A stretch of 64,000 bases of DNA from Gelria sp. Kuro-4 (GTDB lineage: Bacteria > Bacillota > DTU030 > DUMP01), in contig NZ_AP024619.1 of assembly GCF_019668485.1 (NCBI RefSeq), forward strand, positions 2,783,757 to 2,847,756. Reading direction: 5' to 3'. The number at the start of each line of letters is the position of its first letter. Within the stretch, counting starts at the first letter, position 1. This document shows, piece after piece, positions 1-64,000 of this stretch. Below the pieces are notes generated by a model. That model ran no database searches. It was not told the origin of the DNA and was given only the letters and a program-made list of their open reading frames with translations. The translations under genes and the position numbers were made by a program.

Positions 1-1107
1 AAGGTGGCCATCGCTGCGGCCCTGGCCTGCCGGCCGGCGGTGCTCATTTTGGACGAACCCACCAGCAACCTGGACCCGCGCGCCACCCGGGAGGTCTTTC
101 ACACCATCGCGGAACTCCAGTCCGTTTCCGGCCTCACCCTCCTTGTGTGCGAGCACCGGTTGCACTACCTGGCCGGCCTCGCGGAACGGCTGGTGGTGCT
201 GGCCGGCGGGCGCGTGCTCGCCGACGGCCGCCTGGCCGAGGCAGGCCGGTGGGCCCCGGCCCTGGCCGCCTACGGGGTGCAGCTGCCCGACCCGGCACCG
301 GCGGCGCTCCCGCCGGGAAGGCGGCGTCCGCGTGGGAGCGCGGCGCCCGGGAAGGCGCTTCTTACGGTGGAAGACCTCTGCCTCGACTACGGCAGCCGGA
401 CCGTGCTGAGCGCTGTCAGCTTTGTGCTGCGTCAGGGCGAGCTGGTAGCCCTCATGGGGGCCAATGGCAGCGGAAAAAGCTCGCTCCTGCGCGCCCTTCT
501 GGGCCTGGTGCGCCCGCGCCGCGGCAGGGTGGTCCTCGAGGGCAACACGGCGCCGGCGCGCGTCCCGGCACGGGCGCGGCACCTGGGACTCGTCCTGCAG
601 AACCCCAATCACCAGCTCTTTGCACCCACGGTGTGGGAAGAGCTGCTGCTGCCGGCGCGCAACTTCGGCCTCCCGGAGGAAGAGGGCCGGCAGCGGGCAA
701 AGGCGCTCCTTGAAGCCTTCAAACTGGAGGGTCTGGAGGAACGGCCTCCGCAAACCTTGAGCCATGGGCAGAAAAAGCGCCTCGCCTTGGCGGCCGCTCT
801 CACCTACCGGCCCAAAGTGCTGCTGCTCGACGAGCCCCTCATCGGCCAGGACCCGCACACCGCAGCTGTAACCCTGGCCGCCCTGCGCCGCTTTGCCGCC
901 GCAGGCGGCGCCGTGCTCCTGGTCTGCCACGACCCTTACATCGCCGACCTTTACTGCGACCGGGTCCTCTTTCTCGAGGCCGGCCGCCTTATCGCCGGCG
1001 GCGCTCCCGAAGAAGTCTGGCCCCAACTGGCGGCCCGGGACTTTGCCGAGTTCGTCCCCTGGTACCGCCTGCAGCCGAAGGAGGTGCCCAGCCCTGTACT
1101 TTCCTGA
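1..1107 (+). CDS. ECF transporter ATPase, two fused ABC domains (5' truncated by window)
   Basis: The reading frame is open from base 1, so the N-terminus lies outside the window. It holds the end of a first ABC ATPase domain (Walker B VLILDEP near residue 16) and a complete second one: Walker A GANGSGKSS near residue 153, signature LSHGQKKR near 255, Walker B LLLDEP near 276, switch histidine in VCHDP. The tandem arrangement matches fused EcfA1/EcfA2 subunits, which energise vitamin or metal uptake through an EcfT scaffold at the membrane. The downstream gene is EcfT-like and overlaps it, which supports the ECF reading. The substrate-binding S component is not visible, so the substrate cannot be named. 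Confidence 0.9.
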   Translation, partial: KVAIAAALACRPAVLILDEPTSNLDPRATREVFHTIAELQSVSGLTLLVCEHRLHYLAGLAERLVVLAGGRVLADGRLAEAGRWAPALAAYGVQLPDPAPAALPPGRRRPRGSAAPGKALLTVEDLCLDYGSRTVLSAVSFVLRQGELVALMGANGSGKSSLLRALLGLVRPRRGRVVLEGNTAPARVPARARHLGLVLQNPNHQLFAPTVWEELLLPARNFGLPEEEGRQRAKALLEAFKLEGLEERPPQTLSHGQKKRLALAAALTYRPKVLLLDEPLIGQDPHTAAVTLAALRRFAAAGGAVLLVCHDPYIADLYCDRVLFLEAGRLIAGGAPEEVWPQLAARDFAEFVPWYRLQPKEVPSPVLS

Positions 1108-1915
1108 CTTCAGTTACCGCGCCGGCCGCACGTGGCTTCACCGGGCGAACCCGGTGGCGAAGCTGGTGGCACTTTTTTGTTTGAGCCTCCTCGTTTTTGC
1201 CTTGCCCAACCCAGTGTTCCAGGCGGTGCTCTTTCTTCTTACCTCGACCGCAGCCGCCCGTGCCGGAATGGGCGGCGCCTTTTGGCTGAAAAAGCTACGC
1301 TTCGTGCTGGTCTTCGGCCTCACCCTTTTCTGCGCCCAGCTCCTCTTTAACCAAAAAGGCCCGGCCCTCATGGTGCTGCCGCCGGGACAGCTCGCTATAA
1401 CCGTCCGCGGCCTGGTGCGCGGGCTCACCATGGCCCTGCGCCTGCTTAACATCACGGGGGCAAGTTACCTCTTTACCGCCACCACCGACCCGGGCGACCT
1501 GGCCTACGCGCTTATGCAGGCCGGGCTGCCTTATCGCTACGGCTTCATGCTGGTGACGGCGCTGCGCTTTGTCCCGCTGCTGCGGGAAGAGGCGGGTACG
1601 GTGTACGCTGCGCAGCTGGCCAAGGGCATCCCCTTGGACCGCCCCGCCCCAGCCACCCTGCCCCAGCTGGCCCGCTACATGTTCTGGCCGCTCACCGTGG
1701 CGGCGCTGGAGAAGGTGGACACCCTGGCCGTCTCCATGGAAGGGCGTGCCTTCGGTCTCTACCGCCGGCGCACCTACCTGCGCCAGTGTCCTTTTACCCG
1801 GGGGGACGGCGCGCTCATCGCCCTGAGCCTGCTCGGCACCGCCGGCGTGCTGGCGCTCTTTTACCTCTGCCCGAAGCTGAGGGCCTGTTTTTCGTACCTG
1901 GACTTCACATTCTAG
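1094..1915 (+). CDS. ECF transporter transmembrane scaffold EcfT
   Basis: An integral membrane protein of about 273 residues, the T component that couples the ATPases to the S component. It starts with the family-like stretch YRAGRTWLHRANPVAK and has several hydrophobic segments. A cytoplasmic loop near LAKGIPLDRP and the later AVSMEGRAFG stretch are in the region where EcfT coupling motifs lie. The conserved N-terminus begins at a CTG codon at 1094, 9 bases after AAGGAGG and 14 bases inside the upstream ATPase stop, so coupled translation from CTG is the best guess. TTG at 1043 is the nearest conventional alternative; ATG at 893 would add an implausible head. The 3' half is overlapped by a minus-strand ORF. 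Confidence 0.85.
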   Translation: MYFPDFSYRAGRTWLHRANPVAKLVALFCLSLLVFALPNPVFQAVLFLLTSTAAARAGMGGAFWLKKLRFVLVFGLTLFCAQLLFNQKGPALMVLPPGQLAITVRGLVRGLTMALRLLNITGASYLFTATTDPGDLAYALMQAGLPYRYGFMLVTALRFVPLLREEAGTVYAAQLAKGIPLDRPAPATLPQLARYMFWPLTVAALEKVDTLAVSMEGRAFGLYRRRTYLRQCPFTRGDGALIALSLLGTAGVLALFYLCPKLRACFSYLDFTF

Positions 1916-2611
1916 GAGCCCAGCCCCCGACACTTCCAGTTCCGCCGCCTGCGCCAAGAGAAGCTCCGCCTGCCGGGGGCGAAAGCCGGCAAAGCGGCGC
2001 AGCGCTGCGGCCACGTGCGGGATCACCGCCGGGAGCGCCCCGGCCTGGGCGGCCTCTTCGTACGCCGCAAGGAGCTCGGTCACCAGGCGGTACTTGGCCG
2101 GTGTAAACATGGGGTCAGTCGAAAGGACCGAGGCACAGGCCTCGCCCACCTCGCTGAGCGGCTCCCCTTCCCGGCTCTCCTCCCAGTCCAGGCCGTAGAG
2201 CTGCCCTCCCGCGCCCACCAGAAAGTTGCGCAGGACGGCATCACCCTTAAGGAGGGTGCACCCACCCCGTCTGAAGCGTGCGTGGAGCTCCCCCAGCCAG
2301 GTACCCAGCCGGCGCGCCAGGGTGGCTTCCAGCGTCTGGTTCAAGACATCGCAGAGATTCGTCCCCGTAACCTTCTCAAGGAGCAGCAAGTCCTCCCGTA
2401 GGAGTGCCAGCGGCCGCGGCACGGCTATGCCGCGTGCCCCCGCCTCGAGGAGGGCGCTTTTTTCCCGGGCGCAGGCAGCGGCACAGGTGTAGAGTTTGGC
2501 CGCCAGCTCCCGGCGGCCGTCACTCACCCGGTACACGCGGTTTTTCTTGCTGCGGTAGCGCTCCAGGACAGTGAGCCCGTAACCCTCGAGCAACTGAAGA
2601 GCGTCGTCCAT
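1295..2611 (-). CDS. APH/choline-kinase-like phosphotransferase with an unexplained C-terminal extension
   Basis: Residues 1-230 resemble the aminoglycoside phosphotransferase/lipopolysaccharide kinase fold. They include an N-lobe strand pair with AAKLY, a catalytic-loop-like LKGDAVLRNFL near residue 121 and LYGLDWEE near 140, standing in for the HGD..N and DxD motifs. The substrate is unknown. ATG at 2611 is preferred over GTG at 2620 because GAGGTG lies at proper distance. The frame has no stop where the domain ends (about 1930) and runs on for about 210 codons antisense to ecfT. The tail is low-complexity and probably not a real domain. A one-base shift near 1925 would give a TAG at the expected end, so a frameshift is possible. 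Confidence 0.6.
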   Translation of the reverse strand: MDDALQLLEGYGLTVLERYRSKKNRVYRVSDGRRELAAKLYTCAAACAREKSALLEAGARGIAVPRPLALLREDLLLLEKVTGTNLCDVLNQTLEATLARRLGTWLGELHARFRRGGCTLLKGDAVLRNFLVGAGGQLYGLDWEESREGEPLSEVGEACASVLSTDPMFTPAKYRLVTELLAAYEEAAQAGALPAVIPHVAAALRRFAGFRPRQAELLLAQAAELEVSGAGLLECEVQVRKTGPQLRAEVKERQHAGGAEQAQGDERAVPPGKRTLAQVGAPAVETEGTPFHGDGQGVHLLQRRHGERPEHVAGQLGQGGWGGAVQGDALGQLRSVHRTRLFPQQRDKAQRRHQHEAVAIRQPGLHKRVGQVARVGGGGKEVTCPRDVKQAQGHGEPAHQAADGYSELSRRQHHEGRAFLVKEELGAEKGEAEDQHEA

Positions 2612-2673
2612 CCTGCACACCTCGCTCGGCGCCGGCCGTGTCGCGTATTGCTATCCAGGTGACACAGCGAAAG

Positions 2674-2704
2674 GACCTGCGCTGGAACGCAGGTCTTCCC
2701 TTTT
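2674..2704. terminator. Hairpin after the RDD gene
   Basis: GACCTGCG (2674-2681) pairs with CGCAGGTC (2688-2695) around a 6-base loop. It is followed by a T-rich run on the plus strand and a short CCTTT run on the minus strand. It sits just past the stop of the minus-strand RDD gene, so it probably ends that transcript. Confidence 0.55.
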
Positions 2705-2711
2705 GCCCGTG

Positions 2712-3347
2712 TTACTCGCGCGGCCCTTCTTTTCCCTCTTCCTTTTGCTCCTCCTGCGCCTCGCCTGGAGCCACAGGCGGCGCGGCCGGGGCGGACCCGT
2801 CCGGCGCGGCCGGCTGGGATTCTTCCGGCCGCTCCTCCGCCTTCAGTTCCTGCGGCCGGGGTTGCTCCGCCGGCGAGGCCGGCGGCACCTGGGACGGTTC
2901 TGCCCGGGCGGGGAGGGTCGCCGTCTCCGCCACCACCTGCGTCCCGGCCCACTTGTCGCCCAGCCGCCGGCCCAGCGGATCGCCCAGGACCAAGAGCAGC
3001 TCCACCACCCCGAGGACCAAGCTCACGAAAGGCCCGATCACCCAGCCGAGAAGCGGCACAATGCCAATGAGGCCGCCCAGGGCCAAGGTAAGGTTGCGCT
3101 TGGCCGAAACCCTTAGGTCTACCGGGCCGCCGTCCACGCGCACCACCGTAAGCCTAAGAAGCTTCTTCCCAATGCTCCGCCCCTTGTACTCCGGGTTCTT
3201 GGTCAGCTCGTACATGATACCGTCCTTGGTTAGGGTGTAGACCCCGCCCGCCAGAAACCCAACTAAAGGTACCAGGGAAAGCACGCCCGCAACGATCCCA
3301 TCGATGAGGGCGGCGAGAAACCGGGAGACCAGGTCGGCTTTCGGCAT
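2712..3347 (-). CDS. RDD family membrane protein
   Basis: A protein of about 211 residues. The N-terminal 135 residues form an RDD-type domain: RFLAALIDGIV gives the first Arg-Asp signature and membrane helix, a middle segment holds GRSIGKKLLRLTVV, and two further hydrophobic segments follow (ALGGLIGIVPLLG and FVSLVLGVVELLLVL). Residues 150-211 are a proline-, glutamate- and alanine-rich low-complexity tail, probably cytoplasmic. RDD proteins are poorly characterised, some being linked to ion transport. Start could be TTG 3356 or ATG 3347; ATG is used here. The gene stands alone, with a hairpin after its stop. Confidence 0.8.
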   Translation of the reverse strand: MPKADLVSRFLAALIDGIVAGVLSLVPLVGFLAGGVYTLTKDGIMYELTKNPEYKGRSIGKKLLRLTVVRVDGGPVDLRVSAKRNLTLALGGLIGIVPLLGWVIGPFVSLVLGVVELLLVLGDPLGRRLGDKWAGTQVVAETATLPARAEPSQVPPASPAEQPRPQELKAEERPEESQPAAPDGSAPAAPPVAPGEAQEEQKEEGKEGPRE

Positions 3348-3452
3348 TCTCCTCAACCCCTTTTTCAGACATCTCCTGCCTCCACTCTATCACACCTTAA
3401 GTTACGCTCACAATCCTCAAATTTGTTGCTCCCGGTTTTCCGCTTTTGTCCT

Positions 3453-3626
3453 CTAACGGTGGCCTTTAATCCGCCGGGCGCCCTCGCGCGCCCTACCCTC
3501 AGTGGTGCCCGCATCCTGGAAGCGCGACTCGCGCGGCGCCGGGCGGTCCGGCGGGTCGTTGTGCTCGGCCGCCAGCTCCTCCAGCCCCCGGTCCTGCCTG
3601 TTCCAGGTGAGGTTTTTCTTTGGCAC
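3453..3626 (-). CDS. Small hydrophilic hypothetical protein, 57 residues
   Basis: A short frame between the GH130 fusion gene and the RDD gene, starting GTG at 3626, six bases after a strong AAAGGGGGG ribosome site and ending TAG at 3453. The product begins MPKKNLTWNRQDRGLEELAA and is highly charged, with no hydrophobic segment. The strong ribosome site and placement downstream of the fusion gene (57 bases after its stop) argue for a real gene. I recognise no family. Confidence 0.5.
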   Translation of the reverse strand: MPKKNLTWNRQDRGLEELAAEHNDPPDRPAPRESRFQDAGTTEGRAREGARRIKGHR

Positions 3627-3681
3627 AAGCTGCCCCCCCTTTCCCTTTCAGGATGCCCGGGCAGCCAGCTGTTAAACCATG

Positions 3682-6600
3682 TTAAACCACTTTGGCCCCC
3701 TGCGCCCGTGCTGCAATCCGCCGACGGATTTCCTCCGGGATCAGCTCCGCCACCCGGGCGCTGGCCAGGCACATGTAGGTATCGGAGGCCCCATAGTACA
3801 CCAGCACCTCGTCCTCGTCCTCCAGGATCGCTTTGTCCGTTCCCGGTACGGCCCCGCAGGTGAACACCACGTTCGGCACCCAGGAGCGCCCGCGCTCGCC
3901 CACCTCCAATTCCGTCTCCGGCGAGAGGATGGGGTTAGGGGAGCGGTAGAGCAGGCGGCTGGGATCCCTGAGGTCCACCAGGATCACGCCCAGCCGGTAG
4001 ACCATGGTGTTGCTCACCCCGTGGTAAATGAGGAGCCAGCCGTACTTCGTCTTGATGGGCTGGGAGCCGGAGCCGATCTTGAGCGAATCCCACATGAGAC
4101 CCGAGCGCGGACCGATGATGATCTTGTGGCTCTGCTTGGGCCAGGGAAAACGCAGGGTGTCTGAGTACGACACCCAGATGCTGGGCTCCACCCGGTGGTA
4201 CATCACCCACTTGCCGCCGATCTTCTCCGGAAAGAGGATCGCGTCTTTGTCCCAGAGGCCCGGGAAGGCGAGCCCGAGGCGCTTCCAGCGGTCGAAGCGG
4301 TGCGCCAGGAAATCCTCTACGCTGATGGTGGCCCCCGCCACCTGCGCCACCACCCCGTCGTAGGCGGTGTAGATCATGTACAGCCGGCCGTCGATCTCCA
4401 CTACCCGGGGGTCTTCGCAGCCGCGGCTCTCCTCCGGCAGCGCCGGGCTGAAGATCGGTTCCGGCAGCCGTTCCATGAGCCGCGCGCGGTCAAAGACGGC
4501 CAGGCCGATACGGGAAACCTGGTCCTCACCGTAGGCCCGGTAAAGGAGATAAATCTTGCCTTCCAGGCGCACGGTGGCGGCGTTGAGCACGTAGCGGCTC
4601 TCCCAGGGGTGCCCGCCGATGGGCTTAAGGAGCGGGTTCTCGGAGGCACGCTTAAGCTCTCCCGCCGGCGGGAAGGCGCTGGCATCCTGTACCAGGACCA
4701 CCTCTTCCGCCGGGCGCGCTCCCAAGAGCACGTCGAGGAGGTCGCTCGCCTCGCGCCCCTCGCCGATGCGCTCGATAACCTCGGTCATGATGTCCTGGGG
4801 GCGAAAGCCCATCTCCTTGTAGATCTCTTCCAGCAGGTCGTGGTGGAACCAGTCGCGCTCTACGTGCAGCGACAGCGGCGTGGGCACGCCCTTGCCCCCG
4901 CGAAAGCTGTAGCTGGCCCAGGTCCAGGCCGAGCAGGGGATAAAGGTGCCGTCGTGCAGCGTCAGGCTGAGGCCGTAGCCCTCCGTCATGAGCTTGAGGA
5001 GCCGCGCGGCCTCCGGGCGGCCGGCGCGGGCCATGTTTTCGGCGAGAAGGTGCACGCGGGCGGCGAGGTCGCGCTGGTGCCAGTTCTGGAAGATGTTCGT
5101 GGCCGAGAAAACCTCGCGGCCGCGGTGCTTGATGACCGAGTTTACCAGCTTGGTGCCGAACTCCTTGCGCTCACGGGCGTAGAGCTGCCAGATAAAGGAG
5201 TAGTGCTCGGCCTCCACCAGGCTCTTGGCAATGTGGGTGAAGTAGCGCAGCTTGGGAAAGGCCCCGCCCAGGCCCTTGGGCAGGTTGCTCACCGTTACCC
5301 GCGCCGCCAGCCGATCCAGGTGGGAGATGTCGCGCAGCTCCCCGACGCCGGGGAAGGTCTCCTGAGTAAAGATGAGCGGTTTTATCTCCACCTCTTCCAG
5401 GCTGTCCGGGCGCAGGTTGTCCTCCAGCCACCAGAGCAGGCGGTCGGTGTACTCGCGCTCCTCGCTGATCCCTGCCAGGGTGAAGGCGTCGCGTACGTCC
5501 AGGTGGTCCAGCAGCTCGGCCGTACTCGCATAGCCCAGGCGAATGAGCAGGTTCGGCGGCGGGAACTCCGTGAGCAGCCGGTGCAGCATCTCATCCTTTA
5601 CCGCCAGGATGCTCTGGTGGGGCACCAGGCTGAAAATCTCTCTGACCACCGCGTCCGTTCCCTCGGGCGTGGTCAGGTCGCCCGGGAAAAGGGCGTCCAC
5701 GGCCTGCTCCAGTTCAGTCATGAAGTGCTCCACCCCGGCCCCCACCTCCGCCGGCGAAAGCTCCGGCCCAAGGCCCAAGGCATCGTGCACAAAGCGGTGG
5801 AAGGCGGCGCTGTAGCGCTCCTGCAGGCGTCGGAACACGGCGCCCGTCCGCACCGGAATGCCGCCCAGGCCCTTGAGCTCCTTCGGCAGCGTGAGCGGCA
5901 CACCGGGGATAAACTCCAGGTAATCGAGCGGGGTGATCACCGGGCGTACCTCCGCCGCCTTCTCCACCCACGTCTTGACAAAGCCCCCCTTGAAACGGCG
6001 AAACTCCTTCACCTGGTTCTCCTTGAGGCGCGCCACCTGTTCGTAGGTGAGGTCCTCCAGGTCCAGGTTCTTCACCTGGCCCACCAGGGCGCGGAAATCG
6101 TGCATGCCGGCGATAAAGCCGGCCACGCGGCCGTCGTAGAGCACGCGCAGGGCCTCCAGGATGTCGTCGGACTTAAGGCTCTGGTCGAAGGCGTAGGCCT
6201 GCAGGAGGTAGTACACCACATGAGCCCACAGCTCCTCACTGAAGCGAAACTCCGCCTCGTGCCGGCTCCCTGCCAGGCGTTCCAGACCCTTGAACTCTTT
6301 CTCCGGAAACACCCGGGCGTAGAGCGCGCTGAAGTGATCGAAGCCGGTGGTGAAGCTGCCGATGAGATCCGGCAGGTGACAGGTAACCTCCAGGGGGCGG
6401 TCCCGCGCCTCCAGGCCGTAAACGTCCGGCCGCTTGAGGATAAGCTGGGACTTAAGCCAGTAATCCTCGTGACTCTTGATGCAGTCAAAGAGCGCCCGCG
6501 CCACCTGTTTAAAAACGTGCGCCCTTTTACTCGGCGCCGGCGGGCTGAGCTTGGCACCCAGGCTCACCTCGCAGATCTTTTTGTCCCACACCACCGCCTG

Positions 6601-7299
6601 CGCCAAGAGCCAGGGGTCCACACCGAAATCGCCGATGCCCCCGTACCACCAGTCCAGATTTGTGCAGTAATCCTCCACCAGGCCGCGTGAGATCCCGTAC
6701 ACCCCGCTCAGCGGGTCGCTGACGCGCAGGCCGAAAAGCGCCTCCAGTACGGGCGCCACGAAAAAGCTGCCGGTCGGGTCCTCAAAGTAGTGGCGGCGGA
6801 AGCTGGTTACCACCAAGTCGTAATCGTGCAGCAAAGGAAACAGCAGCCGCTCCAGCCAAGCAGGCTTGAACCCCCAGCCGCCGCGCTCCTTAAGGTCCGC
6901 CTCCAGAAGGATCACATCGGCGGCCAACTCCCGCGCCACCTCCAGGATGGCCCGGATGCTGAAGCCGCGCCCATTAACCCCCGCCGGCAGCAGGAACTCG
7001 CGGTGCGGCACATCCAGTTCCAGCCCCTGCACCGCCGCCAAGGCCTCAGCGCCGGCCGGGTCCCCGGCGCAGACAAAGAGCGGTTTCACATTGAGGAAGG
7101 GCCGCAGCCCCCGGGCGGCGGTGGCCAGCACCTCAGGCAGGGTGGCCTTTTCATTGTAAAAGGGCACGCCCACCACCACGTCCACCGTACCGACATCCCG
7201 CACCTGGCTCAAGGCGGCCTCCAGCGTGCCCTGGAACAGGTCTTCGCGCGCACGCAGCTCCTTTATGTTCAGATGAACCCCTCCCAAATCGGACAGCAT
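3682..7299 (-). CDS. Glycosyltransferase-GH130 phosphorylase fusion protein
   Basis: A protein of about 1205 residues. Residues 35-300 look like a GT-A glycosyltransferase of the glucosyl-phosphoglycerate/mannosylglycerate synthase type (VVGVPFYNEKATLPEV, then EADL as the metal-binding site, then DPLSGVYGISR). Residues 300-840 are helical and unassigned. Residues 850-1205 match GH130 mannoside phosphorylases: YLLYRAYGEDQVSRIGLA, the catalytic-Asp segment GCEDPRV, then YTAYDG, and a WDKDA segment. GH130 enzymes phosphorolyse or hydrolyse beta-mannosides; the other half would build a glycoside, so a role in compatible-solute or storage-glycan turnover is inferred. ATG 7299 has a weak ribosome site; CTG near 7272 sits behind GGGAGGGG. 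A longer frame opens at 7434. Confidence 0.8.
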   Translation of the reverse strand: MLSDLGGVHLNIKELRAREDLFQGTLEAALSQVRDVGTVDVVVGVPFYNEKATLPEVLATAARGLRPFLNVKPLFVCAGDPAGAEALAAVQGLELDVPHREFLLPAGVNGRGFSIRAILEVARELAADVILLEADLKERGGWGFKPAWLERLLFPLLHDYDLVVTSFRRHYFEDPTGSFFVAPVLEALFGLRVSDPLSGVYGISRGLVEDYCTNLDWWYGGIGDFGVDPWLLAQAVVWDKKICEVSLGAKLSPPAPSKRAHVFKQVARALFDCIKSHEDYWLKSQLILKRPDVYGLEARDRPLEVTCHLPDLIGSFTTGFDHFSALYARVFPEKEFKGLERLAGSRHEAEFRFSEELWAHVVYYLLQAYAFDQSLKSDDILEALRVLYDGRVAGFIAGMHDFRALVGQVKNLDLEDLTYEQVARLKENQVKEFRRFKGGFVKTWVEKAAEVRPVITPLDYLEFIPGVPLTLPKELKGLGGIPVRTGAVFRRLQERYSAAFHRFVHDALGLGPELSPAEVGAGVEHFMTELEQAVDALFPGDLTTPEGTDAVVREIFSLVPHQSILAVKDEMLHRLLTEFPPPNLLIRLGYASTAELLDHLDVRDAFTLAGISEEREYTDRLLWWLEDNLRPDSLEEVEIKPLIFTQETFPGVGELRDISHLDRLAARVTVSNLPKGLGGAFPKLRYFTHIAKSLVEAEHYSFIWQLYARERKEFGTKLVNSVIKHRGREVFSATNIFQNWHQRDLAARVHLLAENMARAGRPEAARLLKLMTEGYGLSLTLHDGTFIPCSAWTWASYSFRGGKGVPTPLSLHVERDWFHHDLLEEIYKEMGFRPQDIMTEVIERIGEGREASDLLDVLLGARPAEEVVLVQDASAFPPAGELKRASENPLLKPIGGHPWESRYVLNAATVRLEGKIYLLYRAYGEDQVSRIGLAVFDRARLMERLPEPIFSPALPEESRGCEDPRVVEIDGRLYMIYTAYDGVVAQVAGATISVEDFLAHRFDRWKRLGLAFPGLWDKDAILFPEKIGGKWVMYHRVEPSIWVSYSDTLRFPWPKQSHKIIIGPRSGLMWDSLKIGSGSQPIKTKYGWLLIYHGVSNTMVYRLGVILVDLRDPSRLLYRSPNPILSPETELEVGERGRSWVPNVVFTCGAVPGTDKAILEDEDEVLVYYGASDTYMCLASARVAELIPEEIRRRIAARAQGAKVV

Positions 7300-7437
7300 T
7301 TTTCTCTTGTCACATAAATTTGACGTCGCTGCCGGATATCCTTCCCTAGAATACCCCTTTTCTTCCTGCCGCAAGCAAAGAAGGCCCCGCCGCCGCGGAG
7401 CCGCCAAAAAGCGTATGCATAGGTGTAGTGGCAATAT

Positions 7438-8154
7438 CTACTGGACGCTCCCCCCGCACGGGGCGGCAGCCCCCTCTTTCTTTCCCTCAACAAAGCGCAG
7501 CAGGTTCGCGCGGGCGTTGGCCATGTGCTGGGCAATGCGCCGCGCCGCCAGGTCGCTGTCGTGCACCTTCAGCGCCTCGAAAATGCCCAGGTGCTCCTTA
7601 ACCGAGTAATGGATGCGCCCGGGCACGCTAAGGGAGCGCAGGCGCGCCTGCTCCACATAGTCCAGCATGCTGCCCAAGGCGTAGCGCAGGGCCTTGCTCT
7701 TGGACGCCTCCAGGAGGATGCGGTGAAACTCCGTGTCCAGCACGGTAATCTGCTCCACATCGTCTTTCGCCACATAAAACTCCTGTAGCTCCACCACTTC
7801 CTGCAGCTTCTTCAGTTCCTCTTCCGTAATACGTCGCGCCGCCCAGCTCGCCTCCAAGCTCTCCAGGTGCTCCCGGATAACAAAGATATCCTCTACGTCC
7901 TGGATGGTAATTCCTTCCACCACCACTCCACGATTCGGCAGGTAGCGCACCAGGCCTTCCAGCTCCAGCTGGCGCAAGGCCTCCCGGATGGGGGTACGGC
8001 TGACGCCGTACTGCGCCGCCAGCTTTACCTCCACCAGGCCTTCACCGGGAGCCAAGCGTCCTTTCAGGATGTCATCCCGCAGCTGGCAAAAAATGCTGTT
8101 GCGCAACACCTCTCTTCCCGCCTGCACATTCTCGCCACGTCGCGGCACCGTCAT
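7438..8154 (-). CDS. GntR family regulator, FCD (FadR-like) subgroup
   Basis: A protein of 238 residues. The N-terminal winged helix spans about 15-85 with the typical YGVSRTPIREALRQLELEGLV recognition region. The C-terminal all-helical FCD domain (about 90-225) carries the metal/ligand residues seen in FadR-type proteins (D and H in LDTEFHRILLEAS, then SVKEHLGIFEAL and later H in RRIAQHM). It represses or activates carbon-metabolism genes in response to a small carboxylate. ATG 8154 follows GAGGAGAG. A good sigma-A promoter lies upstream at 8271-8299. Its targets are unknown; the glycoside fusion gene lies directly downstream in the same direction, so it is a candidate target. Confidence 0.9.
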   Translation of the reverse strand: MTVPRRGENVQAGREVLRNSIFCQLRDDILKGRLAPGEGLVEVKLAAQYGVSRTPIREALRQLELEGLVRYLPNRGVVVEGITIQDVEDIFVIREHLESLEASWAARRITEEELKKLQEVVELQEFYVAKDDVEQITVLDTEFHRILLEASKSKALRYALGSMLDYVEQARLRSLSVPGRIHYSVKEHLGIFEALKVHDSDLAARRIAQHMANARANLLRFVEGKKEGAAAPCGGSVQ

Positions 8155-8270
8155 TCTCTCCTCTCATCAAACCCGTTCTCCCAAGTGTCGCAGCGTGCTT
8201 ACTATCCCCCTCACGCTCTATCCCATATTCGCTACGGTCGACCGGGTTGTATCTACGTATACTCGTTTTT

Positions 8271-8299
8271 ATTGTATGCTATTTCTATAACGACCGCAA
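8271..8299 (-). promoter_or_regulatory. Sigma-A promoter of the GntR gene
   Basis: On the minus strand, TTGCGG (8299-8294), a 17-base spacer and TACAAT (8276-8271). It lies 120 bases upstream of the GntR start. A GTATAC core at 8257-8262, typical of FadR-type operators, sits just downstream and could allow autoregulation. Confidence 0.6.
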
Positions 8300-8301
8300 G
8301 G

Positions 8302-8331
8302 TAAAAAACGCACCCGCAGGTGGCGGGTGCA
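8302..8331 (-). terminator. Rho-independent terminator of the 56-residue gene
   Basis: GCACCCGC (8310-8317) pairs with GCGGGTGC (8323-8330) around a 5-base loop. On the minus strand it is followed by a run of six T residues (8308-8303). It lies 45 bases past the small gene stop at 8376 and just before the GntR promoter. Confidence 0.8.
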
Positions 8332-8375
8332 CAGGCCTTATAAGGAAGCCTACCTAGTTAACACTGGGAGATCCC

Positions 8376-8546
8376 CTAGTCCTCCAGGGGACGCGTGAGG
8401 AGATAATCGTTCAGGAACAAGTTGCGCAGCAGGGATAGCGTTGTGTCCGTTGCGGCTGGCGCCTTGGCTTCTTGTGGCCCCTGCTTCAGAACCCTTAAGT
8501 GTGCCCGTAAAAGTCCCGGTACCTCGACGGCCTTGCTTACGCTCAC
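8376..8546 (-). CDS. Small hypothetical protein, 56 residues, own promoter and terminator
   Basis: The product begins MSVSKAVEVPGLLRAHLRVL and ends LTRPLED. It has an amphipathic helical character and an acidic end, with no signal peptide. GTG at 8546 follows GGGGAGG at suitable spacing. A near-consensus promoter lies 60 bases upstream (8603-8631) and a clean terminator 45 bases downstream (8302-8331), so this is a complete monocistronic unit. I do not recognise the family. Confidence 0.65.
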   Translation of the reverse strand: MSVSKAVEVPGLLRAHLRVLKQGPQEAKAPAATDTTLSLLRNLFLNDYLLTRPLED

Positions 8547-8602
8547 CTCCGGACACCTCCCCGTGGTTTCTCAGCGCGATTGAATTTCTGTATCCGTGTA
8601 TT

Positions 8603-8631
8603 ATTGTATACATTGCCCGCGGGAAAGTCAA
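8603..8631 (-). promoter_or_regulatory. Sigma-A promoter of the 56-residue gene, with GTATAC palindrome
   Basis: Minus strand TTGACT (8631-8626), exactly 17 bases, TACAAT (8608-8603). A TGTATACA palindrome overlaps the -10 box (8606-8613) and resembles FadR-type GntR operators, so regulation by the adjacent GntR protein is possible. Confidence 0.7.
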
Positions 8632-8763
8632 CGCCTTCAGAAATAGTCGCAATTGCACGTCCTCACATAGCCTTGGGCAGTCGCCCGGCGGCCGCCCGCC
8701 CCCGGCTTCCTTCTTGTCGGCCCATGCCACCACCTGCCTTCTGTTCGCGCACGCCAGGCCTAC

Positions 8764-8823
8764 CTACGGGCGAACTCCAAAGCAGCGCCAATAGGCCGTA
8801 AGCCAACGCCACAGGTAACCCAT
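8764..8823 (-). CDS. Very short ORF (19 residues), aromatic-rich, leader-like
   Basis: ATG at 8823 follows GGGGAGG and encodes MGYLWRWLTAYWRCFGVRP before TAG. The peptide holds three Trp and two Tyr residues. A promoter (8855-8883) lies 30 bases upstream. It could be a leader peptide, a tiny membrane peptide or a relic of a longer gene; the ribosome site and promoter are the only support. Confidence 0.35.
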   Translation of the reverse strand: MGYLWRWLTAYWRCFGVRP

Positions 8824-8854
8824 GCGATCAAGCCTCCCCTCTTGCTTATGCCTT

Positions 8855-8883
8855 ATTCTAACCACTGCAAAGGGAGCTTTCAA
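8855..8883 (-). promoter_or_regulatory. Sigma-A promoter, minus strand
   Basis: TTGAAA (8883-8878), 17-base spacer, TAGAAT (8860-8855) on the minus strand, 32 bases upstream of the 19-residue ORF. Together with the plus-strand TATAAT at 8971 it makes a divergent promoter region. Confidence 0.55.
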
Positions 8884-8947
8884 TACTTTCTGTAAGCTAT
8901 CCTCTCATATGAATGTTAGGTAGAATGCCGGAATAATATTTTTCCCC

Positions 8948-8976
8948 TGGTGGTTACGATCGGGGTATAGTATAAT
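8948..8976 (+). promoter_or_regulatory. Probable promoter of the helicase leader
   Basis: A consensus TATAAT (8971-8976) in an AT-rich pocket. The -35 region (TGGTGG, 8948-8953) is poor. Transcription from here would give a leader of about 350 bases before the helicase start. Confidence 0.4.
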
Positions 8977-8982
8977 GAGAAG

Positions 8983-9166
8983 AGAGTCGGAGGAGCTGTG
9001 GTGGTCGGCGCACGGGGAAACCCTTGGACGCGGCCGGCGCAGAGTCGCCGCCGCGGGGAACGTTCACTGGATCCGGCAAACTGGCCGCTGCTGCACAATG
9101 GTGCATACCGCAAGGTACGGAATCGATCAGTGTGGCGCCGGGAAGGTAACCGGCGCCTTTGATTTT
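8983..9166 (+). ncRNA. Structured leader/small RNA ending in a terminator-like hairpin
   Basis: Between the TATAAT at 8971 and the helicase there is GC-rich sequence with local hairpins: TGCAC/GTGCA, TACC-GCAA-GGTA, and a strong final stem GGCGCCGG (9134-9141) with CCGGCGCC (9150-9157) followed by TTTGATTTTG. The last is an intrinsic-terminator shape, so this could be an attenuated leader or an independent small RNA of about 180 bases. I compared it by eye with common riboswitch cores (cobalamin, c-di-GMP, T-box, fluoride) and with SRP, tmRNA and RNase P motifs and found no match. Confidence 0.45.
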
Positions 9167-9261
9167 GTCCAGCCCGGGTGGTGCCGGTCGACACTGCCTG
9201 CTCAGTCCCGCGCCTCTGGCCCGAAGCAAAAAGGAGAAAGAAGGAGGTCCAGCGTTTGTCC

Positions 9262-9288
9262 CCGAGCAGCTCAGAGGGCTAAAACCCC
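9262..9288 (+). other. Mini-ORF in the helicase leader
   Basis: AAGGAGG is followed, eight bases on, by a TTG-initiated frame of 8 sense codons ending TAA (about 9256-9282). It may act as a translated leader element; the evidence is the ribosome site only. Confidence 0.25.
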
Positions 9289-9336
9289 CTGTAACTGGAA
9301 ACCATTTACCGTGAATATTACAGTACATTAAGGAGA

Positions 9337-10764
9337 GTGAAAGCACTGACTACCTTTGACCAATTGGGATTGAGCCCAGCCGTGCTTGAGGCCGTAAGCA
9401 ACATGGGCTTTGAAGAAACCACGCCGATTCAGGCGGAAACCATTCCTTTGTCCCTGGCCGGTCGGGACGTTATCGGCCAAGCGCAGACCGGCACCGGCAA
9501 AACAGCGGCCTATGGGATTCCCCTGGTGGAACAGGTGGATCCGCAGCAGGGCCAAATTCAAGCCCTGGTGGTCACACCTACCCGGGAGCTGGCCATGCAG
9601 GTCGCCGAGGAGCTCAACCGGGTCGGGCAGTTCAAGCACGTGCGGGCGCTGCCGATTTACGGCGGCCAGGACATCAACCGTCAGATCCGGGCGCTGGCCA
9701 AAGGACAGCACATCGTGGTCGGCACCCCGGGACGCCTGCTGGACCACCTGCGGCGCCGGACGGTCCGCCTGGCCCACATTAAGGCCGTTGTTCTGGATGA
9801 AGCCGACGAAATGCTGAACATGGGTTTCATTGATGACATCAAGGCCATCCTGCGCGAGGTTCCGGCCGAGCATCAAACCATGCTCTTTTCCGCCACCATG
9901 CCCGAGCCGATTCGGAGCCTGGCCGAACAGTTCATGCACGACCCAGAGCTGATCGCCATTCGCCCGAAGGAACTAACCGTGCCGGCCATCGAGCAGCACT
10001 ACCTGGAGGTGCCGGAACGGCAGAAGTTCGACGTGCTCTGCCGCCTGCTCGATCTCGAGGCCCCGGACCTGGCCATCGTCTTTGGACGGACCAAGCGCCG
10101 GGTAAGCGAACTGGCCGAGGCCCTGGCTAAACGCGGCTATGCCACCGAAGGCATCCACGGTGATCTAACCCAGGCCCAGCGGGACAATGTAATGCGGCAG
10201 TTTCGCGAGCGAACCATTGAAGTCCTGGTGGCGACCGATGTGGCCGCCCGCGGGCTGGACGTAAGCGGCGTCACCCATGTCTTCAACTTCGACGTCCCGC
10301 AGGACCCGGAAGGTTACGTTCACCGCATCGGCCGCACCGGGCGGGCCGGAAAAGCGGGCGCGGCCATCACCTTCGTCACCCCGCGGGAAATGAACCAGCT
10401 GCGGCAGATCGAGCAGCTGATCAAACGCAAAATACCGCGCCGCCCCGTGCCCACGCTCACCGAGACCATCGAGGGTCAGAAGCGCCTCACGGTGGAAAAA
10501 CTCCTCGAAACCGTAGAGTCCGCCGACGTGGAGCGCTATAAGGCGGTGGCGGAAAACCTGCTCGAGGAAACCGATTCTGTGCTGCTCCTGGCCGCAGCGC
10601 TCAAGCTCCTCACCCGCGAGCCGACCACCACGCCGATCGAACTCAGCGTCGAAGCGCCGCCCCGCCGGCGGGTACGCCCCCGGGGCGGCAGCCGGCACGG
10701 GCAGGTGCGAGGTAAGACCGCACCGCACAAACGGAGTCACGGCGACACCCGGCACCGTCCTTAG
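9337..10764 (+). CDS. DEAD-box ATP-dependent RNA helicase (CshA/DeaD-like)
   Basis: A protein of 475 residues with every helicase motif in order: Q motif GFEETTPIQ (about 28), motif I AQTGTGKT (48), PTRELA (81), DEAD (151), SAT (183), [10 protein letters not shown] (297) and [10 protein letters not shown] (329). The C-terminus is basic and rich in Arg and Gly ([14 protein letters not shown]), suited to RNA binding. The family remodels RNA in ribosome assembly, mRNA decay and cold shock. GTG 9337 almost touches AAGGAG; CTG 9346, which aligns with the usual family N-terminus ([10 protein letters not shown]), has better spacing. The long structured leader suggests post-transcriptional control. 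A strong terminator follows. Confidence 0.95.
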
Positions 10765-10781
10765 ATCCGGAAAGGCAAAAA

Positions 10782-10828
10782 CAGGGGTGCACCTGGGCAA
10801 CCGCCCGGGCGCACCCCTGCTTTCTCTT
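10782..10828 (+). terminator. Rho-independent terminator of the helicase gene
   Basis: CAGGGGTGC (10782-10790) pairs with GCACCCCTG (10811-10819), extended by an inner CTGGGC/GCCCGGG pairing, then CTTTCTCTT. It starts 17 bases after the helicase stop. Confidence 0.85.
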
Positions 10829-11024
10829 GCCCGCGTCGTTCCGGAGCCCTTTCGCCCCGTTGAAGAACTATTCAACCCTTTCGACCCAGGAAAAGCTCGC
10901 ACAGCGCGCCTGTTGCGCGCCGGCGAAGCTGCCTTATCATCAGCAACGAACTGGGTTTCGTACCGCTGCACCCCCCTCCTCTGAACAGGCATGCTTTCCA
11001 CCTGATACAAATCCACGAGCCACC
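10829..11024. other. Gene-free stretch at the trailer end of the CRISPR array
   Basis: No supported gene. Given array orientation it is the distal (trailer) side. I could not find a further convincing repeat here, although a heavily decayed unit cannot be excluded. Confidence 0.5.
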
Positions 11025-11321
11025 GTTTCCATTCCTCGTAGGTAGGCTCACAACCCCTTCCGGGACCGCCTGCTGCACCACGCTCTTTGGTTTCCATCCC
11101 TCGCAGGTAGGCTCAGGACCCGTTGTGCCCCCAGGCCCATACGGTGCCGTCAGACTTATTTCCATCCCTCGTAGGTAGGCTCAGAACCATGTTTGCCCCT
11201 TCGCTCCTTGTTGATGCCTTGTCGTTTCCATTCCTTGTAGGTAGGCTCAGAATACGACCTCCGCATCTCCAGCCGCGCCCGGACGGACGCGGTTTCCATT
11301 CCTTGTAGGTAGGCTCAGAAC
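11025..11321 (-). CRISPR. CRISPR array, five 30-bp repeats, four spacers
   Basis: Repeats lie at 11025-11054, 11090-11119, 11158-11187, 11224-11253 and 11292-11321; on the plus strand each begins GTTTCCAT and ends near GGCTCAGAAC. Spacers are 35, 38, 36 and 38 bases. The reverse complement (GTTCTGAGCCTACCT... ending GGAATGGAAAC) has the ATTGAAAC-like 3' end usual for clostridial type I/III repeats, so transcription is leftward. Consistent with that, the left repeats are degenerate (CACAAC end in the first, Gly-rich changes in the second, ATTTCC start in the third) while the two right repeats are nearly identical. No cas1 or cas2 is adjacent; a cas6 remnant lies on the leader side. Confidence 0.95.
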
Positions 11322-11376
11322 CGTCGCGGGGCTGAAAATACTGGCCTTTTCCTTACGCCTTCTTGGCTCTTTTGAG
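11322..11376 (-). promoter_or_regulatory. Probable CRISPR leader
   Basis: Short sequence between the best-conserved repeat and the cas6 remnant, on the leader side by repeat orientation. No clear promoter was found, and the leader may be truncated. Confidence 0.35.
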
Positions 11377-11673
11377 TCAGTCTGCTTGGGAAAAGGCCGT
11401 GACTCCGGTGTTTGTGCTGGTGTCGATCTCCCCGGTTCTTGACACTACTGAGGATCGACGACAATGGCTAAATCGGCTCCAGCATCCAAAGCCCTGGCTG
11501 TTCTTGGCGCCAATACCGCAATCGAGTGCCACCTGCAGCATAGCGGGGTCACCTTCAAATACATATTGTCCCAGCCAGCCTTTGACCACGGTATCTTTGA
11601 AGTAAAGCACCTTTTGATCGCTGCTTCGCACCCGGACGGACTTGAGGGCGATGCTTTCGGTAGTCCACTGAGC
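11377..11673 (-). pseudogene. cas6: Remnant of cas6 CRISPR endoribonuclease (C-terminal part)
   Basis: The minus-strand frame reads KVLYFKDTVVKGWLGQYV, then FEGDPAMLQVALDC and GIGAKNSQGFGCW. The last is the Cas6 glycine-rich loop near the C-terminus that contacts the repeat RNA, and the preceding stretch also fits the family. The frame is closed by TAG at 11676-11674, so the N-terminal half is missing, and the tail after GFGCW is unusually long. It lies 55 bases from the CRISPR array on the leader side, as in many clostridial loci. Processing of this array, if it is expressed, would need a Cas6 from elsewhere. Confidence 0.75.
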
Positions 11674-11773
11674 CTATCTCTTCCTGCTTGGAGGAAGACC
11701 TCTTCGGACGGAGTCACTTACTTCCGGCGATTACCTTCCTTCTGTTACCTTCAGCCTTCTCTCCTCGTAAACT

Positions 11774-11985
11774 AGGCGGCGGTGCGCTTGAGGCCTTCTT
11801 CCAGCGTTACTTAGGGGCGCCAGCGCAGTTCCCGGACGATCTTTCCAGCATTGAGGAGGCTGGAGCACAGGTCGCCCGGCCGGGCTGGGCCGTAGGTTGC
11901 CGTCGGGTGCTCCACCGCTGCCGCATCCGCTATATCCACCTGGTAGAGCGGGACACCTGTCGGCAGGTTCTAATAATGCTTCCCC
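11774..11985 (-). pseudogene. Eroded, internally deleted copy of the epimerase gene
   Basis: Bases 11774-11900 are closely similar to 14057-14190, the C-terminal end of the intact epimerase. Bases 11910-11980 resemble 14820-14885 from the N-terminal part of the same gene. The middle is deleted and no frame is kept. The distal end overlaps the last codons of the minus-strand gene starting at 13892. Confidence 0.75.
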
Positions 11986-13892
11986 AACTCCCTTCGAACT
12001 TTGTGAATACGGATGGCTGCAGGGGACACTCCACCGATTAGGCCGAAGACACGATCTTCCAGTTTGCCTAATAGCGAGTCAACAACCTGTCCCCCCATTG
12101 TACCTTTCAGCAGTGGCCCTAAGAAAGTGCTCACTCCCGGAAGACAAAGCCCGGTTGCCGTCAGCGCCAAATCTAATCCCAGCCCCACGAGATCCACTAC
12201 ATCTGCCATCCGCCCCCATGGAGATGTCCGCCACTTTGCTACCTCTTGGTTATACCGCTCGATCCGGTGCTTCAGCTCCGTAGCCGAATCCGGAGTCGCA
12301 CATCCATTGAGGATGTCAGTGATAATCGACCGGATTCTACGTGCCTCTGTAGAGTCAAGCACTTCCAAGTACTCTCGCAGTGGAACGTGGCTGGGTCGGG
12401 CAATGTGAAGTTCTCGTAAGACCAGCTGCAGTTCTCCTACGTCTGGGGTTAGAGGGTTCTTATCCGGGCCGGCTTGAAGGTGGGCAATAAGCCGCAGAAT
12501 CGGTTCATTGATTACATTAAGTGGTGCATAGACGGCCCCTAAAGCACGCGCTACAGCCATATTCATGCTGTAGCCATAAGCTTCAAGGCTCAGGCTGTCT
12601 TTCATCTGGCGAATCTGGTGCTTCGGCTCATTAAGGCCCTTCACCATGAGTTCAACAAATGATTCTATGGCTCCACCAACTGCTAACGTCCCTGCTGCCG
12701 TGTGGCCCCTGTCTAAGAACCACCCCTCACCCGCTTCGGCCACGGTCAGATGCAGATCAAGCATTTTCGGGGCCACCTCAGCAGCAAATTCGAGAGCAGG
12801 ATCCGCGTCCGCGCACTCAGACAACCCGCGCCGTACCACCTGATACAGTTCCGCCGCTGTGCCGGGGTCTTGCCGAAACCGCTTCCAGAACGGGAACTGC
12901 TTGGCCAGGGTGAGCACCGTCAAGCCATCCAGTTCGCGCGGCATCAGCGCCCGGCCCTCTGCGGCCTCCAGGATTTTCAGTACTGTATGCGCATTGTATT
13001 GGTGAAGCGGGGCATGAAACAGAGGAACTACCCTGCCTGTGCGTGCGAGTTCTACTATGAGGTCTACATCCAGTCCAAGTTTTCTCTTCTGTGACCAAAC
13101 TTCACCGTCCTGCTCTACAGGCAAGTAAACAGTCTCGTAAAGCGCCAATAAAGTCTCCAATGTCTCTTCATTGTACCCTAGCCCGGGGTAAACCGCTCCG
13201 CCAGATCGGAAATGGCGGCCAAGAAATGTCTGATAACCCAAATTTGCTTCGATCAACTCAGGCAGATAGTCACAGAACCGTTCCTCGTCTGCGCGGGCAA
13301 GCTGCTTTATCTTCTCATCGCCGTAAAGCGCTGGATCAAACCGGCTGGTAGCAAGAAGATGCTCCGGTCGCTTGTTAAAACGAGCAGCAGCTGGACTACG
13401 TGTGAAGTCGTGGACGGTGAACGTCACCCCCGGCCCGAAGAGCTCGGCCAGAAGCCGTTTGGCATGTGCCACAAGTTCCTGTGTAGCGATACCACTCTCA
13501 TCGCCCACATAAACATCCACTACTCCGCCGGCAACTGTGACGGCATCAACATGCACACAGCCTGGAATACAGTTCTTAAGACACAGTACCAGGTCGGTTT
13601 TGTTGGGCGGCCAAAACACACCGGAACGTCTGAGCTCAGGTGACAGCTGATACGGTGGTAAGGCACTGCCCGGGCCTTCTTCGTAAGGTTTGACCTCCAC
13701 CAAGGTCGTTACAGGGCGGCGTTCCTCTAGAACTTGGCGTGCTTGGGTAAGAAGCTCCAGGGTCGATGCACCACCCTCTCCCCCTACAAACACAGTTACT
13801 TTGTTCTGTCCGTTGTCAATGGAGTTTATCCTTTTAACTCCCGGTACACGGAAGAGAACCGCTCGCTCCAGCATGAAACGAACCAGGCTCAC
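11970..13892 (-). CDS. Hypothetical protein with two tandem baseplate-J-like modules
   Basis: A protein of about 640 residues that I do not recognise as a whole. Residues 16-70 (VPGVKRINSIDNGQNKVTVF, then LLTQARQVLEERRPV, TTLVEV) and 110-165 (IPGCVHVDAVTVAGGVVDVYV, then AKRLLAELFGPGVTFTV) are two copies of one module. The module resembles the C-terminal alpha/beta repeat of phage/contractile-injection baseplate J proteins. Residues 170-560 are helical, and a Gly/Leu-rich segment near 590 (LGLDLALTATGLCLPGV) could insert in a membrane. GTG 13892 follows GAGGTGG; GTG 13904 is also possible. No tail or sheath genes are nearby, and decayed epimerase copies flank it, suggesting inserted DNA. Confidence 0.55.
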   Translation of the reverse strand: MSLVRFMLERAVLFRVPGVKRINSIDNGQNKVTVFVGGEGGASTLELLTQARQVLEERRPVTTLVEVKPYEEGPGSALPPYQLSPELRRSGVFWPPNKTDLVLCLKNCIPGCVHVDAVTVAGGVVDVYVGDESGIATQELVAHAKRLLAELFGPGVTFTVHDFTRSPAAARFNKRPEHLLATSRFDPALYGDEKIKQLARADEERFCDYLPELIEANLGYQTFLGRHFRSGGAVYPGLGYNEETLETLLALYETVYLPVEQDGEVWSQKRKLGLDVDLIVELARTGRVVPLFHAPLHQYNAHTVLKILEAAEGRALMPRELDGLTVLTLAKQFPFWKRFRQDPGTAAELYQVVRRGLSECADADPALEFAAEVAPKMLDLHLTVAEAGEGWFLDRGHTAAGTLAVGGAIESFVELMVKGLNEPKHQIRQMKDSLSLEAYGYSMNMAVARALGAVYAPLNVINEPILRLIAHLQAGPDKNPLTPDVGELQLVLRELHIARPSHVPLREYLEVLDSTEARRIRSIITDILNGCATPDSATELKHRIERYNQEVAKWRTSPWGRMADVVDLVGLGLDLALTATGLCLPGVSTFLGPLLKGTMGGQVVDSLLGKLEDRVFGLIGGVSPAAIRIHKVRRELGKHY

Positions 13893-14016
13893 CGCGCAAC
13901 CCACCTCAAACCCGAAAGTAACGCCTGGGAGCTACCATTATACCGCACGCAGCGCTGCTAATAGGTGTATGGGTGTACCCGTCACCTGTAACGTTCCTCT
14001 GAAATTTTGAATGATG

Positions 14017-14994
14017 TCAAAGGCCGTCGGCGTTGCGGTTCCGGCGATCGGCGAACCAGGCGGCGGTGCGTTTAAGCCCTTCCTCCAGCGCTACTTGAGG
14101 GCGCCAGCCCAGCTCCCGGGCGATCTTTCCGGCATCGAGGAGGCTGGAGCGCAGGTCGCCCGGCCGAGGTGGGCCGTAGGTGGCCGCCGGCAGCGCCGGC
14201 TTCCTCCCCTGCTCCCGAAGAATTTCCGTCAGGGCAGAGCGCAGGCCCCGCTCCAGCTCATTCACGTCCGTACCCCGGCCCGTACCCACGTTATAAGCGC
14301 GGAAGCCCTCCCACTCACCCTCCAGGGCCAGCAGGTTGGCCCGGGCCACATCCTCCACGTAGACATAATCCCTTATGTACCTGCCGTCCCCGTTAATAAT
14401 GGGCGCCGCACCGGCCAAGAACCTCTCCAGGAAAATGGCCACCACCCCGGCCTCGCCGTGCGGGTCCTGCCGCGGGCCGTAGACGTTGCCGTAGCGCAGG
14501 GCCGCACAGCGCAGGCCGTGCTCGCGGGCAAAAAAGGCGAGGTACATTTCCCCGGCGAGCTTAGCTATGCCGTAGGGCGAGACCGGTGCCGCCGGGTGCT
14601 CCTCCGCCGCCGGTTCGAACACATCGCCGTAGAGCACCCCGCCGGACGAAGCAAAAACAAAAGCGCGTACGCCCTGCCGCACCGCCGCTTCCAGCACATT
14701 TAACAGCCCGAGCACGTTCGTCCGCGCATCCAGGCCCGGCTCCCGCACCGAGCGGCTCACCGAGATCTGCGCCGCCTCATGGATCACCGCCTCCGGTCGC
14801 GCCGACTCAAAGGCCTTCTCCACCGCGGCGGCGTCAGCCACATCCACCTGAAAGATCGGCACCCCCGCCGGCAGGTTCTCCTTCTTCCCGCCGGAGAGGT
14901 CATCCACCACCGCCACCTCATGCCCTGCCGCCAAACACGCCTCCACCACGTGCGAGCCGATGAACCCGGCACCGCCGGTTACCAATACGCGCAC
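14017..14994 (-). CDS. NAD-dependent nucleotide-sugar epimerase (UDP-glucose 4-epimerase-like)
   Basis: A 325-residue extended short-chain dehydrogenase. It has the N-terminal Rossmann motif GGAGFIGS (residues 7-14), DDLSGG for adenosine ribose binding, catalytic SSGG around 123-126 and YGIAK (Y about 147, K about 151), and the substrate-loop RYGNVYGPRQ. It probably interconverts UDP-glucose/galactose or the N-acetyl forms for the neighbouring polysaccharide pathway. GTG 14994 follows GGGAGAG. It is the last complete gene of the minus-strand polysaccharide series. Fragments related to its C-terminus occur on both sides (11774-11985 and 15137-15217). Confidence 0.88.
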   Translation of the reverse strand: MRVLVTGGAGFIGSHVVEACLAAGHEVAVVDDLSGGKKENLPAGVPIFQVDVADAAAVEKAFESARPEAVIHEAAQISVSRSVREPGLDARTNVLGLLNVLEAAVRQGVRAFVFASSGGVLYGDVFEPAAEEHPAAPVSPYGIAKLAGEMYLAFFAREHGLRCAALRYGNVYGPRQDPHGEAGVVAIFLERFLAGAAPIINGDGRYIRDYVYVEDVARANLLALEGEWEGFRAYNVGTGRGTDVNELERGLRSALTEILREQGRKPALPAATYGPPRPGDLRSSLLDAGKIARELGWRPQVALEEGLKRTAAWFADRRNRNADGL

Positions 14995-15136
14995 TCCACT
15001 CTCTCCCTTCGCGTTCCCGCAGCCATGGCACCGGGATTGGATAAGTTATCCAAGTTCAGTAATCCTGCACCTGATCAGATCTAACAAAATCCAGCTTCAT
15101 GCCCAAGGCTTTTGCAATTCACATCGCCGTATCTAC

Positions 15137-15217
15137 GCGTGGCACAAAACCTTCCTCCAGCGTCACCTGCGAGCACCAGCCCAGATCCCGCGCAATCTTG
15201 CCGGCATTGAGGGTCCT
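15137..15217 (-). pseudogene. Short remnant related to the epimerase C-terminus
   Basis: About 80 bases that parallel 14067-14145 (shared CCTTCCTCCAGCG, then GCCAGCCCAG-like and ATCTT.CCGGCAT segments), without an open frame. With 11774-11985 it makes three related copies within 3.5 kb. Confidence 0.6.
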
Positions 15218-15274
15218 TTATACTGATAAGGCAGCCCGCCGAGGCCGCCTTGCTGTATTTTCACCGCTCTACGA

Positions 15275-16639
15275 CTACGCCTTCATTGTCCCCCTGTTGT
15301 TTTGGAGTACGTGAATCGTCCCCCGCGTACCACGTGCCGCCTCAGGGGTAAGTACCACGCGCAGGGTTTGAAAGATAATCTGCAGATCCAGAAGCGGCGA
15401 GTAGTTCCGTATGTAGTACAGGTCGTACCGGAGCTTGTCCGCTGGGTCGGTATCGTACTTCCCCTGTACCTGCGCCAAGCCTGTGATCCCCGGCTTTACC
15501 TTAAGCCTGAACTTATACTCCGGTATCGTCTCGCAGAACTGCTCCACAAAGAACGGCCGTTCCGGCCGGGGACCCACAAAGCTCATATCTCCCTTGATAA
15601 CGTTGAAGATCTGCGGGAGCTCATCCAGCCGCGACGCGCGGAGGAATCTCCCTACTTTGGTGATCCGCGGGTCGTTTTCGCTGGCCAGGACCGGCCCGGT
15701 GAGCTTCTCCGCGTCCTGTACCATGGTTCGGAATTTCCACAGCTTGAAGGGTTTCCCATTTTGCCCGCTGCGCTTCTGTAAATAGAATATCGGGCCGGGT
15801 GAAGAAAACCGTACCGCTACCATGAGTACTGGAAAAAGCGGCAAGGCGAAAACCAAAGCCACAGCAGCCAGGCCCAAGTCCAGAAGGCGCTTCATCAGCT
15901 GCTGACCGCGTGTAAGTCCCAGTCCTTCCACTCGAAAAACCGTGAGGTCGTCAATCCGCTCCACATTCGCGTTATGTAGGAGAATCTCATACAGCTCCGG
16001 CAACAAGAATACCTCTTTGTTCCACTCTAGACAGGTGGCGATCAGGCGTTCCCTTTCCTCACGCGGAATAGACGAGTTGATACAGATGATGTCTGCCTCT
16101 GCCACAGCTTGCGCTGGAAACTCGCTCCCGCCTGCATCGTGGACAGCGCGTACATTATAGTGACGGCCCGTCAGTGAGCCCAGCTTCTCCGCCACCCTTA
16201 AGCCATCCCCATTCGCCCCTATCACAGCCACTGTCTTCGTCGTCTCTGCCCGGTCTATTACCGTCTGCCAGATAAGCCGCCACACCCCAAGAAGCACTAC
16301 CTGTAGAAAACCGGCAATGAAGAACACCGTACGCGGAAAGGCAAAACCACGGAGGAAGTACGTCAAGGCCATGGCCAGCACATTCAAGATAACGACCGAG
16401 AGACCCACACTATAGAGAGTCTCCAGTGGCCGTTTCCAACTACCCTCATAAAGCCCGAACAACCAAAAAAGGATGAGAAGAATAAGGCTGAGGTACGGTA
16501 CAAGTCTTAAGTATGGCGCTAAGTTTTCTACTGGAATGGCAGCGCCAAATCGTACCCTAAAGGCAACGTAAAAGCCAAGATTCATTAAGAAAACGTCAAG
16601 TATATACAGTAAGAGTTGGCCACCCCATGATCGGCGCAT
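15275..16639 (-). CDS. Undecaprenyl-phosphate sugar phosphotransferase (WcaJ/WbaP-like)
   Basis: A 454-residue polyprenol-phosphate hexose-1-phosphate transferase, which starts the polysaccharide repeat unit on undecaprenyl phosphate. Five hydrophobic segments occupy residues 5-125 and about 260-290. A Rossmann-like domain (TVAVIGANGDG, about 152) lies between. The catalytic C-terminal domain has KRLLDL, GPIFYLQKRSGQNGKPF, KFRTM, LRASRLDELPQ, a NVIKGDMSFVGPRPE motif and VKPGITGLAQV. ATG 16639 follows GGAGGAAGG. It lies downstream of the glycosyltransferases, as expected in such loci. Confidence 0.93.
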   Translation of the reverse strand: MRRSWGGQLLLYILDVFLMNLGFYVAFRVRFGAAIPVENLAPYLRLVPYLSLILLILFWLFGLYEGSWKRPLETLYSVGLSVVILNVLAMALTYFLRGFAFPRTVFFIAGFLQVVLLGVWRLIWQTVIDRAETTKTVAVIGANGDGLRVAEKLGSLTGRHYNVRAVHDAGGSEFPAQAVAEADIICINSSIPREERERLIATCLEWNKEVFLLPELYEILLHNANVERIDDLTVFRVEGLGLTRGQQLMKRLLDLGLAAVALVFALPLFPVLMVAVRFSSPGPIFYLQKRSGQNGKPFKLWKFRTMVQDAEKLTGPVLASENDPRITKVGRFLRASRLDELPQIFNVIKGDMSFVGPRPERPFFVEQFCETIPEYKFRLKVKPGITGLAQVQGKYDTDPADKLRYDLYYIRNYSPLLDLQIIFQTLRVVLTPEAARGTRGTIHVLQNNRGTMKA

Positions 16640-16850
16640 GGGACCTTCCTCCCCCGTCCTTGCATGCTCTGGTTACATCTTAGCGTGCAACTCTGCAAGA
16701 ACGAATTCTACATTTCCCGACGTGGTTCCTGCCCCATTTGGTTAGCTAGTCCTGCTAAACGAAGTCAAACCCCGGCTTGCCCTCTTGCCTGTTCCTAGAT
16801 TTACGAAGTACCCCTTAACATCAAAGCTGGAACGTTAAGTTCAACACCCC

Positions 16851-18113
16851 TCAGCAGCATTCCTTCCTTGTTCTTTCCCCCTTCTGGAGAACGTCCTTCA
16901 ACATTTCTACATAGCGGGTCACAGCTTTCTCTCGAGTAAAGTTCTCCAGGTAAGCTTTCCGAGCGTTGTCTCCGGCCCTTAATACTTCATCATGAGATGC
17001 TGCTAGGCGCTGAAGCAATTGGTGTGTCTCGTCAGATGTCGTGGCTACCCATCCGCAATCCCACTGACGCACGATCTCGGCTACTTCATTATTAGATGAG
17101 CCGATTGCTAGAATTGGCTTACCGGCGGCCAAAATGGGATATGTCTTTGAAGGAACCGCAAGGCCGGTCAGCTCAGGTTCTAAAGCCACTACACAAATGT
17201 CAGCTGCTGCCAGCATATCGTTAAGCACGTTTTCGGGTTGATATGGCAAGAAGATTACATTGGATAAGCCCAGTTTCTTCGCCGTAGCCTGAAGACTAGC
17301 CTTTTTTTCGCCACTGCCAACAAAAAGGAATTGTGTATCTCCTTGAGTTTTTGCAGCTGCTTCTAACAGATACTCCAGATTATGAGAAATGCCCATGTTG
17401 CCAGTGTATAGTACCACAAAACGGTCTCCCAGACCGTGGATTGTGCGGAAAGAATTAAGTCTTGGACGAGGACTGATATCTTGTGTTGACCAGTTGTGGA
17501 TGACCCTTATCTTTTCATTGGATACACACTTTTCCACTTGAAGGTATTCTCGCATCCGGTCCCCCAGCACTACAATTGCAGTAGCATTAGTAAAGATAAG
17601 CGAATTCATCCTGTCCCATAGACGGACGACCAAACCAGATCGCAGCCTTCCACACTTTACTAAGATGTCCGGATGCAGATCATGAACAACATAGACAAAC
17701 GGACAATGCAACTTGTGTTGTGCAAGCACCCCAAGTAGCCCAACAGATGGTGGATTCGTGAGGGTTACCACAGCGTCAAAATGTTCTCTTAAACTTAACA
17801 CCTGAATCTTTTTCCATGCTGAGAGCATAAACCCTAGGTACCCCTGTATGCGTTTCCTTATACTGGAGCGTCCCTTAACACCGCCCGTCCCCACACGGTA
17901 AACCGTGATCTCTTGTCTACCCTCAACTGGGGGTGCTTCTGGAGCATCATCTGTATAGCTGGGAAACCCACAAACCACGATAATCTCAAATCCTCTGTGG
18001 GCGAGTCCTTCACACAATGAGGCTAGTACCTGACCTGATGCTGCAGTATCGGGAGCAAAATACTGGTTGATAACTAGAAGTCGCTTGCCGTGGGCTTGTT
18101 GAGTGGCATGCAT
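16851..18113 (-). CDS. Glycosyltransferase family 4 (WbuB/fucosaminyl-transferase-like)
   Basis: A GT-B enzyme of 420 residues. The N-terminal half begins RLLVINQYFAPDTAASGQVL, typical of WbuB-like enzymes. The C-terminal half has FVVLYTGNMGISHNLEYLLEA and a GSGEKK stretch, with the E-x7-E acceptor region around ALEPELTGLAVPSKTYPILA. It transfers a sugar from a nucleotide donor to the lipid-linked chain at the inner face of the membrane. ATG 18113 lies 5 bases after the fcl stop; a longer frame would overlap that gene. Codon composition is more AT-rich than the rml genes. Confidence 0.88.
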   Translation of the reverse strand: MHATQQAHGKRLLVINQYFAPDTAASGQVLASLCEGLAHRGFEIIVVCGFPSYTDDAPEAPPVEGRQEITVYRVGTGGVKGRSSIRKRIQGYLGFMLSAWKKIQVLSLREHFDAVVTLTNPPSVGLLGVLAQHKLHCPFVYVVHDLHPDILVKCGRLRSGLVVRLWDRMNSLIFTNATAIVVLGDRMREYLQVEKCVSNEKIRVIHNWSTQDISPRPRLNSFRTIHGLGDRFVVLYTGNMGISHNLEYLLEAAAKTQGDTQFLFVGSGEKKASLQATAKKLGLSNVIFLPYQPENVLNDMLAAADICVVALEPELTGLAVPSKTYPILAAGKPILAIGSSNNEVAEIVRQWDCGWVATTSDETHQLLQRLAASHDEVLRAGDNARKAYLENFTREKAVTRYVEMLKDVLQKGERTRKECC

Positions 18114-18117
18114 TGGC

Positions 18118-19068
<951 letters not shown>

Positions 19069-19097
19069 CTACTACTTAAGCAATAGCAGTCCAGGCC

Positions 19098-20186
19098 TTA
19101 TTCAAACCCTCGCCCTGTAGAATCTAACGACGCAGTTACTGCCGCCTCCCAACAATGCCAGCCTGCAAATTTCTTCTTCAATATGGCTTTCCCTTCTCCC
19201 GGCGGGGTAAGCCCCAAAGCCTCCATATCTGCATCTACCATAATACGGACAAGTTCCTTAAACGTAACCTTAGGTTCCCAACCGAGTTTTTGTCGAGCCT
19301 TGCTTGGGTCAGCGAGCAAATGTTCCACCTCTGTGGGCCGGAAATAACGGGTATCGACTTTGACATATCTTTGCCAATCTAGCCCGACATATTCAAATGC
19401 CTCTTCTAGGAATTCGCGTACCCTATGAGCCTCCCCAGTGCCGATTACGTAGTCCTCGGGCTTTTCCTGCTGTAACATTAACCACATAGCCTCCACATAC
19501 TCCGGTGCATACCCCCAGTCCCTCTTGGCATCTAGGTTTCCAAGGTAAAGGTCCTTCTGTTTCCCTGCCAGAATCCTTGCCACAGCTCGAGTGATCTTTC
19601 TCGTAACGAACGTCTCGCCTCGACGTGGGCTCTCGTGATTGAATAAGATGCCATTACAGGCATAAAGACTGTATGCTTCCCGGTAGTTCACAGTCATCCA
19701 ATAGGCATACAACTTGGCAGCAGCATAAGGGCTGCGCGGGTAAAAAGGCGTGTTCTCGTTTTGAGGAGGCGGTGAAGCCCCAAATAACTCAGATGTGCTG
19801 GCTTGGTAAAATCGTGTCTTGATGCCACTTCGACGTACCGCTTCCAACAATCTAGTAGTTCCTAGCCCTGTCGTTTCTCCAGTATACACAGGCATATCAA
19901 AACTAACTGCAACATGACTTTGGGCTCCCAAGTTGTAAATCTCGTCCGGTTGGACGTTGTACACCAAATTCGAGATCTGTTCTAGATTAGTTAAATCTCC
20001 ATAGTATAGAAATAATTTGGCCCCCGGGTCATGAGGATCCTGGTATAGGTGGTCAATGCGGTCCGTATTGAAGGTGCTAGCCTTTCTTATAAGGCCGTGC
20101 ACCTCGTATCCCTTAGCCAACAAGAGCTCAGCCAGGTAAGAGCCATCCTGGCCAGTTATACCGGTGATGAGAGCTTTTTTACTCAT
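19098..20186 (-). CDS. gmd: GDP-mannose 4,6-dehydratase
   Basis: A 362-residue enzyme making GDP-4-keto-6-deoxy-D-mannose. [12 protein letters not shown] (9-20) binds NADP, and [11 protein letters not shown] is the Gmd-specific loop. TSELFG (about 125) and [10 protein letters not shown] (Y/K near 150/154) give the catalytic residues, and [15 protein letters not shown] is the Gmd signature. ATG 20186 lies 9 bases after AGGAGGG; in-frame starts at 20195 and 20240 are less likely. The last 20 residues are an unusual extension. Paired with fcl directly downstream. Confidence 0.95.
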
Positions 20187-20224
20187 ATCATACATCCCTC
20201 CTATCTCGTGTTCAGTTAGCTTCA

Positions 20225-20870
20225 GGCCTTGCCCACCCATTTCCAGAAAAGCTAGCGGAAAAAGCCGAGATCGCCTTTAAGGAGATCATGGGCGCGGCTA
20301 AAAGGGGGACTACCTGCCCTTTCCATGGCCGTGGGACTTGAGGTTCAGGTTCTGCGGTCCATGATGGAGGCAGAGGCGACGGAGATAGCCGGACCCAAAG
20401 GTAAGCATCTTTGTGATCGCCAGGCATTCCGCCATGGCGCAGAGAGAGGGAGCGCGGTTAGGCGGGCGAAGGTAGCTATACAGCAGCCCAGGGTGAGAGT
20501 CAAAAACAGCCTCATCAAAGCCCTAAGGCCCCTGCAGAAGCTGGCCGACGACCTGGAGAACCGGTACCCTAGGGCGGCCGCAAGCCTGCGGGAGGGGCTA
20601 GAAGAAACACTTTCCGTGACTTCTAGGACAGGCTGGCCTGCTAATGAAGACGCTGAAGTCAACCAACGCCATTGAAAGCGTTTGACGAGGTGCAGGTCGC
20701 CGCTTGCGACGCAAAGCGTTAGCGCCACGGACAGCAGGTTCGGCGCTGGTCGGCGGCGGGGTTACGGGAAGCTGAGAAGGAGTTCAATCGCATTAAGCGG
20801 TACTGCTTACTACCGCTGCTGGCGGCGGCTCTTGAACGCGAGGTGGTCCCATAATTATTCATCACCGTGA
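20225..20870 (+). mobile_element. Decayed transposase gene (mutator/IS256-like)
   Basis: Plus-strand fragments in several frames resemble mutator-type transposases. They include GLEVQVLRSMMEAEATEIAG with KGKHLCDRQAFRHGAERGS (20335-20470), the hallmark LKSTNAIESV (20650-20685), and a final stretch like GLREAEKEFNRIKRY near 20760-20800. Frameshifts and stops break it repeatedly, so it is inactive. No terminal inverted repeats were identified. It sits between the glycosyltransferase block and gmd, in opposite orientation to both. Confidence 0.7.
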
Positions 20871-21009
20871 AAATGGCCTAAAAACGGAGAAAAGGGGCGC
20901 CCCTGAAATTTTACGAGGTCTCCGACATCATCCTCTTCTTACCATAAGCATCCTCCTTACGATCTCTACGTGAGATTAATAACAGCTCTCTGCCTACTAA
21001 ACAGCTGAA
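20871..21009. other. Gene-free stretch after the transposase remnant
   Basis: AT-rich sequence with no supported gene or clear terminator; probably part of the insertion scar. Confidence 0.4.
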
Positions 21010-22008
21010 TTACTGGTGAATTCCGCCGCTCGGATATCTGTTAATCCTACTCCCTAGGCAAGCGGCTTTAGCTACCTCCACAGCCAGGACGATGTCATAG
21101 ATGCTGGACGGGATCCTTAACCATGTACAGCTGTCAAACAGACGTAGCCAGCATTTAAGTATAGCATCAGCACCGATCACCCCAAGGCCCAACGACACTG
21201 CTCTTATCAGTCTAGAACGAAGAGTATTACCAAGAGTAATTTGGGCATACAGGGAATGAGCTACGTAAGTCGGGCACTTTGCAAGTAGCATTGGTAGAGA
21301 TACTTGGATATACTCTGGAATTCGCCTGCACAACCGATCTAAAGACATTCGGTCATCGAAGTCATAAATCAACGCATCTTGCGCGTAGACTATTCTAAAC
21401 CCCCTCGTCCATGCCCGCATGCCGAATTCCTCATCTTCTCCGCCGTATGCGCGAAAGTCCTCGTCAAAACCTCCTAATTCCACAAAATGCTTTCGAAGCA
21501 ATGCAAGGCTGTTTGTAGAAACGAACTTGGGTGGTAAATCGTTCGGGTCATACCCAAATTTGCCAGCTTCAATTCTTCCACCAATATATCGCGAGTCCTG
21601 ATACCTTGCATAGTTTTTTTTCGTGATGAGGTCTGGATGAACCCGGATATTAGCACGTATTATGCATCGTTGGTTACACTTCTGAATAGCTCTTACAAGT
21701 TCTAAGATATAATTAGGTGTTGGCAAATCATCACTATCCAAAAAGACTAGCAGATCGCCTTTGGCTATGAATGCGCCTGCGTTTCGACTCGCTGCCCTGC
21801 CTTTACTAGCCTCGTGTCTAAGAACAACTAGTTCTCTAAAATCGGTCAGTGAACTGTCCATGTAACTAGATACAGGTTCCGACGAAGCATCGTCCACAAT
21901 AATAACATCTATCATGTTGTGTGGGTACGTTTGTTGAGCAAGTGCCTGCAGCAACCTTTCCAACCGATCTAATGTGTTTTTAAAAGGAATTACTACTGAC
22001 ACTATCAT
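21010..22008 (-). CDS. Glycosyltransferase family 2
   Basis: A 332-residue GT-A enzyme. VSVVIPFKNTLDRLERLLQA opens the nucleotide-binding fold, VIIVDDASSEP follows, and LLVFLDSDDLP carries the DxD metal site (about 95). A later FGMRAWTRGFRI with preceding GGEDEEF resembles the catalytic ED region. The C-terminal 60 residues include a hydrophobic stretch that may contact the membrane. ATG 22008 follows AAAGGAT and lies 3 bases from the stop of the polymerase gene upstream. Acceptor and donor are unknown. Confidence 0.88.
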   Translation of the reverse strand: MIVSVVIPFKNTLDRLERLLQALAQQTYPHNMIDVIIVDDASSEPVSSYMDSSLTDFRELVVLRHEASKGRAASRNAGAFIAKGDLLVFLDSDDLPTPNYILELVRAIQKCNQRCIIRANIRVHPDLITKKNYARYQDSRYIGGRIEAGKFGYDPNDLPPKFVSTNSLALLRKHFVELGGFDEDFRAYGGEDEEFGMRAWTRGFRIVYAQDALIYDFDDRMSLDRLCRRIPEYIQVSLPMLLAKCPTYVAHSLYAQITLGNTLRSRLIRAVSLGLGVIGADAILKCWLRLFDSCTWLRIPSSIYDIVLAVEVAKAACLGSRINRYPSGGIHQ

Positions 22009-22011
22009 GGG

Positions 22012-23307
22012 TTAGATCCTTTCTCGGCCTTCTTGTAGAGAGATCGACGACAGGCCCAAGAAGATCCAGATCGGGACAAACGTAAAACCAGAGAATAAGC
22101 TGGTCAGTGTAAGACCAAGAGCACAGATAGTGGCCTGGTAAGGTACGCTCATCCCGTTTTTACTTGCTAAGGCCAAGTACCAGATTACTGATAGAAGGAT
22201 CCCTATAAAGGAAACCATTCCCAAAATGCCCTGCTGCGCCGAGACTTCAAGAAATGCATTATTGGGAAATACATAGGATTGCCCTGTCATTACTCGATCA
22301 ATCCCCCAAACGTAGTCCGTGTTTGGCTTAAGATACATAACTGCCATAAGGGGATATGATCCAAGACCTACTCCAAACAAAGGATTTGCAAGAAACAGGC
22401 GGAACGCTATCACGGCAGTGGAAAAACGTTCCCCTAGGGAAGGGTCATAATCCGCCAATTGGGAACCTGTTACAAGGTTGTTGACGATAATCATATATAG
22501 AGTTGAGATGGCTATTACGATAAGAGTAAGGATGGATAAAGGAATTAGAATTCTTTGCCCACGCCTTCTACTCCAGACACGGCAGAATGCTGCAACCAGT
22601 ATCGTTAGCACGCAGCTAACTAGGCCCAAGCGCGACTTGGATAGAAGCAATGCTATTGACAGGACCAAAAAACGCAGCCATTGACGCCTAGGAGTTATGA
22701 ATTCGGCAAGCCAGGCAGGTAACAAGGTGATTGCAAACATCGAAGGCTCCGGAGTAAATCCGAATGCTCTGGGAGAAGGCAGATTAGCAGGCGTAACGGC
22801 GTAAAAGGAGTTATTATTCATCAAGGGGTATGCAAACGGAAAGTTATAGTACAAAGCAATAACCTGGTAGATACCGAAAGCAGCGTGAAGCGTAGAAGCC
22901 AACGTGTATGACCGAATTAGTTTAGCTATGTCCCAATCCCCTAGCGATCCTAATCTAAGGGAGAAGTAAACCAAAATAAGGAGAAATACGGACGCCACTC
23001 CTCGTAAGTACTTAGCAAGTTGCGTGTATGTTCCCCACTGGACGTTTCCACCTTGCCAAACCCCAATAATCGAAAGCAGTGAGGCTAGGAAGTAAAGGAG
23101 AACGAACAGGGTAATAGCGTCTATGTGCATCCTGAAGATTGCTCCGCTCGCACAAGCTTTTGCCAGTAAATAGGCCCCTATTGTTCCTAAAATAAGAGTA
23201 CTTAACTGCATGCCATAGCCAGAAACATTAAACGGCACAATCCCAATAAATGGAGCAACCAAGATGGCTAGGTTTACAAGTTTGGAATAGAGCGTCTGAT
23301 ATCTCAA
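22012..23307 (-). CDS. O-antigen/exopolysaccharide polymerase, Wzy/ligase-like
   Basis: A 431-residue polytopic membrane protein with about ten to twelve hydrophobic segments. A large external loop at about 300-360 (GVGLGSYPLMAVMYLKPN, then FPNNAFLEVSAQQGILG) is typical of the Wzy_C/O-antigen ligase family. It would polymerise or ligate lipid-linked repeat units at the outer membrane face. TTG 23307 follows GGGAGGG and overlaps the upstream glycosyltransferase stop by 4 bases. Confidence 0.85.
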   Translation of the reverse strand: MRYQTLYSKLVNLAILVAPFIGIVPFNVSGYGMQLSTLILGTIGAYLLAKACASGAIFRMHIDAITLFVLLYFLASLLSIIGVWQGGNVQWGTYTQLAKYLRGVASVFLLILVYFSLRLGSLGDWDIAKLIRSYTLASTLHAAFGIYQVIALYYNFPFAYPLMNNNSFYAVTPANLPSPRAFGFTPEPSMFAITLLPAWLAEFITPRRQWLRFLVLSIALLLSKSRLGLVSCVLTILVAAFCRVWSRRRGQRILIPLSILTLIVIAISTLYMIIVNNLVTGSQLADYDPSLGERFSTAVIAFRLFLANPLFGVGLGSYPLMAVMYLKPNTDYVWGIDRVMTGQSYVFPNNAFLEVSAQQGILGMVSFIGILLSVIWYLALASKNGMSVPYQATICALGLTLTSLFSGFTFVPIWIFLGLSSISLQEGRERI

Positions 23308-24191
23308 AGTTTCCCTCCCCCAGTGCGCTTTTTGACATAGAATTGCTCGTGGGCACGGGAAAAAAGAGCCCTCTTGATTTGGAGCAATTGTTCGCGCAGT
23401 GTTACGGGAATAGTTCTCCTGCTTACGTAATCACAGTACCTATATAGCAGAACCCAAAGATCCCACATTCTAAATGTTAACGGGTACGGTTTGATGTGTG
23501 TTCGTCTGGCTTTCACGTCTTCTTTCCAATTCCTCAAAGGATCACTTGAAAGCCCACCCTCCAGAAACCGAGATACGACAAATGGCAGAATGTGAGCTTC
23601 TTCTTCTTTACCAATCCGCAACCAGTACTCGTAGTCCATAACAATCGCAAAGTCACAGCTGAATAAGCCGTAGCGCTCGAAAATGTCTCTTGTGATAAAA
23701 GTGGCCTGGTGCGGCAGGTAACATATTCGCGAAAGATACTTATAATCATACTTGACCGGCTGTTGAATGGCCAGTATTCTACCGTCCGGAGCTACCCTTT
23801 GAATTCCCCCGACTGCCCAGCGCCATCCGTTCAGCCTGTAGTCAGCAACAACCATTGAAAGGACGTTCTCGTTGACAAAAACATCGCCAGCATGTAAGTG
23901 GATGATAAGGTCACCTTTACTTAGCATGACTCCCTTATTCATTGCCTCAGAGATTCCATTATCTTGCGCAGAGTGGATTACTACTCTATTGGCCTTGTCG
24001 ACCGCTTTAACCTCTTGGAGAGTGCCATCTGAAGAGCAACCATCGACAACCAAGTACTCCACGTTGGGATAGTCCTGTTCCAACACACTTCTCACCGTGG
24101 ATGCAATCATTCCCACTGCGTTCTTGCACACAGTCACGACGGTTACGGTAGGAAGGTTGTTTCCACTTTGTGAATGCACGGCATTTAACAC
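23304..24191 (-). CDS. Glycosyltransferase family 2 (WcaA-like)
   Basis: A 295-residue GT-A enzyme: TVTVVTVCKNAVGMIASTVR, VEYLVVDGCSSDGT, ISEAMNKGVMLSKGDLIIHLHAGD (HAGD takes the place of the DxD metal motif), and LPHQATFITRDIFERYG followed by MDYEYWLRI, as in colanic-acid WcaA/E-type enzymes. GTG 24191 follows GGGAGGTG and overlaps the upstream gene by 7 bases. The sugar transferred is unknown. Confidence 0.88.
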   Translation of the reverse strand: MLNAVHSQSGNNLPTVTVVTVCKNAVGMIASTVRSVLEQDYPNVEYLVVDGCSSDGTLQEVKAVDKANRVVIHSAQDNGISEAMNKGVMLSKGDLIIHLHAGDVFVNENVLSMVVADYRLNGWRWAVGGIQRVAPDGRILAIQQPVKYDYKYLSRICYLPHQATFITRDIFERYGLFSCDFAIVMDYEYWLRIGKEEEAHILPFVVSRFLEGGLSSDPLRNWKEDVKARRTHIKPYPLTFRMWDLWVLLYRYCDYVSRRTIPVTLREQLLQIKRALFSRAHEQFYVKKRTGGGKL

Positions 24192-24955
24192 CTCAGCACC
24201 TCCCAGAGTCCTTTGTCACTTCTGTAGGCGCGATATAAGCTCACGGCGTAGCAGAAGTGCTTTAACAAATGCTTTATGCCAGGTATGACTCCGTTGAGTC
24301 TTTCTCCTGTTGAACCACTGACCCCTATATAGTAAGGTAAAGTGTGGAACGGTGTCCATCTTTTACCGGAACGAATCGCCTCACTTATCTTAGCTGCAAG
24401 CGCATGCTCGAAATAGATCCCTGCAGTGTCATTGATGGACTCGGCTAGCCCGTCCAATAGTAACCTGAATGCTTTTGGTCTAGCCACAAAAAAACGCGAA
24501 TCAACAAACGCCCCGCGTTTTGACATTGGTAGCGAGCATATGTCTGGCGCGCTCTCGAGTATTCGCAAAACCCTCGTAGCGTTTGAGACAAAGATTCGCC
24601 CCGTGCACTTGACGCAATAATCATAGTTATCAACACTAGGATCCGCCGAAAAAACGTGCTCCAGGATTTTGGCTTCGCCATAGCCCTTGCCCAGGACGGA
24701 AGGATATTTGTTTCCATCGAACTGAATGAATCTAATAGCCTTGCGGCCTTCGACAACTCTCTGGAGATTATCAAGTGGGTAACCAGAGTTTTCGCAGAAA
24801 ATAATATCAACCGGCCACGGGGAACTCTCGCGCCAATTTGACCATTGCTTTAGAGCATTACAGTAGTCTGCCATCCTTATTGTTGGATCCATCCGTACCG
24901 TAAACGTCATTGCACCTGGATCGATGGTAGCCGTCAATACAAGCAACAGCTTCAT
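24185..24955 (-). CDS. Putative glycosyltransferase-like protein of a polysaccharide locus
   Basis: A protein of about 256 residues with no standard family motif that I can name. The arrangement is GT-A-like: an N-terminal LLLVLTATIDPG strand, VDIIFCENSGYPL, KGYGEAKILEHVF, then YDYCVKCTGRIFV. The KGYGE plus K.TGR pair recurs in uncharacterised polysaccharide-cluster proteins. ATG 24955 is used; TTG 24973 has a GGAG box at better spacing. It lies between rmlA and two further transferases, overlapping the next gene. Confidence 0.6.
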   Translation of the reverse strand: MKLLLVLTATIDPGAMTFTVRMDPTIRMADYCNALKQWSNWRESSPWPVDIIFCENSGYPLDNLQRVVEGRKAIRFIQFDGNKYPSVLGKGYGEAKILEHVFSADPSVDNYDYCVKCTGRIFVSNATRVLRILESAPDICSLPMSKRGAFVDSRFFVARPKAFRLLLDGLAESINDTAGIYFEHALAAKISEAIRSGKRWTPFHTLPYYIGVSGSTGERLNGVIPGIKHLLKHFCYAVSLYRAYRSDKGLWEVLRC

Positions 24956-24992
24956 CTCAAAATTGGCCCCCAACAGCTTCTCCGCGTGCTAC

Positions 24993-26069
24993 TTATGGTA
25001 CACAAATAGCTAAATCCGAATCGTCACCAAGGAAGAGCCTAATTGCCTGCCGCTTGCCTGTAGCCACCTGAATCCTAACGTTCCTACCTATTAAGCTATC
25101 TTCTATGTTCCTAACGTCGGTTAAGCAGCTACCTTCGAGGACTACAGAGTGCTCAATGCTGGTGTTCCTTAAGCAGCTGCGCTCGCCAACGGAGCTATAG
25201 GGTCCAATAAAGGACTCCACAACCATAGCATTAGTGCCAATTACTGCAGGCCCTCGTATGGTGCTTCTAATAACCCGAGCTCCAGGGGACAATACTACCC
25301 GCCCAGTGACGTGGCTCTCGTCGTCTACTTCCCCTTCGATACGGCGCGTGGCGAACTCATCGAGCACAACGCGGTTAGCCTCGAGGATGTCATCCTTCTT
25401 CCCAGTATCAAGCCACCAACCGGAAACAAGGTTGGCGCGCACGGGAAGGCCTTCGTTGAGTAGCTCCTGGATAGCGTCGGTTATTTCTAGCTCGCCGCGC
25501 CAGGAGGGCTGAATGCGGGCTATAGCCTGATGGATGGCAGAAGAAAAAACATACACCCCAACAAGGGCGAGGTTGCTGGGAGGGTCTTTCGGCTTTTCGA
25601 TGAGGCGCTGGACGCTGCCGTCCGGCCCGAGAACGGCCACCCCGAATTGTCGGGGATCGGGAACCTCTTTAAGGAGTATGGAAGCGGCGGCGCCGCTCTG
25701 GTGAAAGCCGGCGACCAGTTCCGAAATGCCGCCCTGTATGAGGTTGTCGCCCAGGAACATCACGAAAGGCGATGAGCCCAGGAACGGCTGGGCGACCTTT
25801 ACTGCATGAGCCAGGCCACCAGGTACGTCCTGGACTATGTACGTGAAGCGCGCACCCCAGCGCGACCCATCACCGGCGGCAGCCTTGATGCTCTCGCCCG
25901 TTTCGGGAGAAATGATAATGCCCACGTCGGTGATGCCCGCCGCTGCAATCTGGTCCAGCACAAAGAAAAGAATGGGCTTGTTGGCGACGGGAAGGAGCTG
26001 TTTGGCGGTGGTATAGGTAAGGGGGCGTAGGCGCGTACCGCGCCCGCCGGCCAGAACGAGTGCTTTCAC
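24993..26069 (-). CDS. rmlA: Glucose-1-phosphate thymidylyltransferase, long form
   Basis: A 358-residue enzyme. Residues 1-235 are the nucleotidyltransferase: [18 protein letters not shown] signature, [14 protein letters not shown] metal site (about 107), EKPKDPP, and WLDTGKK. Residues 245-340 form a left-handed beta-helix (hexapeptide repeats such as VIGTNAMV and SVGERSCL), seen in the long RmlA forms of Actinobacteria, Archaea and some Firmicutes. It makes dTDP-glucose, the first step to dTDP-rhamnose. GTG 26069 overlaps the rmlB stop by 4 bases. Confidence 0.92.
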
Positions 26070-27121
26070 GCAGAGTCACTTCCTTTCTCCTGCTGGGGAC
26101 TTGCCTTGGCGCGCTGGCCATACTGTACATCGTAATAGCGGCGGTACTCTCCTGCCTTGATGCGCTGCCACCAAGCGCTGTGTTCCTGGTACCAGCAAGC
26201 GAGTTCCGGCAGGTGCTCCTGGAGCTTGTAGCGAGGCACCCACCCCAGGGTGTTTCTGATTTTGCTCGCATCTATGGCGTAACGCCGGTCGTGGCCCGGG
26301 CGGTCTGGAACATAGGTTATGAGGCTTTCTGGGCGCCCAAGGGCACGCAATATGGCCCGAACTACATCCAGGTTCGTGAGCTCGCAACCGGCGCCGATGT
26401 TGTAAACTTCGCCGGGCCGGCCGTTCAAGAGGACCAGCTCTATGGCCCGGCAGTGGTCTTCCACATGGATCCAGTCGCGGATGTTAAGGCCGTCCCCGTA
26501 AACGGGGAGCGGCTTATTTTCTAAGGCATTGGTAATCATGAGGGGAATCAGCTTCTCGGGGAACTGGTAGGGACCATAGTTATTGGAGCAGCGGGTGATA
26601 ATGGCGGGCAGCCCATAAGTCCTGTGATAGGCGCGCACGAGGAGGTCCGCCGCCGCCTTGCTGGCCGCGTAAGGGCTATTGGGAGCAAGCGGCGACTCTT
26701 CCGTAAATGGCGGATCGCCTGGGCCGAGGCTTCCGTACACCTCGTCTGTAGAAACTTGAATAAAGCGGCTCACTCCGCCCGCGCGGGCTGCCTCCAGAAG
26801 AACCTGGGTGCCGCAGACGTTGGTGTCGATGAAGGGGGAAGCATCCAAAATGCTGCGGTCCACATGCGACTCCGCAGCAAAGTTGATAATGGCGTCGAAG
26901 TGCTGCTTGCCGAGCAGTTCCCCGACTTGAGCGCGGTCTGCAATATCACCGAGCACGAACGTGTATCCTGGACGGCCCTCGACGTCGGCCAGGTTCTCCA
27001 GGTTCCCGGCATAGGTGAGCTTGTCCAGGTTGGTTATCAGCCAGTCGCGATGGGCTGTTAGTATGTAGCGGATGAAGTTGCTTCCGATGAATCCAGCGCC
27101 GCCGGTGACAAGGATGTGCAC
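26066..27121 (-). CDS. rmlB: dTDP-glucose 4,6-dehydratase
   Basis: A 351-residue short-chain dehydrogenase. It has [13 protein letters not shown] (7-19), [22 protein letters not shown], the catalytic STDEVYG (T/D/E near 128-130), YAASKAAAD (Y about 157, K about 161), and [18 protein letters not shown]. It makes dTDP-4-keto-6-deoxyglucose. GTG 27121 is chosen because it opens the Rossmann strand and lies 9 bases after GAGGAG; the longer frame from 27190 adds unrelated sequence. Second-last of the rml genes. Confidence 0.94.
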
Positions 27122-27234
27122 TCGTTTCAGCTCCTCTACCCTGCTGCCAAGACAGACCGTTAATGAGGAATTGGCTCCCAGGATTACCATTTCGACAAAC
27201 GGTATGTTTTTCCTGCCCTAAATCGGGTATAAAA

Positions 27235-28107
27235 TTAGCGTGACAATAATTGATGCGGCAGTGCAGAGGACAAATAGCGCTTAAGGGCGTCCTGCCAGGG
27301 TGGAAGAAGATAACCGAGCGTTTCTTGTAGTGGATAAGGATCCAAAACAGAGTTGGCCGGGCGGGCGGCGGGCCGTGGAAAGTCTTTTGTAGGGATGGGC
27401 TTTAGTTCTACATTCCGCCCAGTGTTCCGAAAGATCTCGGCGGCAAAGCGGTACCACGTTGTGGGCTCCCGGTTGGTGATGTGGTAGCTGCCGAAGGCCC
27501 CCGTTCTCACGAGGTCTGCGCAGGCACGCGCAAGGTCTGCCGTGTACGTGGGGCAGCCGTGCTGATCGTCCACCACGCGGAGTGGGGTGACACGGCCGGC
27601 AAGGTCCAGCATGGTGGTGACGAAGTTTTTGCCGCCGGGGCCGAAGAGCCAGCTGGTACGAACCAGATAGTACCTGGTCATAAGAGACCTCACGTAGTTT
27701 TCGCCCCAGAGCTTGCTACGGCCATACGCATTGAGCGGAGCAGGGGCATCCCAGATGGTGTACGGGCAGGGCTTTTGCCCGTCAAATACGTAGTCGGTGC
27801 TGATGTGAAGAAGCGGGGCGCCAGTTTCGGCGCAGGCCAGCGCTAAATTGCGCGGGCCGAGGGCGTTCACTGCCATAGCCGGCTGTGGTTCGGACTCTGC
27901 GCGGTCCACATTGGTATAGGCTGCACAGTTGACTACGAGGTCAGGGCGAAGAGCGGCGAGAGCATCCTTAACCGCCTTGAGGTCAGTTATGTCTAGGTCG
28001 CTGTGCCCGGCGGGCTTAACCTCGTCACCGCGCGTGGCAAACTCGGCTGCCATGGCCTGTCCGAGCATCCCGCGGGCACCTGTTATGAGCACTTTCAATG
28101 GGGTCAC
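27235..28107 (-). CDS. rmlD: dTDP-4-dehydrorhamnose reductase
   Basis: A 290-residue reductase for the last step to dTDP-L-rhamnose. It shows LITGARGMLGQAMA (7-20), NCAAYTNVDRAE, STDYVFDGQKPCPY (S/D in the active site), and YGRSKLWGE (Y/K near 127/131). GTG 28107 overlaps the rmlC stop; TTG 28098, at better distance from GAGGTGA, is an alternative. There are 113 bases between its stop and rmlB, without a clear terminator. Confidence 0.93.
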   Translation of the reverse strand: MTPLKVLITGARGMLGQAMAAEFATRGDEVKPAGHSDLDITDLKAVKDALAALRPDLVVNCAAYTNVDRAESEPQPAMAVNALGPRNLALACAETGAPLLHISTDYVFDGQKPCPYTIWDAPAPLNAYGRSKLWGENYVRSLMTRYYLVRTSWLFGPGGKNFVTTMLDLAGRVTPLRVVDDQHGCPTYTADLARACADLVRTGAFGSYHITNREPTTWYRFAAEIFRNTGRNVELKPIPTKDFPRPAARPANSVLDPYPLQETLGYLLPPWQDALKRYLSSALPHQLLSR

Positions 28108-28559
28108 CTCATTTTTGTGGTCCAGTCGAAGCCGATGCGGGGATCGTCGTACGGCAGGCGCTTCTCATCTGGGTTCTCGCGGTTGTAGGAGCGGGTGGTG
28201 AAGTAAATGATGATGGCAGGCTTTTCGCCGAGCGTCCGGTAGCCGTGGGCGACACCTTTGGGAATAAGGAGCAGCTCCGGGTTGTCCTCGCCGAGGTAAA
28301 ATACGTTCGTCTCTCCGTGTGTAGGCGAATCTTCTCTGAGGTCGTAGAGAACAACTTGGGCGTTGCCCACGGGGAAGAACCACAGGTCGTCCTGCTCTTC
28401 GTGGTAGTGGAAAGCCTTGATTACGCCTGGGTAGGTCTTGGACATGGAAGCTTGGCCGAAGCGTTCAAGAAGGCCTTCATCATCGCGCAGGATCTCCTGA
28501 AAGAACCCCCGGTCGTCCGGGTGGCGGAGGAGCTTCTTCACCTTCACGCCAGCGATCAA
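28104..28559 (-). CDS. rmlC: dTDP-4-dehydrorhamnose 3,5-epimerase-like cupin
   Basis: A protein of about 151 residues with the RmlC cupin fold: KLLRHPDDRGFFQEI, then KTYPGVIKAFHYHEEQDDLW (the HxH pair), a VVLYDLRE strand and LLIPKGVAHGYRTL (catalytic-type His/Tyr region). It epimerises C3 and C5 of the 4-keto sugar. It is shorter than classical RmlC (about 180). TTG 28559, after AGAGGGG, gives a good fit; the frame extends to 28652 without homologous sequence. First gene of the rmlCDBA series. Confidence 0.85.
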   Translation of the reverse strand: MIAGVKVKKLLRHPDDRGFFQEILRDDEGLLERFGQASMSKTYPGVIKAFHYHEEQDDLWFFPVGNAQVVLYDLREDSPTHGETNVFYLGEDNPELLLIPKGVAHGYRTLGEKPAIIIYFTTRSYNRENPDEKRLPYDDPRIGFDWTTKMR

Positions 28560-28834
28560 GCAGAACCCCTCTTTCTCGACAAAGTTGCCACCTATAGTTG
28601 GTTTGTTCGCCACCGGTTGGAGGTTTCCCTGCCGGCATTGCCCCAGACGCATCCCTCATTGTTCTGGCTGTGTACTTGCGTCGTTGGTATCATACCTGAG
28701 AGATGGCCATTGTAGGCAGAGCCTCCCGCGCATAGACGTATGCAGGAAAACTGAGGAAAGCGTCGAACGCCTTGTATAGGCATTACCAAGCCAATTCCGC
28801 AGCGCGACCGAATTATGGAGGGGGCGGTGTTGGG
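28560..28834. other. Divergent intergenic region between rmlC and parA
   Basis: No gene supported. A minus-strand TACAAT near 28717 could serve the rml operon, but no good -35 box is visible. The plus side carries GGAGGGGG at 28817 as the parA ribosome site. Confidence 0.35.
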
Positions 28835-29818
28835 ATGCAAGTGATTACTATCTTTAATCACAAAGGTGGTGTTGGTAAGACTACTGTGGCCTTTAATCTT
28901 GGGCTAGCCCTTGGGAAATTGGGCAAACGTGTTCTTCTGGCAGACTTGGATCCTCAGGCAAACTTGACAGCCTTGGCTATTCCGGAAAACGACCTTTTCA
29001 GCATTTACGGGGAAGATGCCGGATGGACTATTGCCATGGCTGTACGTCCGCTCATCTCGGGCGAAGGAGATTTCGTGGCCAGCGCTCCGCAGGAAATCAG
29101 ACACAATGTACTCTTGGTTCCAGGTGACATAAGACTTGCAGATTTTGAAAGCCTTTTGCCCAGTTCATGGACTGAGTCATTGGCGGGACAGGAAAGAGGT
29201 TTCCGCGTAACCTCTGCCATCTATCGTTTGCTCCACACGCTCAGCCGGCAACACGGATGTGACCTGGTCATTTGTGACGTTGGCCCCAATATAGGTGCAC
29301 TAAATCGAGCCATAATTGCCTCTAGTGATTTCCTAATGCTCCCGGTCAGCTCCGATTTGTTCTCCCTCCGAGCTCTGGAAACGGTAGGAAAGTCCGTGGT
29401 TGAGTGGGTAAAACAATGGCGTCGTGCGCGCGGTGGTGTTCCGCAGAAGTTGGGCTTTGATATTCCAAGAGGGTCTCCTGTTTTCCTAGGTTACGTGGTA
29501 CAACAATTCGGGGTGTATGGCGGTAGACCTGCAGCCGCCTATAGACATTGGCAAGAGCGCCTCGAGCCAGCATTAATCAGCGGTGTTGTTACTCCGCTTC
29601 AAGAGATGGGCCTGGTCAGGGATTCGCTAGATAGCCTCAAGCTAGCAAATATACGTGATTTTCATAGCCTTGCTCCTAAAGCACAACAAACGTGCAAAGC
29701 GATTTTCGAGCTAGATAGCTCAGAAGCCCCTGGTCAGCATATAAATACGGTAGCGGAGGCAAGTCAGGTATTCGAGGATCTTGCAACGAAGGTAATAGTG
29801 AAGACGTCGGAAAACTAG
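28835..29818 (+). CDS. ParA/Soj-family ATPase, solitary
   Basis: A 327-residue P-loop ATPase: HKGGVGKTTVAFNLGLAL is the deviant Walker A, LADLDPQANLTAL is the A' motif, and DLVICDVGPNIGALNRAI is Walker B. It has an insertion at residues 190-230 with a GGRPAAAY loop, and the usual C-terminal domain. ParA proteins move DNA or protein cargo along the nucleoid. No parB or parS-like partner is adjacent, so it is an orphan ParA; it faces the SIR2/SMC operon across a shared bidirectional terminator. ATG 28835 is chosen because it opens the first strand. Confidence 0.88.
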   Translation: MQVITIFNHKGGVGKTTVAFNLGLALGKLGKRVLLADLDPQANLTALAIPENDLFSIYGEDAGWTIAMAVRPLISGEGDFVASAPQEIRHNVLLVPGDIRLADFESLLPSSWTESLAGQERGFRVTSAIYRLLHTLSRQHGCDLVICDVGPNIGALNRAIIASSDFLMLPVSSDLFSLRALETVGKSVVEWVKQWRRARGGVPQKLGFDIPRGSPVFLGYVVQQFGVYGGRPAAAYRHWQERLEPALISGVVTPLQEMGLVRDSLDSLKLANIRDFHSLAPKAQQTCKAIFELDSSEAPGQHINTVAEASQVFEDLATKVIVKTSEN

Positions 29819-29895
29819 CGCTACTAAGTATCGGAGAAACGAGAACTTCTCCATTGTGGCTGATCTCATTGCGGCCCAACTCACTTTAAGGAAGT

Positions 29896-29933
29896 AAAAG
29901 GGAGCCAAGCGGTGGACCGCTAGGCTCCCTTTT
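29896..29933. terminator. Bidirectional terminator between parA and the SIR2 operon
   Basis: AAAAGGGAGCC (29896-29906) pairs with GGCTCCCTTTT (29923-29933), and the loop region can pair further (GCGGT/ACCGC). T runs occur on both strands. It can end the parA transcript rightwards and the small-gene/SIR2 transcript leftwards. Confidence 0.85.
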
Positions 29934-29963
29934 CTAGATTCCTATGTGGCGAATAGATAGCGG

Positions 29964-30218
29964 TTACCGATTGGTATCGCCCCGGTCACCTTGCCCTGGA
30001 GGTACATGGGTCTTAGCCTTCACCCTCCGGTCTATGGCCAACGAACGTCCCGCTCTCACCCAATCCGCGAACGTGCCATCCATCCTTCTCCTGACGTAGT
30101 AAAGTGTACCGCCTCGCCTGATCGCGCTACGAGCTCCGCCCTTACCCATAACCGCTGCACCCCCTTCTGCACCATACTTGCCGTCACCAGTCTTCTTCCC
30201 AGTTTTCCCCTCCCTCAT
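29964..30218 (-). CDS. Small basic hypothetical protein, 84 residues
   Basis: Starts MREGKTGKKTGDGKYGAEGG, 4 bases after the stop of the 57-residue ORF. It is Lys/Arg/Gly-rich, with TLYYVRRRMDGTFADWV and RSLAIDRRVKAKT, and no membrane segment. The stop is 30 bases before a strong minus-strand terminator, which supports a real transcript end. Frame also opens at 30257. Nucleic-acid binding would suit the composition, but I recognise no family. Confidence 0.5.
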   Translation of the reverse strand: MREGKTGKKTGDGKYGAEGGAAVMGKGGARSAIRRGGTLYYVRRRMDGTFADWVRAGRSLAIDRRVKAKTHVPPGQGDRGDTNR

Positions 30219-30222
30219 ATTT

Positions 30223-30396
30223 TCAGGAATCGTTATGATAGACAACACAGCACACAACCTTCAATGCTACTATCTTCACTGCTGCCGCAGTCAGTGAGAC
30301 ACCGTAAGTGTTGGCCACTTCTTCTACCAGTTCCAGGCGAAGATTGTCGGTACGTAAATACCTCGCCACTTCAATTGCAGGTAGGTAGACCACCAT
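30223..30396 (-). CDS. 57-residue ORF resembling the end of an ImmA/IrrE-type peptidase, probably truncated
   Basis: ATG 30396 lies 28 bases after the SMC-like ATPase stop with a GAGG box. The product includes MVVYLPAIEVARYL, then LELVEEVANTYGVSLTAAAV. This arrangement (a MP..-like strand and a fGVS helix) is what follows the HExxH helix in ImmA/IrrE metallopeptidases. The HExxH part is absent, so this is either a regulatory fragment or a gene remnant. The next ORF begins 4 bases downstream. Confidence 0.4.
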   Translation of the reverse strand: MVVYLPAIEVARYLRTDNLRLELVEEVANTYGVSLTAAAVKIVALKVVCCVVYHNDS

Positions 30397-30424
30397 TCCG
30401 GGAACCTCGGTGGGTGCCCGTTAC

Positions 30425-33424
30425 TTAGAATGTTACATTGAGCTGCATTATGGACGCTGGTTGAATTGGAACCAACTCGACCATCTTGTCGAGGGAGACG
30501 GATTTATAGCGGGTCTGGAGGTGAAATTCCTGAATATCAGAAGTGAAGAATTCGTTCTGCCGCAGGATTATGCTAGCGGTAGTTGTACCGAAGGGAGCTG
30601 AAGCAGCAGGGCGGGACGGAATAACTGCCCACAAGCGCAGCAACGAGTCGTAAATGTCCCTTTCGTGCAGAGTTACGATGATTTGTCCAACGTTGAAGAC
30701 TCGGTCCATAAGGTCCAGCGCGCGCATGAAGCTGCTGGCATTGGTTTCATCCAAGTGCTGGAAAGGATCGTCCAGAATAAGGACGCTGCTGTATTCGCGA
30801 CCGGCAAGCAGGTAAGCCATAAGGAACCAGCTCAGCCCGGCAAGGCTCTTTTCGGCCTGGTTAAGAATGTCGCTGGCGTTTATCTTCTCGTGAAAACTAA
30901 ACCCGAGCGACACTCTGTTCTTTCCGTCAATGTCAGGGGTCATCGTAGGGTAAAGGAAACCCCACGAGAAAGAGGTGAGTAGATAAAGGAATTCTAGGAA
31001 GGATTTTTCCAGTTCCTCTTCTACAACTTCCTTTAACCAAGCGCTGACTGCCTCGCGCATGTCTTTTTGCTCCTGCTCCAGTACATCCAGGTAAGTGAAG
31101 TAGTAATACGCTCCGGCTCGAACGTGGCTGGCAACGTCAGGGTAATCGTAGAAGTGCAGGATTGTCCCGGCGACCTTCTCCCATGCCGCTTGATCCCATA
31201 GGGTGGTGAGCACTGCAGCAAGGGATGATAAGGCAGTAAGGTAAGACTGCAACGCCCGGACGCTAGTGGCATTCAATAAGGCCTCTGGCACCTCCATGCC
31301 GTGGGCCCGTAAAGCAACCGCCAGGTTGCGCCGCGGCTGGTGATCCGGTCCCTGGGACCCGCGCACAGCCCCCTGAAGCTGGGCAACCTGTGTAGCGAGA
31401 TCCCGGCGCTTTTGTTCCAATTGGCTGGCGCCGGTGACCAAGGCCGGGTCTGCCAGGTAGGCCTCCAGCTCGCGCAGTGCCTTTACGTGCTCGGCCCAGG
31501 CAGTACGGGCGGCCAGGGCCTGCGCAAAAGCCCGGATCTCGACGATTTTAGAATAAACACCGACTGGGAATTCTCCCTTGTCTTCCACCGGTGATTCGGA
31601 AGCAAGAAAAGACTGCAGCTTGCTCCACCACGTATCGAGAGAAGCAGCTGCGCTCCGGGTAGCCTCCTGGACAGGTTCGAGAGTGCGCACAGAGGACAGC
31701 GCATACTGTACGCGCTGAAGAAGCGCTTCTTTATCGGCCAGTGCCTCCCCGGCAGGCACCTCCTCTGCCTTGAGACGATCGGTCTCGCTGGCGAGGTAGG
31801 CGCGGATGGGCGCCTCCAGGTCGTGCAGCATGTCCTGCACGGCTGCCAGGGCAGCAGCAGCGCGTTCCCTGGCCCGAGTCAGGAAGCTGGCTGCTTCCTC
31901 CAGCCGGCTTTGCGGTACGGGGCCTGCTGCAAGCATATCAAGAATTTCGTTGCATTGCTGACTCCATCTTGCTACCTTGCTTGCTAAGTCCCGTACAGAT
32001 TCGTAGGCATCTTCGCAAAGGGTCGGGTAGGTGCTGAGAAGGCTCCTAAGACTCTGATGAACTTTCTGAAAAAACTCCCACGTTTTGTTAAAGTCATCGC
32101 GTCGGACCACACCAGCCAACTTACTTTGAAGGACGGTCTGAAACGACCTTTCGTAGTTCCAGCCGGGATCCTTCTTCATGTCGGGGTACTCATTGCGGGC
32201 AATGCGACGCACCTCGCCAAGCATTTCATTTAAGCGCTCAAACAACTCGTCCACCGGCATACCCAGGGCCCGCGCAAGAAACTCAGAGCGTTCTTCGGGT
32301 TTGCACTGGACAAAGCATTGGTAATCGGTCTGGCGCAAGCAAAAAGTAGCGAATGCGTCCGGCGTAAGAAGTGGCGGGGAGCTTAGCAAGCGGTGTTCCA
32401 CGGTGGAACCAGGTTCGTCAGCGAGGACCATCTTTATTATTGCAGCAGGCTCTTTATTTGAAAGAAAGGACCTTACTGCTTCTTGATTCCTTACTTCCCT
32501 TACTTGGCCTGTGAGCCCCAGTTCCAGGACTTGAACGAGACTTGTTTTGCCGCTGCCATTGAGTCCGAATACGAGGTTCTTCTTTTTAAAGTGTAAGGCT
32601 CGTGGTGCATCGAACCGCCGAAAGTGCTGGAGGCCTTCGATTTCCTTTATGGTCGTTAGGCTGGCTCTGGGAGGCTTGACCTCTAAGCCTTTAACGGCAT
32701 CGGCGAGCCGCTGCGCTATTTCTGTGACGATACGCCGTCGTATAGCCGGTGCCGGCTTCTCGTAAGACACAGGATCTGCAGAGTCCTCTGCTGGGGTCTC
32801 TTCTAAACATGCTTCAAGCTTTTCCAGGAGCTTCTGGCCATAAGCAGTCCGCAGCTGACTTGGGTCCCTCTGGGTGAGCTTTCGCGTAGTCAGTAATAGC
32901 GGTGCCAGGAAGCGACCAAGCGCCTGCAGGTCCCTGGCTTCATCTGCCGTAATCAAGCTTACACCAATGCGCAGCAGGGGATTGTACGGCTCGAACACAA
33001 AACCGTTTAGCGCTCGGGTAAAGGCCTGCTCCTCCTTCGGGCCGGGCACTACGGCAAAAAGGCAGACCAGCCACGGGCGGGCCTCGTTATTGGTAACACC
33101 GCCGCCAAACATAAGATCGAGCTCGTGCACTACTTGTTTGGCTCTATCGCCGATCTGGTGGGCGGGCTCTTCCGCCGACTCAGAGACGGAAGAGGCAAAA
33201 CCGCAAAACACGCCTAGGAAACCTTCAGCGTCACTGTGAACAATGTAGGCAGCTTCAACAGACAGTTTGCGCCGCCGGTCGACCAGCCGGATCGGGCTCT
33301 CCCCACCTTGCAACACTAGATTGGGTTTTTCCGAACTGTCCAAGGCAGTCAGAGCCGCTTCGATTCTCTCCCTGACTTGGCGAAGAGCTTGCCTCACCTT
33401 TTCATCCGCCGGAGGCTGCTGCAT
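30425..33424 (-). CDS. SMC/RecF-like AAA ATPase, partner of the SIR2 protein
   Basis: A 999-residue ABC-type ATPase of the SMC/Rad50/RecF class. Residues 1-250 are an unassigned N-terminal domain. Walker A FGLNGSGKTS is near 288. Residues 400-840 are mostly helical, with coiled-coil-like stretches (for example LEQKRRDLATQVAQLQGA). A signature-like SLAGLSWFLMAYLLAG (about 860), Walker B SVLILDDPFQHLDE (about 878) and switch His IIVTLHERD follow. Its start overlaps the SIR2 gene by 23 bases, so the two are translationally coupled. It probably senses or holds DNA ends/loops and controls the SIR2 effector (inference). Confidence 0.75.
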   Translation of the reverse strand: MQQPPADEKVRQALRQVRERIEAALTALDSSEKPNLVLQGGESPIRLVDRRRKLSVEAAYIVHSDAEGFLGVFCGFASSVSESAEEPAHQIGDRAKQVVHELDLMFGGGVTNNEARPWLVCLFAVVPGPKEEQAFTRALNGFVFEPYNPLLRIGVSLITADEARDLQALGRFLAPLLLTTRKLTQRDPSQLRTAYGQKLLEKLEACLEETPAEDSADPVSYEKPAPAIRRRIVTEIAQRLADAVKGLEVKPPRASLTTIKEIEGLQHFRRFDAPRALHFKKKNLVFGLNGSGKTSLVQVLELGLTGQVREVRNQEAVRSFLSNKEPAAIIKMVLADEPGSTVEHRLLSSPPLLTPDAFATFCLRQTDYQCFVQCKPEERSEFLARALGMPVDELFERLNEMLGEVRRIARNEYPDMKKDPGWNYERSFQTVLQSKLAGVVRRDDFNKTWEFFQKVHQSLRSLLSTYPTLCEDAYESVRDLASKVARWSQQCNEILDMLAAGPVPQSRLEEAASFLTRARERAAAALAAVQDMLHDLEAPIRAYLASETDRLKAEEVPAGEALADKEALLQRVQYALSSVRTLEPVQEATRSAAASLDTWWSKLQSFLASESPVEDKGEFPVGVYSKIVEIRAFAQALAARTAWAEHVKALRELEAYLADPALVTGASQLEQKRRDLATQVAQLQGAVRGSQGPDHQPRRNLAVALRAHGMEVPEALLNATSVRALQSYLTALSSLAAVLTTLWDQAAWEKVAGTILHFYDYPDVASHVRAGAYYYFTYLDVLEQEQKDMREAVSAWLKEVVEEELEKSFLEFLYLLTSFSWGFLYPTMTPDIDGKNRVSLGFSFHEKINASDILNQAEKSLAGLSWFLMAYLLAGREYSSVLILDDPFQHLDETNASSFMRALDLMDRVFNVGQIIVTLHERDIYDSLLRLWAVIPSRPAASAPFGTTTASIILRQNEFFTSDIQEFHLQTRYKSVSLDKMVELVPIQPASIMQLNVTF

Positions 33425-35321
33425 AAGACCATCCCCCCTCCTCTTCACAGCGCTTAAGTGCAGGTACCAGGAAGGCCCAGATATCACGGGTATCCGGGTT
33501 CCAAAGAACGCCCATAGGAACGCGCACTGTCCAGTAGTCCGCCGCAGCAGCATCCGTTTCCCCAGGCTCCATTTCTCCGGCTGTGCTGCTTGTCCCACCA
33601 TCATCGCTGAGCAGGACAACAACCGCTTTCCGACCTGCGGTGATGGTACCGTATCTGCGTTTCACCCACTGGTTCAGCCAGGGTAGATTCTCATGCTGTG
33701 GACGGTAAAGAGGCAGGAGAACGTAGGCTGGATACGACACCCCGGTCGCCTTTAGCATTTCCACCCAGCCGTCTGGCCGGAAATTGGCTGCCTCAGGAAG
33801 CAGTGAATAGAACCTCAGGAGGCCAAGGGTTGCACTGAGATTGTAGGTGAGCGGAATGTAGAAGTGAGGTCGGTTAGCCAGGACGAACATAGCGGGCCGG
33901 CTGGACGCCTCAGCAACATCGGCACCGTATAACCAGGAGGCTGCCACCGCGCCGGGTAGAGTATCCATGATAAACGGCGGACAGTGTTGTGCTGCCTGGT
34001 ACAGAAAGTCCTTTGTATTGTTCAGGATTGCCTCGGCCTGTCGCTCCGTTAAGGTGCTGGCTTGAAGGCGGACCGTGCCGATGCCCCTATCCTCCATTAA
34101 AGTGAGGAGCAGCTCATGTATGGCTGTCACATACATGTTGCTGAAAGCTGATTCCATGGAGGCCTTGGTCTTCGCCTTATCTTTATTCTCCTCTATCGTT
34201 AGGAATTGAGCGGAGGGGCGAAGGGGGAGAGGCTGAGAGAAGCTTGCATCCCGCAGAATCGCTGCCAAGTCCGGCCCTAAGCGGATGTCGATGGCATAAG
34301 CACGCCGAGGGCTGAGAGTAGCCCTTTCGTCTCCCGACTGTAGTCCAGACGTTGTTTCTTTGAGGGCAGCCTGGATCTCGGCAAAGAGATTGCGCAGGGT
34401 AACGTTGAGCACCTGGTCGGCGCCGGAGAAACCGACCAAAATAAGGTTGTGATTGCGTGCCCGGTCACAAAGAAGGTCCTTGGCCCAATCGTCGCGGCGC
34501 CAATGTTGCAGTTCGCGCCGGGTTAGAACCAAGTTCAGGTCTTTCACAGCATCTTTCCTGTTGCACATCGCGTCATTCCCCTGGGTTAGGTGGGGACATT
34601 GGTCGCAGTCTTCATTCCCAGCATGCCGGTTGGCAAACGCCGTGATAAGTTTGTGCGCGCAACCGTGGATTTTATAAATGCGGAAAACATTCTGTTGGGT
34701 ACGACTGGCGTAGTACTCAAAACCGCCAGCGATAACTCGGAAAGCCGCCGGAGTCCCGGTATACACACCGCAGTCCGCACGTTCAGCCTCGTCATCCATT
34801 CCGACGGCCCAACAAGCGGTCTCCAAGAGGACATCGTAGTTAGTGGTAATGACTTCGGTGATCAGCTTTTCTCGGGCCAGACGCGCCAGAACAATGTGGG
34901 GTATACCAATCACCTCAACCCCACGGAGAAGCCGTTCGCGCGCTTCGGCGCGGGTAAGCCAGGGCCCGCGGGCCCGCTGGTCGCTCAGGCCGAAGCCGAG
35001 AAGGCAGCCGAGGGTAGGACATTTACCGAACCGGCATTCAAGTAACTCGGCCAGGATGCCCAGGTCGGGGCTGCTTTTGTCTTCGCCGGGGCGTGGTTGG
35101 AGCACATCATGAATCTCTTGGCACACCTCCGGCGTCAAGACGCTGCTACACCGCTTTAAGATTTCCTCGGCCCACCGGCCGGCCGTTGGATAACCCCAAT
35201 TGCTGGACAGCCCGGCACTTATGAAAAACAATACCTCTTCTTGAACAAGCTTTTTCCCAATCTCTTCTATGACCTGCTTGGCAGGCGTCTTGCCACTGTT
35301 CCTGTGCTTACCACGCACCAT
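33402..35321 (-). CDS. SIR2-domain protein, candidate NADase effector
   Basis: A 639-residue protein. Residues 20-330 carry SIR2-like motifs: LFFISAGLSSNWGYPTAGRW (GAGxS region), ITEVITTNYDVLLE (the TTNYD motif), VFRIYKIHG (KIHG with the catalytic-type His, about 222), and LILVGFSGADQVLN (GfS..D). Between them a Cys pair set (EDCDQCPH, later MCNRKD) could bind zinc. Residues 400-639 are an unassigned C-terminal region with an alpha/beta core (KAVVVLLSDDGG). Stand-alone SIR2 domains in bacterial defence deplete NAD on infection; that role is inferred. ATG 35321 follows GGAGTG. First gene of the operon. Confidence 0.8.
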   Translation of the reverse strand: MVRGKHRNSGKTPAKQVIEEIGKKLVQEEVLFFISAGLSSNWGYPTAGRWAEEILKRCSSVLTPEVCQEIHDVLQPRPGEDKSSPDLGILAELLECRFGKCPTLGCLLGFGLSDQRARGPWLTRAEARERLLRGVEVIGIPHIVLARLAREKLITEVITTNYDVLLETACWAVGMDDEAERADCGVYTGTPAAFRVIAGGFEYYASRTQQNVFRIYKIHGCAHKLITAFANRHAGNEDCDQCPHLTQGNDAMCNRKDAVKDLNLVLTRRELQHWRRDDWAKDLLCDRARNHNLILVGFSGADQVLNVTLRNLFAEIQAALKETTSGLQSGDERATLSPRRAYAIDIRLGPDLAAILRDASFSQPLPLRPSAQFLTIEENKDKAKTKASMESAFSNMYVTAIHELLLTLMEDRGIGTVRLQASTLTERQAEAILNNTKDFLYQAAQHCPPFIMDTLPGAVAASWLYGADVAEASSRPAMFVLANRPHFYIPLTYNLSATLGLLRFYSLLPEAANFRPDGWVEMLKATGVSYPAYVLLPLYRPQHENLPWLNQWVKRRYGTITAGRKAVVVLLSDDGGTSSTAGEMEPGETDAAAADYWTVRVPMGVLWNPDTRDIWAFLVPALKRCEEEGGWSYAAASGG

Positions 35322-35840
35322 GCATCCACTCCTTAAAGCAGGCCTGCGCTCGATTTAGTCTTGGGCACATTGGAGGCTGGGAAGGTGAGTCTGTCTTGTC
35401 ATAACCTTCTACAAATGCTGCTAACTTTCCTTCTGTTCTTTGACAACAGAGCGGAGCTCCGCCGTCCGACCCACGAAAACATTTATGCCAGGAGGCAAGT
35501 ACCTCCTGGCTGTGGTTGTAAAACGCTACTTCTCTACAGAGATAACTGTGTAGATTCCGCCCCGAGACGGCCACTGATTCCGAACCCAATCGTTCACTGT
35601 CGGATGATGTACCAATGCGGTATGCCGCTGCTTAGCAGCTCCCCAGAGCTGGCTCGCTTGCTCATCTCTTCCTCCTGCTCCTTTGATCGGTATCGCTTAC
35701 CAACAGGATAAAAGGAATGTGGTCCAAGCGGCCTACTTTTACGTTACAGCTTCGTTCTTTCTGTTTCGCTTAATGCTACAAAACTCACCGCACTGTCCGG
35801 CACAGAGGTCAGTGCACACCACACGTTTACTTAACAAATC
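35322..35840. other. Intergenic region between the SIR2 operon and the TRAP operon
   Basis: About 520 bases without a supported gene. It contains a hairpin, GCCAGGAGG (35487-35495) with CCTCCTGGC (35502-35510), lacking a strong T run. No clear promoter for the SIR2 operon was found. Confidence 0.45.
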
Positions 35841-37118
35841 TTACTGCATAAGACTTGGCAAGAATTGTGAGAGTGCCGGGACGTATGTGACTATCAACAA
35901 AACGGCCACAGAAGCCAATATAAACGGCCAAGCTTTTCTAGCGATATCTTTAAAGGAAACATCGGCTAATCCGCAGGCAACATATAAGTTAACACCAACC
36001 GGTGGAGTAACCATTCCAATTGCCAGGTTCATAACCATAACAACGCCGAGCACCAAGGGGTCATATCCAAGCTTTTGAGCAACCGGCAGTAAGATAGGCG
36101 TCAAGATGTATAGTGCAGAGGTACCGTCAATTACACAGCCCGCCATAAGAAGGATTGCGTTCACGATAATGAGGAATAATATTAGGTTTCCTCCCGCCAG
36201 ATTAAGGAGAAAATTACTAGCTGCAGTTGCAATGCCTTCCATTGTAATAATCCAAGCGAATAAGTTTGCGGTTGCAACGATAAACATAACAACAGCGGTC
36301 TGAGATGCTGAGGTTACAACTATATCGTAGAAGTGTCGCCATGTTATAGACTTATAAACAAAAACTCCGACAAAGAGGCCGTATACTGCAGCGACAGCAG
36401 CTGCTTCAGTTGGTGTGAAAACACCCCCGTAAATACCGCCCAAGATGATAGCCGGCATTAAAAGACCCCAAAAAGCGTCCTTAAAGGCATTCCAACGTTC
36501 TTTGCTACTTGCCTTGGGTAACCTCTGCAATTCAGAGTTTCTAGTTAAAAGAAAAGTAGCTATCACCAAGCCAAGGCCCATGAGGAGACCAGGGATAACA
36601 CCTGCCATGAATAATTTACCAATAGAGACACCGGTAATGGATCCATATATGACGAACGAAATCGAGGGAGGTATGATAACACCAATGCCGCCGGCAGTAG
36701 CTATAAGTGCTGCGGCGGTTGCTGGCTTGTAGCCAACCTCCACCATTGCAGGGATAATGATCATACCAAGCGCAGCAACTGTTGCTGGACCGGAGCCTGA
36801 GATGGCGGCGAAAAAACACGCAACTGCAACACAAACGATTGCGAGTCCGCCTTTAATATGTCCCACAAACGCTTGCGCTAAATTAATGAGCTTCCCTGAA
36901 ATACCAGCTTTCTCCATAATATTACCACCAAGAATAAAGAAAGGGATGGCTAAAAGAACGAATTTGCTGGAGGACGCAAAGAAAATATTAGGAAGTATGT
37001 CAAATTTCATGTTCAATTGAGCTAAGGCTAAAAGGCTTGAACAAGCAAGGCAAACGCCAATCGGAACGTTTAAGAGGATTAACATCGTAAAGGACAAAAA
37101 AAGTACTGTGGCCGTCAT
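35841..37118 (-). CDS. dctM: TRAP transporter large permease DctM
   Basis: A 425-residue protein with about twelve membrane segments. Typical DctM stretches are visible: PFFILGGNIMEKAGI, AISGSGPATVAALG and TAGGIGVIIPPSISFVIYGS. It is the sodium-dependent translocation channel of a tripartite carboxylate transporter. ATG 37118 lies after AAGGGGGG. It is 35 bases downstream of dctQ. A nitrilase and a creatininase-family gene upstream suggest the cargo is an organic acid or its amide. Confidence 0.95.
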   Translation of the reverse strand: MTATVLFLSFTMLILLNVPIGVCLACSSLLALAQLNMKFDILPNIFFASSSKFVLLAIPFFILGGNIMEKAGISGKLINLAQAFVGHIKGGLAIVCVAVACFFAAISGSGPATVAALGMIIIPAMVEVGYKPATAAALIATAGGIGVIIPPSISFVIYGSITGVSIGKLFMAGVIPGLLMGLGLVIATFLLTRNSELQRLPKASSKERWNAFKDAFWGLLMPAIILGGIYGGVFTPTEAAAVAAVYGLFVGVFVYKSITWRHFYDIVVTSASQTAVVMFIVATANLFAWIITMEGIATAASNFLLNLAGGNLILFLIIVNAILLMAGCVIDGTSALYILTPILLPVAQKLGYDPLVLGVVMVMNLAIGMVTPPVGVNLYVACGLADVSFKDIARKAWPFILASVAVLLIVTYVPALSQFLPSLMQ

Positions 37119-37153
37119 ATCGACTGTTTCCCCCCTTTTGTTTTACTGCTGGG

Positions 37154-37618
37154 CTAGTTCAAACGCCTTAAAGAATGAATCGCGGTTTTCGCAAAACGAT
37201 ACACCATCGCTACGCCTCCAATTGGGATAAAAGTTCCATAGATCCACTGTGGCCATTGTAAGCCAATAGAAATCTGCCCTATCTCATACTCATGGATGAC
37301 CATGAGAACTCCGGTATACACAAGGATTAAACTAAAAACAGCACCAAGCATGTTTGTGAAAAACCCTGTATATCTCTGGAGACTTTCTGGCAACATGTCT
37401 GTCACTATGCTTAACCCTAGATGGGCCCTGCGTTTAGCCGCAATCGCTGAACCAAGCGTGCACAGCAGTACGAAAAGCATGGTCGTGATTTCTTCAGTGT
37501 AAGAGATGGATGCGGTAAAGCAGTACCTGGCAATAACATTTACAAATGTTAGTGTCAACATAATAGTCAACACAACGGCTGAAACCTTATCTTCAAAGTT
37601 TGCTAATATTTTTCTCAT
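37154..37618 (-). CDS. dctQ: TRAP transporter small permease DctQ
   Basis: A 154-residue protein with four membrane segments. SYTEEITTMLFVLLCTLGSA and AKRRAHLGLSIV match the DctQ family. It links the binding protein to DctM. ATG 37618 follows AGGGGGG. A long perfect inverted repeat separates it from dctP. Confidence 0.93.
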   Translation of the reverse strand: MRKILANFEDKVSAVVLTIMLTLTFVNVIARYCFTASISYTEEITTMLFVLLCTLGSAIAAKRRAHLGLSIVTDMLPESLQRYTGFFTNMLGAVFSLILVYTGVLMVIHEYEIGQISIGLQWPQWIYGTFIPIGGVAMVYRFAKTAIHSLRRLN

Positions 37619-37764
37619 AGCTTCTGTCCCCCCTGGATTGAGCCTCCGTTGTTCGCAATTGGGAACCCGCCTGCACTTTCTAAACCCATATTATCTTACT
37701 CACCTAGTACCAACGGAGCAGCGATGGTGCCACATCTGTAACATAAAGGAACCCCTTCTGGGCA

Positions 37765-37796
37765 AACCCGGTAGGCAAGCAGTTGCCTACCGGGTT
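37765..37796 (-). terminator. 14-bp perfect stem-loop between dctP and dctQM
   Basis: AACCCGGTAGGCAA (37765-37778) pairs with TTGCCTACCGGGTT (37783-37796) around GCAG. The minus strand continues only TTGCCC, so it is a weak terminator or an mRNA-stabilising hairpin. Either would raise dctP expression over the permease genes. Confidence 0.7.
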
Positions 37797-37836
37797 AATT
37801 CAACATAAACCCAATATAGCTGAGTACTTCGGCAAA

Positions 37837-38883
37837 TTATTTCTTGAGCCCCCAAGCAGAGCAAGCCTCTTCTCCAAATTTATCAATGAAGTATTCCTGT
37901 ACAGGTTTTACAACATCGATAAAAGCTTGTAGCTCTTCGGGACTCAGTTCGGTAATAACCATCCCTGCATCTTTGAACTTCTTCTTTAGATTCTCTTCGC
38001 CGTCCTCCAAATAGTCCCTACCCCACTGTGCGGCTTCAACCGCCTTGTCCTGAAGAAGAACTTTTGTTCGATCATTAAGGCCGTCCCAAAACTTTTTGTT
38101 GGCTATAAAGAAGTAGCCATCATAACTGTAGTTCCATTCTGTTAAGTATTTCTGCACCTCGTATATATTAGCCGAATCAATTGTTTGGTAGCTGTTCTCA
38201 TGGCCATCAATCGTGCCCTGCTGCAAAGCTGTGAACACTTCGCTCCAACTCATGGCCACGGGGTCTGCCCCAAACGCCTTGAACGTCATCATGCCTACTT
38301 CGCCACCTGGAATTCTAATCTTAAGCCCTCTAATATCCTCTGGTGTCCTGATTTCGCGTTTACTATTGGTAATTTGCTTCAGGCCATTGTGCATACCGGA
38401 AAGATAAACAAGCCCCTTCGAATCAAGCATCCTGCTAAGCCATTCTCCACCTGTACCGTCAAGTTTCTCATTTACTTCTTCGTAGTTCGCGAACGTAAAT
38501 GGAACTGACATCGACAGGAATCTCTCGTCGAGATTGCTCAAGACAGAAGCAGAGAGAACAGCCATCTCGTAGTGACCGCCTTGGGCTAAGAGCTCGACGT
38601 TCATTGGCATACTGCCACCCGAAAGCTGACAATTCGGAAAAACTGTCACCTCAATATTACCATCACTTTCCTCTTTTACTAATTCGGCGAATTTAACTGC
38701 AGCCAGGGAATCAACGCCAAGATCGGTTCCAGAAGTGCTTAGTTTTATCTTCAACTTTTGATACGTTTCTCCTGATTCATTGGTTCCGGATGATGGAGGA
38801 GTAGAAGGACCTGGGTTTCCACATCCTCCCACAACACTAATGATCATGACGAATACTAGTAAGGAGATCAGTACTCTTCGCAT
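37837..38883 (-). CDS. dctP: TRAP transporter substrate-binding protein DctP (lipoprotein)
   Basis: A 348-residue extracytoplasmic binding protein. The N-terminus has a lipoprotein signal, with VGGCG as lipobox (Cys 21), then a Ser/Gly-rich linker. KIRIPGGEVGMMTFKAFGA carries the conserved Arg that binds the carboxylate, and WSEVFTALQQGTIDGHEN is the family signature. The segments FANYEEVNEKL and GLKQITNSKREI also fit DctP. ATG 38883 follows GGAGGG. Binds an organic-acid ligand outside the membrane. Confidence 0.95.
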   Translation of the reverse strand: MRRVLISLLVFVMIISVVGGCGNPGPSTPPSSGTNESGETYQKLKIKLSTSGTDLGVDSLAAVKFAELVKEESDGNIEVTVFPNCQLSGGSMPMNVELLAQGGHYEMAVLSASVLSNLDERFLSMSVPFTFANYEEVNEKLDGTGGEWLSRMLDSKGLVYLSGMHNGLKQITNSKREIRTPEDIRGLKIRIPGGEVGMMTFKAFGADPVAMSWSEVFTALQQGTIDGHENSYQTIDSANIYEVQKYLTEWNYSYDGYFFIANKKFWDGLNDRTKVLLQDKAVEAAQWGRDYLEDGEENLKKKFKDAGMVITELSPEELQAFIDVVKPVQEYFIDKFGEEACSAWGLKK

Positions 38884-39020
38884 GATAACCCTCCTTCTCA
38901 GTCCACATAGATTACGATCGTCATTTTGGCAACACCAATTCTAAAATGTATATAATCATCAAGGTCCCGCTCAGAACAGGGACATGTCTGGTAACAATTA
39001 TCTTCACTTTTTTACTCAAC

Positions 39021-39053
39021 CCGCCACTCTCAGGGAAAGGAGTGGCGGGCAAA
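39021..39053. repeat. Inverted repeat between the nitrilase gene and dctP
   Basis: CCCGCCACTC (about 39020-39029) pairs with GAGTGGCGGG (39040-39049). No T run follows on either strand, so it is probably an mRNA processing/stability hairpin rather than a terminator. Confidence 0.5.
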
Positions 39054-39116
39054 GTTGAGTGAGGCACATTTTTACTCCAGATGTGCTGCTACCAAAGTTC
39101 AGGCAGAGAGATATTC

Positions 39117-39941
39117 CTATAGAGCATAGATTTCAGGTTTTCTGTTAACCCAGGTGGCAACACTGTCTCTAACGTACTTTTGATAATCCATATCCAGCGT
39201 AGCGTAAATAATATCCTGACGGCCACTTGCCGATGATATAATAGTCCCCCAGGGATCAACGACGCAAGAACGGCCGAAAGGGTTATCGTTGTGCAACGGA
39301 CCAAACTGGTTGGCCGCAACCACATAAGTAAGATTGTATAGCGCAGTACTTCTGACAAGTATATCCCAATGATCTGTTCTGGGAGGAAGCGGATTTCCTG
39401 ATGGAAATTCCGAAGGAACAAACAAAATGTCTGATCCTTGTAGCACCATGCTTCTCGCAAGCTCTGGAAAACGAAGGTCGTAGCAGACCATGATTCCAAC
39501 CTTTCCGATGTCCGTATCAATGACGCACATCTGTTTGCCTGCTTCGACGTAGTCTGACTCTTTGTAACCAATGGCATCCATGAGATGGATTTTGCGGTAC
39601 TTACCAACAATTTTGCCGTCCCGGTTAATAAAAACGCAAGTGTTGTGAACCTTTCCGCCCTCGGCTTTTTCAACAAAACTTCCAGGGATAATGTTAACGC
39701 TGTACTTTCTGGCAAGCTCCCCCATTGTCTCAGTTAGAGGACCTGGTACGTCTTCCGCCACCTTTCTGGATTCTTCTATATTCGTTGGAGCATAGTACGA
39801 ATACTCCGGGAAAACAATAACATCGAGGTTGCTCCTATTACTTACAGCCTCTTTTACCATATCTATCATGCCCGTCAGGTTCTGTTGAGTTGTACCAGCC
39901 GCGCTTCTTTGAGCAACGGCAACCCTTATTAATCTGCCCAT
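39117..39941 (-). CDS. Carbon-nitrogen hydrolase (nitrilase superfamily)
   Basis: A 274-residue amidase/nitrilase-fold enzyme with the Glu-Lys-Cys triad visible: FPEYSYYAP (Glu, about 43), GKYRKIHLMDA (Lys, about 112) and GIMVCYDLRFPEL (Cys, about 148). It hydrolyses an amide, N-carbamoyl or nitrile bond. The pairing with a creatininase relative upstream and DctPQM downstream suggests use of imported amides. ATG 39941 follows GGGAGAAA. Confidence 0.9.
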   Translation of the reverse strand: MGRLIRVAVAQRSAAGTTQQNLTGMIDMVKEAVSNRSNLDVIVFPEYSYYAPTNIEESRKVAEDVPGPLTETMGELARKYSVNIIPGSFVEKAEGGKVHNTCVFINRDGKIVGKYRKIHLMDAIGYKESDYVEAGKQMCVIDTDIGKVGIMVCYDLRFPELARSMVLQGSDILFVPSEFPSGNPLPPRTDHWDILVRSTALYNLTYVVAANQFGPLHNDNPFGRSCVVDPWGTIISSASGRQDIIYATLDMDYQKYVRDSVATWVNRKPEIYAL

Positions 39942-39981
39942 CTTTGTTTCTCCCTTCTTTTAAAATTCTTCTGCTGGCATG

Positions 39982-40710
39982 TTACTTTTCCAAAACATTC
40001 TTGATGAACTCGGCGATTTCGGTAACTGCTCTCTCAACAACTTGCTTACCTTTTTCAGCGGAGCCCGCTGTAGCATCGCCGATGGTACCATTGCTAGTGA
40101 ACTTGTCAAAGCTCAGGAATTTGGTAATATGTGGGTACGGGTCCTGGTAAAGAGAATAATTACAGGGGGCTTGCGAAATATCAACGTGTTCAGGGCAGAG
40201 ATAGAGAAGTACAGAAGTGCCCGCCTCGCTCGCATGCCCATGTGGAGCAGGTGTTGTGAAAATGTCCTGGGACAGATGTGGAATATACTGCCACCAGCCA
40301 ATAGATGCACACTTAACCCCATACGTATCTTGAAGCTCCTGAAGAAGCTGATTCAGCGGCACCGTGTTACCGAGATGGGTATTTAAAATGAATATCTTAT
40401 CAAAGCCCCACTTAATAAAGCTCTTGCAGATATCCCTGTAGACAGCCTTAAGGTTCTCAGGTTCAGTTACTAAGGTACCTGGAAATGCGTACAGCGCGGC
40501 CGACTCACCGATTTCCACCGAAGGTCCAACTATAGCATTGACCTTTTCAGCAACTAATTGTGCGACTTTCTCTGCGACAATAATGTCGCTACCTAGGGGA
40601 AGATGTGGGCCGTACACTTCAATAGCACCTGAAGGAATTATTACTGTCTTGGTTTCCTTTCTGCGCTTATCAAACTCTGTCCAAGTCATGTACTTGATCC
40701 TGTTTTCCAT
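39982..40710 (-). CDS. Creatininase family amidohydrolase
   Basis: A 242-residue metal-dependent hydrolase. VIIPSGAIEVYGPHLPLGSD carries the first metal ligands (E, H, D), ILNTHLGNTVPLNQLLQEL contains the conserved NxHxGN, and PHGHASEAGTSVLLYL holds the late Glu/His region. Family members open cyclic amides (creatinine) or act on formamidopyrimidines and peptide precursors. It is upstream of the nitrilase gene in the same direction. ATG 40710 follows AAGGGTGG. Confidence 0.88.
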   Translation of the reverse strand: MENRIKYMTWTEFDKRRKETKTVIIPSGAIEVYGPHLPLGSDIIVAEKVAQLVAEKVNAIVGPSVEIGESAALYAFPGTLVTEPENLKAVYRDICKSFIKWGFDKIFILNTHLGNTVPLNQLLQELQDTYGVKCASIGWWQYIPHLSQDIFTTPAPHGHASEAGTSVLLYLCPEHVDISQAPCNYSLYQDPYPHITKFLSFDKFTSNGTIGDATAGSAEKGKQVVERAVTEIAEFIKNVLEK

Positions 40711-40898
40711 GGTAATTCCACCCTTCTTCTGATAGACTCTCGAAACTTTTCTCTTCCCTGGCTAGAGCGGTTTTCTGAATCGGTGCTTGTTGTACCCCCC
40801 CCTTCGTCCGAATCTTGAGAGCTGTCCGCACGTGGACCAGGAATAGAAGTTCTGCTTTCAAGACCGCCTTCAAGCGAACCTTTTTGGGCAGCTCTTAC

Positions 40899-41111
40899 TT
40901 ATCTTTTGTTGTCCTTAAGCACACGGTGGGGTAAAAAAAGATCCTCTACCGGTCGCCTAAGAACACCCGCAATTGCCAGGGCAACCTGAAAGGAAGGTGA
41001 TCTACCTCTTTCAATGTGGGCGTAGGTCGACCGTTCTATACCTACTAATTCTGCCAGCTGTTTTTGTGTCAGCCTCGCTTTCTTCCGAGCTCGTATCAGT
41101 TCGCAGCGCAT
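40899..41111 (-). CDS. Small XRE-family helix-turn-helix regulator
   Basis: A 70-residue Cro-like protein: LIRARKKARLTQKQLAELVG, then ERSTYAHIERGRSPSF as recognition helix, and a short C-terminal helix. ATG 41111 follows AGGAG; GTG 41120 is weaker. Its promoter is a perfect consensus with operators in and beside it (41132-41176), which suggests autoregulation or control by the divergent CI-like protein. The creatininase/TRAP genes lie downstream. Confidence 0.88.
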   Translation of the reverse strand: MRCELIRARKKARLTQKQLAELVGIERSTYAHIERGRSPSFQVALAIAGVLRRPVEDLFLPHRVLKDNKR

Positions 41112-41131
41112 AAGGTTCACTCCTGGTCCTT

Positions 41132-41146
41132 GTGCTACGTTAACAC
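41132..41146. promoter_or_regulatory. Operator half-site pair O2
   Basis: GTGCTACGTTAACAC, an imperfect palindrome (GTGCTA/TAACAC) of the same form as 41156-41170, centred 24 bases away and lying just upstream of the small XRE gene start. Confidence 0.6.
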
Positions 41147-41147
41147 A

Positions 41148-41176
41148 ATTATACTGTGCTATCCTAGCACTGTCAA
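41148..41176 (-). promoter_or_regulatory. Consensus sigma-A promoter with operator in the spacer
   Basis: Minus strand TTGACA (41176-41171), 17 bases, TATAAT (41153-41148): both boxes match consensus exactly. The spacer contains the perfect palindrome GTGCTATCCTAGCAC (41156-41170), so a bound repressor would block RNA polymerase. Confidence 0.85.
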
Positions 41177-41198
41177 GTGGTTTAGGCAGGATTTTGTA

Positions 41199-41224
41199 TA
41201 TATTTCAGCACTCATGTTGAAATA
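41199..41224. repeat. Inverted repeat before the CI-like gene
   Basis: ATATTTCA and TGAAATAT arms around a 10-base centre, 40 bases upstream of the CI-like start. Possibly a second type of operator, or a leader hairpin. Confidence 0.45.
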
Positions 41225-41265
41225 TGACACACCCATCCATTACCCTGGGAGTGGAGGTGTGGCAA

Positions 41266-41913
41266 ATGAGCACATTAGGGCAGCGGATACACCTGCTACG
41301 ACAGAAAGAAGGTTTGACGCAGGAAGAGTTGGCCAAACGTCTCAATGTCGCTCGTGGTACTCTAGCTAACTGGGAAATAGGCCGAACAAACCTAGATCCT
41401 GAGATGTTAAAGCGCCTGGCTGACCTTTTTGAGGTATCGACTGATTATTTGCTTTGCCGCACTAGTGATCCACATGGCACGTACCTGCCGCCAGGCGCCA
41501 TGACTGCTCGTTCGATGGTACGAGTTCCTGTACTGAGTAGCATCCGAGCTGGCGTGCCAGTTGATACTTGTGAACAAATAGAAGGGTACAAAACAGTACC
41601 CGTAACTGAGCTTGGTGGCGCCGAATACTTCTTTTTTCGGGTGGGCACTGACAGTATGACCAGAGCTCGGATCTACCCAGACGACCTGGTTCTTGTGAGA
41701 CAGCAAGACTTCGTCAACGACGGTGAAATCGCCGTAGTAGCCGTGGACAGGGAAAACGCTACTGTGAAACGAGTTTACTTCCAAGATGATACCATTATTC
41801 TGCAGTCGGAAACGGACAACCTGGCACACAGACCCATCCTCTTTCAAGGAGAAGATAAGAAGACCCTCCACATCTTTGGCCGGGTAGTAAAGGTTACGTT
41901 CGAGCCGAAATAA
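41266..41913 (+). CDS. CI/LexA-like repressor with S24 self-cleavage domain
   Basis: A 215-residue protein. Residues 1-65 are an XRE helix-turn-helix (LRQKEGLTQEELAKRLNVAR, then TLANWEIGR). A hinge follows and then a peptidase S24 domain: cleavage-site-like IRAGVPV (Ala-Gly), catalytic Ser in VGTDSMT (about 132) and Lys in NATVKRVYF (about 177). RecA-stimulated self-cleavage would relieve repression on DNA damage. ATG 41266 follows GGAGGTG; the frame opens at 41224. It diverges from the small XRE gene, as in a CI/Cro switch, though no phage genes are present. Confidence 0.9.
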   Translation: MSTLGQRIHLLRQKEGLTQEELAKRLNVARGTLANWEIGRTNLDPEMLKRLADLFEVSTDYLLCRTSDPHGTYLPPGAMTARSMVRVPVLSSIRAGVPVDTCEQIEGYKTVPVTELGGAEYFFFRVGTDSMTRARIYPDDLVLVRQQDFVNDGEIAVVAVDRENATVKRVYFQDDTIILQSETDNLAHRPILFQGEDKKTLHIFGRVVKVTFEPK

Positions 41914-41952
41914 GTACGTTACCACCTCTGTACGCATAGTTCCGTAGTAACA

Positions 41953-41990
41953 AAGGAGCGGTGCCGACCGCTCCTTCCATCATTTTGTGT
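41953..41990 (+). terminator. Terminator of the CI-like gene
   Basis: AAGGAGCGG (41953-41961) pairs with CCGCTCCTT (41968-41976), followed by a T-rich stretch that includes TTTTGTGTG and a later run of six T. Confidence 0.7.
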
Positions 41991-42066
41991 GTGCTTTTTT
42001 CTTTGTGGTTAGGAGGAATTCCAAGGTACGTGAAGAATACATAACATAGCAAAGATATGGAATTGT

Positions 42067-42083
42067 GTTCCATGTTACGGAAC
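42067..42083. promoter_or_regulatory. Candidate IclR operator 1
   Basis: GTTCCATGTTACGGAAC, a 17-base inverted repeat with arms GTTCC/GGAAC, 129 bases upstream of the lyase start. It has a close relative at 42174-42190. Confidence 0.6.
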
Positions 42084-42173
42084 GCCGCAAAGCTAAGGGG
42101 GGGATAGCGGAGTAAGACCAGCAGTAGGCTTTTCGTCCTGCAGAGTTGTTTCCTACCCTTTTGTCGGAACATC

Positions 42174-42190
42174 GGTCCATAATACGGAAC
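42174..42190. promoter_or_regulatory. Candidate IclR operator 2
   Basis: GGTCCATAATACGGAAC, sharing CCAT and TACGGAAC with operator 1 and ending 21 bases before the lyase start. The IclR gene is the second gene of the operon, so autoregulation is plausible. Confidence 0.55.
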
Positions 42191-42211
42191 AGCTAAAGGA
42201 GACTTGGGGTT

Positions 42212-43138
42212 ATGCGCAAGACAACCTTACTCAAGAAGTTGATCAACGATCCCGAAATCTTGGTTATGCCTGGAGCCTACGATGTTCTTTCGGCACGTTT
42301 GATCGAAGCAGCCGGATTTAGGGCTGTACAGTGTTCGGGGTTCGGTTTTGCCGCGTCGTTCTTGGGCCTGCCGGACATCGGCATCTTGAGTTCCAGCCAA
42401 ATGCTGGAGCTCACGCGGAACATCTGCCACGCGGTGGACATCCCCGTGATGGCGGATGGTGATAATGGCTTCGGCAACCCGGTTAACACCCACTATACTG
42501 TGCGCGAGTTCGAGGCGGCAGGCGCAGCCGGCATCAACCTGGAAGACCAGGTGAGCCCCAAGCGCTGCGGGCACATCACGGGGAAACAAATCATTCCGGC
42601 AGAAGAGATGGTTCTCAAGATCCAGGCAGCGCGGGAGGCCGCCGGTGACCCGGACTTCGTGATCAACGCGCGCACCGATGCGTACGGAGTCGCGGGAATT
42701 GAAGAGGCGATACGCCGGGGTAATCTGTACGCTAAAGCCGGGGCCGATCTGATTTTCGTGGAAGCCCCGCTCTCTGTGGAGGGAATCAAGCGCGTCATCA
42801 GGGAGATTGATGCGCCCGTTTCGATCAACCTGCTTCAGGGCGGCCGGACGCCGCTGGTGACAATTCAGGAACTTGAGGAGTGGGGAGCGGCCCGGGTAAG
42901 CATTCCTGTGACCACAGTTATGGCCGCCGCCTACGGTGTTAAACAGGCGCTGGAGTATATCAAGGCCCATGGGAGCATTCGTGATCTTGAAGGGGTGCTG
43001 AGTTTCGCAGAGTTCACGGACCTGGTAGGCCTCGATAAAATCCGGGAGCTGGAAGCCCGCTACCTCACGGAAGAAGAGATCGCTTTACGCTACGGCGGTC
43101 GGGAAGGACTGGCCAGTGCGGCGGCGGAGCACCATTGA
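42212..43138 (+). CDS. Isocitrate lyase/PEP mutase-family lyase (methylisocitrate or dimethylmalate lyase-like)
   Basis: A 308-residue alpha/beta-barrel enzyme. MPGAYDVLSARLIEAAGF opens the barrel, DGDNGFGNP carries the metal-binding Asp pair, GINLEDQVSPKRCGH (about 110-125) has the Glu-Asp and the KRCGH loop with catalytic Cys of C-C lyases, then INARTDAYG. The Cys loop argues for a 2-methylisocitrate or 2,3-dimethylmalate lyase rather than a phosphonomutase. ATG 42212 follows AAAGGAG. It heads an operon with an IclR regulator and a TAXI-TRAP transporter, probably for the substrate. Confidence 0.85.
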   Translation: MRKTTLLKKLINDPEILVMPGAYDVLSARLIEAAGFRAVQCSGFGFAASFLGLPDIGILSSSQMLELTRNICHAVDIPVMADGDNGFGNPVNTHYTVREFEAAGAAGINLEDQVSPKRCGHITGKQIIPAEEMVLKIQAAREAAGDPDFVINARTDAYGVAGIEEAIRRGNLYAKAGADLIFVEAPLSVEGIKRVIREIDAPVSINLLQGGRTPLVTIQELEEWGAARVSIPVTTVMAAAYGVKQALEYIKAHGSIRDLEGVLSFAEFTDLVGLDKIRELEARYLTEEEIALRYGGREGLASAAAEHH

Positions 43139-43170
43139 CGCTTAACCGAGCCTGGGAGGGAGGTGAACTG

Positions 43171-43950
43171 ATGCCTGAAGGTAATGGGGGCGAACCGATT
43201 CGCCGGGCTCTGCGGGTGCTGTGCGCTTTTTCGCTGGAGGAACCGGAGGTTGGAGTGAGCGAACTGGCACGTAAGGTGGACTTGCCTAAGAGCACCGTCC
43301 ACCGCTTGTTACAGGTGCTGGAGGAAGAAGGGTTCGTGTGCCAAGATCTTAAGACGTCAAAGTACCGTTTGAGCGTGCGGCTTTTTCACCTCGGGGCCGT
43401 CGCGCGCAGCACCATGAACCTGGAGCGGGTCGCCCAGCCGGAGATGGAAAGGCTGCGGGACGCCTGTGGAGAGACAGTGAACCTGTACGTGCTGGACGGC
43501 ATCGAGCGCGTGTGCATTCAAAAGGTGGAGGCGCCTCATCTCGTACGGCAGGTGGTCCATTTGGGGCAAAAAATCCCGGCTTATTGTGGTGCGGCGGGCA
43601 AGGCGCTGCTGGCTTGGCAGGAGGCGCCGTTCGTAGAAAAGGTTATTAATGCGACAAAGCTGAAACCCCTGACGGCTAACACCATAAGTGACCCGGACGC
43701 CTTTCGCGCCGAACTGGCCAAAATCCGAGAGCTGGGTTACGCTGTAAGTCGCGGCGAGCGTGACGCCGAGGTGATGGCTATCGCTGCCCCCATTTTTAAT
43801 CAGGAGGGTAAGGTGATCGCCTCGCTTGGCCTGTCCGGACCAGCTTCCCGTTTCAGCGTCACTGCAGAAGCGATAAGGCAGGTTGTAAAAGCTTCCAGTG
43901 AAATATCGTATCATCTCGGCTATCACAGTGTCTCGGAGCCTGAACACTAG
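43171..43950 (+). CDS. IclR family transcriptional regulator
   Basis: A 259-residue protein. The N-terminal winged helix (RALRVLCAFS, then VSELARKVDLPKSTVHRLLQ) spans about 8-65. The C-terminal GAF-like effector domain has IPAYCGAAGKALLAW and GYAVSRGERDAEVMAIAAPIF, diagnostic of IclR. ATG 43171 follows GGAGGTG; the frame opens at 43135 and overlaps the lyase stop. It probably controls the lyase/TRAP operon through the repeats at 42067 and 42174. Confidence 0.93.
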   Translation: MPEGNGGEPIRRALRVLCAFSLEEPEVGVSELARKVDLPKSTVHRLLQVLEEEGFVCQDLKTSKYRLSVRLFHLGAVARSTMNLERVAQPEMERLRDACGETVNLYVLDGIERVCIQKVEAPHLVRQVVHLGQKIPAYCGAAGKALLAWQEAPFVEKVINATKLKPLTANTISDPDAFRAELAKIRELGYAVSRGERDAEVMAIAAPIFNQEGKVIASLGLSGPASRFSVTAEAIRQVVKASSEISYHLGYHSVSEPEH

Positions 43951-44022
43951 CGGCAGGAATTCCGGGGTGACTACTTACGGTCGAATTGTACCAAGTGTGA
44001 CTGTGAAGGAGGGTATTGGAGA

Positions 44023-44982
44023 ATGAAAAAGGCCTCTCTCCGCTTGGTGTTGGCAGCGCTGCTCACCCTTGTGCTGCTCCTCGCCGGTTGCGGCCAACCG
44101 GCCAAGTACGTACGCATCGGTACGGCCAGCATGGGCGGCGCGTTTTACCCCATGGGAAACGCTCTAGCCCAGCTCTTCAATGAGAAGATCCCAAATATGA
44201 AGGCCAGCGCTCAAGCCACCGGCGGGTCCGCTGAAAACTGCCGGCTGCTGGCAAAGAAGGACATCGAACTGGCGCTCATCCAATCGGCCACCCTGGCCGA
44301 TGCCGAGAAAGGGCAGGGTCAGTTCAAGGACGGAGCCATCGAAGACATCCGCGCCATTACTGCAACGTACTTTATGCCCTTCCATGTAATCGTGCGTAAA
44401 GATGCAAACATCAACTCCATCGCTGACCTGAAAGGCAAGAAAATCGCCGTGGGGCCCATCGCCAGCGGCATCGAGGTCAACGCGCTTACCCTTCTCAAGG
44501 CTTATGGCATCGAACCCAAAGATTTTCAAGCCATTCACCAGAGCCAGGAGGAAACATTTGAGGGCCTGAAGACAGGCAGCGTGGATGCACACATCTACGC
44601 CACCGGCGCCGGTAGCGCCCAGATCACCGACGTGATGCTTACCGGACGGCTGAAGATCCTGCCGATCGACCCTGATAAAGCAGACGCTCTTTTGAAGGAT
44701 CATCCCGAGTTCGGCCCCATGACGATCAAGGCCAATACCTATCCCAACCAAGCCGAAGAAATAAAGACCATCGCCGGCTCCGGCGTACTCACTGTGCGGG
44801 CCGATGTCGATCCAGACACGGTGTACACGATGACCAAGGCCATCTTTGAGAACCTGGATTTCCTCAAGCAGCGGCACGATTACTTTAAGCAGACCACATT
44901 GGAGAATGCCACTGTCGGAGTCGTCTATCCGCTTCACCCCGGAGCGGAAAAGTACCTGAAAGAAGCAGGGGCCATAAAATAG
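44023..44982 (+). CDS. TAXI-family TRAP substrate-binding lipoprotein
   Basis: A 319-residue binding protein. The signal peptide ends LLAGCGQ (lipobox Cys about 23). YVRIGTASMGGAFYPMGNALAQL is the TAXI signature (TAS.GGtyyp.g), and later GKKIAVGPIASGIEV and the VDAHIYATGA stretch match the family. It delivers a carboxylate to the fused permease encoded next. ATG 44023 follows GGAGGG. Confidence 0.93.
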   Translation: MKKASLRLVLAALLTLVLLLAGCGQPAKYVRIGTASMGGAFYPMGNALAQLFNEKIPNMKASAQATGGSAENCRLLAKKDIELALIQSATLADAEKGQGQFKDGAIEDIRAITATYFMPFHVIVRKDANINSIADLKGKKIAVGPIASGIEVNALTLLKAYGIEPKDFQAIHQSQEETFEGLKTGSVDAHIYATGAGSAQITDVMLTGRLKILPIDPDKADALLKDHPEFGPMTIKANTYPNQAEEIKTIAGSGVLTVRADVDPDTVYTMTKAIFENLDFLKQRHDYFKQTTLENATVGVVYPLHPGAEKYLKEAGAIK

Positions 44983-45019
44983 AGCCTTCCTGGGCCAACC
45001 AAGGTAAGGAGGCCGCGCT

Positions 45020-46954
45020 ATGCCAATGCCTTTCTTGAAATCGAGGAAGCCGAAGCCGGCCGCAGCTCAAAAGCCGGCCCGTAAACGGCGGAAGCTGACC
45101 GGACGTCTGGCAGTGCTGGTTTCGCTCTTGGCCGTTACTATGTCCATCTTTCAACTATATACAGCGGCGGCAGGGTTGCTGCCGCCGCTCCAACAGCGCT
45201 CCATCCACCTCTTGTTCGTGCTGGCCCTGGTGTTCCTCCTTTACCCTGCTACCCCCAAGTCCCCGCTGGACAGGCCCAGTGCATTGGACTGGTTCCTCAT
45301 GGTGGTGGCCGTCGCCGGGAACCTGTATCCCTATCTGCGTTACGTCTCTCTGGCCAAGTCCGGCGGTATCTACATTGCCAGCGACTACGTCTTCGGGGCT
45401 CTCACCATCCTCTTGGTGTTTGAAGCCGCCCGGCGCGTGGTGGGCTGGCCCCTGGTGATCCTCGCTGGGCTGTGCCTGGTTTATGCCTTCATCGGTCCGT
45501 GGATTCCAGGCCCCCTGGGGCACTCCGGCTTCACGCTCACACGGGTCATTGAGCAGATGTACCTCACCACTGAGGGTGTTTACGGCCAAATCCTGGGCGT
45601 ATCGGCTACGTACATTTTTCTCTTCGTGCTCTTCGGCGCTTTTCTCTCCGTTACTGGTGTATCCGCCTTCTTCAACGACCTGGCCACAGCGCTTGCGGGG
45701 CGCACGCGGGGCGGCCCGGCCAAGGTGGCCGTGATCTCCAGCGCTTTGATGGGCACTGTCAGCGGCAGCACATCGGCCAACGTGGTTACTACTGGGACCT
45801 TTACCATCCCGCTCATGAAAAAAACCGGTTACCAGCCTTACTTTGCCGGTGCAGTGGAAGCTGCCGCATCGTGCGGCGGCCAGATCATGCCCCCGATCAT
45901 GGGCTCGGCCGCCTACATTATGGCAGATACTCTGGGGGTCAGCTATCTTAAAATCATGGCCGCCGCTTTCGTACCTGCGGTGCTGTACTTTCTGTCTGTC
46001 GGCTCGGGCGTCCACTGGCGTGCCTGGCGCCTTGGGATTGCCGGCATTAAGGAGACCCCATCACTTCTTAAAGTCCTCCGCGAGCGGGGTTACCTGTTCC
46101 TTCCGCTCGTAGCCATAATTTACCTGCTCGTCTCCGGCTACAACGCCCTTTACGCTGCTTTTTGGGGAATCATCGTTACCATGATTACCAGTTTTGTGCG
46201 CCGGGAGAGCCGGATCAATCTCCGGAGGCTCCTGGAGGCCTTGCAGGGCGGCGCTTTAAGCGCTCTCTCGGTGGCCATGGCCTGCGCCATAGTAGGAGTG
46301 GTGATCGGCGTTTTCACTCTGACGGGGGCCGTGCTCACCATGGCCGGAGCGGTCATGAAGCTGAGCGGAGGCATTCTTCCTTTGACCATGCTCCTCACCA
46401 TGATCGTCGCGATGCTCATGGGCATGGGCGTGCCTACCACGGCCTGCTACGTGTTAACCAGCGCCGTGGCCGCCCCGGCCTTGGTGCAAATGGGCGTGGA
46501 GCCGCTGGCGGCGCACATGTTTGTCTTCTACTACGGCTGCTTGGCGACTATTACCCCGCCGGTGGCGGTGGGAGCGTACACGGCGGCCGGCCTCGCCGGC
46601 AGTGACCCCAATGAGACCGGTTGGCAGGCCGTAAAGCTGGCCGGAGCAGGCTTCCTTGTTCCCTTTATCTTCGTCTACTCCCCGGTCTTGCTCATGATCA
46701 ACGCTACCCCCTGGTCCATCGCCCAGGCCGCCGTAACAGGGAGCATCGGTGTTATCGCCCTCAGCATCGCCTTTGAAGGCTTCTACCATGCTCCTCTAAG
46801 CGTGTTGGAGCGCTTCTGGCTCCTGGCGGCCGCACTGCTGCTGGTGGTGCCGGGAACTTTCACCGACTTGATGGGCTTGGGGCTGGTGGCTGCGTTTTAT
46901 GTGCTGGAGCGACGCCGGGAAGTCCAAAGGGCTCACCTCGAGACTGTGGCGTGA
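45020..46954 (+). CDS. TRAP transporter fused permease (4TM/12TM, DctQM fusion)
   Basis: A 644-residue membrane protein uniting the small and large TRAP permeases, the usual partner of TAXI proteins. About four segments lie in residues 30-190, followed by the DctM part: GTVSGSTSANVVTTGTFTIP, AAASCGGQIMPPIMGSAAYI, MLMGMGVPTTACYVLTSAVAAP split across the core, and YGCLATITPPVAVGAYTAAG. ATG 45020 follows AAGGAGG. An eroded partial copy of its 3' end lies at 52482-52797. Confidence 0.95.
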   Translation: MPMPFLKSRKPKPAAAQKPARKRRKLTGRLAVLVSLLAVTMSIFQLYTAAAGLLPPLQQRSIHLLFVLALVFLLYPATPKSPLDRPSALDWFLMVVAVAGNLYPYLRYVSLAKSGGIYIASDYVFGALTILLVFEAARRVVGWPLVILAGLCLVYAFIGPWIPGPLGHSGFTLTRVIEQMYLTTEGVYGQILGVSATYIFLFVLFGAFLSVTGVSAFFNDLATALAGRTRGGPAKVAVISSALMGTVSGSTSANVVTTGTFTIPLMKKTGYQPYFAGAVEAAASCGGQIMPPIMGSAAYIMADTLGVSYLKIMAAAFVPAVLYFLSVGSGVHWRAWRLGIAGIKETPSLLKVLRERGYLFLPLVAIIYLLVSGYNALYAAFWGIIVTMITSFVRRESRINLRRLLEALQGGALSALSVAMACAIVGVVIGVFTLTGAVLTMAGAVMKLSGGILPLTMLLTMIVAMLMGMGVPTTACYVLTSAVAAPALVQMGVEPLAAHMFVFYYGCLATITPPVAVGAYTAAGLAGSDPNETGWQAVKLAGAGFLVPFIFVYSPVLLMINATPWSIAQAAVTGSIGVIALSIAFEGFYHAPLSVLERFWLLAAALLLVVPGTFTDLMGLGLVAAFYVLERRREVQRAHLETVA

Positions 46955-46995
46955 GTACCGAGCGGGCCATGCACGGGACTTAAGGGCCTCTCCCC

Positions 46996-48270
46996 TCAGA
47001 GCGGCCTGAACGGCGTTTTCGGGAAGCACCGCCTCAATGGCCTGCGGCACCACCTGGTTTCGCTTAGAGCGGCAAGGCAGTGCACCATGGTTTCTGCCTC
47101 GCCGAAGCCTCCCGCTTTGGTCACCACGGGCATTCCGGGGAACTTCCCTCCAAGGAGACGAACCAACGGGATGCCGGGCTCTACTTCGTCCACGAGGGCA
47201 GTTCCTTCAGCGTGGAGAGCGCGGGCAACCCCAACGGCCACCTCTCCGCCGGTGAGAAAGAGTCCTCCCACCCGTACGGCGTCCAGCACCCGGGCGACCA
47301 CAGCGGCAAGGCTCAGGCTGACGGCTTCGCTCGCGCGACCGCTCCGCCCGGCGTTAAGCTGTTCTTCCTCCAGCGCAGATGCAATAAGGACGTTCCGGCC
47401 CGTGCGGAGTAACTCCACGGCTCCGGCAGTAAGTCTATCCTCTTCTGCAGTGGGGTTCGGGAGCCAGGCCGCCACGTCCATGAGGAGGGGGGAAGCCGCT
47501 CCTTGAGCGAGAACACACCGGGCCTGCAGGGCGCTCTTGGGGCTCACACTTCCCACAACGAGGAGGAAAGGGCGTGGCGGAGCCACTAAGGCTTCTGCCA
47601 TTCCGGCGGAACCCACCCAGAGAATGTCCTGCGGTGGAAGGACTTGTGTCAATCCGTCCACGATGAGCTGAAGATCGTGGTCATGCTCCGTATCGAAGGA
47701 GAACGCTCCCTTTCCTCCCATTTCTTTCACGATCTTCGGAATGCGCAATTCCCGGATCTCGGGAAGGGCAATGTGGCGCACAGCCGTTGAGCCCTCCCCG
47801 CGAAGGATCTCGGCAAGAGATGAGGTTGGGACGGGCTTACGGGGGTCTCGTCCCATCTCTGTTTCAGCCACAGGCACTCCGTCCAGGAGCAGTAATCCAT
47901 CCTTCACCGTCCGCTTGTTTTTGGGGTAGGCAGGAGCAAAGGCAATTACGGGCAGGTTAAGGGCCACATGAAGTACAGCCACTTCCGCAGCGATGTTCCC
48001 CCGCAGGGTGGAATCCACCTTCTTGTAGATAACGCTTTTTCGTTTCCAGGGGGAGAGATACTTGGCCACTTCTTCAAGGCGCGCTGCAGCCATGGCGGCA
48101 GGGATGTTCCGCGATTCGGTGTCGATAACAGCCACCACGTTGTGGTCCATTGTGGGAAGAACTGCGGGGTCAAAGATCACGGAGGCACTGTATCCTGCCT
48201 TCAGAAACTGGATACCGGTGTCGTTGGACCCGGTGAGGTCGTCGGCGATGACCACATACGGCACGCCCAC
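46996..48270 (-). CDS. Four-carbon acid sugar kinase family (OtnK/DUF1537-like)
   Basis: A 424-residue kinase for four-carbon sugar acids. The N-terminal domain starts YVVIADDLTGSNDTGIQF, with DTESR and YKKVDSTLRGNIAAEV (substrate and catalytic region). The C-terminal nucleotide-binding domain has LVVGSVSPKSALQ and FLTGGEVA, then KAGGFGE. GTG 48270 sits 8 bases after AGGGGG and fits the family N-terminus; ATG 48360, which overlaps the permease gene, would add 30 residues without a good ribosome site. Last gene of the LarA-KdgT-kinase operon. Confidence 0.88.
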   Translation of the reverse strand: MGVPYVVIADDLTGSNDTGIQFLKAGYSASVIFDPAVLPTMDHNVVAVIDTESRNIPAAMAAARLEEVAKYLSPWKRKSVIYKKVDSTLRGNIAAEVAVLHVALNLPVIAFAPAYPKNKRTVKDGLLLLDGVPVAETEMGRDPRKPVPTSSLAEILRGEGSTAVRHIALPEIRELRIPKIVKEMGGKGAFSFDTEHDHDLQLIVDGLTQVLPPQDILWVGSAGMAEALVAPPRPFLLVVGSVSPKSALQARCVLAQGAASPLLMDVAAWLPNPTAEEDRLTAGAVELLRTGRNVLIASALEEEQLNAGRSGRASEAVSLSLAAVVARVLDAVRVGGLFLTGGEVAVGVARALHAEGTALVDEVEPGIPLVRLLGGKFPGMPVVTKAGGFGEAETMVHCLAALSETRWCRRPLRRCFPKTPFRPL

Positions 48271-48334
48271 GAGCAGTTCCCCCTTTTCGTCACATCCTGT
48301 TGCGGGCGGGGTGATGGGAAGGCCTGCTTTCAAC

Positions 48335-49321
48335 TCAAGAAGAAACGGATGGGGATTCATGGTGCTGCTTGACTACTCTGTTCAGGAAGTCCACCAGAAG
48401 AGGACAGAGAATGGCGGTGATGACGATGGAGGCACCTATCTGGACGGTCGCGGCCGCAGCGTATGGAGCCCAGGAGGGGTCCACGGCAGCAATCGCAGCG
48501 GGGGTGCCGGCGGCGTTTCCGGCTGTGGTGGCGATGGCGGCTCCCACGGCGTCGCTTCGTTTGTCCTTGGCGGGAATGAAGAACTTGTAGGCGAGGAAAC
48601 CAGCGATTCCTGTAACCAGCAAGGTGAGAAGTCCTAAGGCGATGCCCGGACCTCCCGCCTTAGCGATATCCATCAGGTTCAGCCCCGCTCCCAAAGGAAA
48701 AGAGAAAAAAGGGATCGAGAGCATTACGCCGGGAGCAAGAAACTTCCGCATGTCCTCATCGAGGTTACCCAGAATCATGCCAACGATGATGGGGACCACC
48801 ACCGCCACCATGGCGATGATAGGGATGTCGGCGAGACCGGTCATGCCCATGGCAACCATGGTAAAGAAGGGACCGTCGTTGGTGGAGATGATGGCTACAG
48901 CACCGATATCGGAGGGGTCACCGTACTTCTGGGCGAGGGCCGTGTAGAGGCCGCCATTGGAGTTGGCCATTGCGGCGATGAGGGCGAGGGGGGTAAGCCC
49001 GAAAAGGGTGGCCTGCGGCCCCATTACCCTCCCGACGAAAAGGCCCACTGACATGCCGAACAGGACTTTGACGGTATTAAGGAGGAATCCCTTCCATAGG
49101 GCAACTCCCGCTGTTTTGATGGTGATCTGGGCGCCGCTGCAGAAGAGGAGCACTCCGATGAGAGGCAGCGCTCCTTGCTTAAAGAGCGCAGTGGTGAAGC
49201 TTCCGATCATGAGGGACTGGGGAGCGAAGGTGTTAACGAGAGCGCCGAGCAGTAGAAAGACAACCATGAGTCCGCCGGGAACCTTCTGGATTGTCTTAAG
49301 GATGGGGACATTGCCGGACAT
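48335..49321 (-). CDS. kdgT: 2-keto-3-deoxygluconate permease family transporter
   Basis: A 328-residue secondary transporter with about ten membrane segments. It begins IPILKT-like (VPILKTIQKVPGGLM), and has GLTPLALIAAMANSNGGLY and ISTNDGPFFTM, which match the KdgT family. It probably imports a sugar acid or related hydroxy acid by proton symport. ATG 49321 follows AAAGGAGG; the frame opens at 49366. Between LarA-like racemase and kinase genes. Confidence 0.9.
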   Translation of the reverse strand: MSGNVPILKTIQKVPGGLMVVFLLLGALVNTFAPQSLMIGSFTTALFKQGALPLIGVLLFCSGAQITIKTAGVALWKGFLLNTVKVLFGMSVGLFVGRVMGPQATLFGLTPLALIAAMANSNGGLYTALAQKYGDPSDIGAVAIISTNDGPFFTMVAMGMTGLADIPIIAMVAVVVPIIVGMILGNLDEDMRKFLAPGVMLSIPFFSFPLGAGLNLMDIAKAGGPGIALGLLTLLVTGIAGFLAYKFFIPAKDKRSDAVGAAIATTAGNAAGTPAAIAAVDPSWAPYAAAATVQIGASIVITAILCPLLVDFLNRVVKQHHESPSVSS

Positions 49322-49369
49322 TTTCCGACCTCCTTTAGGCATGTCGAAGGACTCGCTTCTTTCCACTTC

Positions 49370-50647
49370 CTAGGCTTTATCTACAATGACCGCCACACCG
49401 TCGGGGACCACGGTAATAGAGGCCTGGGGGTTGCCGAGAATATCTTCGCCCATGGACACGGCCTCCGCGAGGGAAGGAGCCCACCGCATGTTGAGATGCT
49501 CCACCATTTCTTTCGGAGCACTCGTCACCATGATAACCGTGTAGTCCATAAGAACCCGGGCAAAGATCTGGATCTGCCACTGGTCCGGCTCCGTCTGGTC
49601 CCGTCCCCGCGCCAGGATCAGGTTCATAACTCCCTCCGGCGTGGGAATGTGCTCGAAGGTACGGTAGAAAGCCTCACCGCCGTGGCCGTCGCTGCACTCC
49701 GCCGCCACGATGATCACACCGCCTTTATTACATGTGGCCTCACCGGCGGTCATGCTCTTCACCGCCTGATAGAGATTCTGGTCCAGAGGATATCCTCCAT
49801 TGCTCGTCACCACGATGTCCGCAGGCACCGCTTTCACCCTGGCGTACCGGCCCACGAACTGACACCCCTTCTCGTGGGCCTGCTCCATTTCTCCGCTGAA
49901 GGCCGCGATAATACGCTTGTCTGAATCAATGACCACGTTGCAGACGAAGGCCAGATTCACGGAACGGGCCGCAAAAACCATATCCGCGTGGATGGGGTTC
50001 CCCTCCAGGATGCCCGTGCGCGCACGATCATGGGCGATGAACTCTGCGCAGTGATTGGCCAGCACAGTTTTGTAGCTCGCTATCCCCGGAAGCACGCTCT
50101 TGCGCCCTCCCGAGAATCCGGCGAAGAAGTGGGGCTCAATGAACCCCTCCGCAACGAGAAGATCGGCCTCCACCGCGAGCTTGTTCAAAATGAGGTCTCC
50201 TCCCGAAGGCAAGGTCCCCACCCGGACAAGGACACCGTCGTCGTGGCTGTTGTGCACCACGATCCGCTCGTTCTTGACAATGTCGGGGCCGTACCTTGTG
50301 AGAAGTTCTTCCTGGGTTGTAGCGCGGTGTCCTCCGGTCGCAACAAGGATGGTAATATTTGCATCGGGATTTCCAGCGCGCACTTCTTCGAGAAGAAGGG
50401 GCATGATGACGGCGCTCGGTACAGGGCGGGTATGGTCGCTGGAGATAATTACTACGTTTTTCTTCCCTTTTGCCAAGTCACGGAGCGGAGCGGAACCGAT
50501 AGGGTTGTTCAGGGACGCTCTTACCAAATCCTTTTCAGGCGCGCCGGCCTTCAGCTCGTGAAGGCGCGACGTCAGAACGGAGCGCAGCCGTCCGTCCGGC
50601 GCCTCAAAGGGTAAAAAGGACCGTCCGTACGGTACAGATACTTTCAT
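49370..50647 (-). CDS. LarA-family nickel-pincer racemase/epimerase
   Basis: A 425-residue LarA homologue. SSDHTRPVPS and ATGGHR are substrate/cofactor contacts; GFSGGRKSVLPGIAS (about 180-195) contains the Lys that bonds the nickel-pincer nucleotide, with conserved His in EPHFFAGF. The family racemises or epimerises 2-hydroxy acids such as lactate, malate or sugar acids. The larB/larC/larE cofactor genes are not in the window. ATG 50647 follows AGAAGG. With KdgT and OtnK-like kinase it suggests catabolism of a sugar acid whose stereochemistry must be inverted. Confidence 0.9.
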   Translation of the reverse strand: MKVSVPYGRSFLPFEAPDGRLRSVLTSRLHELKAGAPEKDLVRASLNNPIGSAPLRDLAKGKKNVVIISSDHTRPVPSAVIMPLLLEEVRAGNPDANITILVATGGHRATTQEELLTRYGPDIVKNERIVVHNSHDDGVLVRVGTLPSGGDLILNKLAVEADLLVAEGFIEPHFFAGFSGGRKSVLPGIASYKTVLANHCAEFIAHDRARTGILEGNPIHADMVFAARSVNLAFVCNVVIDSDKRIIAAFSGEMEQAHEKGCQFVGRYARVKAVPADIVVTSNGGYPLDQNLYQAVKSMTAGEATCNKGGVIIVAAECSDGHGGEAFYRTFEHIPTPEGVMNLILARGRDQTEPDQWQIQIFARVLMDYTVIMVTSAPKEMVEHLNMRWAPSLAEAVSMGEDILGNPQASITVVPDGVAVIVDKA

Positions 50648-50894
50648 AACCTTCTCACCCTCTCGTAATAGTTTATACTTTCGGAAATTACTCTTCCTTG
50701 GCAGGACTGACTCTGGATTGGTCCTTCCCTCCAAGAAAACAGGTGCGACCTCGGTACTTCAACTCTATTATTAGAATGCACCGCTCTATCAGTTTATTCC
50801 TGCTTGGTATAATCAATTTATTATTTCAATGCCCCGCCACCCGGCTGACTGAACTAAGAAGCAATAATGCCAGGAAGCAACGGTGCCTCCCGGC
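50648..50894. other. Intergenic region upstream of larA
   Basis: No supported gene. A small hairpin TGCCAGGAAGC/GCCTCCCGGCA lies near 50868-50897. No clear promoter for the larA operon was found. Confidence 0.4.
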
Positions 50895-51130
50895 ATGATT
50901 AGAACCATGAAGAACCAAAACGCGACCCCGGTGGCGGACAGCACGCGCAGGTGGAGAGCGTACTTCAGCACCAGCGGTATTTCGATCGAGGCAACGCCGA
51001 AAGCAACTAAAAGGTCGGTGCAGGCACTGCCGATGCGGGTGAGCGCTTCGTTCCACCCGTAACTAGCGAAGGTTGCCCCGATCGCCGCGGCGGTGCCATG
51101 TCCGCCCACGAAACCTATGGCTGCCCGCGA
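50895..51130 (-). pseudogene. Membrane transporter remnant (GltS-like)
   Basis: The minus-strand frame contains GFVGGHGTAAAIGATFASYG, similar to the GGHGT.AA signature of sodium/glutamate symporters, followed by hydrophobic sequence VFGVASIEIPLVL-like and FWFFMVLIMPGG. Both ends of a normal gene are missing. Confidence 0.5.
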
Positions 51131-51144
51131 GCCAAGACATCTTC
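51118..51144. repeat. Short repeat, copy A
   Basis: TGGCTGCCCGCGAGCCAAGA then CATCTT occurs here and at 52389-52413. It lies inside the transporter remnant, so copy B may be another scrap of the same gene. Confidence 0.55.
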
Positions 51145-51246
51145 CTGAGAGTAAAGGCGGAAATCCGTAACGATATAAAGGGCGCAGGAAGCCATCAACC
51201 CACCCCAGATGCCGCGAAATCCGGGGCAACGTCAATGATCTATAAC

Positions 51247-51420
51247 TGTTGTTGCTCAACAATGTTGCCCTAACAACCAATGTGGGTTATAATAGGAGCA
51301 GGAAGCTCCGGAAAAGCTTCCTGCTCCTGGAGGGCATAGCGACCTGGGGGCACATCAGTTTTGGATTGGCCCGCTTACTGGCGGGCTATTTTCTTGATCT
51401 GTGCTGGAAGTACAGCCGCA
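51247..51420 (+). repeat. Direct repeat R1 of a promoter/hairpin/terminator element
   Basis: About 174 bases nearly identical to 54616-54789. It contains TTGCCC-17-TATAAT (51265-51293), a 12-bp stem GGAGCAGGAAGC/GCTTCCTGCTCC (51295-51327) and a terminator GCCCGC/GCGGGC (51369-51386) with ATTTTCTT. The attached minus-strand small ORF is degenerate in this copy. Confidence 0.85.
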
Positions 51421-51507
51421 TCAGAGTCATTAGGGGGCAATTGCCAGTTCGAGTAGTCCAAGAGCTCGGTGCCCCATGCTGCCGCGGACATTCAGCACAC
51501 CGCCACG

Positions 51508-51867
51508 CTAATCGGAGTCTCGTTTGTACCATACGCTCTTTACCCTGTCCCGCATAACTACCATTAAGCCCGGCCATTTCTCTGGCGAAAACTCGTTTAT
51601 CGCCTGCATCACCCGTTGGTGAATCTCGTGCCGGTTGGGATGAGCTAGACAGATTATTAGCAGACCGTGGTGTGTTTGCTCACGGTAGCGACCAAATCCC
51701 CTGTCTGTAGTTACTAGTGTTCTGTGTTCTCGTAATGCTTTTGACCATAGTACCTCATCAGGGACGCCTTCTGCCGAAGTTCCACGAACATCGGTCACGT
51801 CATGTCCGGCAGCTACAAGAGCTTGTACTGTACAGCGGGGAATGTTTTCATCCACCAGTATGCGCAT
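51508..51867 (-). CDS. DUF5615 PIN-like toxin
   Basis: A 119-residue protein: MRILVDENIPRCTVQALVAA carries the first acidic residues (D6, E7) and DEVLWSKALREHRTLVTTDRGFG splits into the PIN-like core with a later TTDRGF Asp. DUF5615 proteins are the toxin half of a predicted toxin-antitoxin pair with DUF433. ATG 51867 overlaps the antitoxin stop region. It is likely a ribonuclease. Confidence 0.88.
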   Translation of the reverse strand: MRILVDENIPRCTVQALVAAGHDVTDVRGTSAEGVPDEVLWSKALREHRTLVTTDRGFGRYREQTHHGLLIICLAHPNRHEIHQRVMQAINEFSPEKWPGLMVVMRDRVKSVWYKRDSD

Positions 51868-51868
51868 G

Positions 51869-52099
51869 TTAGTGCCCCTGGGCCTGCAAAGGCGTCACGA
51901 CTTCTTCTGCCAGCGCTGCCGCGTAATCCAGGCAGGCAAGAATGTCCTCCCGGTCTAAGCCCGGGTATTCCCGGCACAAATCTTCAATCGTATCTCCATT
52001 AGCCAGCATACGTATGATCTGGTGAACGGGGATACGGGTCCCCTTAACACAAGCCTGCCCGTGGCACACCCGTGGGTCGATACTGATCCTACTATACAC
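51869..52099 (-). CDS. DUF433 antitoxin
   Basis: A 76-residue helix-turn-helix protein: SIDPRVCHGQACVKGTRIPV is the DUF433 signature, then DLCREYPGLDREDI is the second helix pair. GTG 52099 lies 6 bases after AGGAGGTG; GTG 52120 is less likely. It precedes and is coupled to the DUF5615 toxin. A TATAAT lies upstream (52138-52133, minus strand) without a good -35 box. Confidence 0.88.
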   Translation of the reverse strand: MYSRISIDPRVCHGQACVKGTRIPVHQIIRMLANGDTIEDLCREYPGLDREDILACLDYAAALAEEVVTPLQAQGH

Positions 52100-52138
52100 A
52101 AGCGACACCTCCTCTGGCACCCTGTCAGTTTAATTATA

Positions 52139-52481
52139 ACCTTTTCCCTATTGTTTTTCCATCTCTACAGAGTAGCAGGATAGTGTCAAGAGTTAGCAGG
52201 CAGGATAACACACAAATTCCGTAGAAGTGAGCCGCCCCCTCCACGGGGAGGGGGATGGGGGTGGTTCGTTGCTTCTAGGGTAAGTCCCGCTCGATCGGGG
52301 CGCCTCGTTCGGGGACAGCCTCGGCGACGGCGGGGTCGGCTTGGTCTGAACGAGCCGAAGGTTTTTCCTGCAAGCGACGGCTACACGGTGGCTGCCCGCG
52401 AGCCAAGACATCTTATACAACAGCGTGTTAATTAATGGGAAACTCTACATTCTGCATATACTGTTCGGTAGCATCATAATT
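52139..52481. other. Gene-poor stretch
   Basis: No supported gene. It includes a GC-rich palindromic patch (about 52230-52260, CCCCTCCACGGGGAGGGGG) and, at 52389-52413, copy B of the short repeat found at 51118-51144. Confidence 0.45.
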
Positions 52482-52797
52482 CCAGAGGCCGCCCCGGCTT
52501 TGGTCCAGATGGGCGTGGGAACTAGAGCCGGTCCTGCTCATGATTAACGCCACCCGCTGGTCCATCGCCCAGGCCGCAGTAACAAGAAGCATAGGCATTA
52601 TTGCCATCAGTGTCACCTTTGGAGGTTTCTACCATACTCCTCTGAGCGTGTTGGAGCGGCTCTGGCTCCTGGCGGCGGCGCTGCTGGTGGTGCCGGGAAC
52701 TTTCACCGACTTGATGGGCTTGGGGCTGGGGGCTGCATTTTATCTGCTGGAGCGACGCCGGGAGGTAGAAAGAGCTCACCTCGAGACTGTGGCGTGA
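52482..52797 (+). pseudogene. Internally deleted partial copy of the TRAP fused permease 3' end
   Basis: Bases 52482-52520 match 46467-46500 and 52530-52797 match 46685-46954, so about 190 bases are missing in between. The last 85 codons remain open and read like the parent (NATRWSIAQAAVTRSIG, later LVVPGTFTDLMGLGLGAAF), but there is no start or upstream domain. It ends at the same stop as the parent. Confidence 0.85.
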
Positions 52798-52931
52798 TTA
52801 CCGACTGGGCCATGCATGGTAAATGGCACCAAAGTCTCTACCTTTCAAGGTCTAATGTCAAGTTGAGATTCCCGCTTCTTGCCAAAGATCTCCTGTCCGC
52901 CGCTAAAAGTTTACTCCGCCCTCGCCCATAA

Positions 52932-52970
52932 AAAGGGACAGCCACTCTTTACGCTTAGAGTGGCTCTTTT
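52932..52970 (-). terminator. Terminator of the rubrerythrin gene (bidirectional)
   Basis: GCCACTCT (52941-52948) pairs with AGAGTGGC (52957-52964). T-rich tails occur on both strands (TCTTTTCG plus; TGTCCCTTTTT minus). Confidence 0.75.
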
Positions 52971-53015
52971 CGTGGTCACGGACACCCCTGCCGACGCGAA
53001 CGCACTCGCCGGTTC

Positions 53016-53549
53016 CTAGTAATTCTCAGCGGCCGGCTCGTAGAAAGCGCGCGGGTGGGCGCAGGCGGGGCACACCGCCGGAGGCTCTGTGCCCTCGTAG
53101 ATGTAACCGCAGTTGCGGCAGCGCCAACGGATGGGGGTGCTGCGCTGAAAGAGTGTGCCATCTTTGAGGCGCTCCGCCAGCTGCCGGTACCGGGCCTCAT
53201 GGGCGGCCTCCACCTCGGCTATCTCTTCCATGACCTGCGCGATTTCCTCGAAACCTTCTTCGCGGGCCGTCCGGGCAAACTCTTTGTACATTTCGGTCCA
53301 TTCGTAGTGCTCGCCCTGGATGGCTTCTGCGAGATTCTTGGCGGTGTCGCCGATCAGGCCGAGAAACTTGGCCCATACCTTTGCGTGTTCCTTCTCGTTC
53401 TCGGCCGTCTCAAGGAAGATACCGGCGATCTGTTCGTAGCCTTCTTTCTTGGCTACGGAAGCGAAGTATGTGTATTTGTTACGTGCCTGCGATTCCCCGG
53501 CGAAGGCGGCGAGCAGGTTCTTTTCCGTCTTTGTTCCCTTGAGGTCCAA
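53016..53549 (-). CDS. Rubrerythrin
   Basis: A 177-residue peroxide-reducing protein of anaerobes. The four-helix diiron domain has [16 protein letters not shown] (Glu ligand), [12 protein letters not shown] (ExxH) and a second [10 protein letters not shown] (ExxH). The C-terminal rubredoxin-like iron site is [10 protein letters not shown] and CPACAHP (two CxxC pairs). It detoxifies hydrogen peroxide in the cytoplasm. TTG 53549 follows GGGGGAGTG. It is monocistronic, with a terminator 46 bases on. Confidence 0.95.
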
Positions 53550-53650
53550 GAAGCACTCCCCCTTTTCGTAATGAATCCCAAATAGCTTTCAACAGCCGGG
53601 CAGTTTTTTCCTGCAAGCGTTGTCCACTAATCTCCTTCCCCATTAGAAAA

Positions 53651-53671
53651 GGGAGGTTCAGAAACCTCCCT
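53651..53671 (-). terminator. Terminator of the HEPN/MNT operon
   Basis: GGGAGGTT (53651-53658) pairs with AACCTCCC (53663-53670). On the minus strand TTTTCT follows. It abuts the HEPN stop codon. Confidence 0.8.
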
Positions 53672-54183
53672 CACGAATAGTATCCCAGCAAGCCTTCCAT
53701 TGCGTTCAGAAACCCCTGCAGGTCGGCCGCAAAGGCCTGATCGGTTTCAGGCAGGCTGTCAACGAGCGGGAGAAGCTTGGTCGGGACCAGATTGAACCCG
53801 TAGATGTGGCGTACCAGATGGCAGAACTTACGGTATTCGTCCAGACGGGCAAATGACTCAGGGGAAAGCACAGGCGGCCTGATACCGGGGAGCGGGAATT
53901 TCATTTGCTGCAGCAGGTCTTTATGCCACTCATCCCCCTTGGGTAGGGTGCCATCCACGCGCTTGGCAATCTCTTTAAAGATGTTTTCGGCCACCGAGTA
54001 GTAGTCCAGCAGCACAGAAGCCACGGCGCGCAGGTGAAACTCGTCTTGAAGCTCTTTGGTGAGGGTGAGCGAGCTTGTTGGATTAAGGTAACCTTTGGTC
54101 TGCAAGGTTTCCATAAGGCGGGCGGCGTTGGCACGCTCCTCTTGCACTCGTTCTTTGAGGACCAGAAAGTCACTGACCTTCAA
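53671..54183 (-). CDS. HEPN-domain toxin (HepT-like)
   Basis: A 170-residue all-helical protein. LHLRAVASVLLDYYSVAENI-type helices and RKFCHLVRHIYGFNL (about 118-132), an Rx4-6H-like motif of HEPN ribonucleases, are visible. TTG 54183 lies inside the nucleotidyltransferase gene, overlapping it by 14 bases. The pair is a HEPN/MNT toxin-antitoxin module in which the nucleotidyltransferase modifies and silences the HEPN toxin (family knowledge). Confidence 0.8.
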   Translation of the reverse strand: MKVSDFLVLKERVQEERANAARLMETLQTKGYLNPTSSLTLTKELQDEFHLRAVASVLLDYYSVAENIFKEIAKRVDGTLPKGDEWHKDLLQQMKFPLPGIRPPVLSPESFARLDEYRKFCHLVRHIYGFNLVPTKLLPLVDSLPETDQAFAADLQGFLNAMEGLLGYYS

Positions 54184-54538
54184 GCAGCTTAACCCCCCTT
54201 GCTTTGGCCTTAACCTGGAGCGACGGCACCGCGTCTTCCTCTACAATGATGCTGATAGGAAAGGGTGCGCCGATGTGATCGGCGCCCGCCTGCATAGCCC
54301 AAAAATCTCCGTCGGCCGGGAAACCCTCCACCAAAAGATCGATGTCTGAGTGTTCCCAGAAGCCACCCCAGGCCAAAGAGCCATAAAGGTACACCTGCCG
54401 GACACCGTGCTCCCGCCGCAGCCAGGCAGCCACAGCCCGAGCCCGCTCCCAGGCCGCCGCCTCCCGCCGGCGTGCTTCAGCCGCCTCGCGGTCCAGAATT
54501 TTTTGATGTAAGCGTTTAAACTCCTCGCGGTCGAGCAT
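54170..54538 (-). CDS. MNT-type nucleotidyltransferase antitoxin
   Basis: A 122-residue minimal nucleotidyltransferase: VYLYGSLAWGGFWEHSDIDL gives GS..WG and the DxD metal pair (about 66-78); a third acidic residue follows in FPISIIVEED. A helical N-terminus precedes it. ATG 54538 follows GAGAGG; the frame reaches back into repeat R2. Coupled to the HEPN gene. Confidence 0.88.
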   Translation of the reverse strand: MLDREEFKRLHQKILDREAAEARRREAAAWERARAVAAWLRREHGVRQVYLYGSLAWGGFWEHSDIDLLVEGFPADGDFWAMQAGADHIGAPFPISIIVEEDAVPSLQVKAKARGVKLLEGQ

Positions 54539-54633
54539 ATAACCTCTCTCCGTTACGCAAACAGTTTCTGGAATCAGAGTATCACATCCGGCGGGCTGTT
54601 TCAAATAACCCAGCTTGTTGTTGCTCAACAATG

Positions 54634-54662
54634 TTGCCCTAACAACCAATGTGGGTTATAAT
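54634..54662 (+). promoter_or_regulatory. Promoter in R2
   Basis: TTGCCC (54634-54639), 17 bases, TATAAT (54657-54662). The same promoter occurs in R1 at 51265-51293. Confidence 0.65.
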
Positions 54663-54667
54663 AGGAG

Positions 54668-54768
54668 CAGGAAGCTCCGGAAAAGCTTCCTGCTCCTGGA
54701 GGGCATAGCGACCCGGGGGCAGATGGGTTTTGAATTAGCCCGCTTACTGGCGGGCTATTTTCTTGATC
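54668..54768 (+). ncRNA. Candidate antisense RNA, about 100 nt
   Basis: From the R2 promoter, transcription would pass a stem (54664-54696), and end at the terminator AGCCCGC (54737-54743)/GCGGGCT (54750-54756) with ATTTTCTTG. The terminator overlaps the stop codon of the minus-strand small ORF, so the RNA would be complementary to the 3' end of that mRNA. The same layout, shifted by 3369 bases, is in R1 (about 51299-51399). Alternatively the first stem may terminate minus-strand transcripts (TATTATAA follows it on that strand). Confidence 0.45.
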
Positions 54769-54850
54769 TGTGCTGGAAGTACATCCGCAGCAGCACGATT
54801 GCCACCAGCGGTGCAATGGCTACTTCGATTGGTCCGATCTTGAGTTCCAC
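54755..54850 (-). CDS. 31-residue single-span membrane peptide, candidate type I toxin
   Basis: GTG 54850 lies 7 bases after AGGGGG and encodes MELKIGPIEVAIAPLVAIVL followed by LRMYFQHRSRK: a hydrophobic span (residues 8-22) and a strongly basic end. Size, topology and the convergent promoter/terminator element over its 3' end match small toxins of type I systems such as TxpA/RatA or Fst. In R1 the same ORF is broken by deletions (51387-51480). No family identified; toxicity is inferred. Confidence 0.45.
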   Translation of the reverse strand: MELKIGPIEVAIAPLVAIVLLRMYFQHRSRK

Positions 54851-54994
54851 TGCGGCACCCCCTCTCCCGGGTTCTCCCCAGGCCGCATACCCCTCGGCCG
54901 GAGAGAAGGGGATGAACAGAGAGTTCCGGAAACGTGTCCCACTTGTTGAACAGGGAAAAATCAGATAACCCAGCTTCCCGCTTTGTCACTCGTG

Positions 54995-55023
54995 TTTAAC
55001 TAATCCTTTCGTAGTGGTATACT
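54995..55023 (+). promoter_or_regulatory. Promoter of the AbrB/PIN operon
   Basis: TTTAAC (54995-55000), 17 bases, TATACT (55018-55023), 120 bases upstream of the antitoxin start. Confidence 0.6.
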
Positions 55024-55143
55024 TGTTATATAAGAAGGCGTTGTGAACCATTAAGCGGGTTGGTACTGATGCCTAAGCTTGAAAACTAGGTATATACAGG
55101 ACAAGTGCTGCGCTTCACCATCAGTGAGGGAGGAAGTGATTTT

Positions 55144-55401
55144 ATGAAGGATAGTGTTCTCACCCTTGCAGAGGGAGGCCAGCTGAAGCTCCCACTTGCG
55201 ATTCGAAGAAAACTGGGGTTGGCCAAGGGATCGAAGCTTATAATAACGCTGGAGGACAATGAAATCAGACTACGAAAGACCATTGAGAATGAGGTTCCGC
55301 GCTTCTCCGAAGAAAGCACGTTTTTCAGACTTATCGGTTCTGAAGAAGGGCCAGAAGACCTTTCCGCCAAGCACGATGAGTACTTAGCGGAGGATAAATA
55401 A
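55144..55401 (+). CDS. AbrB/SpoVT-like antitoxin (VapB-type)
   Basis: An 85-residue protein with a swapped-hairpin AbrB domain: LAEGGQLKLPLAIRRKLGL and KGSKLIITLEDNEIRLRK, then an acidic C-terminal tail (EEGPEDLSAKHDEYLAEDK) that would bind the toxin. ATG 55144 follows GGGAGGAAG. Its stop overlaps the PIN start by one base. Confidence 0.9.
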   Translation: MKDSVLTLAEGGQLKLPLAIRRKLGLAKGSKLIITLEDNEIRLRKTIENEVPRFSEESTFFRLIGSEEGPEDLSAKHDEYLAEDK

Positions 55402-55799
55402 TGCGGATCGTTTTCCTGGACACGTCTGCGATTGTGGCGGCTATTAATCGGCGCGACCAGCATCATTTCAAAGCCAAGCAGGTCCTAGCTGAATTGGCAA
55501 AAGGCCAATGTGGACTTCTGATAACCAACTATGTACGGGCAGAATCTCATTCTCTACTAACTGCGCGGCTTGGCCGGCAAGCAGGCCTTGCTTTCTTACG
55601 TGATAAATCATGGCTCATAGAATGGGTAACGCGGGAAGACGAGAAGAAAGCTACCGTGATATTAGAAAAGTACGTGGATAAGGATTTCTCGCTAACCGAT
55701 GCAACTTCTTTTGTGGTAATGAAACGGCTTCACATTCGAGAAGTCGTTACTTTCGACGATCACTTCGTCCAGTACGGATTTAAAGCTCTAGGTATTTGA
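55401..55799 (+). CDS. PIN-domain toxin (VapC-type)
   Basis: A 132-residue PIN ribonuclease: FLDTSAIVAAINRRDQHH (first Asp, residue 6), NYVRAESHSLL (conserved Glu, about 48), SLTDATSFVVMKRL (Asp about 99) and VTFDDHF (Asp about 117). It cleaves RNA when free of antitoxin. Starts at the antitoxin stop. A bidirectional terminator follows. Confidence 0.93.
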   Translation: MRIVFLDTSAIVAAINRRDQHHFKAKQVLAELAKGQCGLLITNYVRAESHSLLTARLGRQAGLAFLRDKSWLIEWVTREDEKKATVILEKYVDKDFSLTDATSFVVMKRLHIREVVTFDDHFVQYGFKALGI

Positions 55800-55815
55800 G
55801 GGACCCATGTATAAG

Positions 55816-55850
55816 AAAGGGGCCACTCCGACGCTCAGAGTGGCCCCTTT
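55816..55850. terminator. Bidirectional terminator between PIN and cas operons
   Basis: AAAGGGGCCACTC (55816-55828) pairs with GAGTGGCCCCTTT (55838-55850), a 13-bp perfect stem with T/A tails. It ends the PIN transcript rightwards and the type III cas operon leftwards. Confidence 0.9.
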
Positions 55851-55902
55851 CGTAATCACGTTTTAGCGTCCTATGGAATGTCAAGATAGTTTTTGCCTTC
55901 GG

Positions 55903-56781
55903 TTAACCCGCCGCAGGGTACCAGATTCCCTGGCCGTCGATGGCGAGACGTGCCGGCTGAAGCAGCTTACTTCCAGGCGTCCAACAAACATCCAGCACTT
56001 TTGTGTAACGGCCGAAGAAATGACCCTCTCTGGTCTCACGCACCATAAGTGACTCAACAGCGCCGGTGCAGCCAAGGCCCTGCGCCCGGGAGTGGGCCAA
56101 CAGGTGCGTCTCCGCGGCAAGTACGAAAATAGGGGCCTCAGGTACTGTCAGATCCACCTCGTAACCGAAACACCTGACCCGGCCGCTTTGTGCAACGGGC
56201 AGCAATTCTGGATCCCGCGCTTGAACCCTACCCCACCCGTAGGTGCGCTCCCCACCGAATTGTAACCCCTGGTGCCAAGCCACCTGCCAGTCGGGTAGGG
56301 CATTTTTCCGTACAAAGACATACCCGAACAAACCCACAGGCTCCTTTTCCCGGGTGAAGGGAGCAATGAATTCTACATCGTGCAGGCTGCCTTCCTCCGC
56401 AGTACCTGCAGCATTGATGGCGGTACTCGCCTGAGAAGAGAGAAACAACCAAGAAAACTTCTCTTCATCGCCCCATGGCCAAGGCGAAAGGCGGCTGTTT
56501 GCGTCAAGATCAGGAAAGGTTTTGCCCGCAGGAAGGCTGATCGGGAAGAAATAGGAAAACCGTAAGTTGTGTTCTACGCTTTCTCCCACCTGTTTGTAGC
56601 CAGCTTGATCACTGCTGCTGACACCTGCCAGCCTGGCTAATCGGGCGGTCAGGGCGCCCCATAGGTTTCTGGCCGGTAGGTAGCGCCTGGTCTGCTGGAG
56701 GTTCCCTACCCGACGCCATCCTATGTGCAGGGGTGAAAGGAGCCTGAAACAGGCCGCGTAGGCCTCCCAAAGACAAGACAT
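55903..56781 (-). CDS. Type III CRISPR RAMP protein, Cas5/Cmr3-like
   Basis: A 292-residue repeat-associated protein. FRLLSPLHIGWRRVGNLQQT then RRYLPARNLWGALTARLA is the typical first RAMP strand plus (R.Y.pG..l.GAL) helix, and GGERTYGWGRVQ (about 188-199) is a glycine-rich loop. The last third has an alpha/beta segment APIFVLAAETHL. Position as last gene of a Cmr-type set suggests the Cmr3/Cas5 subunit that caps the crRNA 5' handle, but a Csx10-like identity is possible. ATG 56781 is preferred (GGAGGTG); the frame extends to 56940. Confidence 0.7.
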   Translation of the reverse strand: MSCLWEAYAACFRLLSPLHIGWRRVGNLQQTRRYLPARNLWGALTARLARLAGVSSSDQAGYKQVGESVEHNLRFSYFFPISLPAGKTFPDLDANSRLSPWPWGDEEKFSWLFLSSQASTAINAAGTAEEGSLHDVEFIAPFTREKEPVGLFGYVFVRKNALPDWQVAWHQGLQFGGERTYGWGRVQARDPELLPVAQSGRVRCFGYEVDLTVPEAPIFVLAAETHLLAHSRAQGLGCTGAVESLMVRETREGHFFGRYTKVLDVCWTPGSKLLQPARLAIDGQGIWYPAAG

Positions 56782-56785
56782 ACCC

Positions 56786-57259
56786 TCACCTCCCCTTCTT
56801 GCTCGCCTTGGCGGTGTAACGGGCGTAGATAAGGGCTTGTTCGAAGAGGTCCCGGACCAAGAACAGGGTGTCGTTCTTTCGAACAATATGGTCAGCCACA
56901 TGAGATAGGATTTTCGTTTTTTGCTTTGAGACGCTCGCACTGTCGATCTTATCTAGGTAGCCGATCTGCAGAGCACCCAGAGGTTCCTTTCCTAGCATTA
57001 CCAACAATTCACTGACCAAGACGGCAGCTGCCCTCTTCTCATCGTTTTCGCCCTCGTCGCCACTCCCGCAACGCCACAGGAGGAAAAGAAAGAGCGCGTA
57101 CACTCCTTGCTCCTGCAATACCCCTAGAGCCTTGGTAATGAGGTTCTCCATGTCTTGAGCCTTCTTGTTTCCATCTGTCGGATCAATTGCTGCACTGATT
57201 TTTTGGGAGCATTCGGCTGCCAGGAAATCCAAGCTAGGAAGCGCAGTTTCCGCGCTCAT
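56786..57259 (-). CDS. Type III effector small subunit, Cas11 (Cmr5-like)
   Basis: A 157-residue helical protein between the Cmr4-like and Cas5-like genes, the position and size of Cmr5/Cas11. ALGVLQEQGVYALFLFLLWR and VRDLFEQALIYARYTAKAS are consistent with its helical bundle. It would line the belly of the complex and hold target RNA. ATG 57259 follows AGGAGGGG and overlaps the Cmr4 stop. Sequence resemblance is weak; the call rests on context. Confidence 0.65.
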   Translation of the reverse strand: MSAETALPSLDFLAAECSQKISAAIDPTDGNKKAQDMENLITKALGVLQEQGVYALFLFLLWRCGSGDEGENDEKRAAAVLVSELLVMLGKEPLGALQIGYLDKIDSASVSKQKTKILSHVADHIVRKNDTLFLVRDLFEQALIYARYTAKASKKGR

Positions 57260-58436
57260 TGCTTAGCCCCTCCTTGCTGTTGTCCATGAGCTTCTGTGGC
57301 TCAGCAGCCAGCTTGACTCGGCCGAACCCACGCGTACCCATGCCGCCGATCCCCAAGTGCTCGGCCCACTCCAAGCCTGCCCTTACCACGTCGGCCGGTG
57401 TTTCGTGAACTGGCGAAGAGCGGCTGGAAGCGTGAGTGTTGTCATTGCCTGGGTGCCAGCGGCAACTGTTCAGGTACGAACTCTCATACTGCTGGATCGC
57501 CGTTCGCACTGTGCTGGCAAACTCCTCGCGGGCTTTTTGCAAAGCATCCCCCGGAGCACCCTGATCCTCGGGTAAGGAATAGCCGCCTCGCTCTGTTAGT
57601 AGCTTCGTTATTTCTTGCTCGTTCTTACCAGCCAGCACCTTCTTCCATTCCTGAAGCCGGGCGTAATGAGGGAACCCTCCTCGGTAGTCATCCACTACTG
57701 CTTCAAACCACAGATACGTGGCCCGGGGAATGGCTTCGTAGGTAAACAGGGCGCGATCGGTCGCTGCGCCGGTCTCAGGGTCAATGCTGACGGAGGTCCT
57801 GACTTCAAGGTTACTGTTGACCACCTGGGAGAACAGCCGCTCAGGGATGATCACCAAGCGGTCCTGGACTGCTTGAAAGGGCATAGCGTTACCGTTCGTG
57901 GCCGATATCTTAGCACCGGGGGCAACCTCTAACGCCAGCCAGCCTAGGTTGAGCAAGAACCGGTTGCTAGGTGCAGCCTGTCCCGCAGGCTGGGCAGCAG
58001 TGGTCCAGGCCTCTGCATTCTGCTCCCCCTCGAGCTTGAACTGAAAGCCGGTTTCCTGAAGGAGAGAGAGCGTGGTGACCCAAAGAGGACCTAAGCGGGA
58101 GTAAACGGGGAAAAGGAGGATGCGCGCATCGCCGACGCTGACCACGCCCGCAAAACCGCCACCTTCGCTTTTGGCGTTACCAAAGGTGTAGCAGATGGGG
58201 CAGGTAACTTGACCACAGTGTTCTCCCTGTTTGGCACATTGCGGGCGGCCGTAGCGGTACGCTGCATAGTGTCGTAACGTCCCATGTAGTGTGGTGCCAG
58301 GGATCTTCGGCAAACGGGTGCCCGGCTCGCGCATGATGCTCAGGTCCACCCGACCCAGGCGGTACCCTCCTGTGCCGACATGGAGCGGATCCAAGGTTAC
58401 CAGGAAATACCGGTACACCTCATACGGTAAGCCCAT
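57234..58436 (-). CDS. cmr4: Type III CRISPR RAMP protein Cmr4-like (Cas7 backbone)
   Basis: A 400-residue Cas7-family subunit: YFLVTLDPLHVGTGGYRLGR then DLSIMREPGT and LPKIPGTTLHGTLRHYAAY; CAKQGEHCG then CPICYTFGNA as a metal site, and LLFPVYSRLGPLWVTT, a Cmr4 hallmark (ffPv.S..G...v). A late loop GIGGMGTRGFGRV is the glycine-rich motif. Cmr4 forms the filament that binds crRNA and cleaves target RNA every six bases via an Asp in the first domain. ATG 58436 follows GGGGAG; the gene overlaps cas10 by 17 bases. Confidence 0.82.
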   Translation of the reverse strand: MGLPYEVYRYFLVTLDPLHVGTGGYRLGRVDLSIMREPGTRLPKIPGTTLHGTLRHYAAYRYGRPQCAKQGEHCGQVTCPICYTFGNAKSEGGGFAGVVSVGDARILLFPVYSRLGPLWVTTLSLLQETGFQFKLEGEQNAEAWTTAAQPAGQAAPSNRFLLNLGWLALEVAPGAKISATNGNAMPFQAVQDRLVIIPERLFSQVVNSNLEVRTSVSIDPETGAATDRALFTYEAIPRATYLWFEAVVDDYRGGFPHYARLQEWKKVLAGKNEQEITKLLTERGGYSLPEDQGAPGDALQKAREEFASTVRTAIQQYESSYLNSCRWHPGNDNTHASSRSSPVHETPADVVRAGLEWAEHLGIGGMGTRGFGRVKLAAEPQKLMDNSKEGLSNERGNCAS

Positions 58437-61400
58437 AGTCACCGTCTCCCCTTTCCACCTGGGAATCATTTCGCTTCAGAATCTCAAGGAAAAGTTCCAC
58501 CGCGTCCGCCAACCAACCGCGGGCGGCATAGAGAGCGAGTTTCTCTGTATCCGGCCGTGTGCCCGGTTTCCAGGCCGCGGCGGCCACCATATCCCGACAG
58601 AACTGGAGAAATACTGTCTGCCCCTGCGGGCAGCTTTCACCCTGGAGGCCCCACTCCACCCTCTTGGCCTCGATGGTATCACGCAGGATATGAATCTGGT
58701 TGAGAGTCAAACCGCAGCGTAGTTCCCGCCAGATGTCCTCAAGTACATCGCACTCGTCCAGCAGGTAGGGACGACGCCCACGCAGCCTGCCACGGCGCCA
58801 GCCCTGATCATCGTAGGCGATTTCAAACCTGCGGCCGCCGGTGTCCAAAAACTCAAAGTCGAACGTGGTAGGAATAAACTCAATGCCGTGGTGCAGGATG
58901 TCATCTCGCGGCTGTATCACCTTGACATGCGCTAGCCCTCGCTGCGGTGCAATGCCCTCAAGAGCAACTAGGGGGTACCACTTATCGTCGCTCGTCCCGT
59001 CCCCCATCTTCAGCGGCACTCGCCAGATGGCGCGCCGGCCATCTGTGCGGCGGCGAAGAACCAGTTCTTGCCAAGTAGCGAAATGGGGATCCCCACGCAG
59101 GTAAGATGGAGCGACCCGCCCCTCCTTTGTGGCAGTGCTCTCCACATCCCAGACGGCGGGGGGTGAAGACACGCGAAGCATCCGGCGCCCGGCGTCGAGG
59201 ATAACCCGAAGCGGTGTACGGCGGAAAGCAAAGACAACCCCGAGATGCAGGGCAAGGCGGGGGCGTACCTTGACCATCTCGCGCTCGTACTTCTGCTTGA
59301 TGGACCGCACCAGTTCCAGGGCAGCCTGAGCCGGCACTAAAACCATGAAGGTTTGCGGCTCGGTGAGAATGGAAATGGAGGGGGTGTGATTGGACTCGCT
59401 CTTAACCTGTACGTCCTCCGCCCGCTCGATAGTGAAATCCCCCACCCGCTTGTCGGAACTTCCATAGCCGGTGGATTGAATCACTGAGAGAGGTTGCCCC
59501 AGATGTGTTTGCAACCAGTGTTGGACGTCCTCGCCTAGCTGCTGCGGCTGGCTGAGGTAAGCGAGATTATCTGCAGTGATAAAGCACTTCCGTTCTCCAT
59601 CCCAGACCACGCTCAGCTTAGCTCCATCTAACAATAATTCGTAGGCCTGGTTGGCTGCCCAATCGCCTGGTTCCCGGCTATGCAGCTCCAGCCGACGAAA
59701 CTTGCTCGGTTCCGAACGCTGCTGGAAGTCGTACATAGCCTCCTTCCAGAATTGACGTGTCGTTTCCCAGACACGCCGAAGGCGGGCGAAAGATTCGGAG
59801 TGAACCACCGGGGTAAGCGGTATTGTTTGAATTGTCGACAGGAAAAAGGTGCAGCCATCGCTCTGCCAACAACACACTTCTAAGATCTTCTTCTTAGCCT
59901 CTATGCCAGCGGGTCTTAAGGTGTGTTTATCGACTACGATGAAATCACAGCCAAAGATCTTAACCTTGCGCTCTGGTATTAACCGGCTGGTGATGGCCGC
60001 TTCTTTCTGCAGGTAGAGGTACAATTCCTCCCCCTCTTGAGCAAGTTCGACAAGGGTGGCCGTGAGAGTGCTCGCCTCTTTGTCCAACAACTGTATTGAC
60101 AACTGGTCATGCTGAAACCTTCCAATGTCTGGCTCGTCACCTTCGTGTATACCAATGAGTTCCTGTTTGGCAGCATTCCAGTCGAGGTCGACACTCTTTC
60201 TACGGACCCTAACCCGCAACTTCTGGCCGTGTGAGGGTACTGCATCACCCAAGAAAGTCGCTCGGGCCAGAATAACGAACCTCTTCGTCCCCTTTTGGGG
60301 GTAGTGCATCCTTTCCATGAACTGCTCTACATCCCAGCGGCCCACCACCAAGGCCAGCCGTCCGTTAACGTCGGCGACTTCGTTAAGCCAAATGGTGTAG
60401 GCCTTGTCACCACCAGCGATACGCTTTACCCAATCGGCTGCTCTACCCTCTCTTAGTTTTAAGCAGGGACAACACATCTTTAATTGGCGCGACTGCTCTG
60501 AATACCTTTGCAGCTCTACCGTACCATCGCTTACCAATTCGGCTCCCCCACCTATGATGCGCACGCCGCAGTAAGGACAAAGCTCACCCTGCTTCTGTCC
60601 GGTAGTGGCGAAGGCCGCGAGATGGACCTCGGCAGTCGGCGGGTCCGTGATCCACTCGCGGATCTGGGTGCCAATGTAGGGCAAGTCTCCTTGGGGACCC
60701 CTGTTCGGGCGGTGGTAGTAGGGGCCAGGTGTTACTTCAAGATGGGGCTTAAGCCCATACACGTCCGCCAGTTTGAGCCCACCTGATACTGGGTCCTGCC
60801 TCGGTTTGTCATCCAAGTGCGTTTTTGCCGTCCACCATTCCGATTGCCAGTCCAGGTCTGGAAAGACATACAGGCTCCCATTCTCGTCCCGATAAACCTC
60901 AGTCGCCACCGGGTATTCTTCCTCCAGGAAGCGCTTCATGGCGTCCAACTCGTTTTTTAGAAGGCATTGCCGCGCCGCGAGGTCGGGGACGCTTACAGCC
61001 TGGTCCAGGAACTCCAGGCCCTTGAGGCCATAGCGCAGAATCCGCCAATACGCTTTCTGCTTCTCTAATTCCTGGTGGCTCGTGGAACCCTTCTGGTGAA
61101 GGCTCCAAATGCCGGCTTTCAAAAAAGCCATCCCAGAGTGACCAACATCCCATACAGTAATGTCGTTAAGCGGTCGCTGGGTGTCGGCCAGAGCCCGTTG
61201 CAACCAGGATTTGACTTGCCTTTCAAATTTCGAGAGGCGAAAGCTCTCTTCATCGGTAGCCAACATCACCTGAATGGCTTTCTCCAGTTCATCTTTGGCC
61301 TGGTCATAAATAGCGGGGTCAAGAACATCTTTTTCGTATCCGAAAGGGGTGGCCAAGAAGACGCGAAAGCCATCACTACCCGCCGGGTAACCGAGGGGGT

Positions 61401-61917
61401 GTTGGCAGCAAGAGATGCTGTCTTTCTCAGAACCAGAGACCCCGCCGTGGCAGGCGTTCATCAGGTGTGTAAGGTAGGAAGTAGAACCGCGTAACTGTTC
61501 GATACCAAATCGGCCGTTTTGGTCGGCCTCATACAGGAACTGCCAATCGTGACCCACGCCCAGGTACTCGAGCAAATCTCCCAGCCGATAGGTCCTGTCA
61601 TTTAACGGCGGCGGCAGCTGGATCAGCGGCTGGGCTAGTTTGTGGCGGGTGTCAGGTTGTAGCACCGTTAAGGTGCAATCGTCAGGCCCGCCAAACCCCT
61701 TCTCCTTTGGCAGCCCCGAGCAGTCCAGGCTAGGGCAATCCACTTCTCGGATCAGCCCGACGACTTGTTGAAAAAAGTAGCATAATGAGCCCCTGTTCAG
61801 CATGCTCTGTACGAACACACTGGAAACCTTCCCTAGATTGTGCAGCAAAGCACCGGCCGAGGCCAAGAGCACGTCCTCGCGATACTGAGCCAGATCCTGC
61901 ATTATCTTCTTAACCAT
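58420..61917 (-). CDS. cas10: Cas10 (Cmr2-like), HD and GGDD motifs altered
   Basis: An 1165-residue large subunit. The N-terminal HD-like region reads SAGALLHNLGKVS (22-34), so the HD dyad is His26-Asn27. A zinc ribbon CPYCGVRI (about 450) with CCPCLKL follows, as in Cas10. The second palm region (about 845-910) has SISILTEPQTFMVLVPAQAA followed by LALHLGVVFAFRRTPLRVIL: the GGDD site is replaced by TEPQ. Thus neither DNase nor cyclic-oligoadenylate synthesis seems possible, as described for III-C-type Cas10. ATG 61917 follows AGGAGTGAG; start overlaps the Cmr6-like gene by 8 bases. Confidence 0.85.
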   Translation of the reverse strand: MVKKIMQDLAQYREDVLLASAGALLHNLGKVSSVFVQSMLNRGSLCYFFQQVVGLIREVDCPSLDCSGLPKEKGFGGPDDCTLTVLQPDTRHKLAQPLIQLPPPLNDRTYRLGDLLEYLGVGHDWQFLYEADQNGRFGIEQLRGSTSYLTHLMNACHGGVSGSEKDSISCCQHPLGYPAGSDGFRVFLATPFGYEKDVLDPAIYDQAKDELEKAIQVMLATDEESFRLSKFERQVKSWLQRALADTQRPLNDITVWDVGHSGMAFLKAGIWSLHQKGSTSHQELEKQKAYWRILRYGLKGLEFLDQAVSVPDLAARQCLLKNELDAMKRFLEEEYPVATEVYRDENGSLYVFPDLDWQSEWWTAKTHLDDKPRQDPVSGGLKLADVYGLKPHLEVTPGPYYHRPNRGPQGDLPYIGTQIREWITDPPTAEVHLAAFATTGQKQGELCPYCGVRIIGGGAELVSDGTVELQRYSEQSRQLKMCCPCLKLREGRAADWVKRIAGGDKAYTIWLNEVADVNGRLALVVGRWDVEQFMERMHYPQKGTKRFVILARATFLGDAVPSHGQKLRVRVRRKSVDLDWNAAKQELIGIHEGDEPDIGRFQHDQLSIQLLDKEASTLTATLVELAQEGEELYLYLQKEAAITSRLIPERKVKIFGCDFIVVDKHTLRPAGIEAKKKILEVCCWQSDGCTFFLSTIQTIPLTPVVHSESFARLRRVWETTRQFWKEAMYDFQQRSEPSKFRRLELHSREPGDWAANQAYELLLDGAKLSVVWDGERKCFITADNLAYLSQPQQLGEDVQHWLQTHLGQPLSVIQSTGYGSSDKRVGDFTIERAEDVQVKSESNHTPSISILTEPQTFMVLVPAQAALELVRSIKQKYEREMVKVRPRLALHLGVVFAFRRTPLRVILDAGRRMLRVSSPPAVWDVESTATKEGRVAPSYLRGDPHFATWQELVLRRRTDGRRAIWRVPLKMGDGTSDDKWYPLVALEGIAPQRGLAHVKVIQPRDDILHHGIEFIPTTFDFEFLDTGGRRFEIAYDDQGWRRGRLRGRRPYLLDECDVLEDIWRELRCGLTLNQIHILRDTIEAKRVEWGLQGESCPQGQTVFLQFCRDMVAAAAWKPGTRPDTEKLALYAARGWLADAVELFLEILKRNDSQVERGDGDYGLTV

Positions 61918-63322
61918 AATTCTCACTCCTAAGCTCATTGAGGCGCTGCTTGAGCTCAATAAAACTTGTGAAGGATTTCTCAACCACGTTCGAGGGAGTA
62001 GGCTCTGCTCCCTGGGATTTCGGAAAGTTGGACCGGCCCACTTGCTCTAACCAGCGCCGGAAACGCTTGAACTCGCCCAGTGAACCGCCCCCGCTGGGCG
62101 CCGCATTGCGGTATTCGGTGTTGCTCAATAAACGTCGATCTTCACGAAGAAACTGCGCCCTGACGTGATTATCCGCGGTAAGGTATTTGCGGTACTCATC
62201 GGGAATATCAACCTGTTGAAGACCTTGTTTCAGTTCTTGATGTACGGTGCTGAGCCTGATAGTTCCCTCCCCCAGCACCTCACCTACGATGCCGAAACCG
62301 CCAGATGTTTTTGCACCAATGCCGTATAAAGTGAGCATCTTCTCGAGCCCCTCAGCCACTGCTTCCAGATCAGCCAATGCCTTAACCACCGACTTTTCAC
62401 CGCTTCCTTCACATGGCCCAAAAGGCACATAGAAGATGGCAAATCGTCCCTGCTGACCTTTGGGAATGGTCTCCAGATAGATAGGTTTTGTGCCAGCACC
62501 GGATACCCGGTCATGGGGGTTGATTACCTCTAAACCGGTCTCGGCAAAAACCGTGGGGTAAAAATGCAGCCGTCCCGCCAGGTACCCTGTGGGCGCGATT
62601 CGTCGCAGATATGCCCTGTACTCCACTGCCAACTGAGGGCCGCCTGCTTGGTCCAGATAAGCATTGAAGCGGTCCGCACCATTCCCCTCCGCTGCCTTCT
62701 GTTCTTCCAACTCAACTTCTTTCTCGTTACCAAAGAGGCGGACGATCTGCAGCCGCCGGCGGATGAACTCTTCGCCAGCGGCATCCTGGCCTTGCTCGTT
62801 CCACCACTCAACCAAATTGCGAACCATACTGGCGCGCAGCGAGCCCTTCCACTGGGCGGGGCTGATGTAGGGCAGTTTAAAGACCGCTTCTCGCTTAATG
62901 GGGTTGTCTAGAAAATGAAAATAATTGTCGTCCTTGCTCAGGTAAGGTTTAGCCAAAGTAACGTGAAAATCCAGCGTCCAGGATCCCGGGGGAAATCCGG
63001 CCAGGCAAGGCGGACCGGGAATCAGCTGATTCCACAACGTCAAGCAAGTTGAGCTCGATCCCCTTTTGCTGCAGTTCTTGCGCCACCAATCCACAAGCCA
63101 ATCTTTATCGACACCTATGATTGTTAAGTAGAAATGGAGGAAATGCGGCCACAGCCCATCTTTTTGAAACACCTTCGAAGTCAGCTCAGCCCGTTCCCGT
63201 TCAGCTCCCTGCTTCTCGTCTTTTGAAACGCCCTTTCCATCGATACGTCCTATAAGGGTCTGGATTGTCACAAGTTCCGCAGCATATTTCGCAGCCAGCC
63301 AAGCCAGGTATTCTTGCGGCAC
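61910..63322 (-). CDS. Type III CRISPR RAMP protein, Cmr6-like
   Basis: A 470-residue RAMP protein. WTLDFHVTLAKPYLSKDDNY opens a ferredoxin strand, followed by KLPYISPAQWKGSLRASMVRN (p.i.gs.~kG.lR) and the glycine-rich loop TLYGIGAKTSGGFGIVG (about 330), the Cmr6/Csm3 GiGAKts.GyG motif. Residues 1-100 and 400-470 are extra. It would be the Cas7-like head subunit next to Cmr1. GTG 63322 follows AAGGAGGG. The first complete gene of the operon in the window. Confidence 0.78.
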   Translation of the reverse strand: MPQEYLAWLAAKYAAELVTIQTLIGRIDGKGVSKDEKQGAERERAELTSKVFQKDGLWPHFLHFYLTIIGVDKDWLVDWWRKNCSKRGSSSTCLTLWNQLIPGPPCLAGFPPGSWTLDFHVTLAKPYLSKDDNYFHFLDNPIKREAVFKLPYISPAQWKGSLRASMVRNLVEWWNEQGQDAAGEEFIRRRLQIVRLFGNEKEVELEEQKAAEGNGADRFNAYLDQAGGPQLAVEYRAYLRRIAPTGYLAGRLHFYPTVFAETGLEVINPHDRVSGAGTKPIYLETIPKGQQGRFAIFYVPFGPCEGSGEKSVVKALADLEAVAEGLEKMLTLYGIGAKTSGGFGIVGEVLGEGTIRLSTVHQELKQGLQQVDIPDEYRKYLTADNHVRAQFLREDRRLLSNTEYRNAAPSGGGSLGEFKRFRRWLEQVGRSNFPKSQGAEPTPSNVVEKSFTSFIELKQRLNELRSENYG

Positions 63323-63323
63323 A

Positions 63324-64000
63324 CTATCCCTCCTTCACAGCGGTGGAGGTACCCTGGGTAACGTTCATCAACTGACGCAGGAAGTGAGTCCCCACCAGGC
63401 CCTCAGTACACTCCTGCCAATCCACCCCGGTTATGCTGCCACCCGGGATGAAGCCCAGGACACTCTCTTGGGGAGATTTCAGGTGGGTCTGAAGCTTGTT
63501 GAGAAACAGTTGGCGGTTGAAACCTGAGGGAACAGTGTTACCTCTTGGCAGCCAGCCCCACAACCGTAACTCCCACATGGCCTTGCCGAGCGGATAAGCC
63601 CAGGAAACATTGATTCTGCCGGCCTGTCGCTTCTGGGAGCCCGCAAAACCGAACAACCATTTATCGACCTCACCGGTAGAAACGGCACCCGGCGGTGACC
63701 ACAGCTTCTTACCCTCCGGCTCAAATCTCAACCAGTTCTTTACCAAAGGGGTAACCGGTACAGCAGAATAAGAGTGCGCGTGGCACCAATCAAGCACTTT
63801 TTTCCGCATGCCACCCAGGCCAGATAACCAGTCATCGGTGATCTTGAATCTGACTTTGGCAAAGAACATGTCCCTGAGATTAGGCAAAGCCTGTTGGTCT
63901 GGCCGGTCCGCGCGCAATAGAGTGTGTTGGGTAAGCTTGGCCAGACCTTCTTGAAACTGCTCGAGACCCGCTCCCTGGTCCGCTGGGTCCAGCAGCTCCA
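63324..64000 (-). CDS. RAMP protein, Cmr1-like (start outside the window)
   Basis: Open to the window edge (at least 225 residues), so the N-terminus lies beyond 64000. GRINVSWAYPLGKAMWELRL after DKWLFGFAGSQKRQ is similar to the lFG....GrV.vs region of Cmr1, and LSGLGGMRKKVLDWCHA suits the glycine-rich turn. It ends one base before the Cmr6-like gene. Cmr1 binds the crRNA 3' end in type III-B/C complexes. The identification is tentative because the diagnostic first half is missing. Confidence 0.6.
   Translation of the reverse strand, partial: ELLDPADQGAGLEQFQEGLAKLTQHTLLRADRPDQQALPNLRDMFFAKVRFKITDDWLSGLGGMRKKVLDWCHAHSYSAVPVTPLVKNWLRFEPEGKKLWSPPGAVSTGEVDKWLFGFAGSQKRQAGRINVSWAYPLGKAMWELRLWGWLPRGNTVPSGFNRQLFLNKLQTHLKSPQESVLGFIPGGSITGVDWQECTEGLVGTHFLRQLMNVTQGTSTAVKEG

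Follow-up and report, generated by a model that had tools for sequence, protein, structure and literature searches.

A three-module protein of anaerobic bacteria joins a glycosyltransferase-like domain with an eroding metal site to a conserved GH130 phosphorylase domain

Introduction

Why would one bacterial polypeptide carry a domain for making glycosides at one end and a domain for the phosphorolysis of mannosides at the other? The question is raised by a gene in a 64,000-nucleotide stretch of the genome of Gelria sp. Kuro-4 (contig NZ_AP024619.1; hereafter the window), where a first-pass annotation had read a single 1200-residue chain at 3682-7299, with one end resembling enzymes of glycosylglycerate-type compounds, the other resembling GH130 mannoside phosphorylases and 540 unassigned residues in between. 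From this pairing of a synthetic with a degradative activity, it had proposed a reversible glycoside store or a proofreading role. Single chains that combine a transferase with a phosphorylase are known already; within the literature that could be searched, this pair of families and the middle module are new, and our searches of open-licence papers found no earlier report of a GT-GH130 fusion.

Results

On the minus strand, a putative start ATG at 7299 opens a single chain of 1,205 residues (3682-7299, stop included); upstream of it, the frame has no stop as far as a TTG at 7434. The chain consists of three modules: 1) a glycosyltransferase (GT) module, residues 1 to about 405 (6085-7299, minus strand), delimited by its match to the GT78/GT81 fold and by stand-alone GT homologues with a matching tail; 2) a middle module, residues ~406-875 (4675-6084, minus strand), seen in the fusion only; and 3) a GH130 phosphorylase module, residues 880-1190 (3730-4662, minus strand), assigned from PF04041 and the PDB chains 7fip and 9fj8. 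A profile of residues 14-880 searched against one-per-species genomes yielded 137 relatives, and among the best 80, which were kept, GT, both middle segments and GH130 lie on one chain in 79 further ORFs; two other ORFs with this combination are truncated at contig ends. The carriers include cultured isolates (three Syntrophomonas strains or species, Thermosediminibacter litoriperuensis, Fervidicola ferrireducens and Syntrophaceticus schinkii), and since the same three-module fusion recurs in so many ORFs, mis-assembly was ruled out. The fusion of transferase-like and phosphorylase halves is thus confirmed as real and common to many anaerobes, and in the complete ORFs seen the three modules are never apart. 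Within the window's phylum, the middle profile matched 52 of the 398 sampled genomes, and as four of these matches represent only a short stand-alone GT, 48 genomes carry the fusion; beyond this phylum, the count is a minimum. One Pelotomaculum contig (L054) harbors two full-length copies (7971-11600 and 14044-17600, ~6 kb apart), and two copies also occur in several other genomes.

The survey for split homologues proposed in the first-pass annotation did recover both halves on their own. Stand-alone GT relatives of 412-437 residues were found in four genomes of the window's phylum (L148-L151, the L151 ORF being called longer), with two more, of 408 and 421 residues, in other genomes that also carry the fusion, while stand-alone GH130 proteins 56-57% identical to the C-terminal module of the fusion were found in a Chloroflexi genome. 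An apparent stand-alone GT in another genome (G399, L157) was left out of the count, as its sequence extends into masked N bases. The stand-alone GTs comprise the GT core together with the first 110-130 residues of what had seemed to be the middle region, thus reaching about residue 405, and together with the GH130 relatives they narrow the orphan middle to approximately residues 405-870. An orphan stretch is therefore present as first described, but at ~465 rather than 540 residues.

This middle module is conserved across the family and was not seen outside the fusion. Comparison with Pfam, PDB sequences, PDB folds and viral folds yielded nothing significant, and a model of residues 290-885 is mainly helical with fair confidence (pLDDT 87.7, pTM 0.72). 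Its most conserved motif in the family alignment is AWTWASYSF at residues 791-799 (4903-4929, minus strand), with the family form A-W-[TS]-W-A-S-[YF]-S. A likeness to Gag/capsid proteins (profile match E 0.034) disappeared with a larger alignment and was dropped.

The identity of the C-terminal half is borne out by a PF04041 match at residues 883-1187 (E 7e-54, 183 bits vs. a gathering score of 26), and its best PDB chains by sequence are the beta-1,2-mannobiose phosphorylase 7fip (4e-58) and the 1,2-beta-oligomannan phosphorylase 9fj8 (3e-56). Among 76 aligned fusions, N906, R921, E962, D963, K1018, R1036, H1093 and Y1101 are identical in all, with H1058, K1083 and D1173 kept in 74-75. E962-D963 (4411-4416, minus strand) forms the catalytic acid region, corresponding to E141/D142 of BT3780, with D963 as the invariant catalytic aspartate. 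Hydrolases of GH130 carry a pair of glutamates where the phosphorylases have basic phosphate-site residues; in the fusions, we take these basic residues, from the alignment and known structures rather than from a model, to be R1036 (76/76), H1093 (76/76) and K1083 (74/76), and glutamate occurs at none of these columns. K1018 (4246-4248, minus strand) aligns with K199 of BT3780, a lysine that marks GH130 enzymes acting on Man-beta-1,2-Man (PMC4599007). As judged from these residues, the C-terminal half is a GH130 phosphorylase of the beta-1,2-mannoside type, with a predicted active site that is fully kept across the family.

The fusion is the sole GH130 of the window's genome. In ten Pelotomaculum-type loci (L044, L048, L050, L054, L055, L059, L061, L064, L074 and L090), a second, stand-alone GH130 is found ~2.5 kb upstream of the fusion, adjoining a GT4 gene and a 760-800-residue GT4-glycosidase fusion, and in all ten, arginine replaces the beta-1,2 lysine. 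This substitution suggests a second, different linkage specificity in these operons.

In contrast to the ready recognition of the GH130 half, the GT part of the window protein passed no Pfam cut-off in the full-length scan; scanned alone, it matched only PF00535 (E 0.025), a family detected at E up to 1 in 57 of 78 members, with a best value of 4e-5. The family profile matched GT-A enzymes of the PDB at 8e-5, and the AlphaFold model is a confident GT-A fold (pLDDT 90.9, pTM 0.92) comprising a core at residues 28-312 and a helical tail that is also present on the stand-alone homologues. The closest PDB folds are mannosylglycerate synthase (MgS, GT78; E 5e-11, TM 0.70), which uses GDP-mannose, and glucosyl-3-phosphoglycerate synthase (GpgS, GT81), in keeping with the glycosylglycerate-type resemblance noted at first. 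The Pfam model for MgS (MGS_GT, PF21969) was matched neither by the window protein nor by any aligned family member; the stand-alone homologues come up to 4.8e-6 with it, just under the cut-off. These homologues resemble GpgS in sequence (4e-8), and their D-x-D plus histidine site is complete. As modeled, the N-terminal part thus folds as a retaining glycosyltransferase of the GT78/GT81 type. One stand-alone homologue (L158, 6129-7391) has an intact DAD and histidine and lies ~1.3 kb from a gene resembling mannose-1-phosphate guanylyltransferase, a placement that hints at GDP-mannose as the donor.

The metal site of this half tells a different story from that of the GH130 active site. In MgS, the metal is bound by D102 and H217, with D136 of GpgS holding Mg and H258 equivalent to H217 (PMC2581804). 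The window protein has E133-A134-D135 at the D-x-D position (6895-6903, minus strand), with D135 aligning with the metal aspartate, and S252 (6544-6546, minus strand) in place of the histidine, whereas the stand-alone homologues show D-[SA]-D with the histidine present (LGxKxH). Among 78 fusions, the aspartate is kept in 57 and absent in 21, and the histidine is kept in only 15 and absent in 63. In a tree of whole chains, the losses appear in steps: 1) a Chloroflexota-side clade, which also holds a few proteobacterial-type MAGs and two deep Clostridia members, retains both residues in 11 of its 12 members; 2) in the remaining Bacillota, the histidine is gone except in four scattered rows, which may be due to chance as histidine was accepted at any of four columns; and 3) in a fully supported 21-member clade of the Syntrophomonas type, the aspartate is also replaced, by N, H, K or Q. 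These alignments indicate that the GT metal site decays stepwise across the family while the GH130 half stays intact, and that in the window's lineage, with the aspartate kept and the histidine lost, transfer activity has probably been weakened, changed or abolished. The first-pass annotation would have regarded it as telling against its reading if most homologues lacked catalytic residues in one half; this is largely what the GT half displays, but not the GH130 half. The GT fold is nevertheless kept everywhere, with G110, G112, R116, D161, G199, W230 and C243 conserved, and given these fold-defining residues, we surmise that the domain is kept for something.

Gene neighborhoods were compared in 81 loci, the window included; as many contigs end early, all counts are minima. 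At least 33 of the loci have a mannose-1-phosphate guanylyltransferase (ManC) nearby and at least 31 a phosphomannomutase. A GT4 transferase and/or a 340-residue putative glycosidase, distantly like (alpha/alpha)6 enzymes of GH88/GH76, accompanies at least 57, and at least 8 have a GH5-like protein, so named by resemblance to a Thermoanaerobacter cluster and without a Pfam match. In that genus, the stand-alone phosphorylases Teth514_1788/1789 reside in a GDP-mannose gene cluster (PMC4264767). The GDP-mannose genes do not adjoin the fusion in the window's genome; GT4, the 340-residue protein, ManC and phosphomannomutase lie together at 765-773 kb of contig C1, ~2 Mb away. The fusion is instead flanked directly upstream by a GntR/FCD-family regulator (7438-8154, minus strand), an order kept in close relatives, and downstream by an RDD-family membrane protein (2712-3356, minus strand), found in the same place in most of them. 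ManC and phosphomannomutase of this genome also serve exopolysaccharide synthesis. An exopolysaccharide cluster at 14017-28652 of the window, with a GDP-mannose 4,6-dehydratase (19098-20240), a GDP-fucose synthase-like epimerase, dTDP-rhamnose-type genes and several glycosyltransferases, represents another consumer of GDP-mannose.

Discussion

The reading we favor, held with middling confidence and drawn from architecture, folds, conserved residues and gene neighborhood, is that the fusion is a cytosolic enzyme that would build and recycle a beta-1,2-mannoside via mannose-1-phosphate (Man-1-P), with the GT half as an ancestral primer-maker. The step assigned to the GH130 module is (beta-1,2-Man)n+1 + Pi <-> (beta-1,2-Man)n + alpha-Man-1-P, and the balance between Pi and Man-1-P would set whether the chain is lengthened or shortened. 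As this phosphorolysis is reversible, the GH130 half alone could do either; the contrast initially drawn between a synthetic and a degradative half is thus too sharp, since a GH130 can synthesize from Man-1-P. Man-1-P in turn would be linked to GDP-mannose by the guanylyltransferase and phosphomannomutase, the genes for which are found near the fusion or in another part of the genome. In the window's genome, the distance of these genes from the fusion and their use in exopolysaccharide synthesis count against our reading. A reversible glycoside store, as first proposed, agrees with what GH130 enzymes catalyze, with the presence of the beta-1,2-marking lysine and with the GDP-mannose genes of the neighborhood, the store itself remaining putative.

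We surmise that the N-terminal module, derived from a retaining GT78/GT81-type ancestor, once drew on an NDP-sugar to provide an alpha-glycosyl primer or acceptor, probably an alpha-mannosyl one. Because its structural kin are retaining enzymes that place one alpha-sugar onto a small acceptor, a primer-maker seems more likely than a polymerase. The middle module would join the two active sites and may hold the chain. In basal members, GT and GH130 could act one after the other; the GT half of the window's lineage may serve as a binding or regulatory domain, and the incomplete metal site of most members makes an obligatory two-step synthesis less likely in crown Bacillota.

Compared with stand-alone GH130 phosphorylases (Teth514_1789, 7fip, 9fj8), the fusion shares sequence (~1e-57 against beta-1,2-mannobiose and beta-1,2-oligomannan phosphorylases), the catalytic aspartate, the basic residues, the beta-1,2 lysine, an occurrence in Clostridia and the tie to GDP-mannose genes. 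However, those enzymes are ~300 residues long whereas the GH130 of the fusion ends a 1,205-residue chain, and its score with the NCBIfam model for beta-1,2-mannobiose phosphorylase (NF052550) is 249 bits, under the curated cut-off of 450. With MgS and GpgS, it has in common the GT-A fold, the metal aspartate D135, a GKG/GRG loop and a GxD motif, but fold alignment gives only 16-22% identity, the metal histidine is missing, EAD stands for DxD and two extra modules are present. Another relevant comparison is with the GT108 enzymes of Leishmania, which turn over mannogen (PMC8950772) and in which a GH130-like propeller carries out both transfer and phosphorolysis on a reversible beta-1,2-mannan store; there, a single domain does both, whereas the bacterial fusion has two separate domains and a GH130 proper. 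By analogy, we tentatively entertain the fusion as a bacterial counterpart of mannogen metabolism, mainly of syntrophic and thermophilic anaerobes, in which a chain once primed by the protein would now be extended and recycled as intracellular beta-1,2-mannan, with the priming transferase decaying while the phosphorylase and middle domain stay under selection. If the GH130 half does act on such a mannan, some syntrophic anaerobes would possess a Leishmania-like carbohydrate reserve that saves energy, as phosphorolysis delivers Man-1-P without ATP.

Against our preferred reading of building and recycling stands the possibility, plausible enough to keep in view but doubtful, that the protein is a salvage phosphorylase, converting beta-1,2-mannosides that are imported or set free within the cell to Man-1-P for GDP-mannose, with the GT half as a relic that only binds sugar or nucleotide. 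Such a role has been proposed for Teth514_1788/1789 (PMC4264767) and would agree with a GH130 site that is intact in all fusions vs. a GT metal site eroded stepwise, completely so in the 21-member clade. A pure relic, however, should be lost or truncated somewhere, yet the modules were never seen apart in complete ORFs, the GT fold and its seven conserved residues persist, and 11 of the 12 members of the Chloroflexota-side clade still have the aspartate and histidine.

Less is to be said for a small capped solute, an unlikely scheme in which a glycerate-like compound carrying alpha-mannose (or glucose) would be made by the GT, and a single beta-1,2-mannose added or removed by GH130: the GT fold is that of compatible-solute enzymes and GH130 relatives such as Teth514_1789 act on a disaccharide (PMC4264767), but no dedicated phosphatase or solute gene was apparent next to the fusion. 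Cyclic beta-1,2-glucan synthase (Cgs) likewise has a glycosyltransferase at the N-terminus and an inverting phosphorylase at the C-terminus of a single chain, thereby providing the early proofreading proposal with a precedent; it is, however, a membrane protein with GT84 and GH94 domains making a glucan, and Pfam found neither domain in the window protein, only GH130. The fusion, a mannoside-type protein of unrelated domains, belongs neither to this family nor to GT108. A chain-length-controlled synthase on the Cgs model, with the GT polymerizing and GH130 trimming by phosphorolysis much as the C-terminal GH94 sets length in Cgs (PMC4336185, PMC2995898), is improbable, given that the nearest GT kin are retaining, single-transfer alpha-glycosyltransferases that are neither processive nor inverting, that GH130 cuts beta-mannosides and hence not the bond the GT half would make, and that most members have an eroded GT site.

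Taken as a whole, the earlier interpretation of this locus is partly supported. The family offers a natural gradient of proteins in which the GT metal site disappears and the domain stays joined to a phosphorylase that apparently works, so that the reason for retaining a catalytically weakened GT domain can be tested directly; it also adds a conserved ~465-residue domain without a known relative. Two other features of the window were recorded, both on the minus strand. At 11970-13904, a 644-residue protein gives a weak Baseplate_J match (E 1e-4). At 30425-35321, a SIR2-like protein (639 residues) lies beside an SMC-like ATPase (1,065 residues), with overlapping ORFs and weak PADLOC matches to SIR2 effectors and LmuB/PtuA-type ATPases; this is perhaps an undescribed defense pair.

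Follow-up and report, generated by a model that had tools for sequence, protein, structure and literature searches.

An intrinsic terminator ahead of a cshA-type RNA helicase gene in Gelria sp. Kuro-4: a candidate for control by premature transcription termination

Introduction

In Caulobacter crescentus, the DEAD-box RNA helicase RhlE is dependent on a long 5' UTR and apparently controls its own mRNA; the higher expression in an rhlE mutant was taken by the authors as self-regulation (PMC5472812, in excerpt). In Synechocystis, the RNA helicase CrhR autoregulates (PMC3485376, in excerpt). For Bacillus subtilis, it was reported that expression of vmlR is induced upon loss of CshA (PMC9226507, in excerpt) and that cold-shock proteins affect readthrough of terminators (PMC8307031, in excerpt). 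A search of the literature by titles and the beginnings of abstracts, mostly outside subscription journals, yielded no description of an attenuator in a cshA leader.

Here we analyze the leader of a cshA-type gene within a stretch of 64,000 nucleotides from Gelria sp. Kuro-4 (NZ_AP024619.1, positions 2,783,757 to 2,847,756), hereafter called the window, the numbering of which is used throughout. The locus resembles rhlE in that a long 5' UTR with predicted stem-loops precedes a gene for a DEAD-box helicase, but RhlE belongs to another helicase subfamily and phylum, and no leader terminator is described in the excerpt consulted (PMC5472812). With CrhR it would have in common that an RNA helicase gene regulates its own expression with temperature, whereas CrhR, according to the available part of the article, acts via the stability of transcript and protein and not via a leader terminator (PMC3485376). 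Ribosome-mediated attenuators of the vmlR type likewise combine a terminator with short frames in the leader (PMC9226507, in excerpt), but in the window the frames are not kept in the relative G006 and the candidate antiterminator pairing lies within the range of shuffled sequences. A parallel in gene order is found in other Clostridia and in Bacilli, where an intrinsic terminator also lies between promoter and cshA; there, a cold-shock-protein gene (csp) precedes the terminator, whereas the window locus has none, and a search of the genome for cold-shock-domain genes found none.

Results

The leader is followed by a gene for a DEAD-box RNA helicase (9346–10764, + strand), as a sequence-only reading of the window had proposed. 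Its product has the domains PF00270 and PF00271 and matches the NCBIfam model NF053631, 'degradosome RNA helicase CshA', at 710.6 bits (cut-off 646), which makes it a cshA-type gene. Translation probably starts at the CTG at 9346–9348 behind the ribosome-binding site AAGGAGA (9330–9336); the same spacing between Shine-Dalgarno (SD) sequence and start codon is found with CTG in both cshA copies of G004 and with TTG in G006, and the alternative GTG at 9337 abuts the SD sequence. The nearest larger neighbor, identified by profile matches as a GntR/FCD regulator (7438–8154), is divergent from cshA. Upstream of the gene, a likely promoter (8948–8976, + strand, 8/12 matches) consists of a perfect -10 element TATAAT (8971–8976, 6/6) and a poor -35 element TGGTGG at a spacing of 17; it was picked up by the laxer of two promoter scans and is absent from the list of the stricter one. 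Transcription would start near 8983, and the positions of promoter and start codon predict a leader RNA of approximately 360 nt (8983–9345).

Between this moderate promoter and the coding region, as in an attenuator, lies an intrinsic terminator on the + strand (9134–9167), in which a stem at 9134–9157 with 8 G-C pairs, a loop of 8 nt and a stability of -18.5 kcal/mol is followed by a T-rich tail at 9158–9167 (TTTGATTTTG). Under strict criteria, which were set after the site had been seen, an equally good terminator occurred in 0.7% of 2000 dinucleotide shuffles of 8155–9345 and in 0.1% for shuffles of 8971–9336. By these criteria the terminator is beyond chance, and the terminator-like stem and T run noted in the sequence-only reading are confirmed. 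A laxer terminator scan gave no excess, with 4 sites compared to 3.8 expected. By stem-and-tail score, the site ranks 8th among 24 terminator-like sites in the window, and the seven better-ranked sites lie between crude gene calls in six cases and inside a crude ORF in one; it thus equals the gene-end terminators of the window in quality. The terminator has no likely owner among upstream genes on the + strand, because the forward frames at 8441–8794 and 8580–8801 stop at a distance of over 330 nt from it and overlie conserved small ORFs of the reverse strand, and the GntR-type neighbor is divergent.

Outside the terminator, the leader folds much as its composition would lead one to expect. A GC-rich 5' hairpin (8999–9047, + strand) reached -20.0 kcal/mol when this segment was folded alone, but the whole leader (366 nt) was no more stable than its shuffles (-135.5 vs a mean of -135.4 kcal/mol, z -0.01), and for the first 194 nt a z of -1.59 was obtained, with 15 of 200 shuffles as stable or more stable. 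The structure apart from the terminator is thus what GC-rich sequence yields, and the earlier impression of a specially structured leader with several hairpins did not hold. The same reading had recognized no known riboswitch core, in agreement with covariance-model searches against Rfam: at gathering thresholds there were no matches across the window, the lowest E-value in a relaxed scan of 8800–9450 was 0.64, with nothing above threshold, and no family exceeded its threshold in the G006 leader. 6S RNA (RF00013), considered because of the size of 184 nt, was rejected; the single match in the genome lies at 1977719–1977898, away from the leader. Before the 3' arm of the terminator has been made, its 5' arm is predicted to pair upstream (mean 0.82) and to shift to the terminator by position 9157. 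Such upstream pairing is within the range of shuffles both here (0.82 vs 0.75; 36% of 300 shuffles reach 0.82) and in G006 (0.78 vs 0.55; 12% of shuffles reach it). The terminated fold has an advantage of only 3 kcal/mol over the best alternative that lacks this helix.

Thirteen genomes of the class were compared, 8 from the family of the window and 5 from its sister family. A close cshA (E ≤1e-100) was present in 5 of the 13, all within the window's family. The DNA of the leader had no match in 40 other genomes. G006 has the same plan as the window, comprising promoter, approximately 175 nt, terminator, approximately 100 nt and start, with the promoter at -331 to -304 and the terminator at -128 to -100 relative to the TTG start of cshA, and with sequence similarity near the start codon only. 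The G006 terminator was detected by the laxer scan and missed by the strict one due to one mismatch. Because G006 has this plan behind a different upstream gene, the plan appears to go with cshA. When the G006 leader was compared with 31 genomes, DNA similarity was restricted to G004, over a segment of approximately 40 nt close to the start codon. In an alignment of the last ~100 nt before the start, AACCAT, TAC and GGAG are common to the window, G006 and G004, which makes the start-proximal part of the leader look homologous; AACCAT and TAC are invariant parts of a block (GGAAACCATTTAC, 9297–9309, + strand) that is partly common to G006 and G004. In G005, another member of the family, the leader is short; its promoter lies at -63 to -35, and no terminator was found in it. 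For each of the two cshA copies of G004, the end of the contig leaves 85 nt of upstream sequence, and the G007 contig starts inside cshA.

In G001, which belongs to the same genus as the window, neither leader nor helicase is present (best E 3.7e-8, no close cshA). Its DNA aligns at ~75% over window positions 7002–8918 and the match ends just before the promoter, indicating that leader and gene were gained or lost as one block. The cshA genes of G006 and of one G004 copy contain an in-frame TAA, and this premature stop codon means that the G006 gene may escape full selection. The cshA proteins of G006 and of contig 43 of G004 (L124/L125) share an apparently identical stretch on both sides of a common premature stop, with differing N-termini, a pattern reflecting either recombination or an artefact of assembly or binning.

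To see the leader in a wider context, 109 cshA-type loci were surveyed, the window and three duplicates included, on the basis of crude gene calls. The crude caller took a 130-codon reverse frame over the leader as a gene, and the GntR gene of the window was therefore set by hand. The three duplicates were dropped, as were loci whose crude neighbor was missing or co-directional, csp loci and loci with less than 120 nt of intergenic sequence, leaving 35 with a divergent neighbor. A forward terminator was found in 5/35 (0.33 expected from shuffles), one of them (L070) 835 nt from the start, and a terminator on the opposite strand in 6/35. Leader terminators therefore occur elsewhere but are not specific to the cshA side. 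Together with the short, terminator-free leader of G005, this lends no support to the idea that cshA genes generally carry such leaders, and attenuation as a general feature of cshA was rejected; leader terminators are patchy among cshA genes and not a conserved feature. In the leaders of L026 and L068, a similar element (GAAACTGC...GCAGTTTC) was seen by eye beside a GAGGCGGGG-ATTAGAA-CCC hairpin, in opposite orientations, possibly a small mobile repeat.

A csp gene lies directly upstream in 10 of the 109 loci (L005, L006, L010, L014, L044, L045, L071, L072, L087 and L092), and a terminator separates the two genes in all ten. By eye, eight of these ten terminators are alike (GGCAT..TTCC...GGAA..ATGCC type) and vary by apparently compensating changes. 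A gene for a cold-shock-domain protein was found in none of the 8 genomes of the window's family, the window's own included, so that this family seems to have lost cold-shock proteins. In the sister family, the distribution is the opposite, with csp in 5/5 genomes and a close cshA in 0/5.

Discussion

The reading that fits these observations best, and to which we give about as much credence as doubt, is that the leader belongs to cshA and subjects it in cis to premature termination of transcription. The attenuation of the helicase gene proposed in the sequence-only reading is supported by the terminator beyond chance, the similar plan in G006 and the absence of the leader where cshA is absent; a special structure of the leader and a generality among cshA genes are not supported. 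Against control in cis stand the pairing of the 5' arm within the range of shuffles, the margin of only 3 kcal/mol for the terminated fold, the missing arrangement in G005, the survey, in which forward terminators did not outnumber reverse ones, the poor -35 element and the premature stop in the G006 gene. According to this model, transcription would begin near 8983 and, judging from the strength of the terminator, most transcripts would end at 9158–9167, whereas transcripts reading through would gain approximately 180 nt of leader and the helicase gene. The share of readthrough would be set by whether the upstream leader still holds the 5' arm (9134–9141) when the 3' arm emerges. The likeliest signal may be the capacity for RNA unwinding, since helicase genes elsewhere regulate themselves (PMC5472812 and PMC3485376, both in excerpt): when CshA is scarce or the temperature low, the upstream pairing would stay and the polymerase would read through, and with ample CshA this pairing would be resolved and the terminator would form, resulting in negative feedback.

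Alternatively, the terminator could be unregulated or insulating, trimming the expression of cshA from its promoter or blocking readthrough without any sensing. We consider this unlikely, as the promoter located just upstream and the similar plan in G006 suggest more than an accident, even if an antiterminator no stronger than chance, a whole-leader fold resembling shuffles and a G005 leader that does not keep the plan are what an insulating terminator would predict.

The open frames of the leader bear on two further explanations. A frame of 54 codons (8998–9162, + strand) starts with GTG behind the SD sequence GGAGGAG (8989–8995), crosses the terminator stem and has its stop codon in the tail. 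It could encode a leader peptide or a small protein, or possibly be due to chance. Its codon score (-0.013) just exceeds that of 95% of the off-frame segments (limit -0.018), but is low for coding sequences (5th percentile -0.089, median 0.174). The peptide has no homolog in 61 genomes, with only weak matches outside its own genome, and belongs to no Pfam family. The best of these matches, in G007 (E 5.9e-4, the only one below 0.01), was rejected as a homolog; by eye, the matching stretch was read as the antisense of a molybdopterin-type gene. The mini-ORF of the earlier reading is present as well, as a TTG, 8 codons and TAA (9256–9282, + strand) behind the strong SD sequence AAGGAGG (9241–9247), but it is missing from G006, the sole relative with a long leader that can be read, and no homologous open frames were found in the G006 leader. 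The 118-codon (8975–9331) and 130-codon reverse frames, with codon scores of -0.09 and -0.16, resemble chance in GC-rich DNA and were discarded.

Given a promoter, SD sequence, GTG and terminator spaced as in a small gene, the codon score of the 54-codon frame and two further small ORFs nearby, 8983–9167 might constitute a stand-alone unit for a small RNA or a small protein, with cshA expressed by leak-through or from a candidate promoter at 9296–9324 (TGGAAA-17-TACAGT), which scores 8/12. This explanation appears decidedly unlikely, because the RNA is without homolog in the 40 other genomes, the one outside match of the peptide below 0.01 is the antisense stretch described above, the frame takes in the terminator stem, and transcripts from the promoter at 9296–9324, which is not in the G006 promoter list, would start at the ribosome-binding site. 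Leader-peptide attenuation, in which a ribosome translating either the 54-codon frame or the 9256 mini-ORF chooses between the terminator and another structure, has a precedent working in a similar way in B. subtilis vmlR (PMC9226507, in excerpt) and agrees with the SD sequence and GTG of a frame spanning the stem and with the second SD sequence before the mini-ORF, yet it is quite improbable here, as G006 keeps neither frame and an open frame of 54 codons is not rare at such a GC content (about one in four by our own estimate).

Returning to premature termination in cis, the apparent lack of csp genes in the window's family permits a more far-reaching version, which we regard as highly speculative and would not expect to prove correct: cshA would have become the main RNA chaperone, equipped with its own unwinding-sensing attenuator that replaces the csp - terminator - cshA readthrough of related lineages, and the terminator would form only once the helicase, or a higher temperature, has opened the upstream pairing. 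If readthrough does track helicase activity, the leader would sense in compact form, and with nothing more than a terminator, how much RNA-unwinding capacity the cell has, and this in a lineage in which no cold-shock-domain proteins were detected. As the evidence stands, the leader is patchy and fast-changing and represents at most one more plausible attenuator of a known type, and none of the results points to a new kind of RNA switch.

Several smaller features surround the locus. On the reverse strand, 8376–8546 encodes a small protein of 56 codons with a GTG start that shows 71% identity in the same-genus genome G001 (E 8.7e-18) and matches no Pfam family; a promoter-like site at 8631–8603 and a terminator at 8331–8309 fit an independent gene. 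Also on the reverse strand, a 19-codon micro-ORF (8764–8823, MGYLWRWLTAYWRCFGVRP) is identical in 16 of 19 residues in G001 (MSYLWRWLMAYWRCFGVRL) and is preceded by an SD sequence and a promoter-like site at 8883–8855. Downstream of cshA, regularly spaced repeats (TTTCCATTCCTTGTAGGTAGGCTCAGAA) at 11035–11330 look by eye like a CRISPR-like array.
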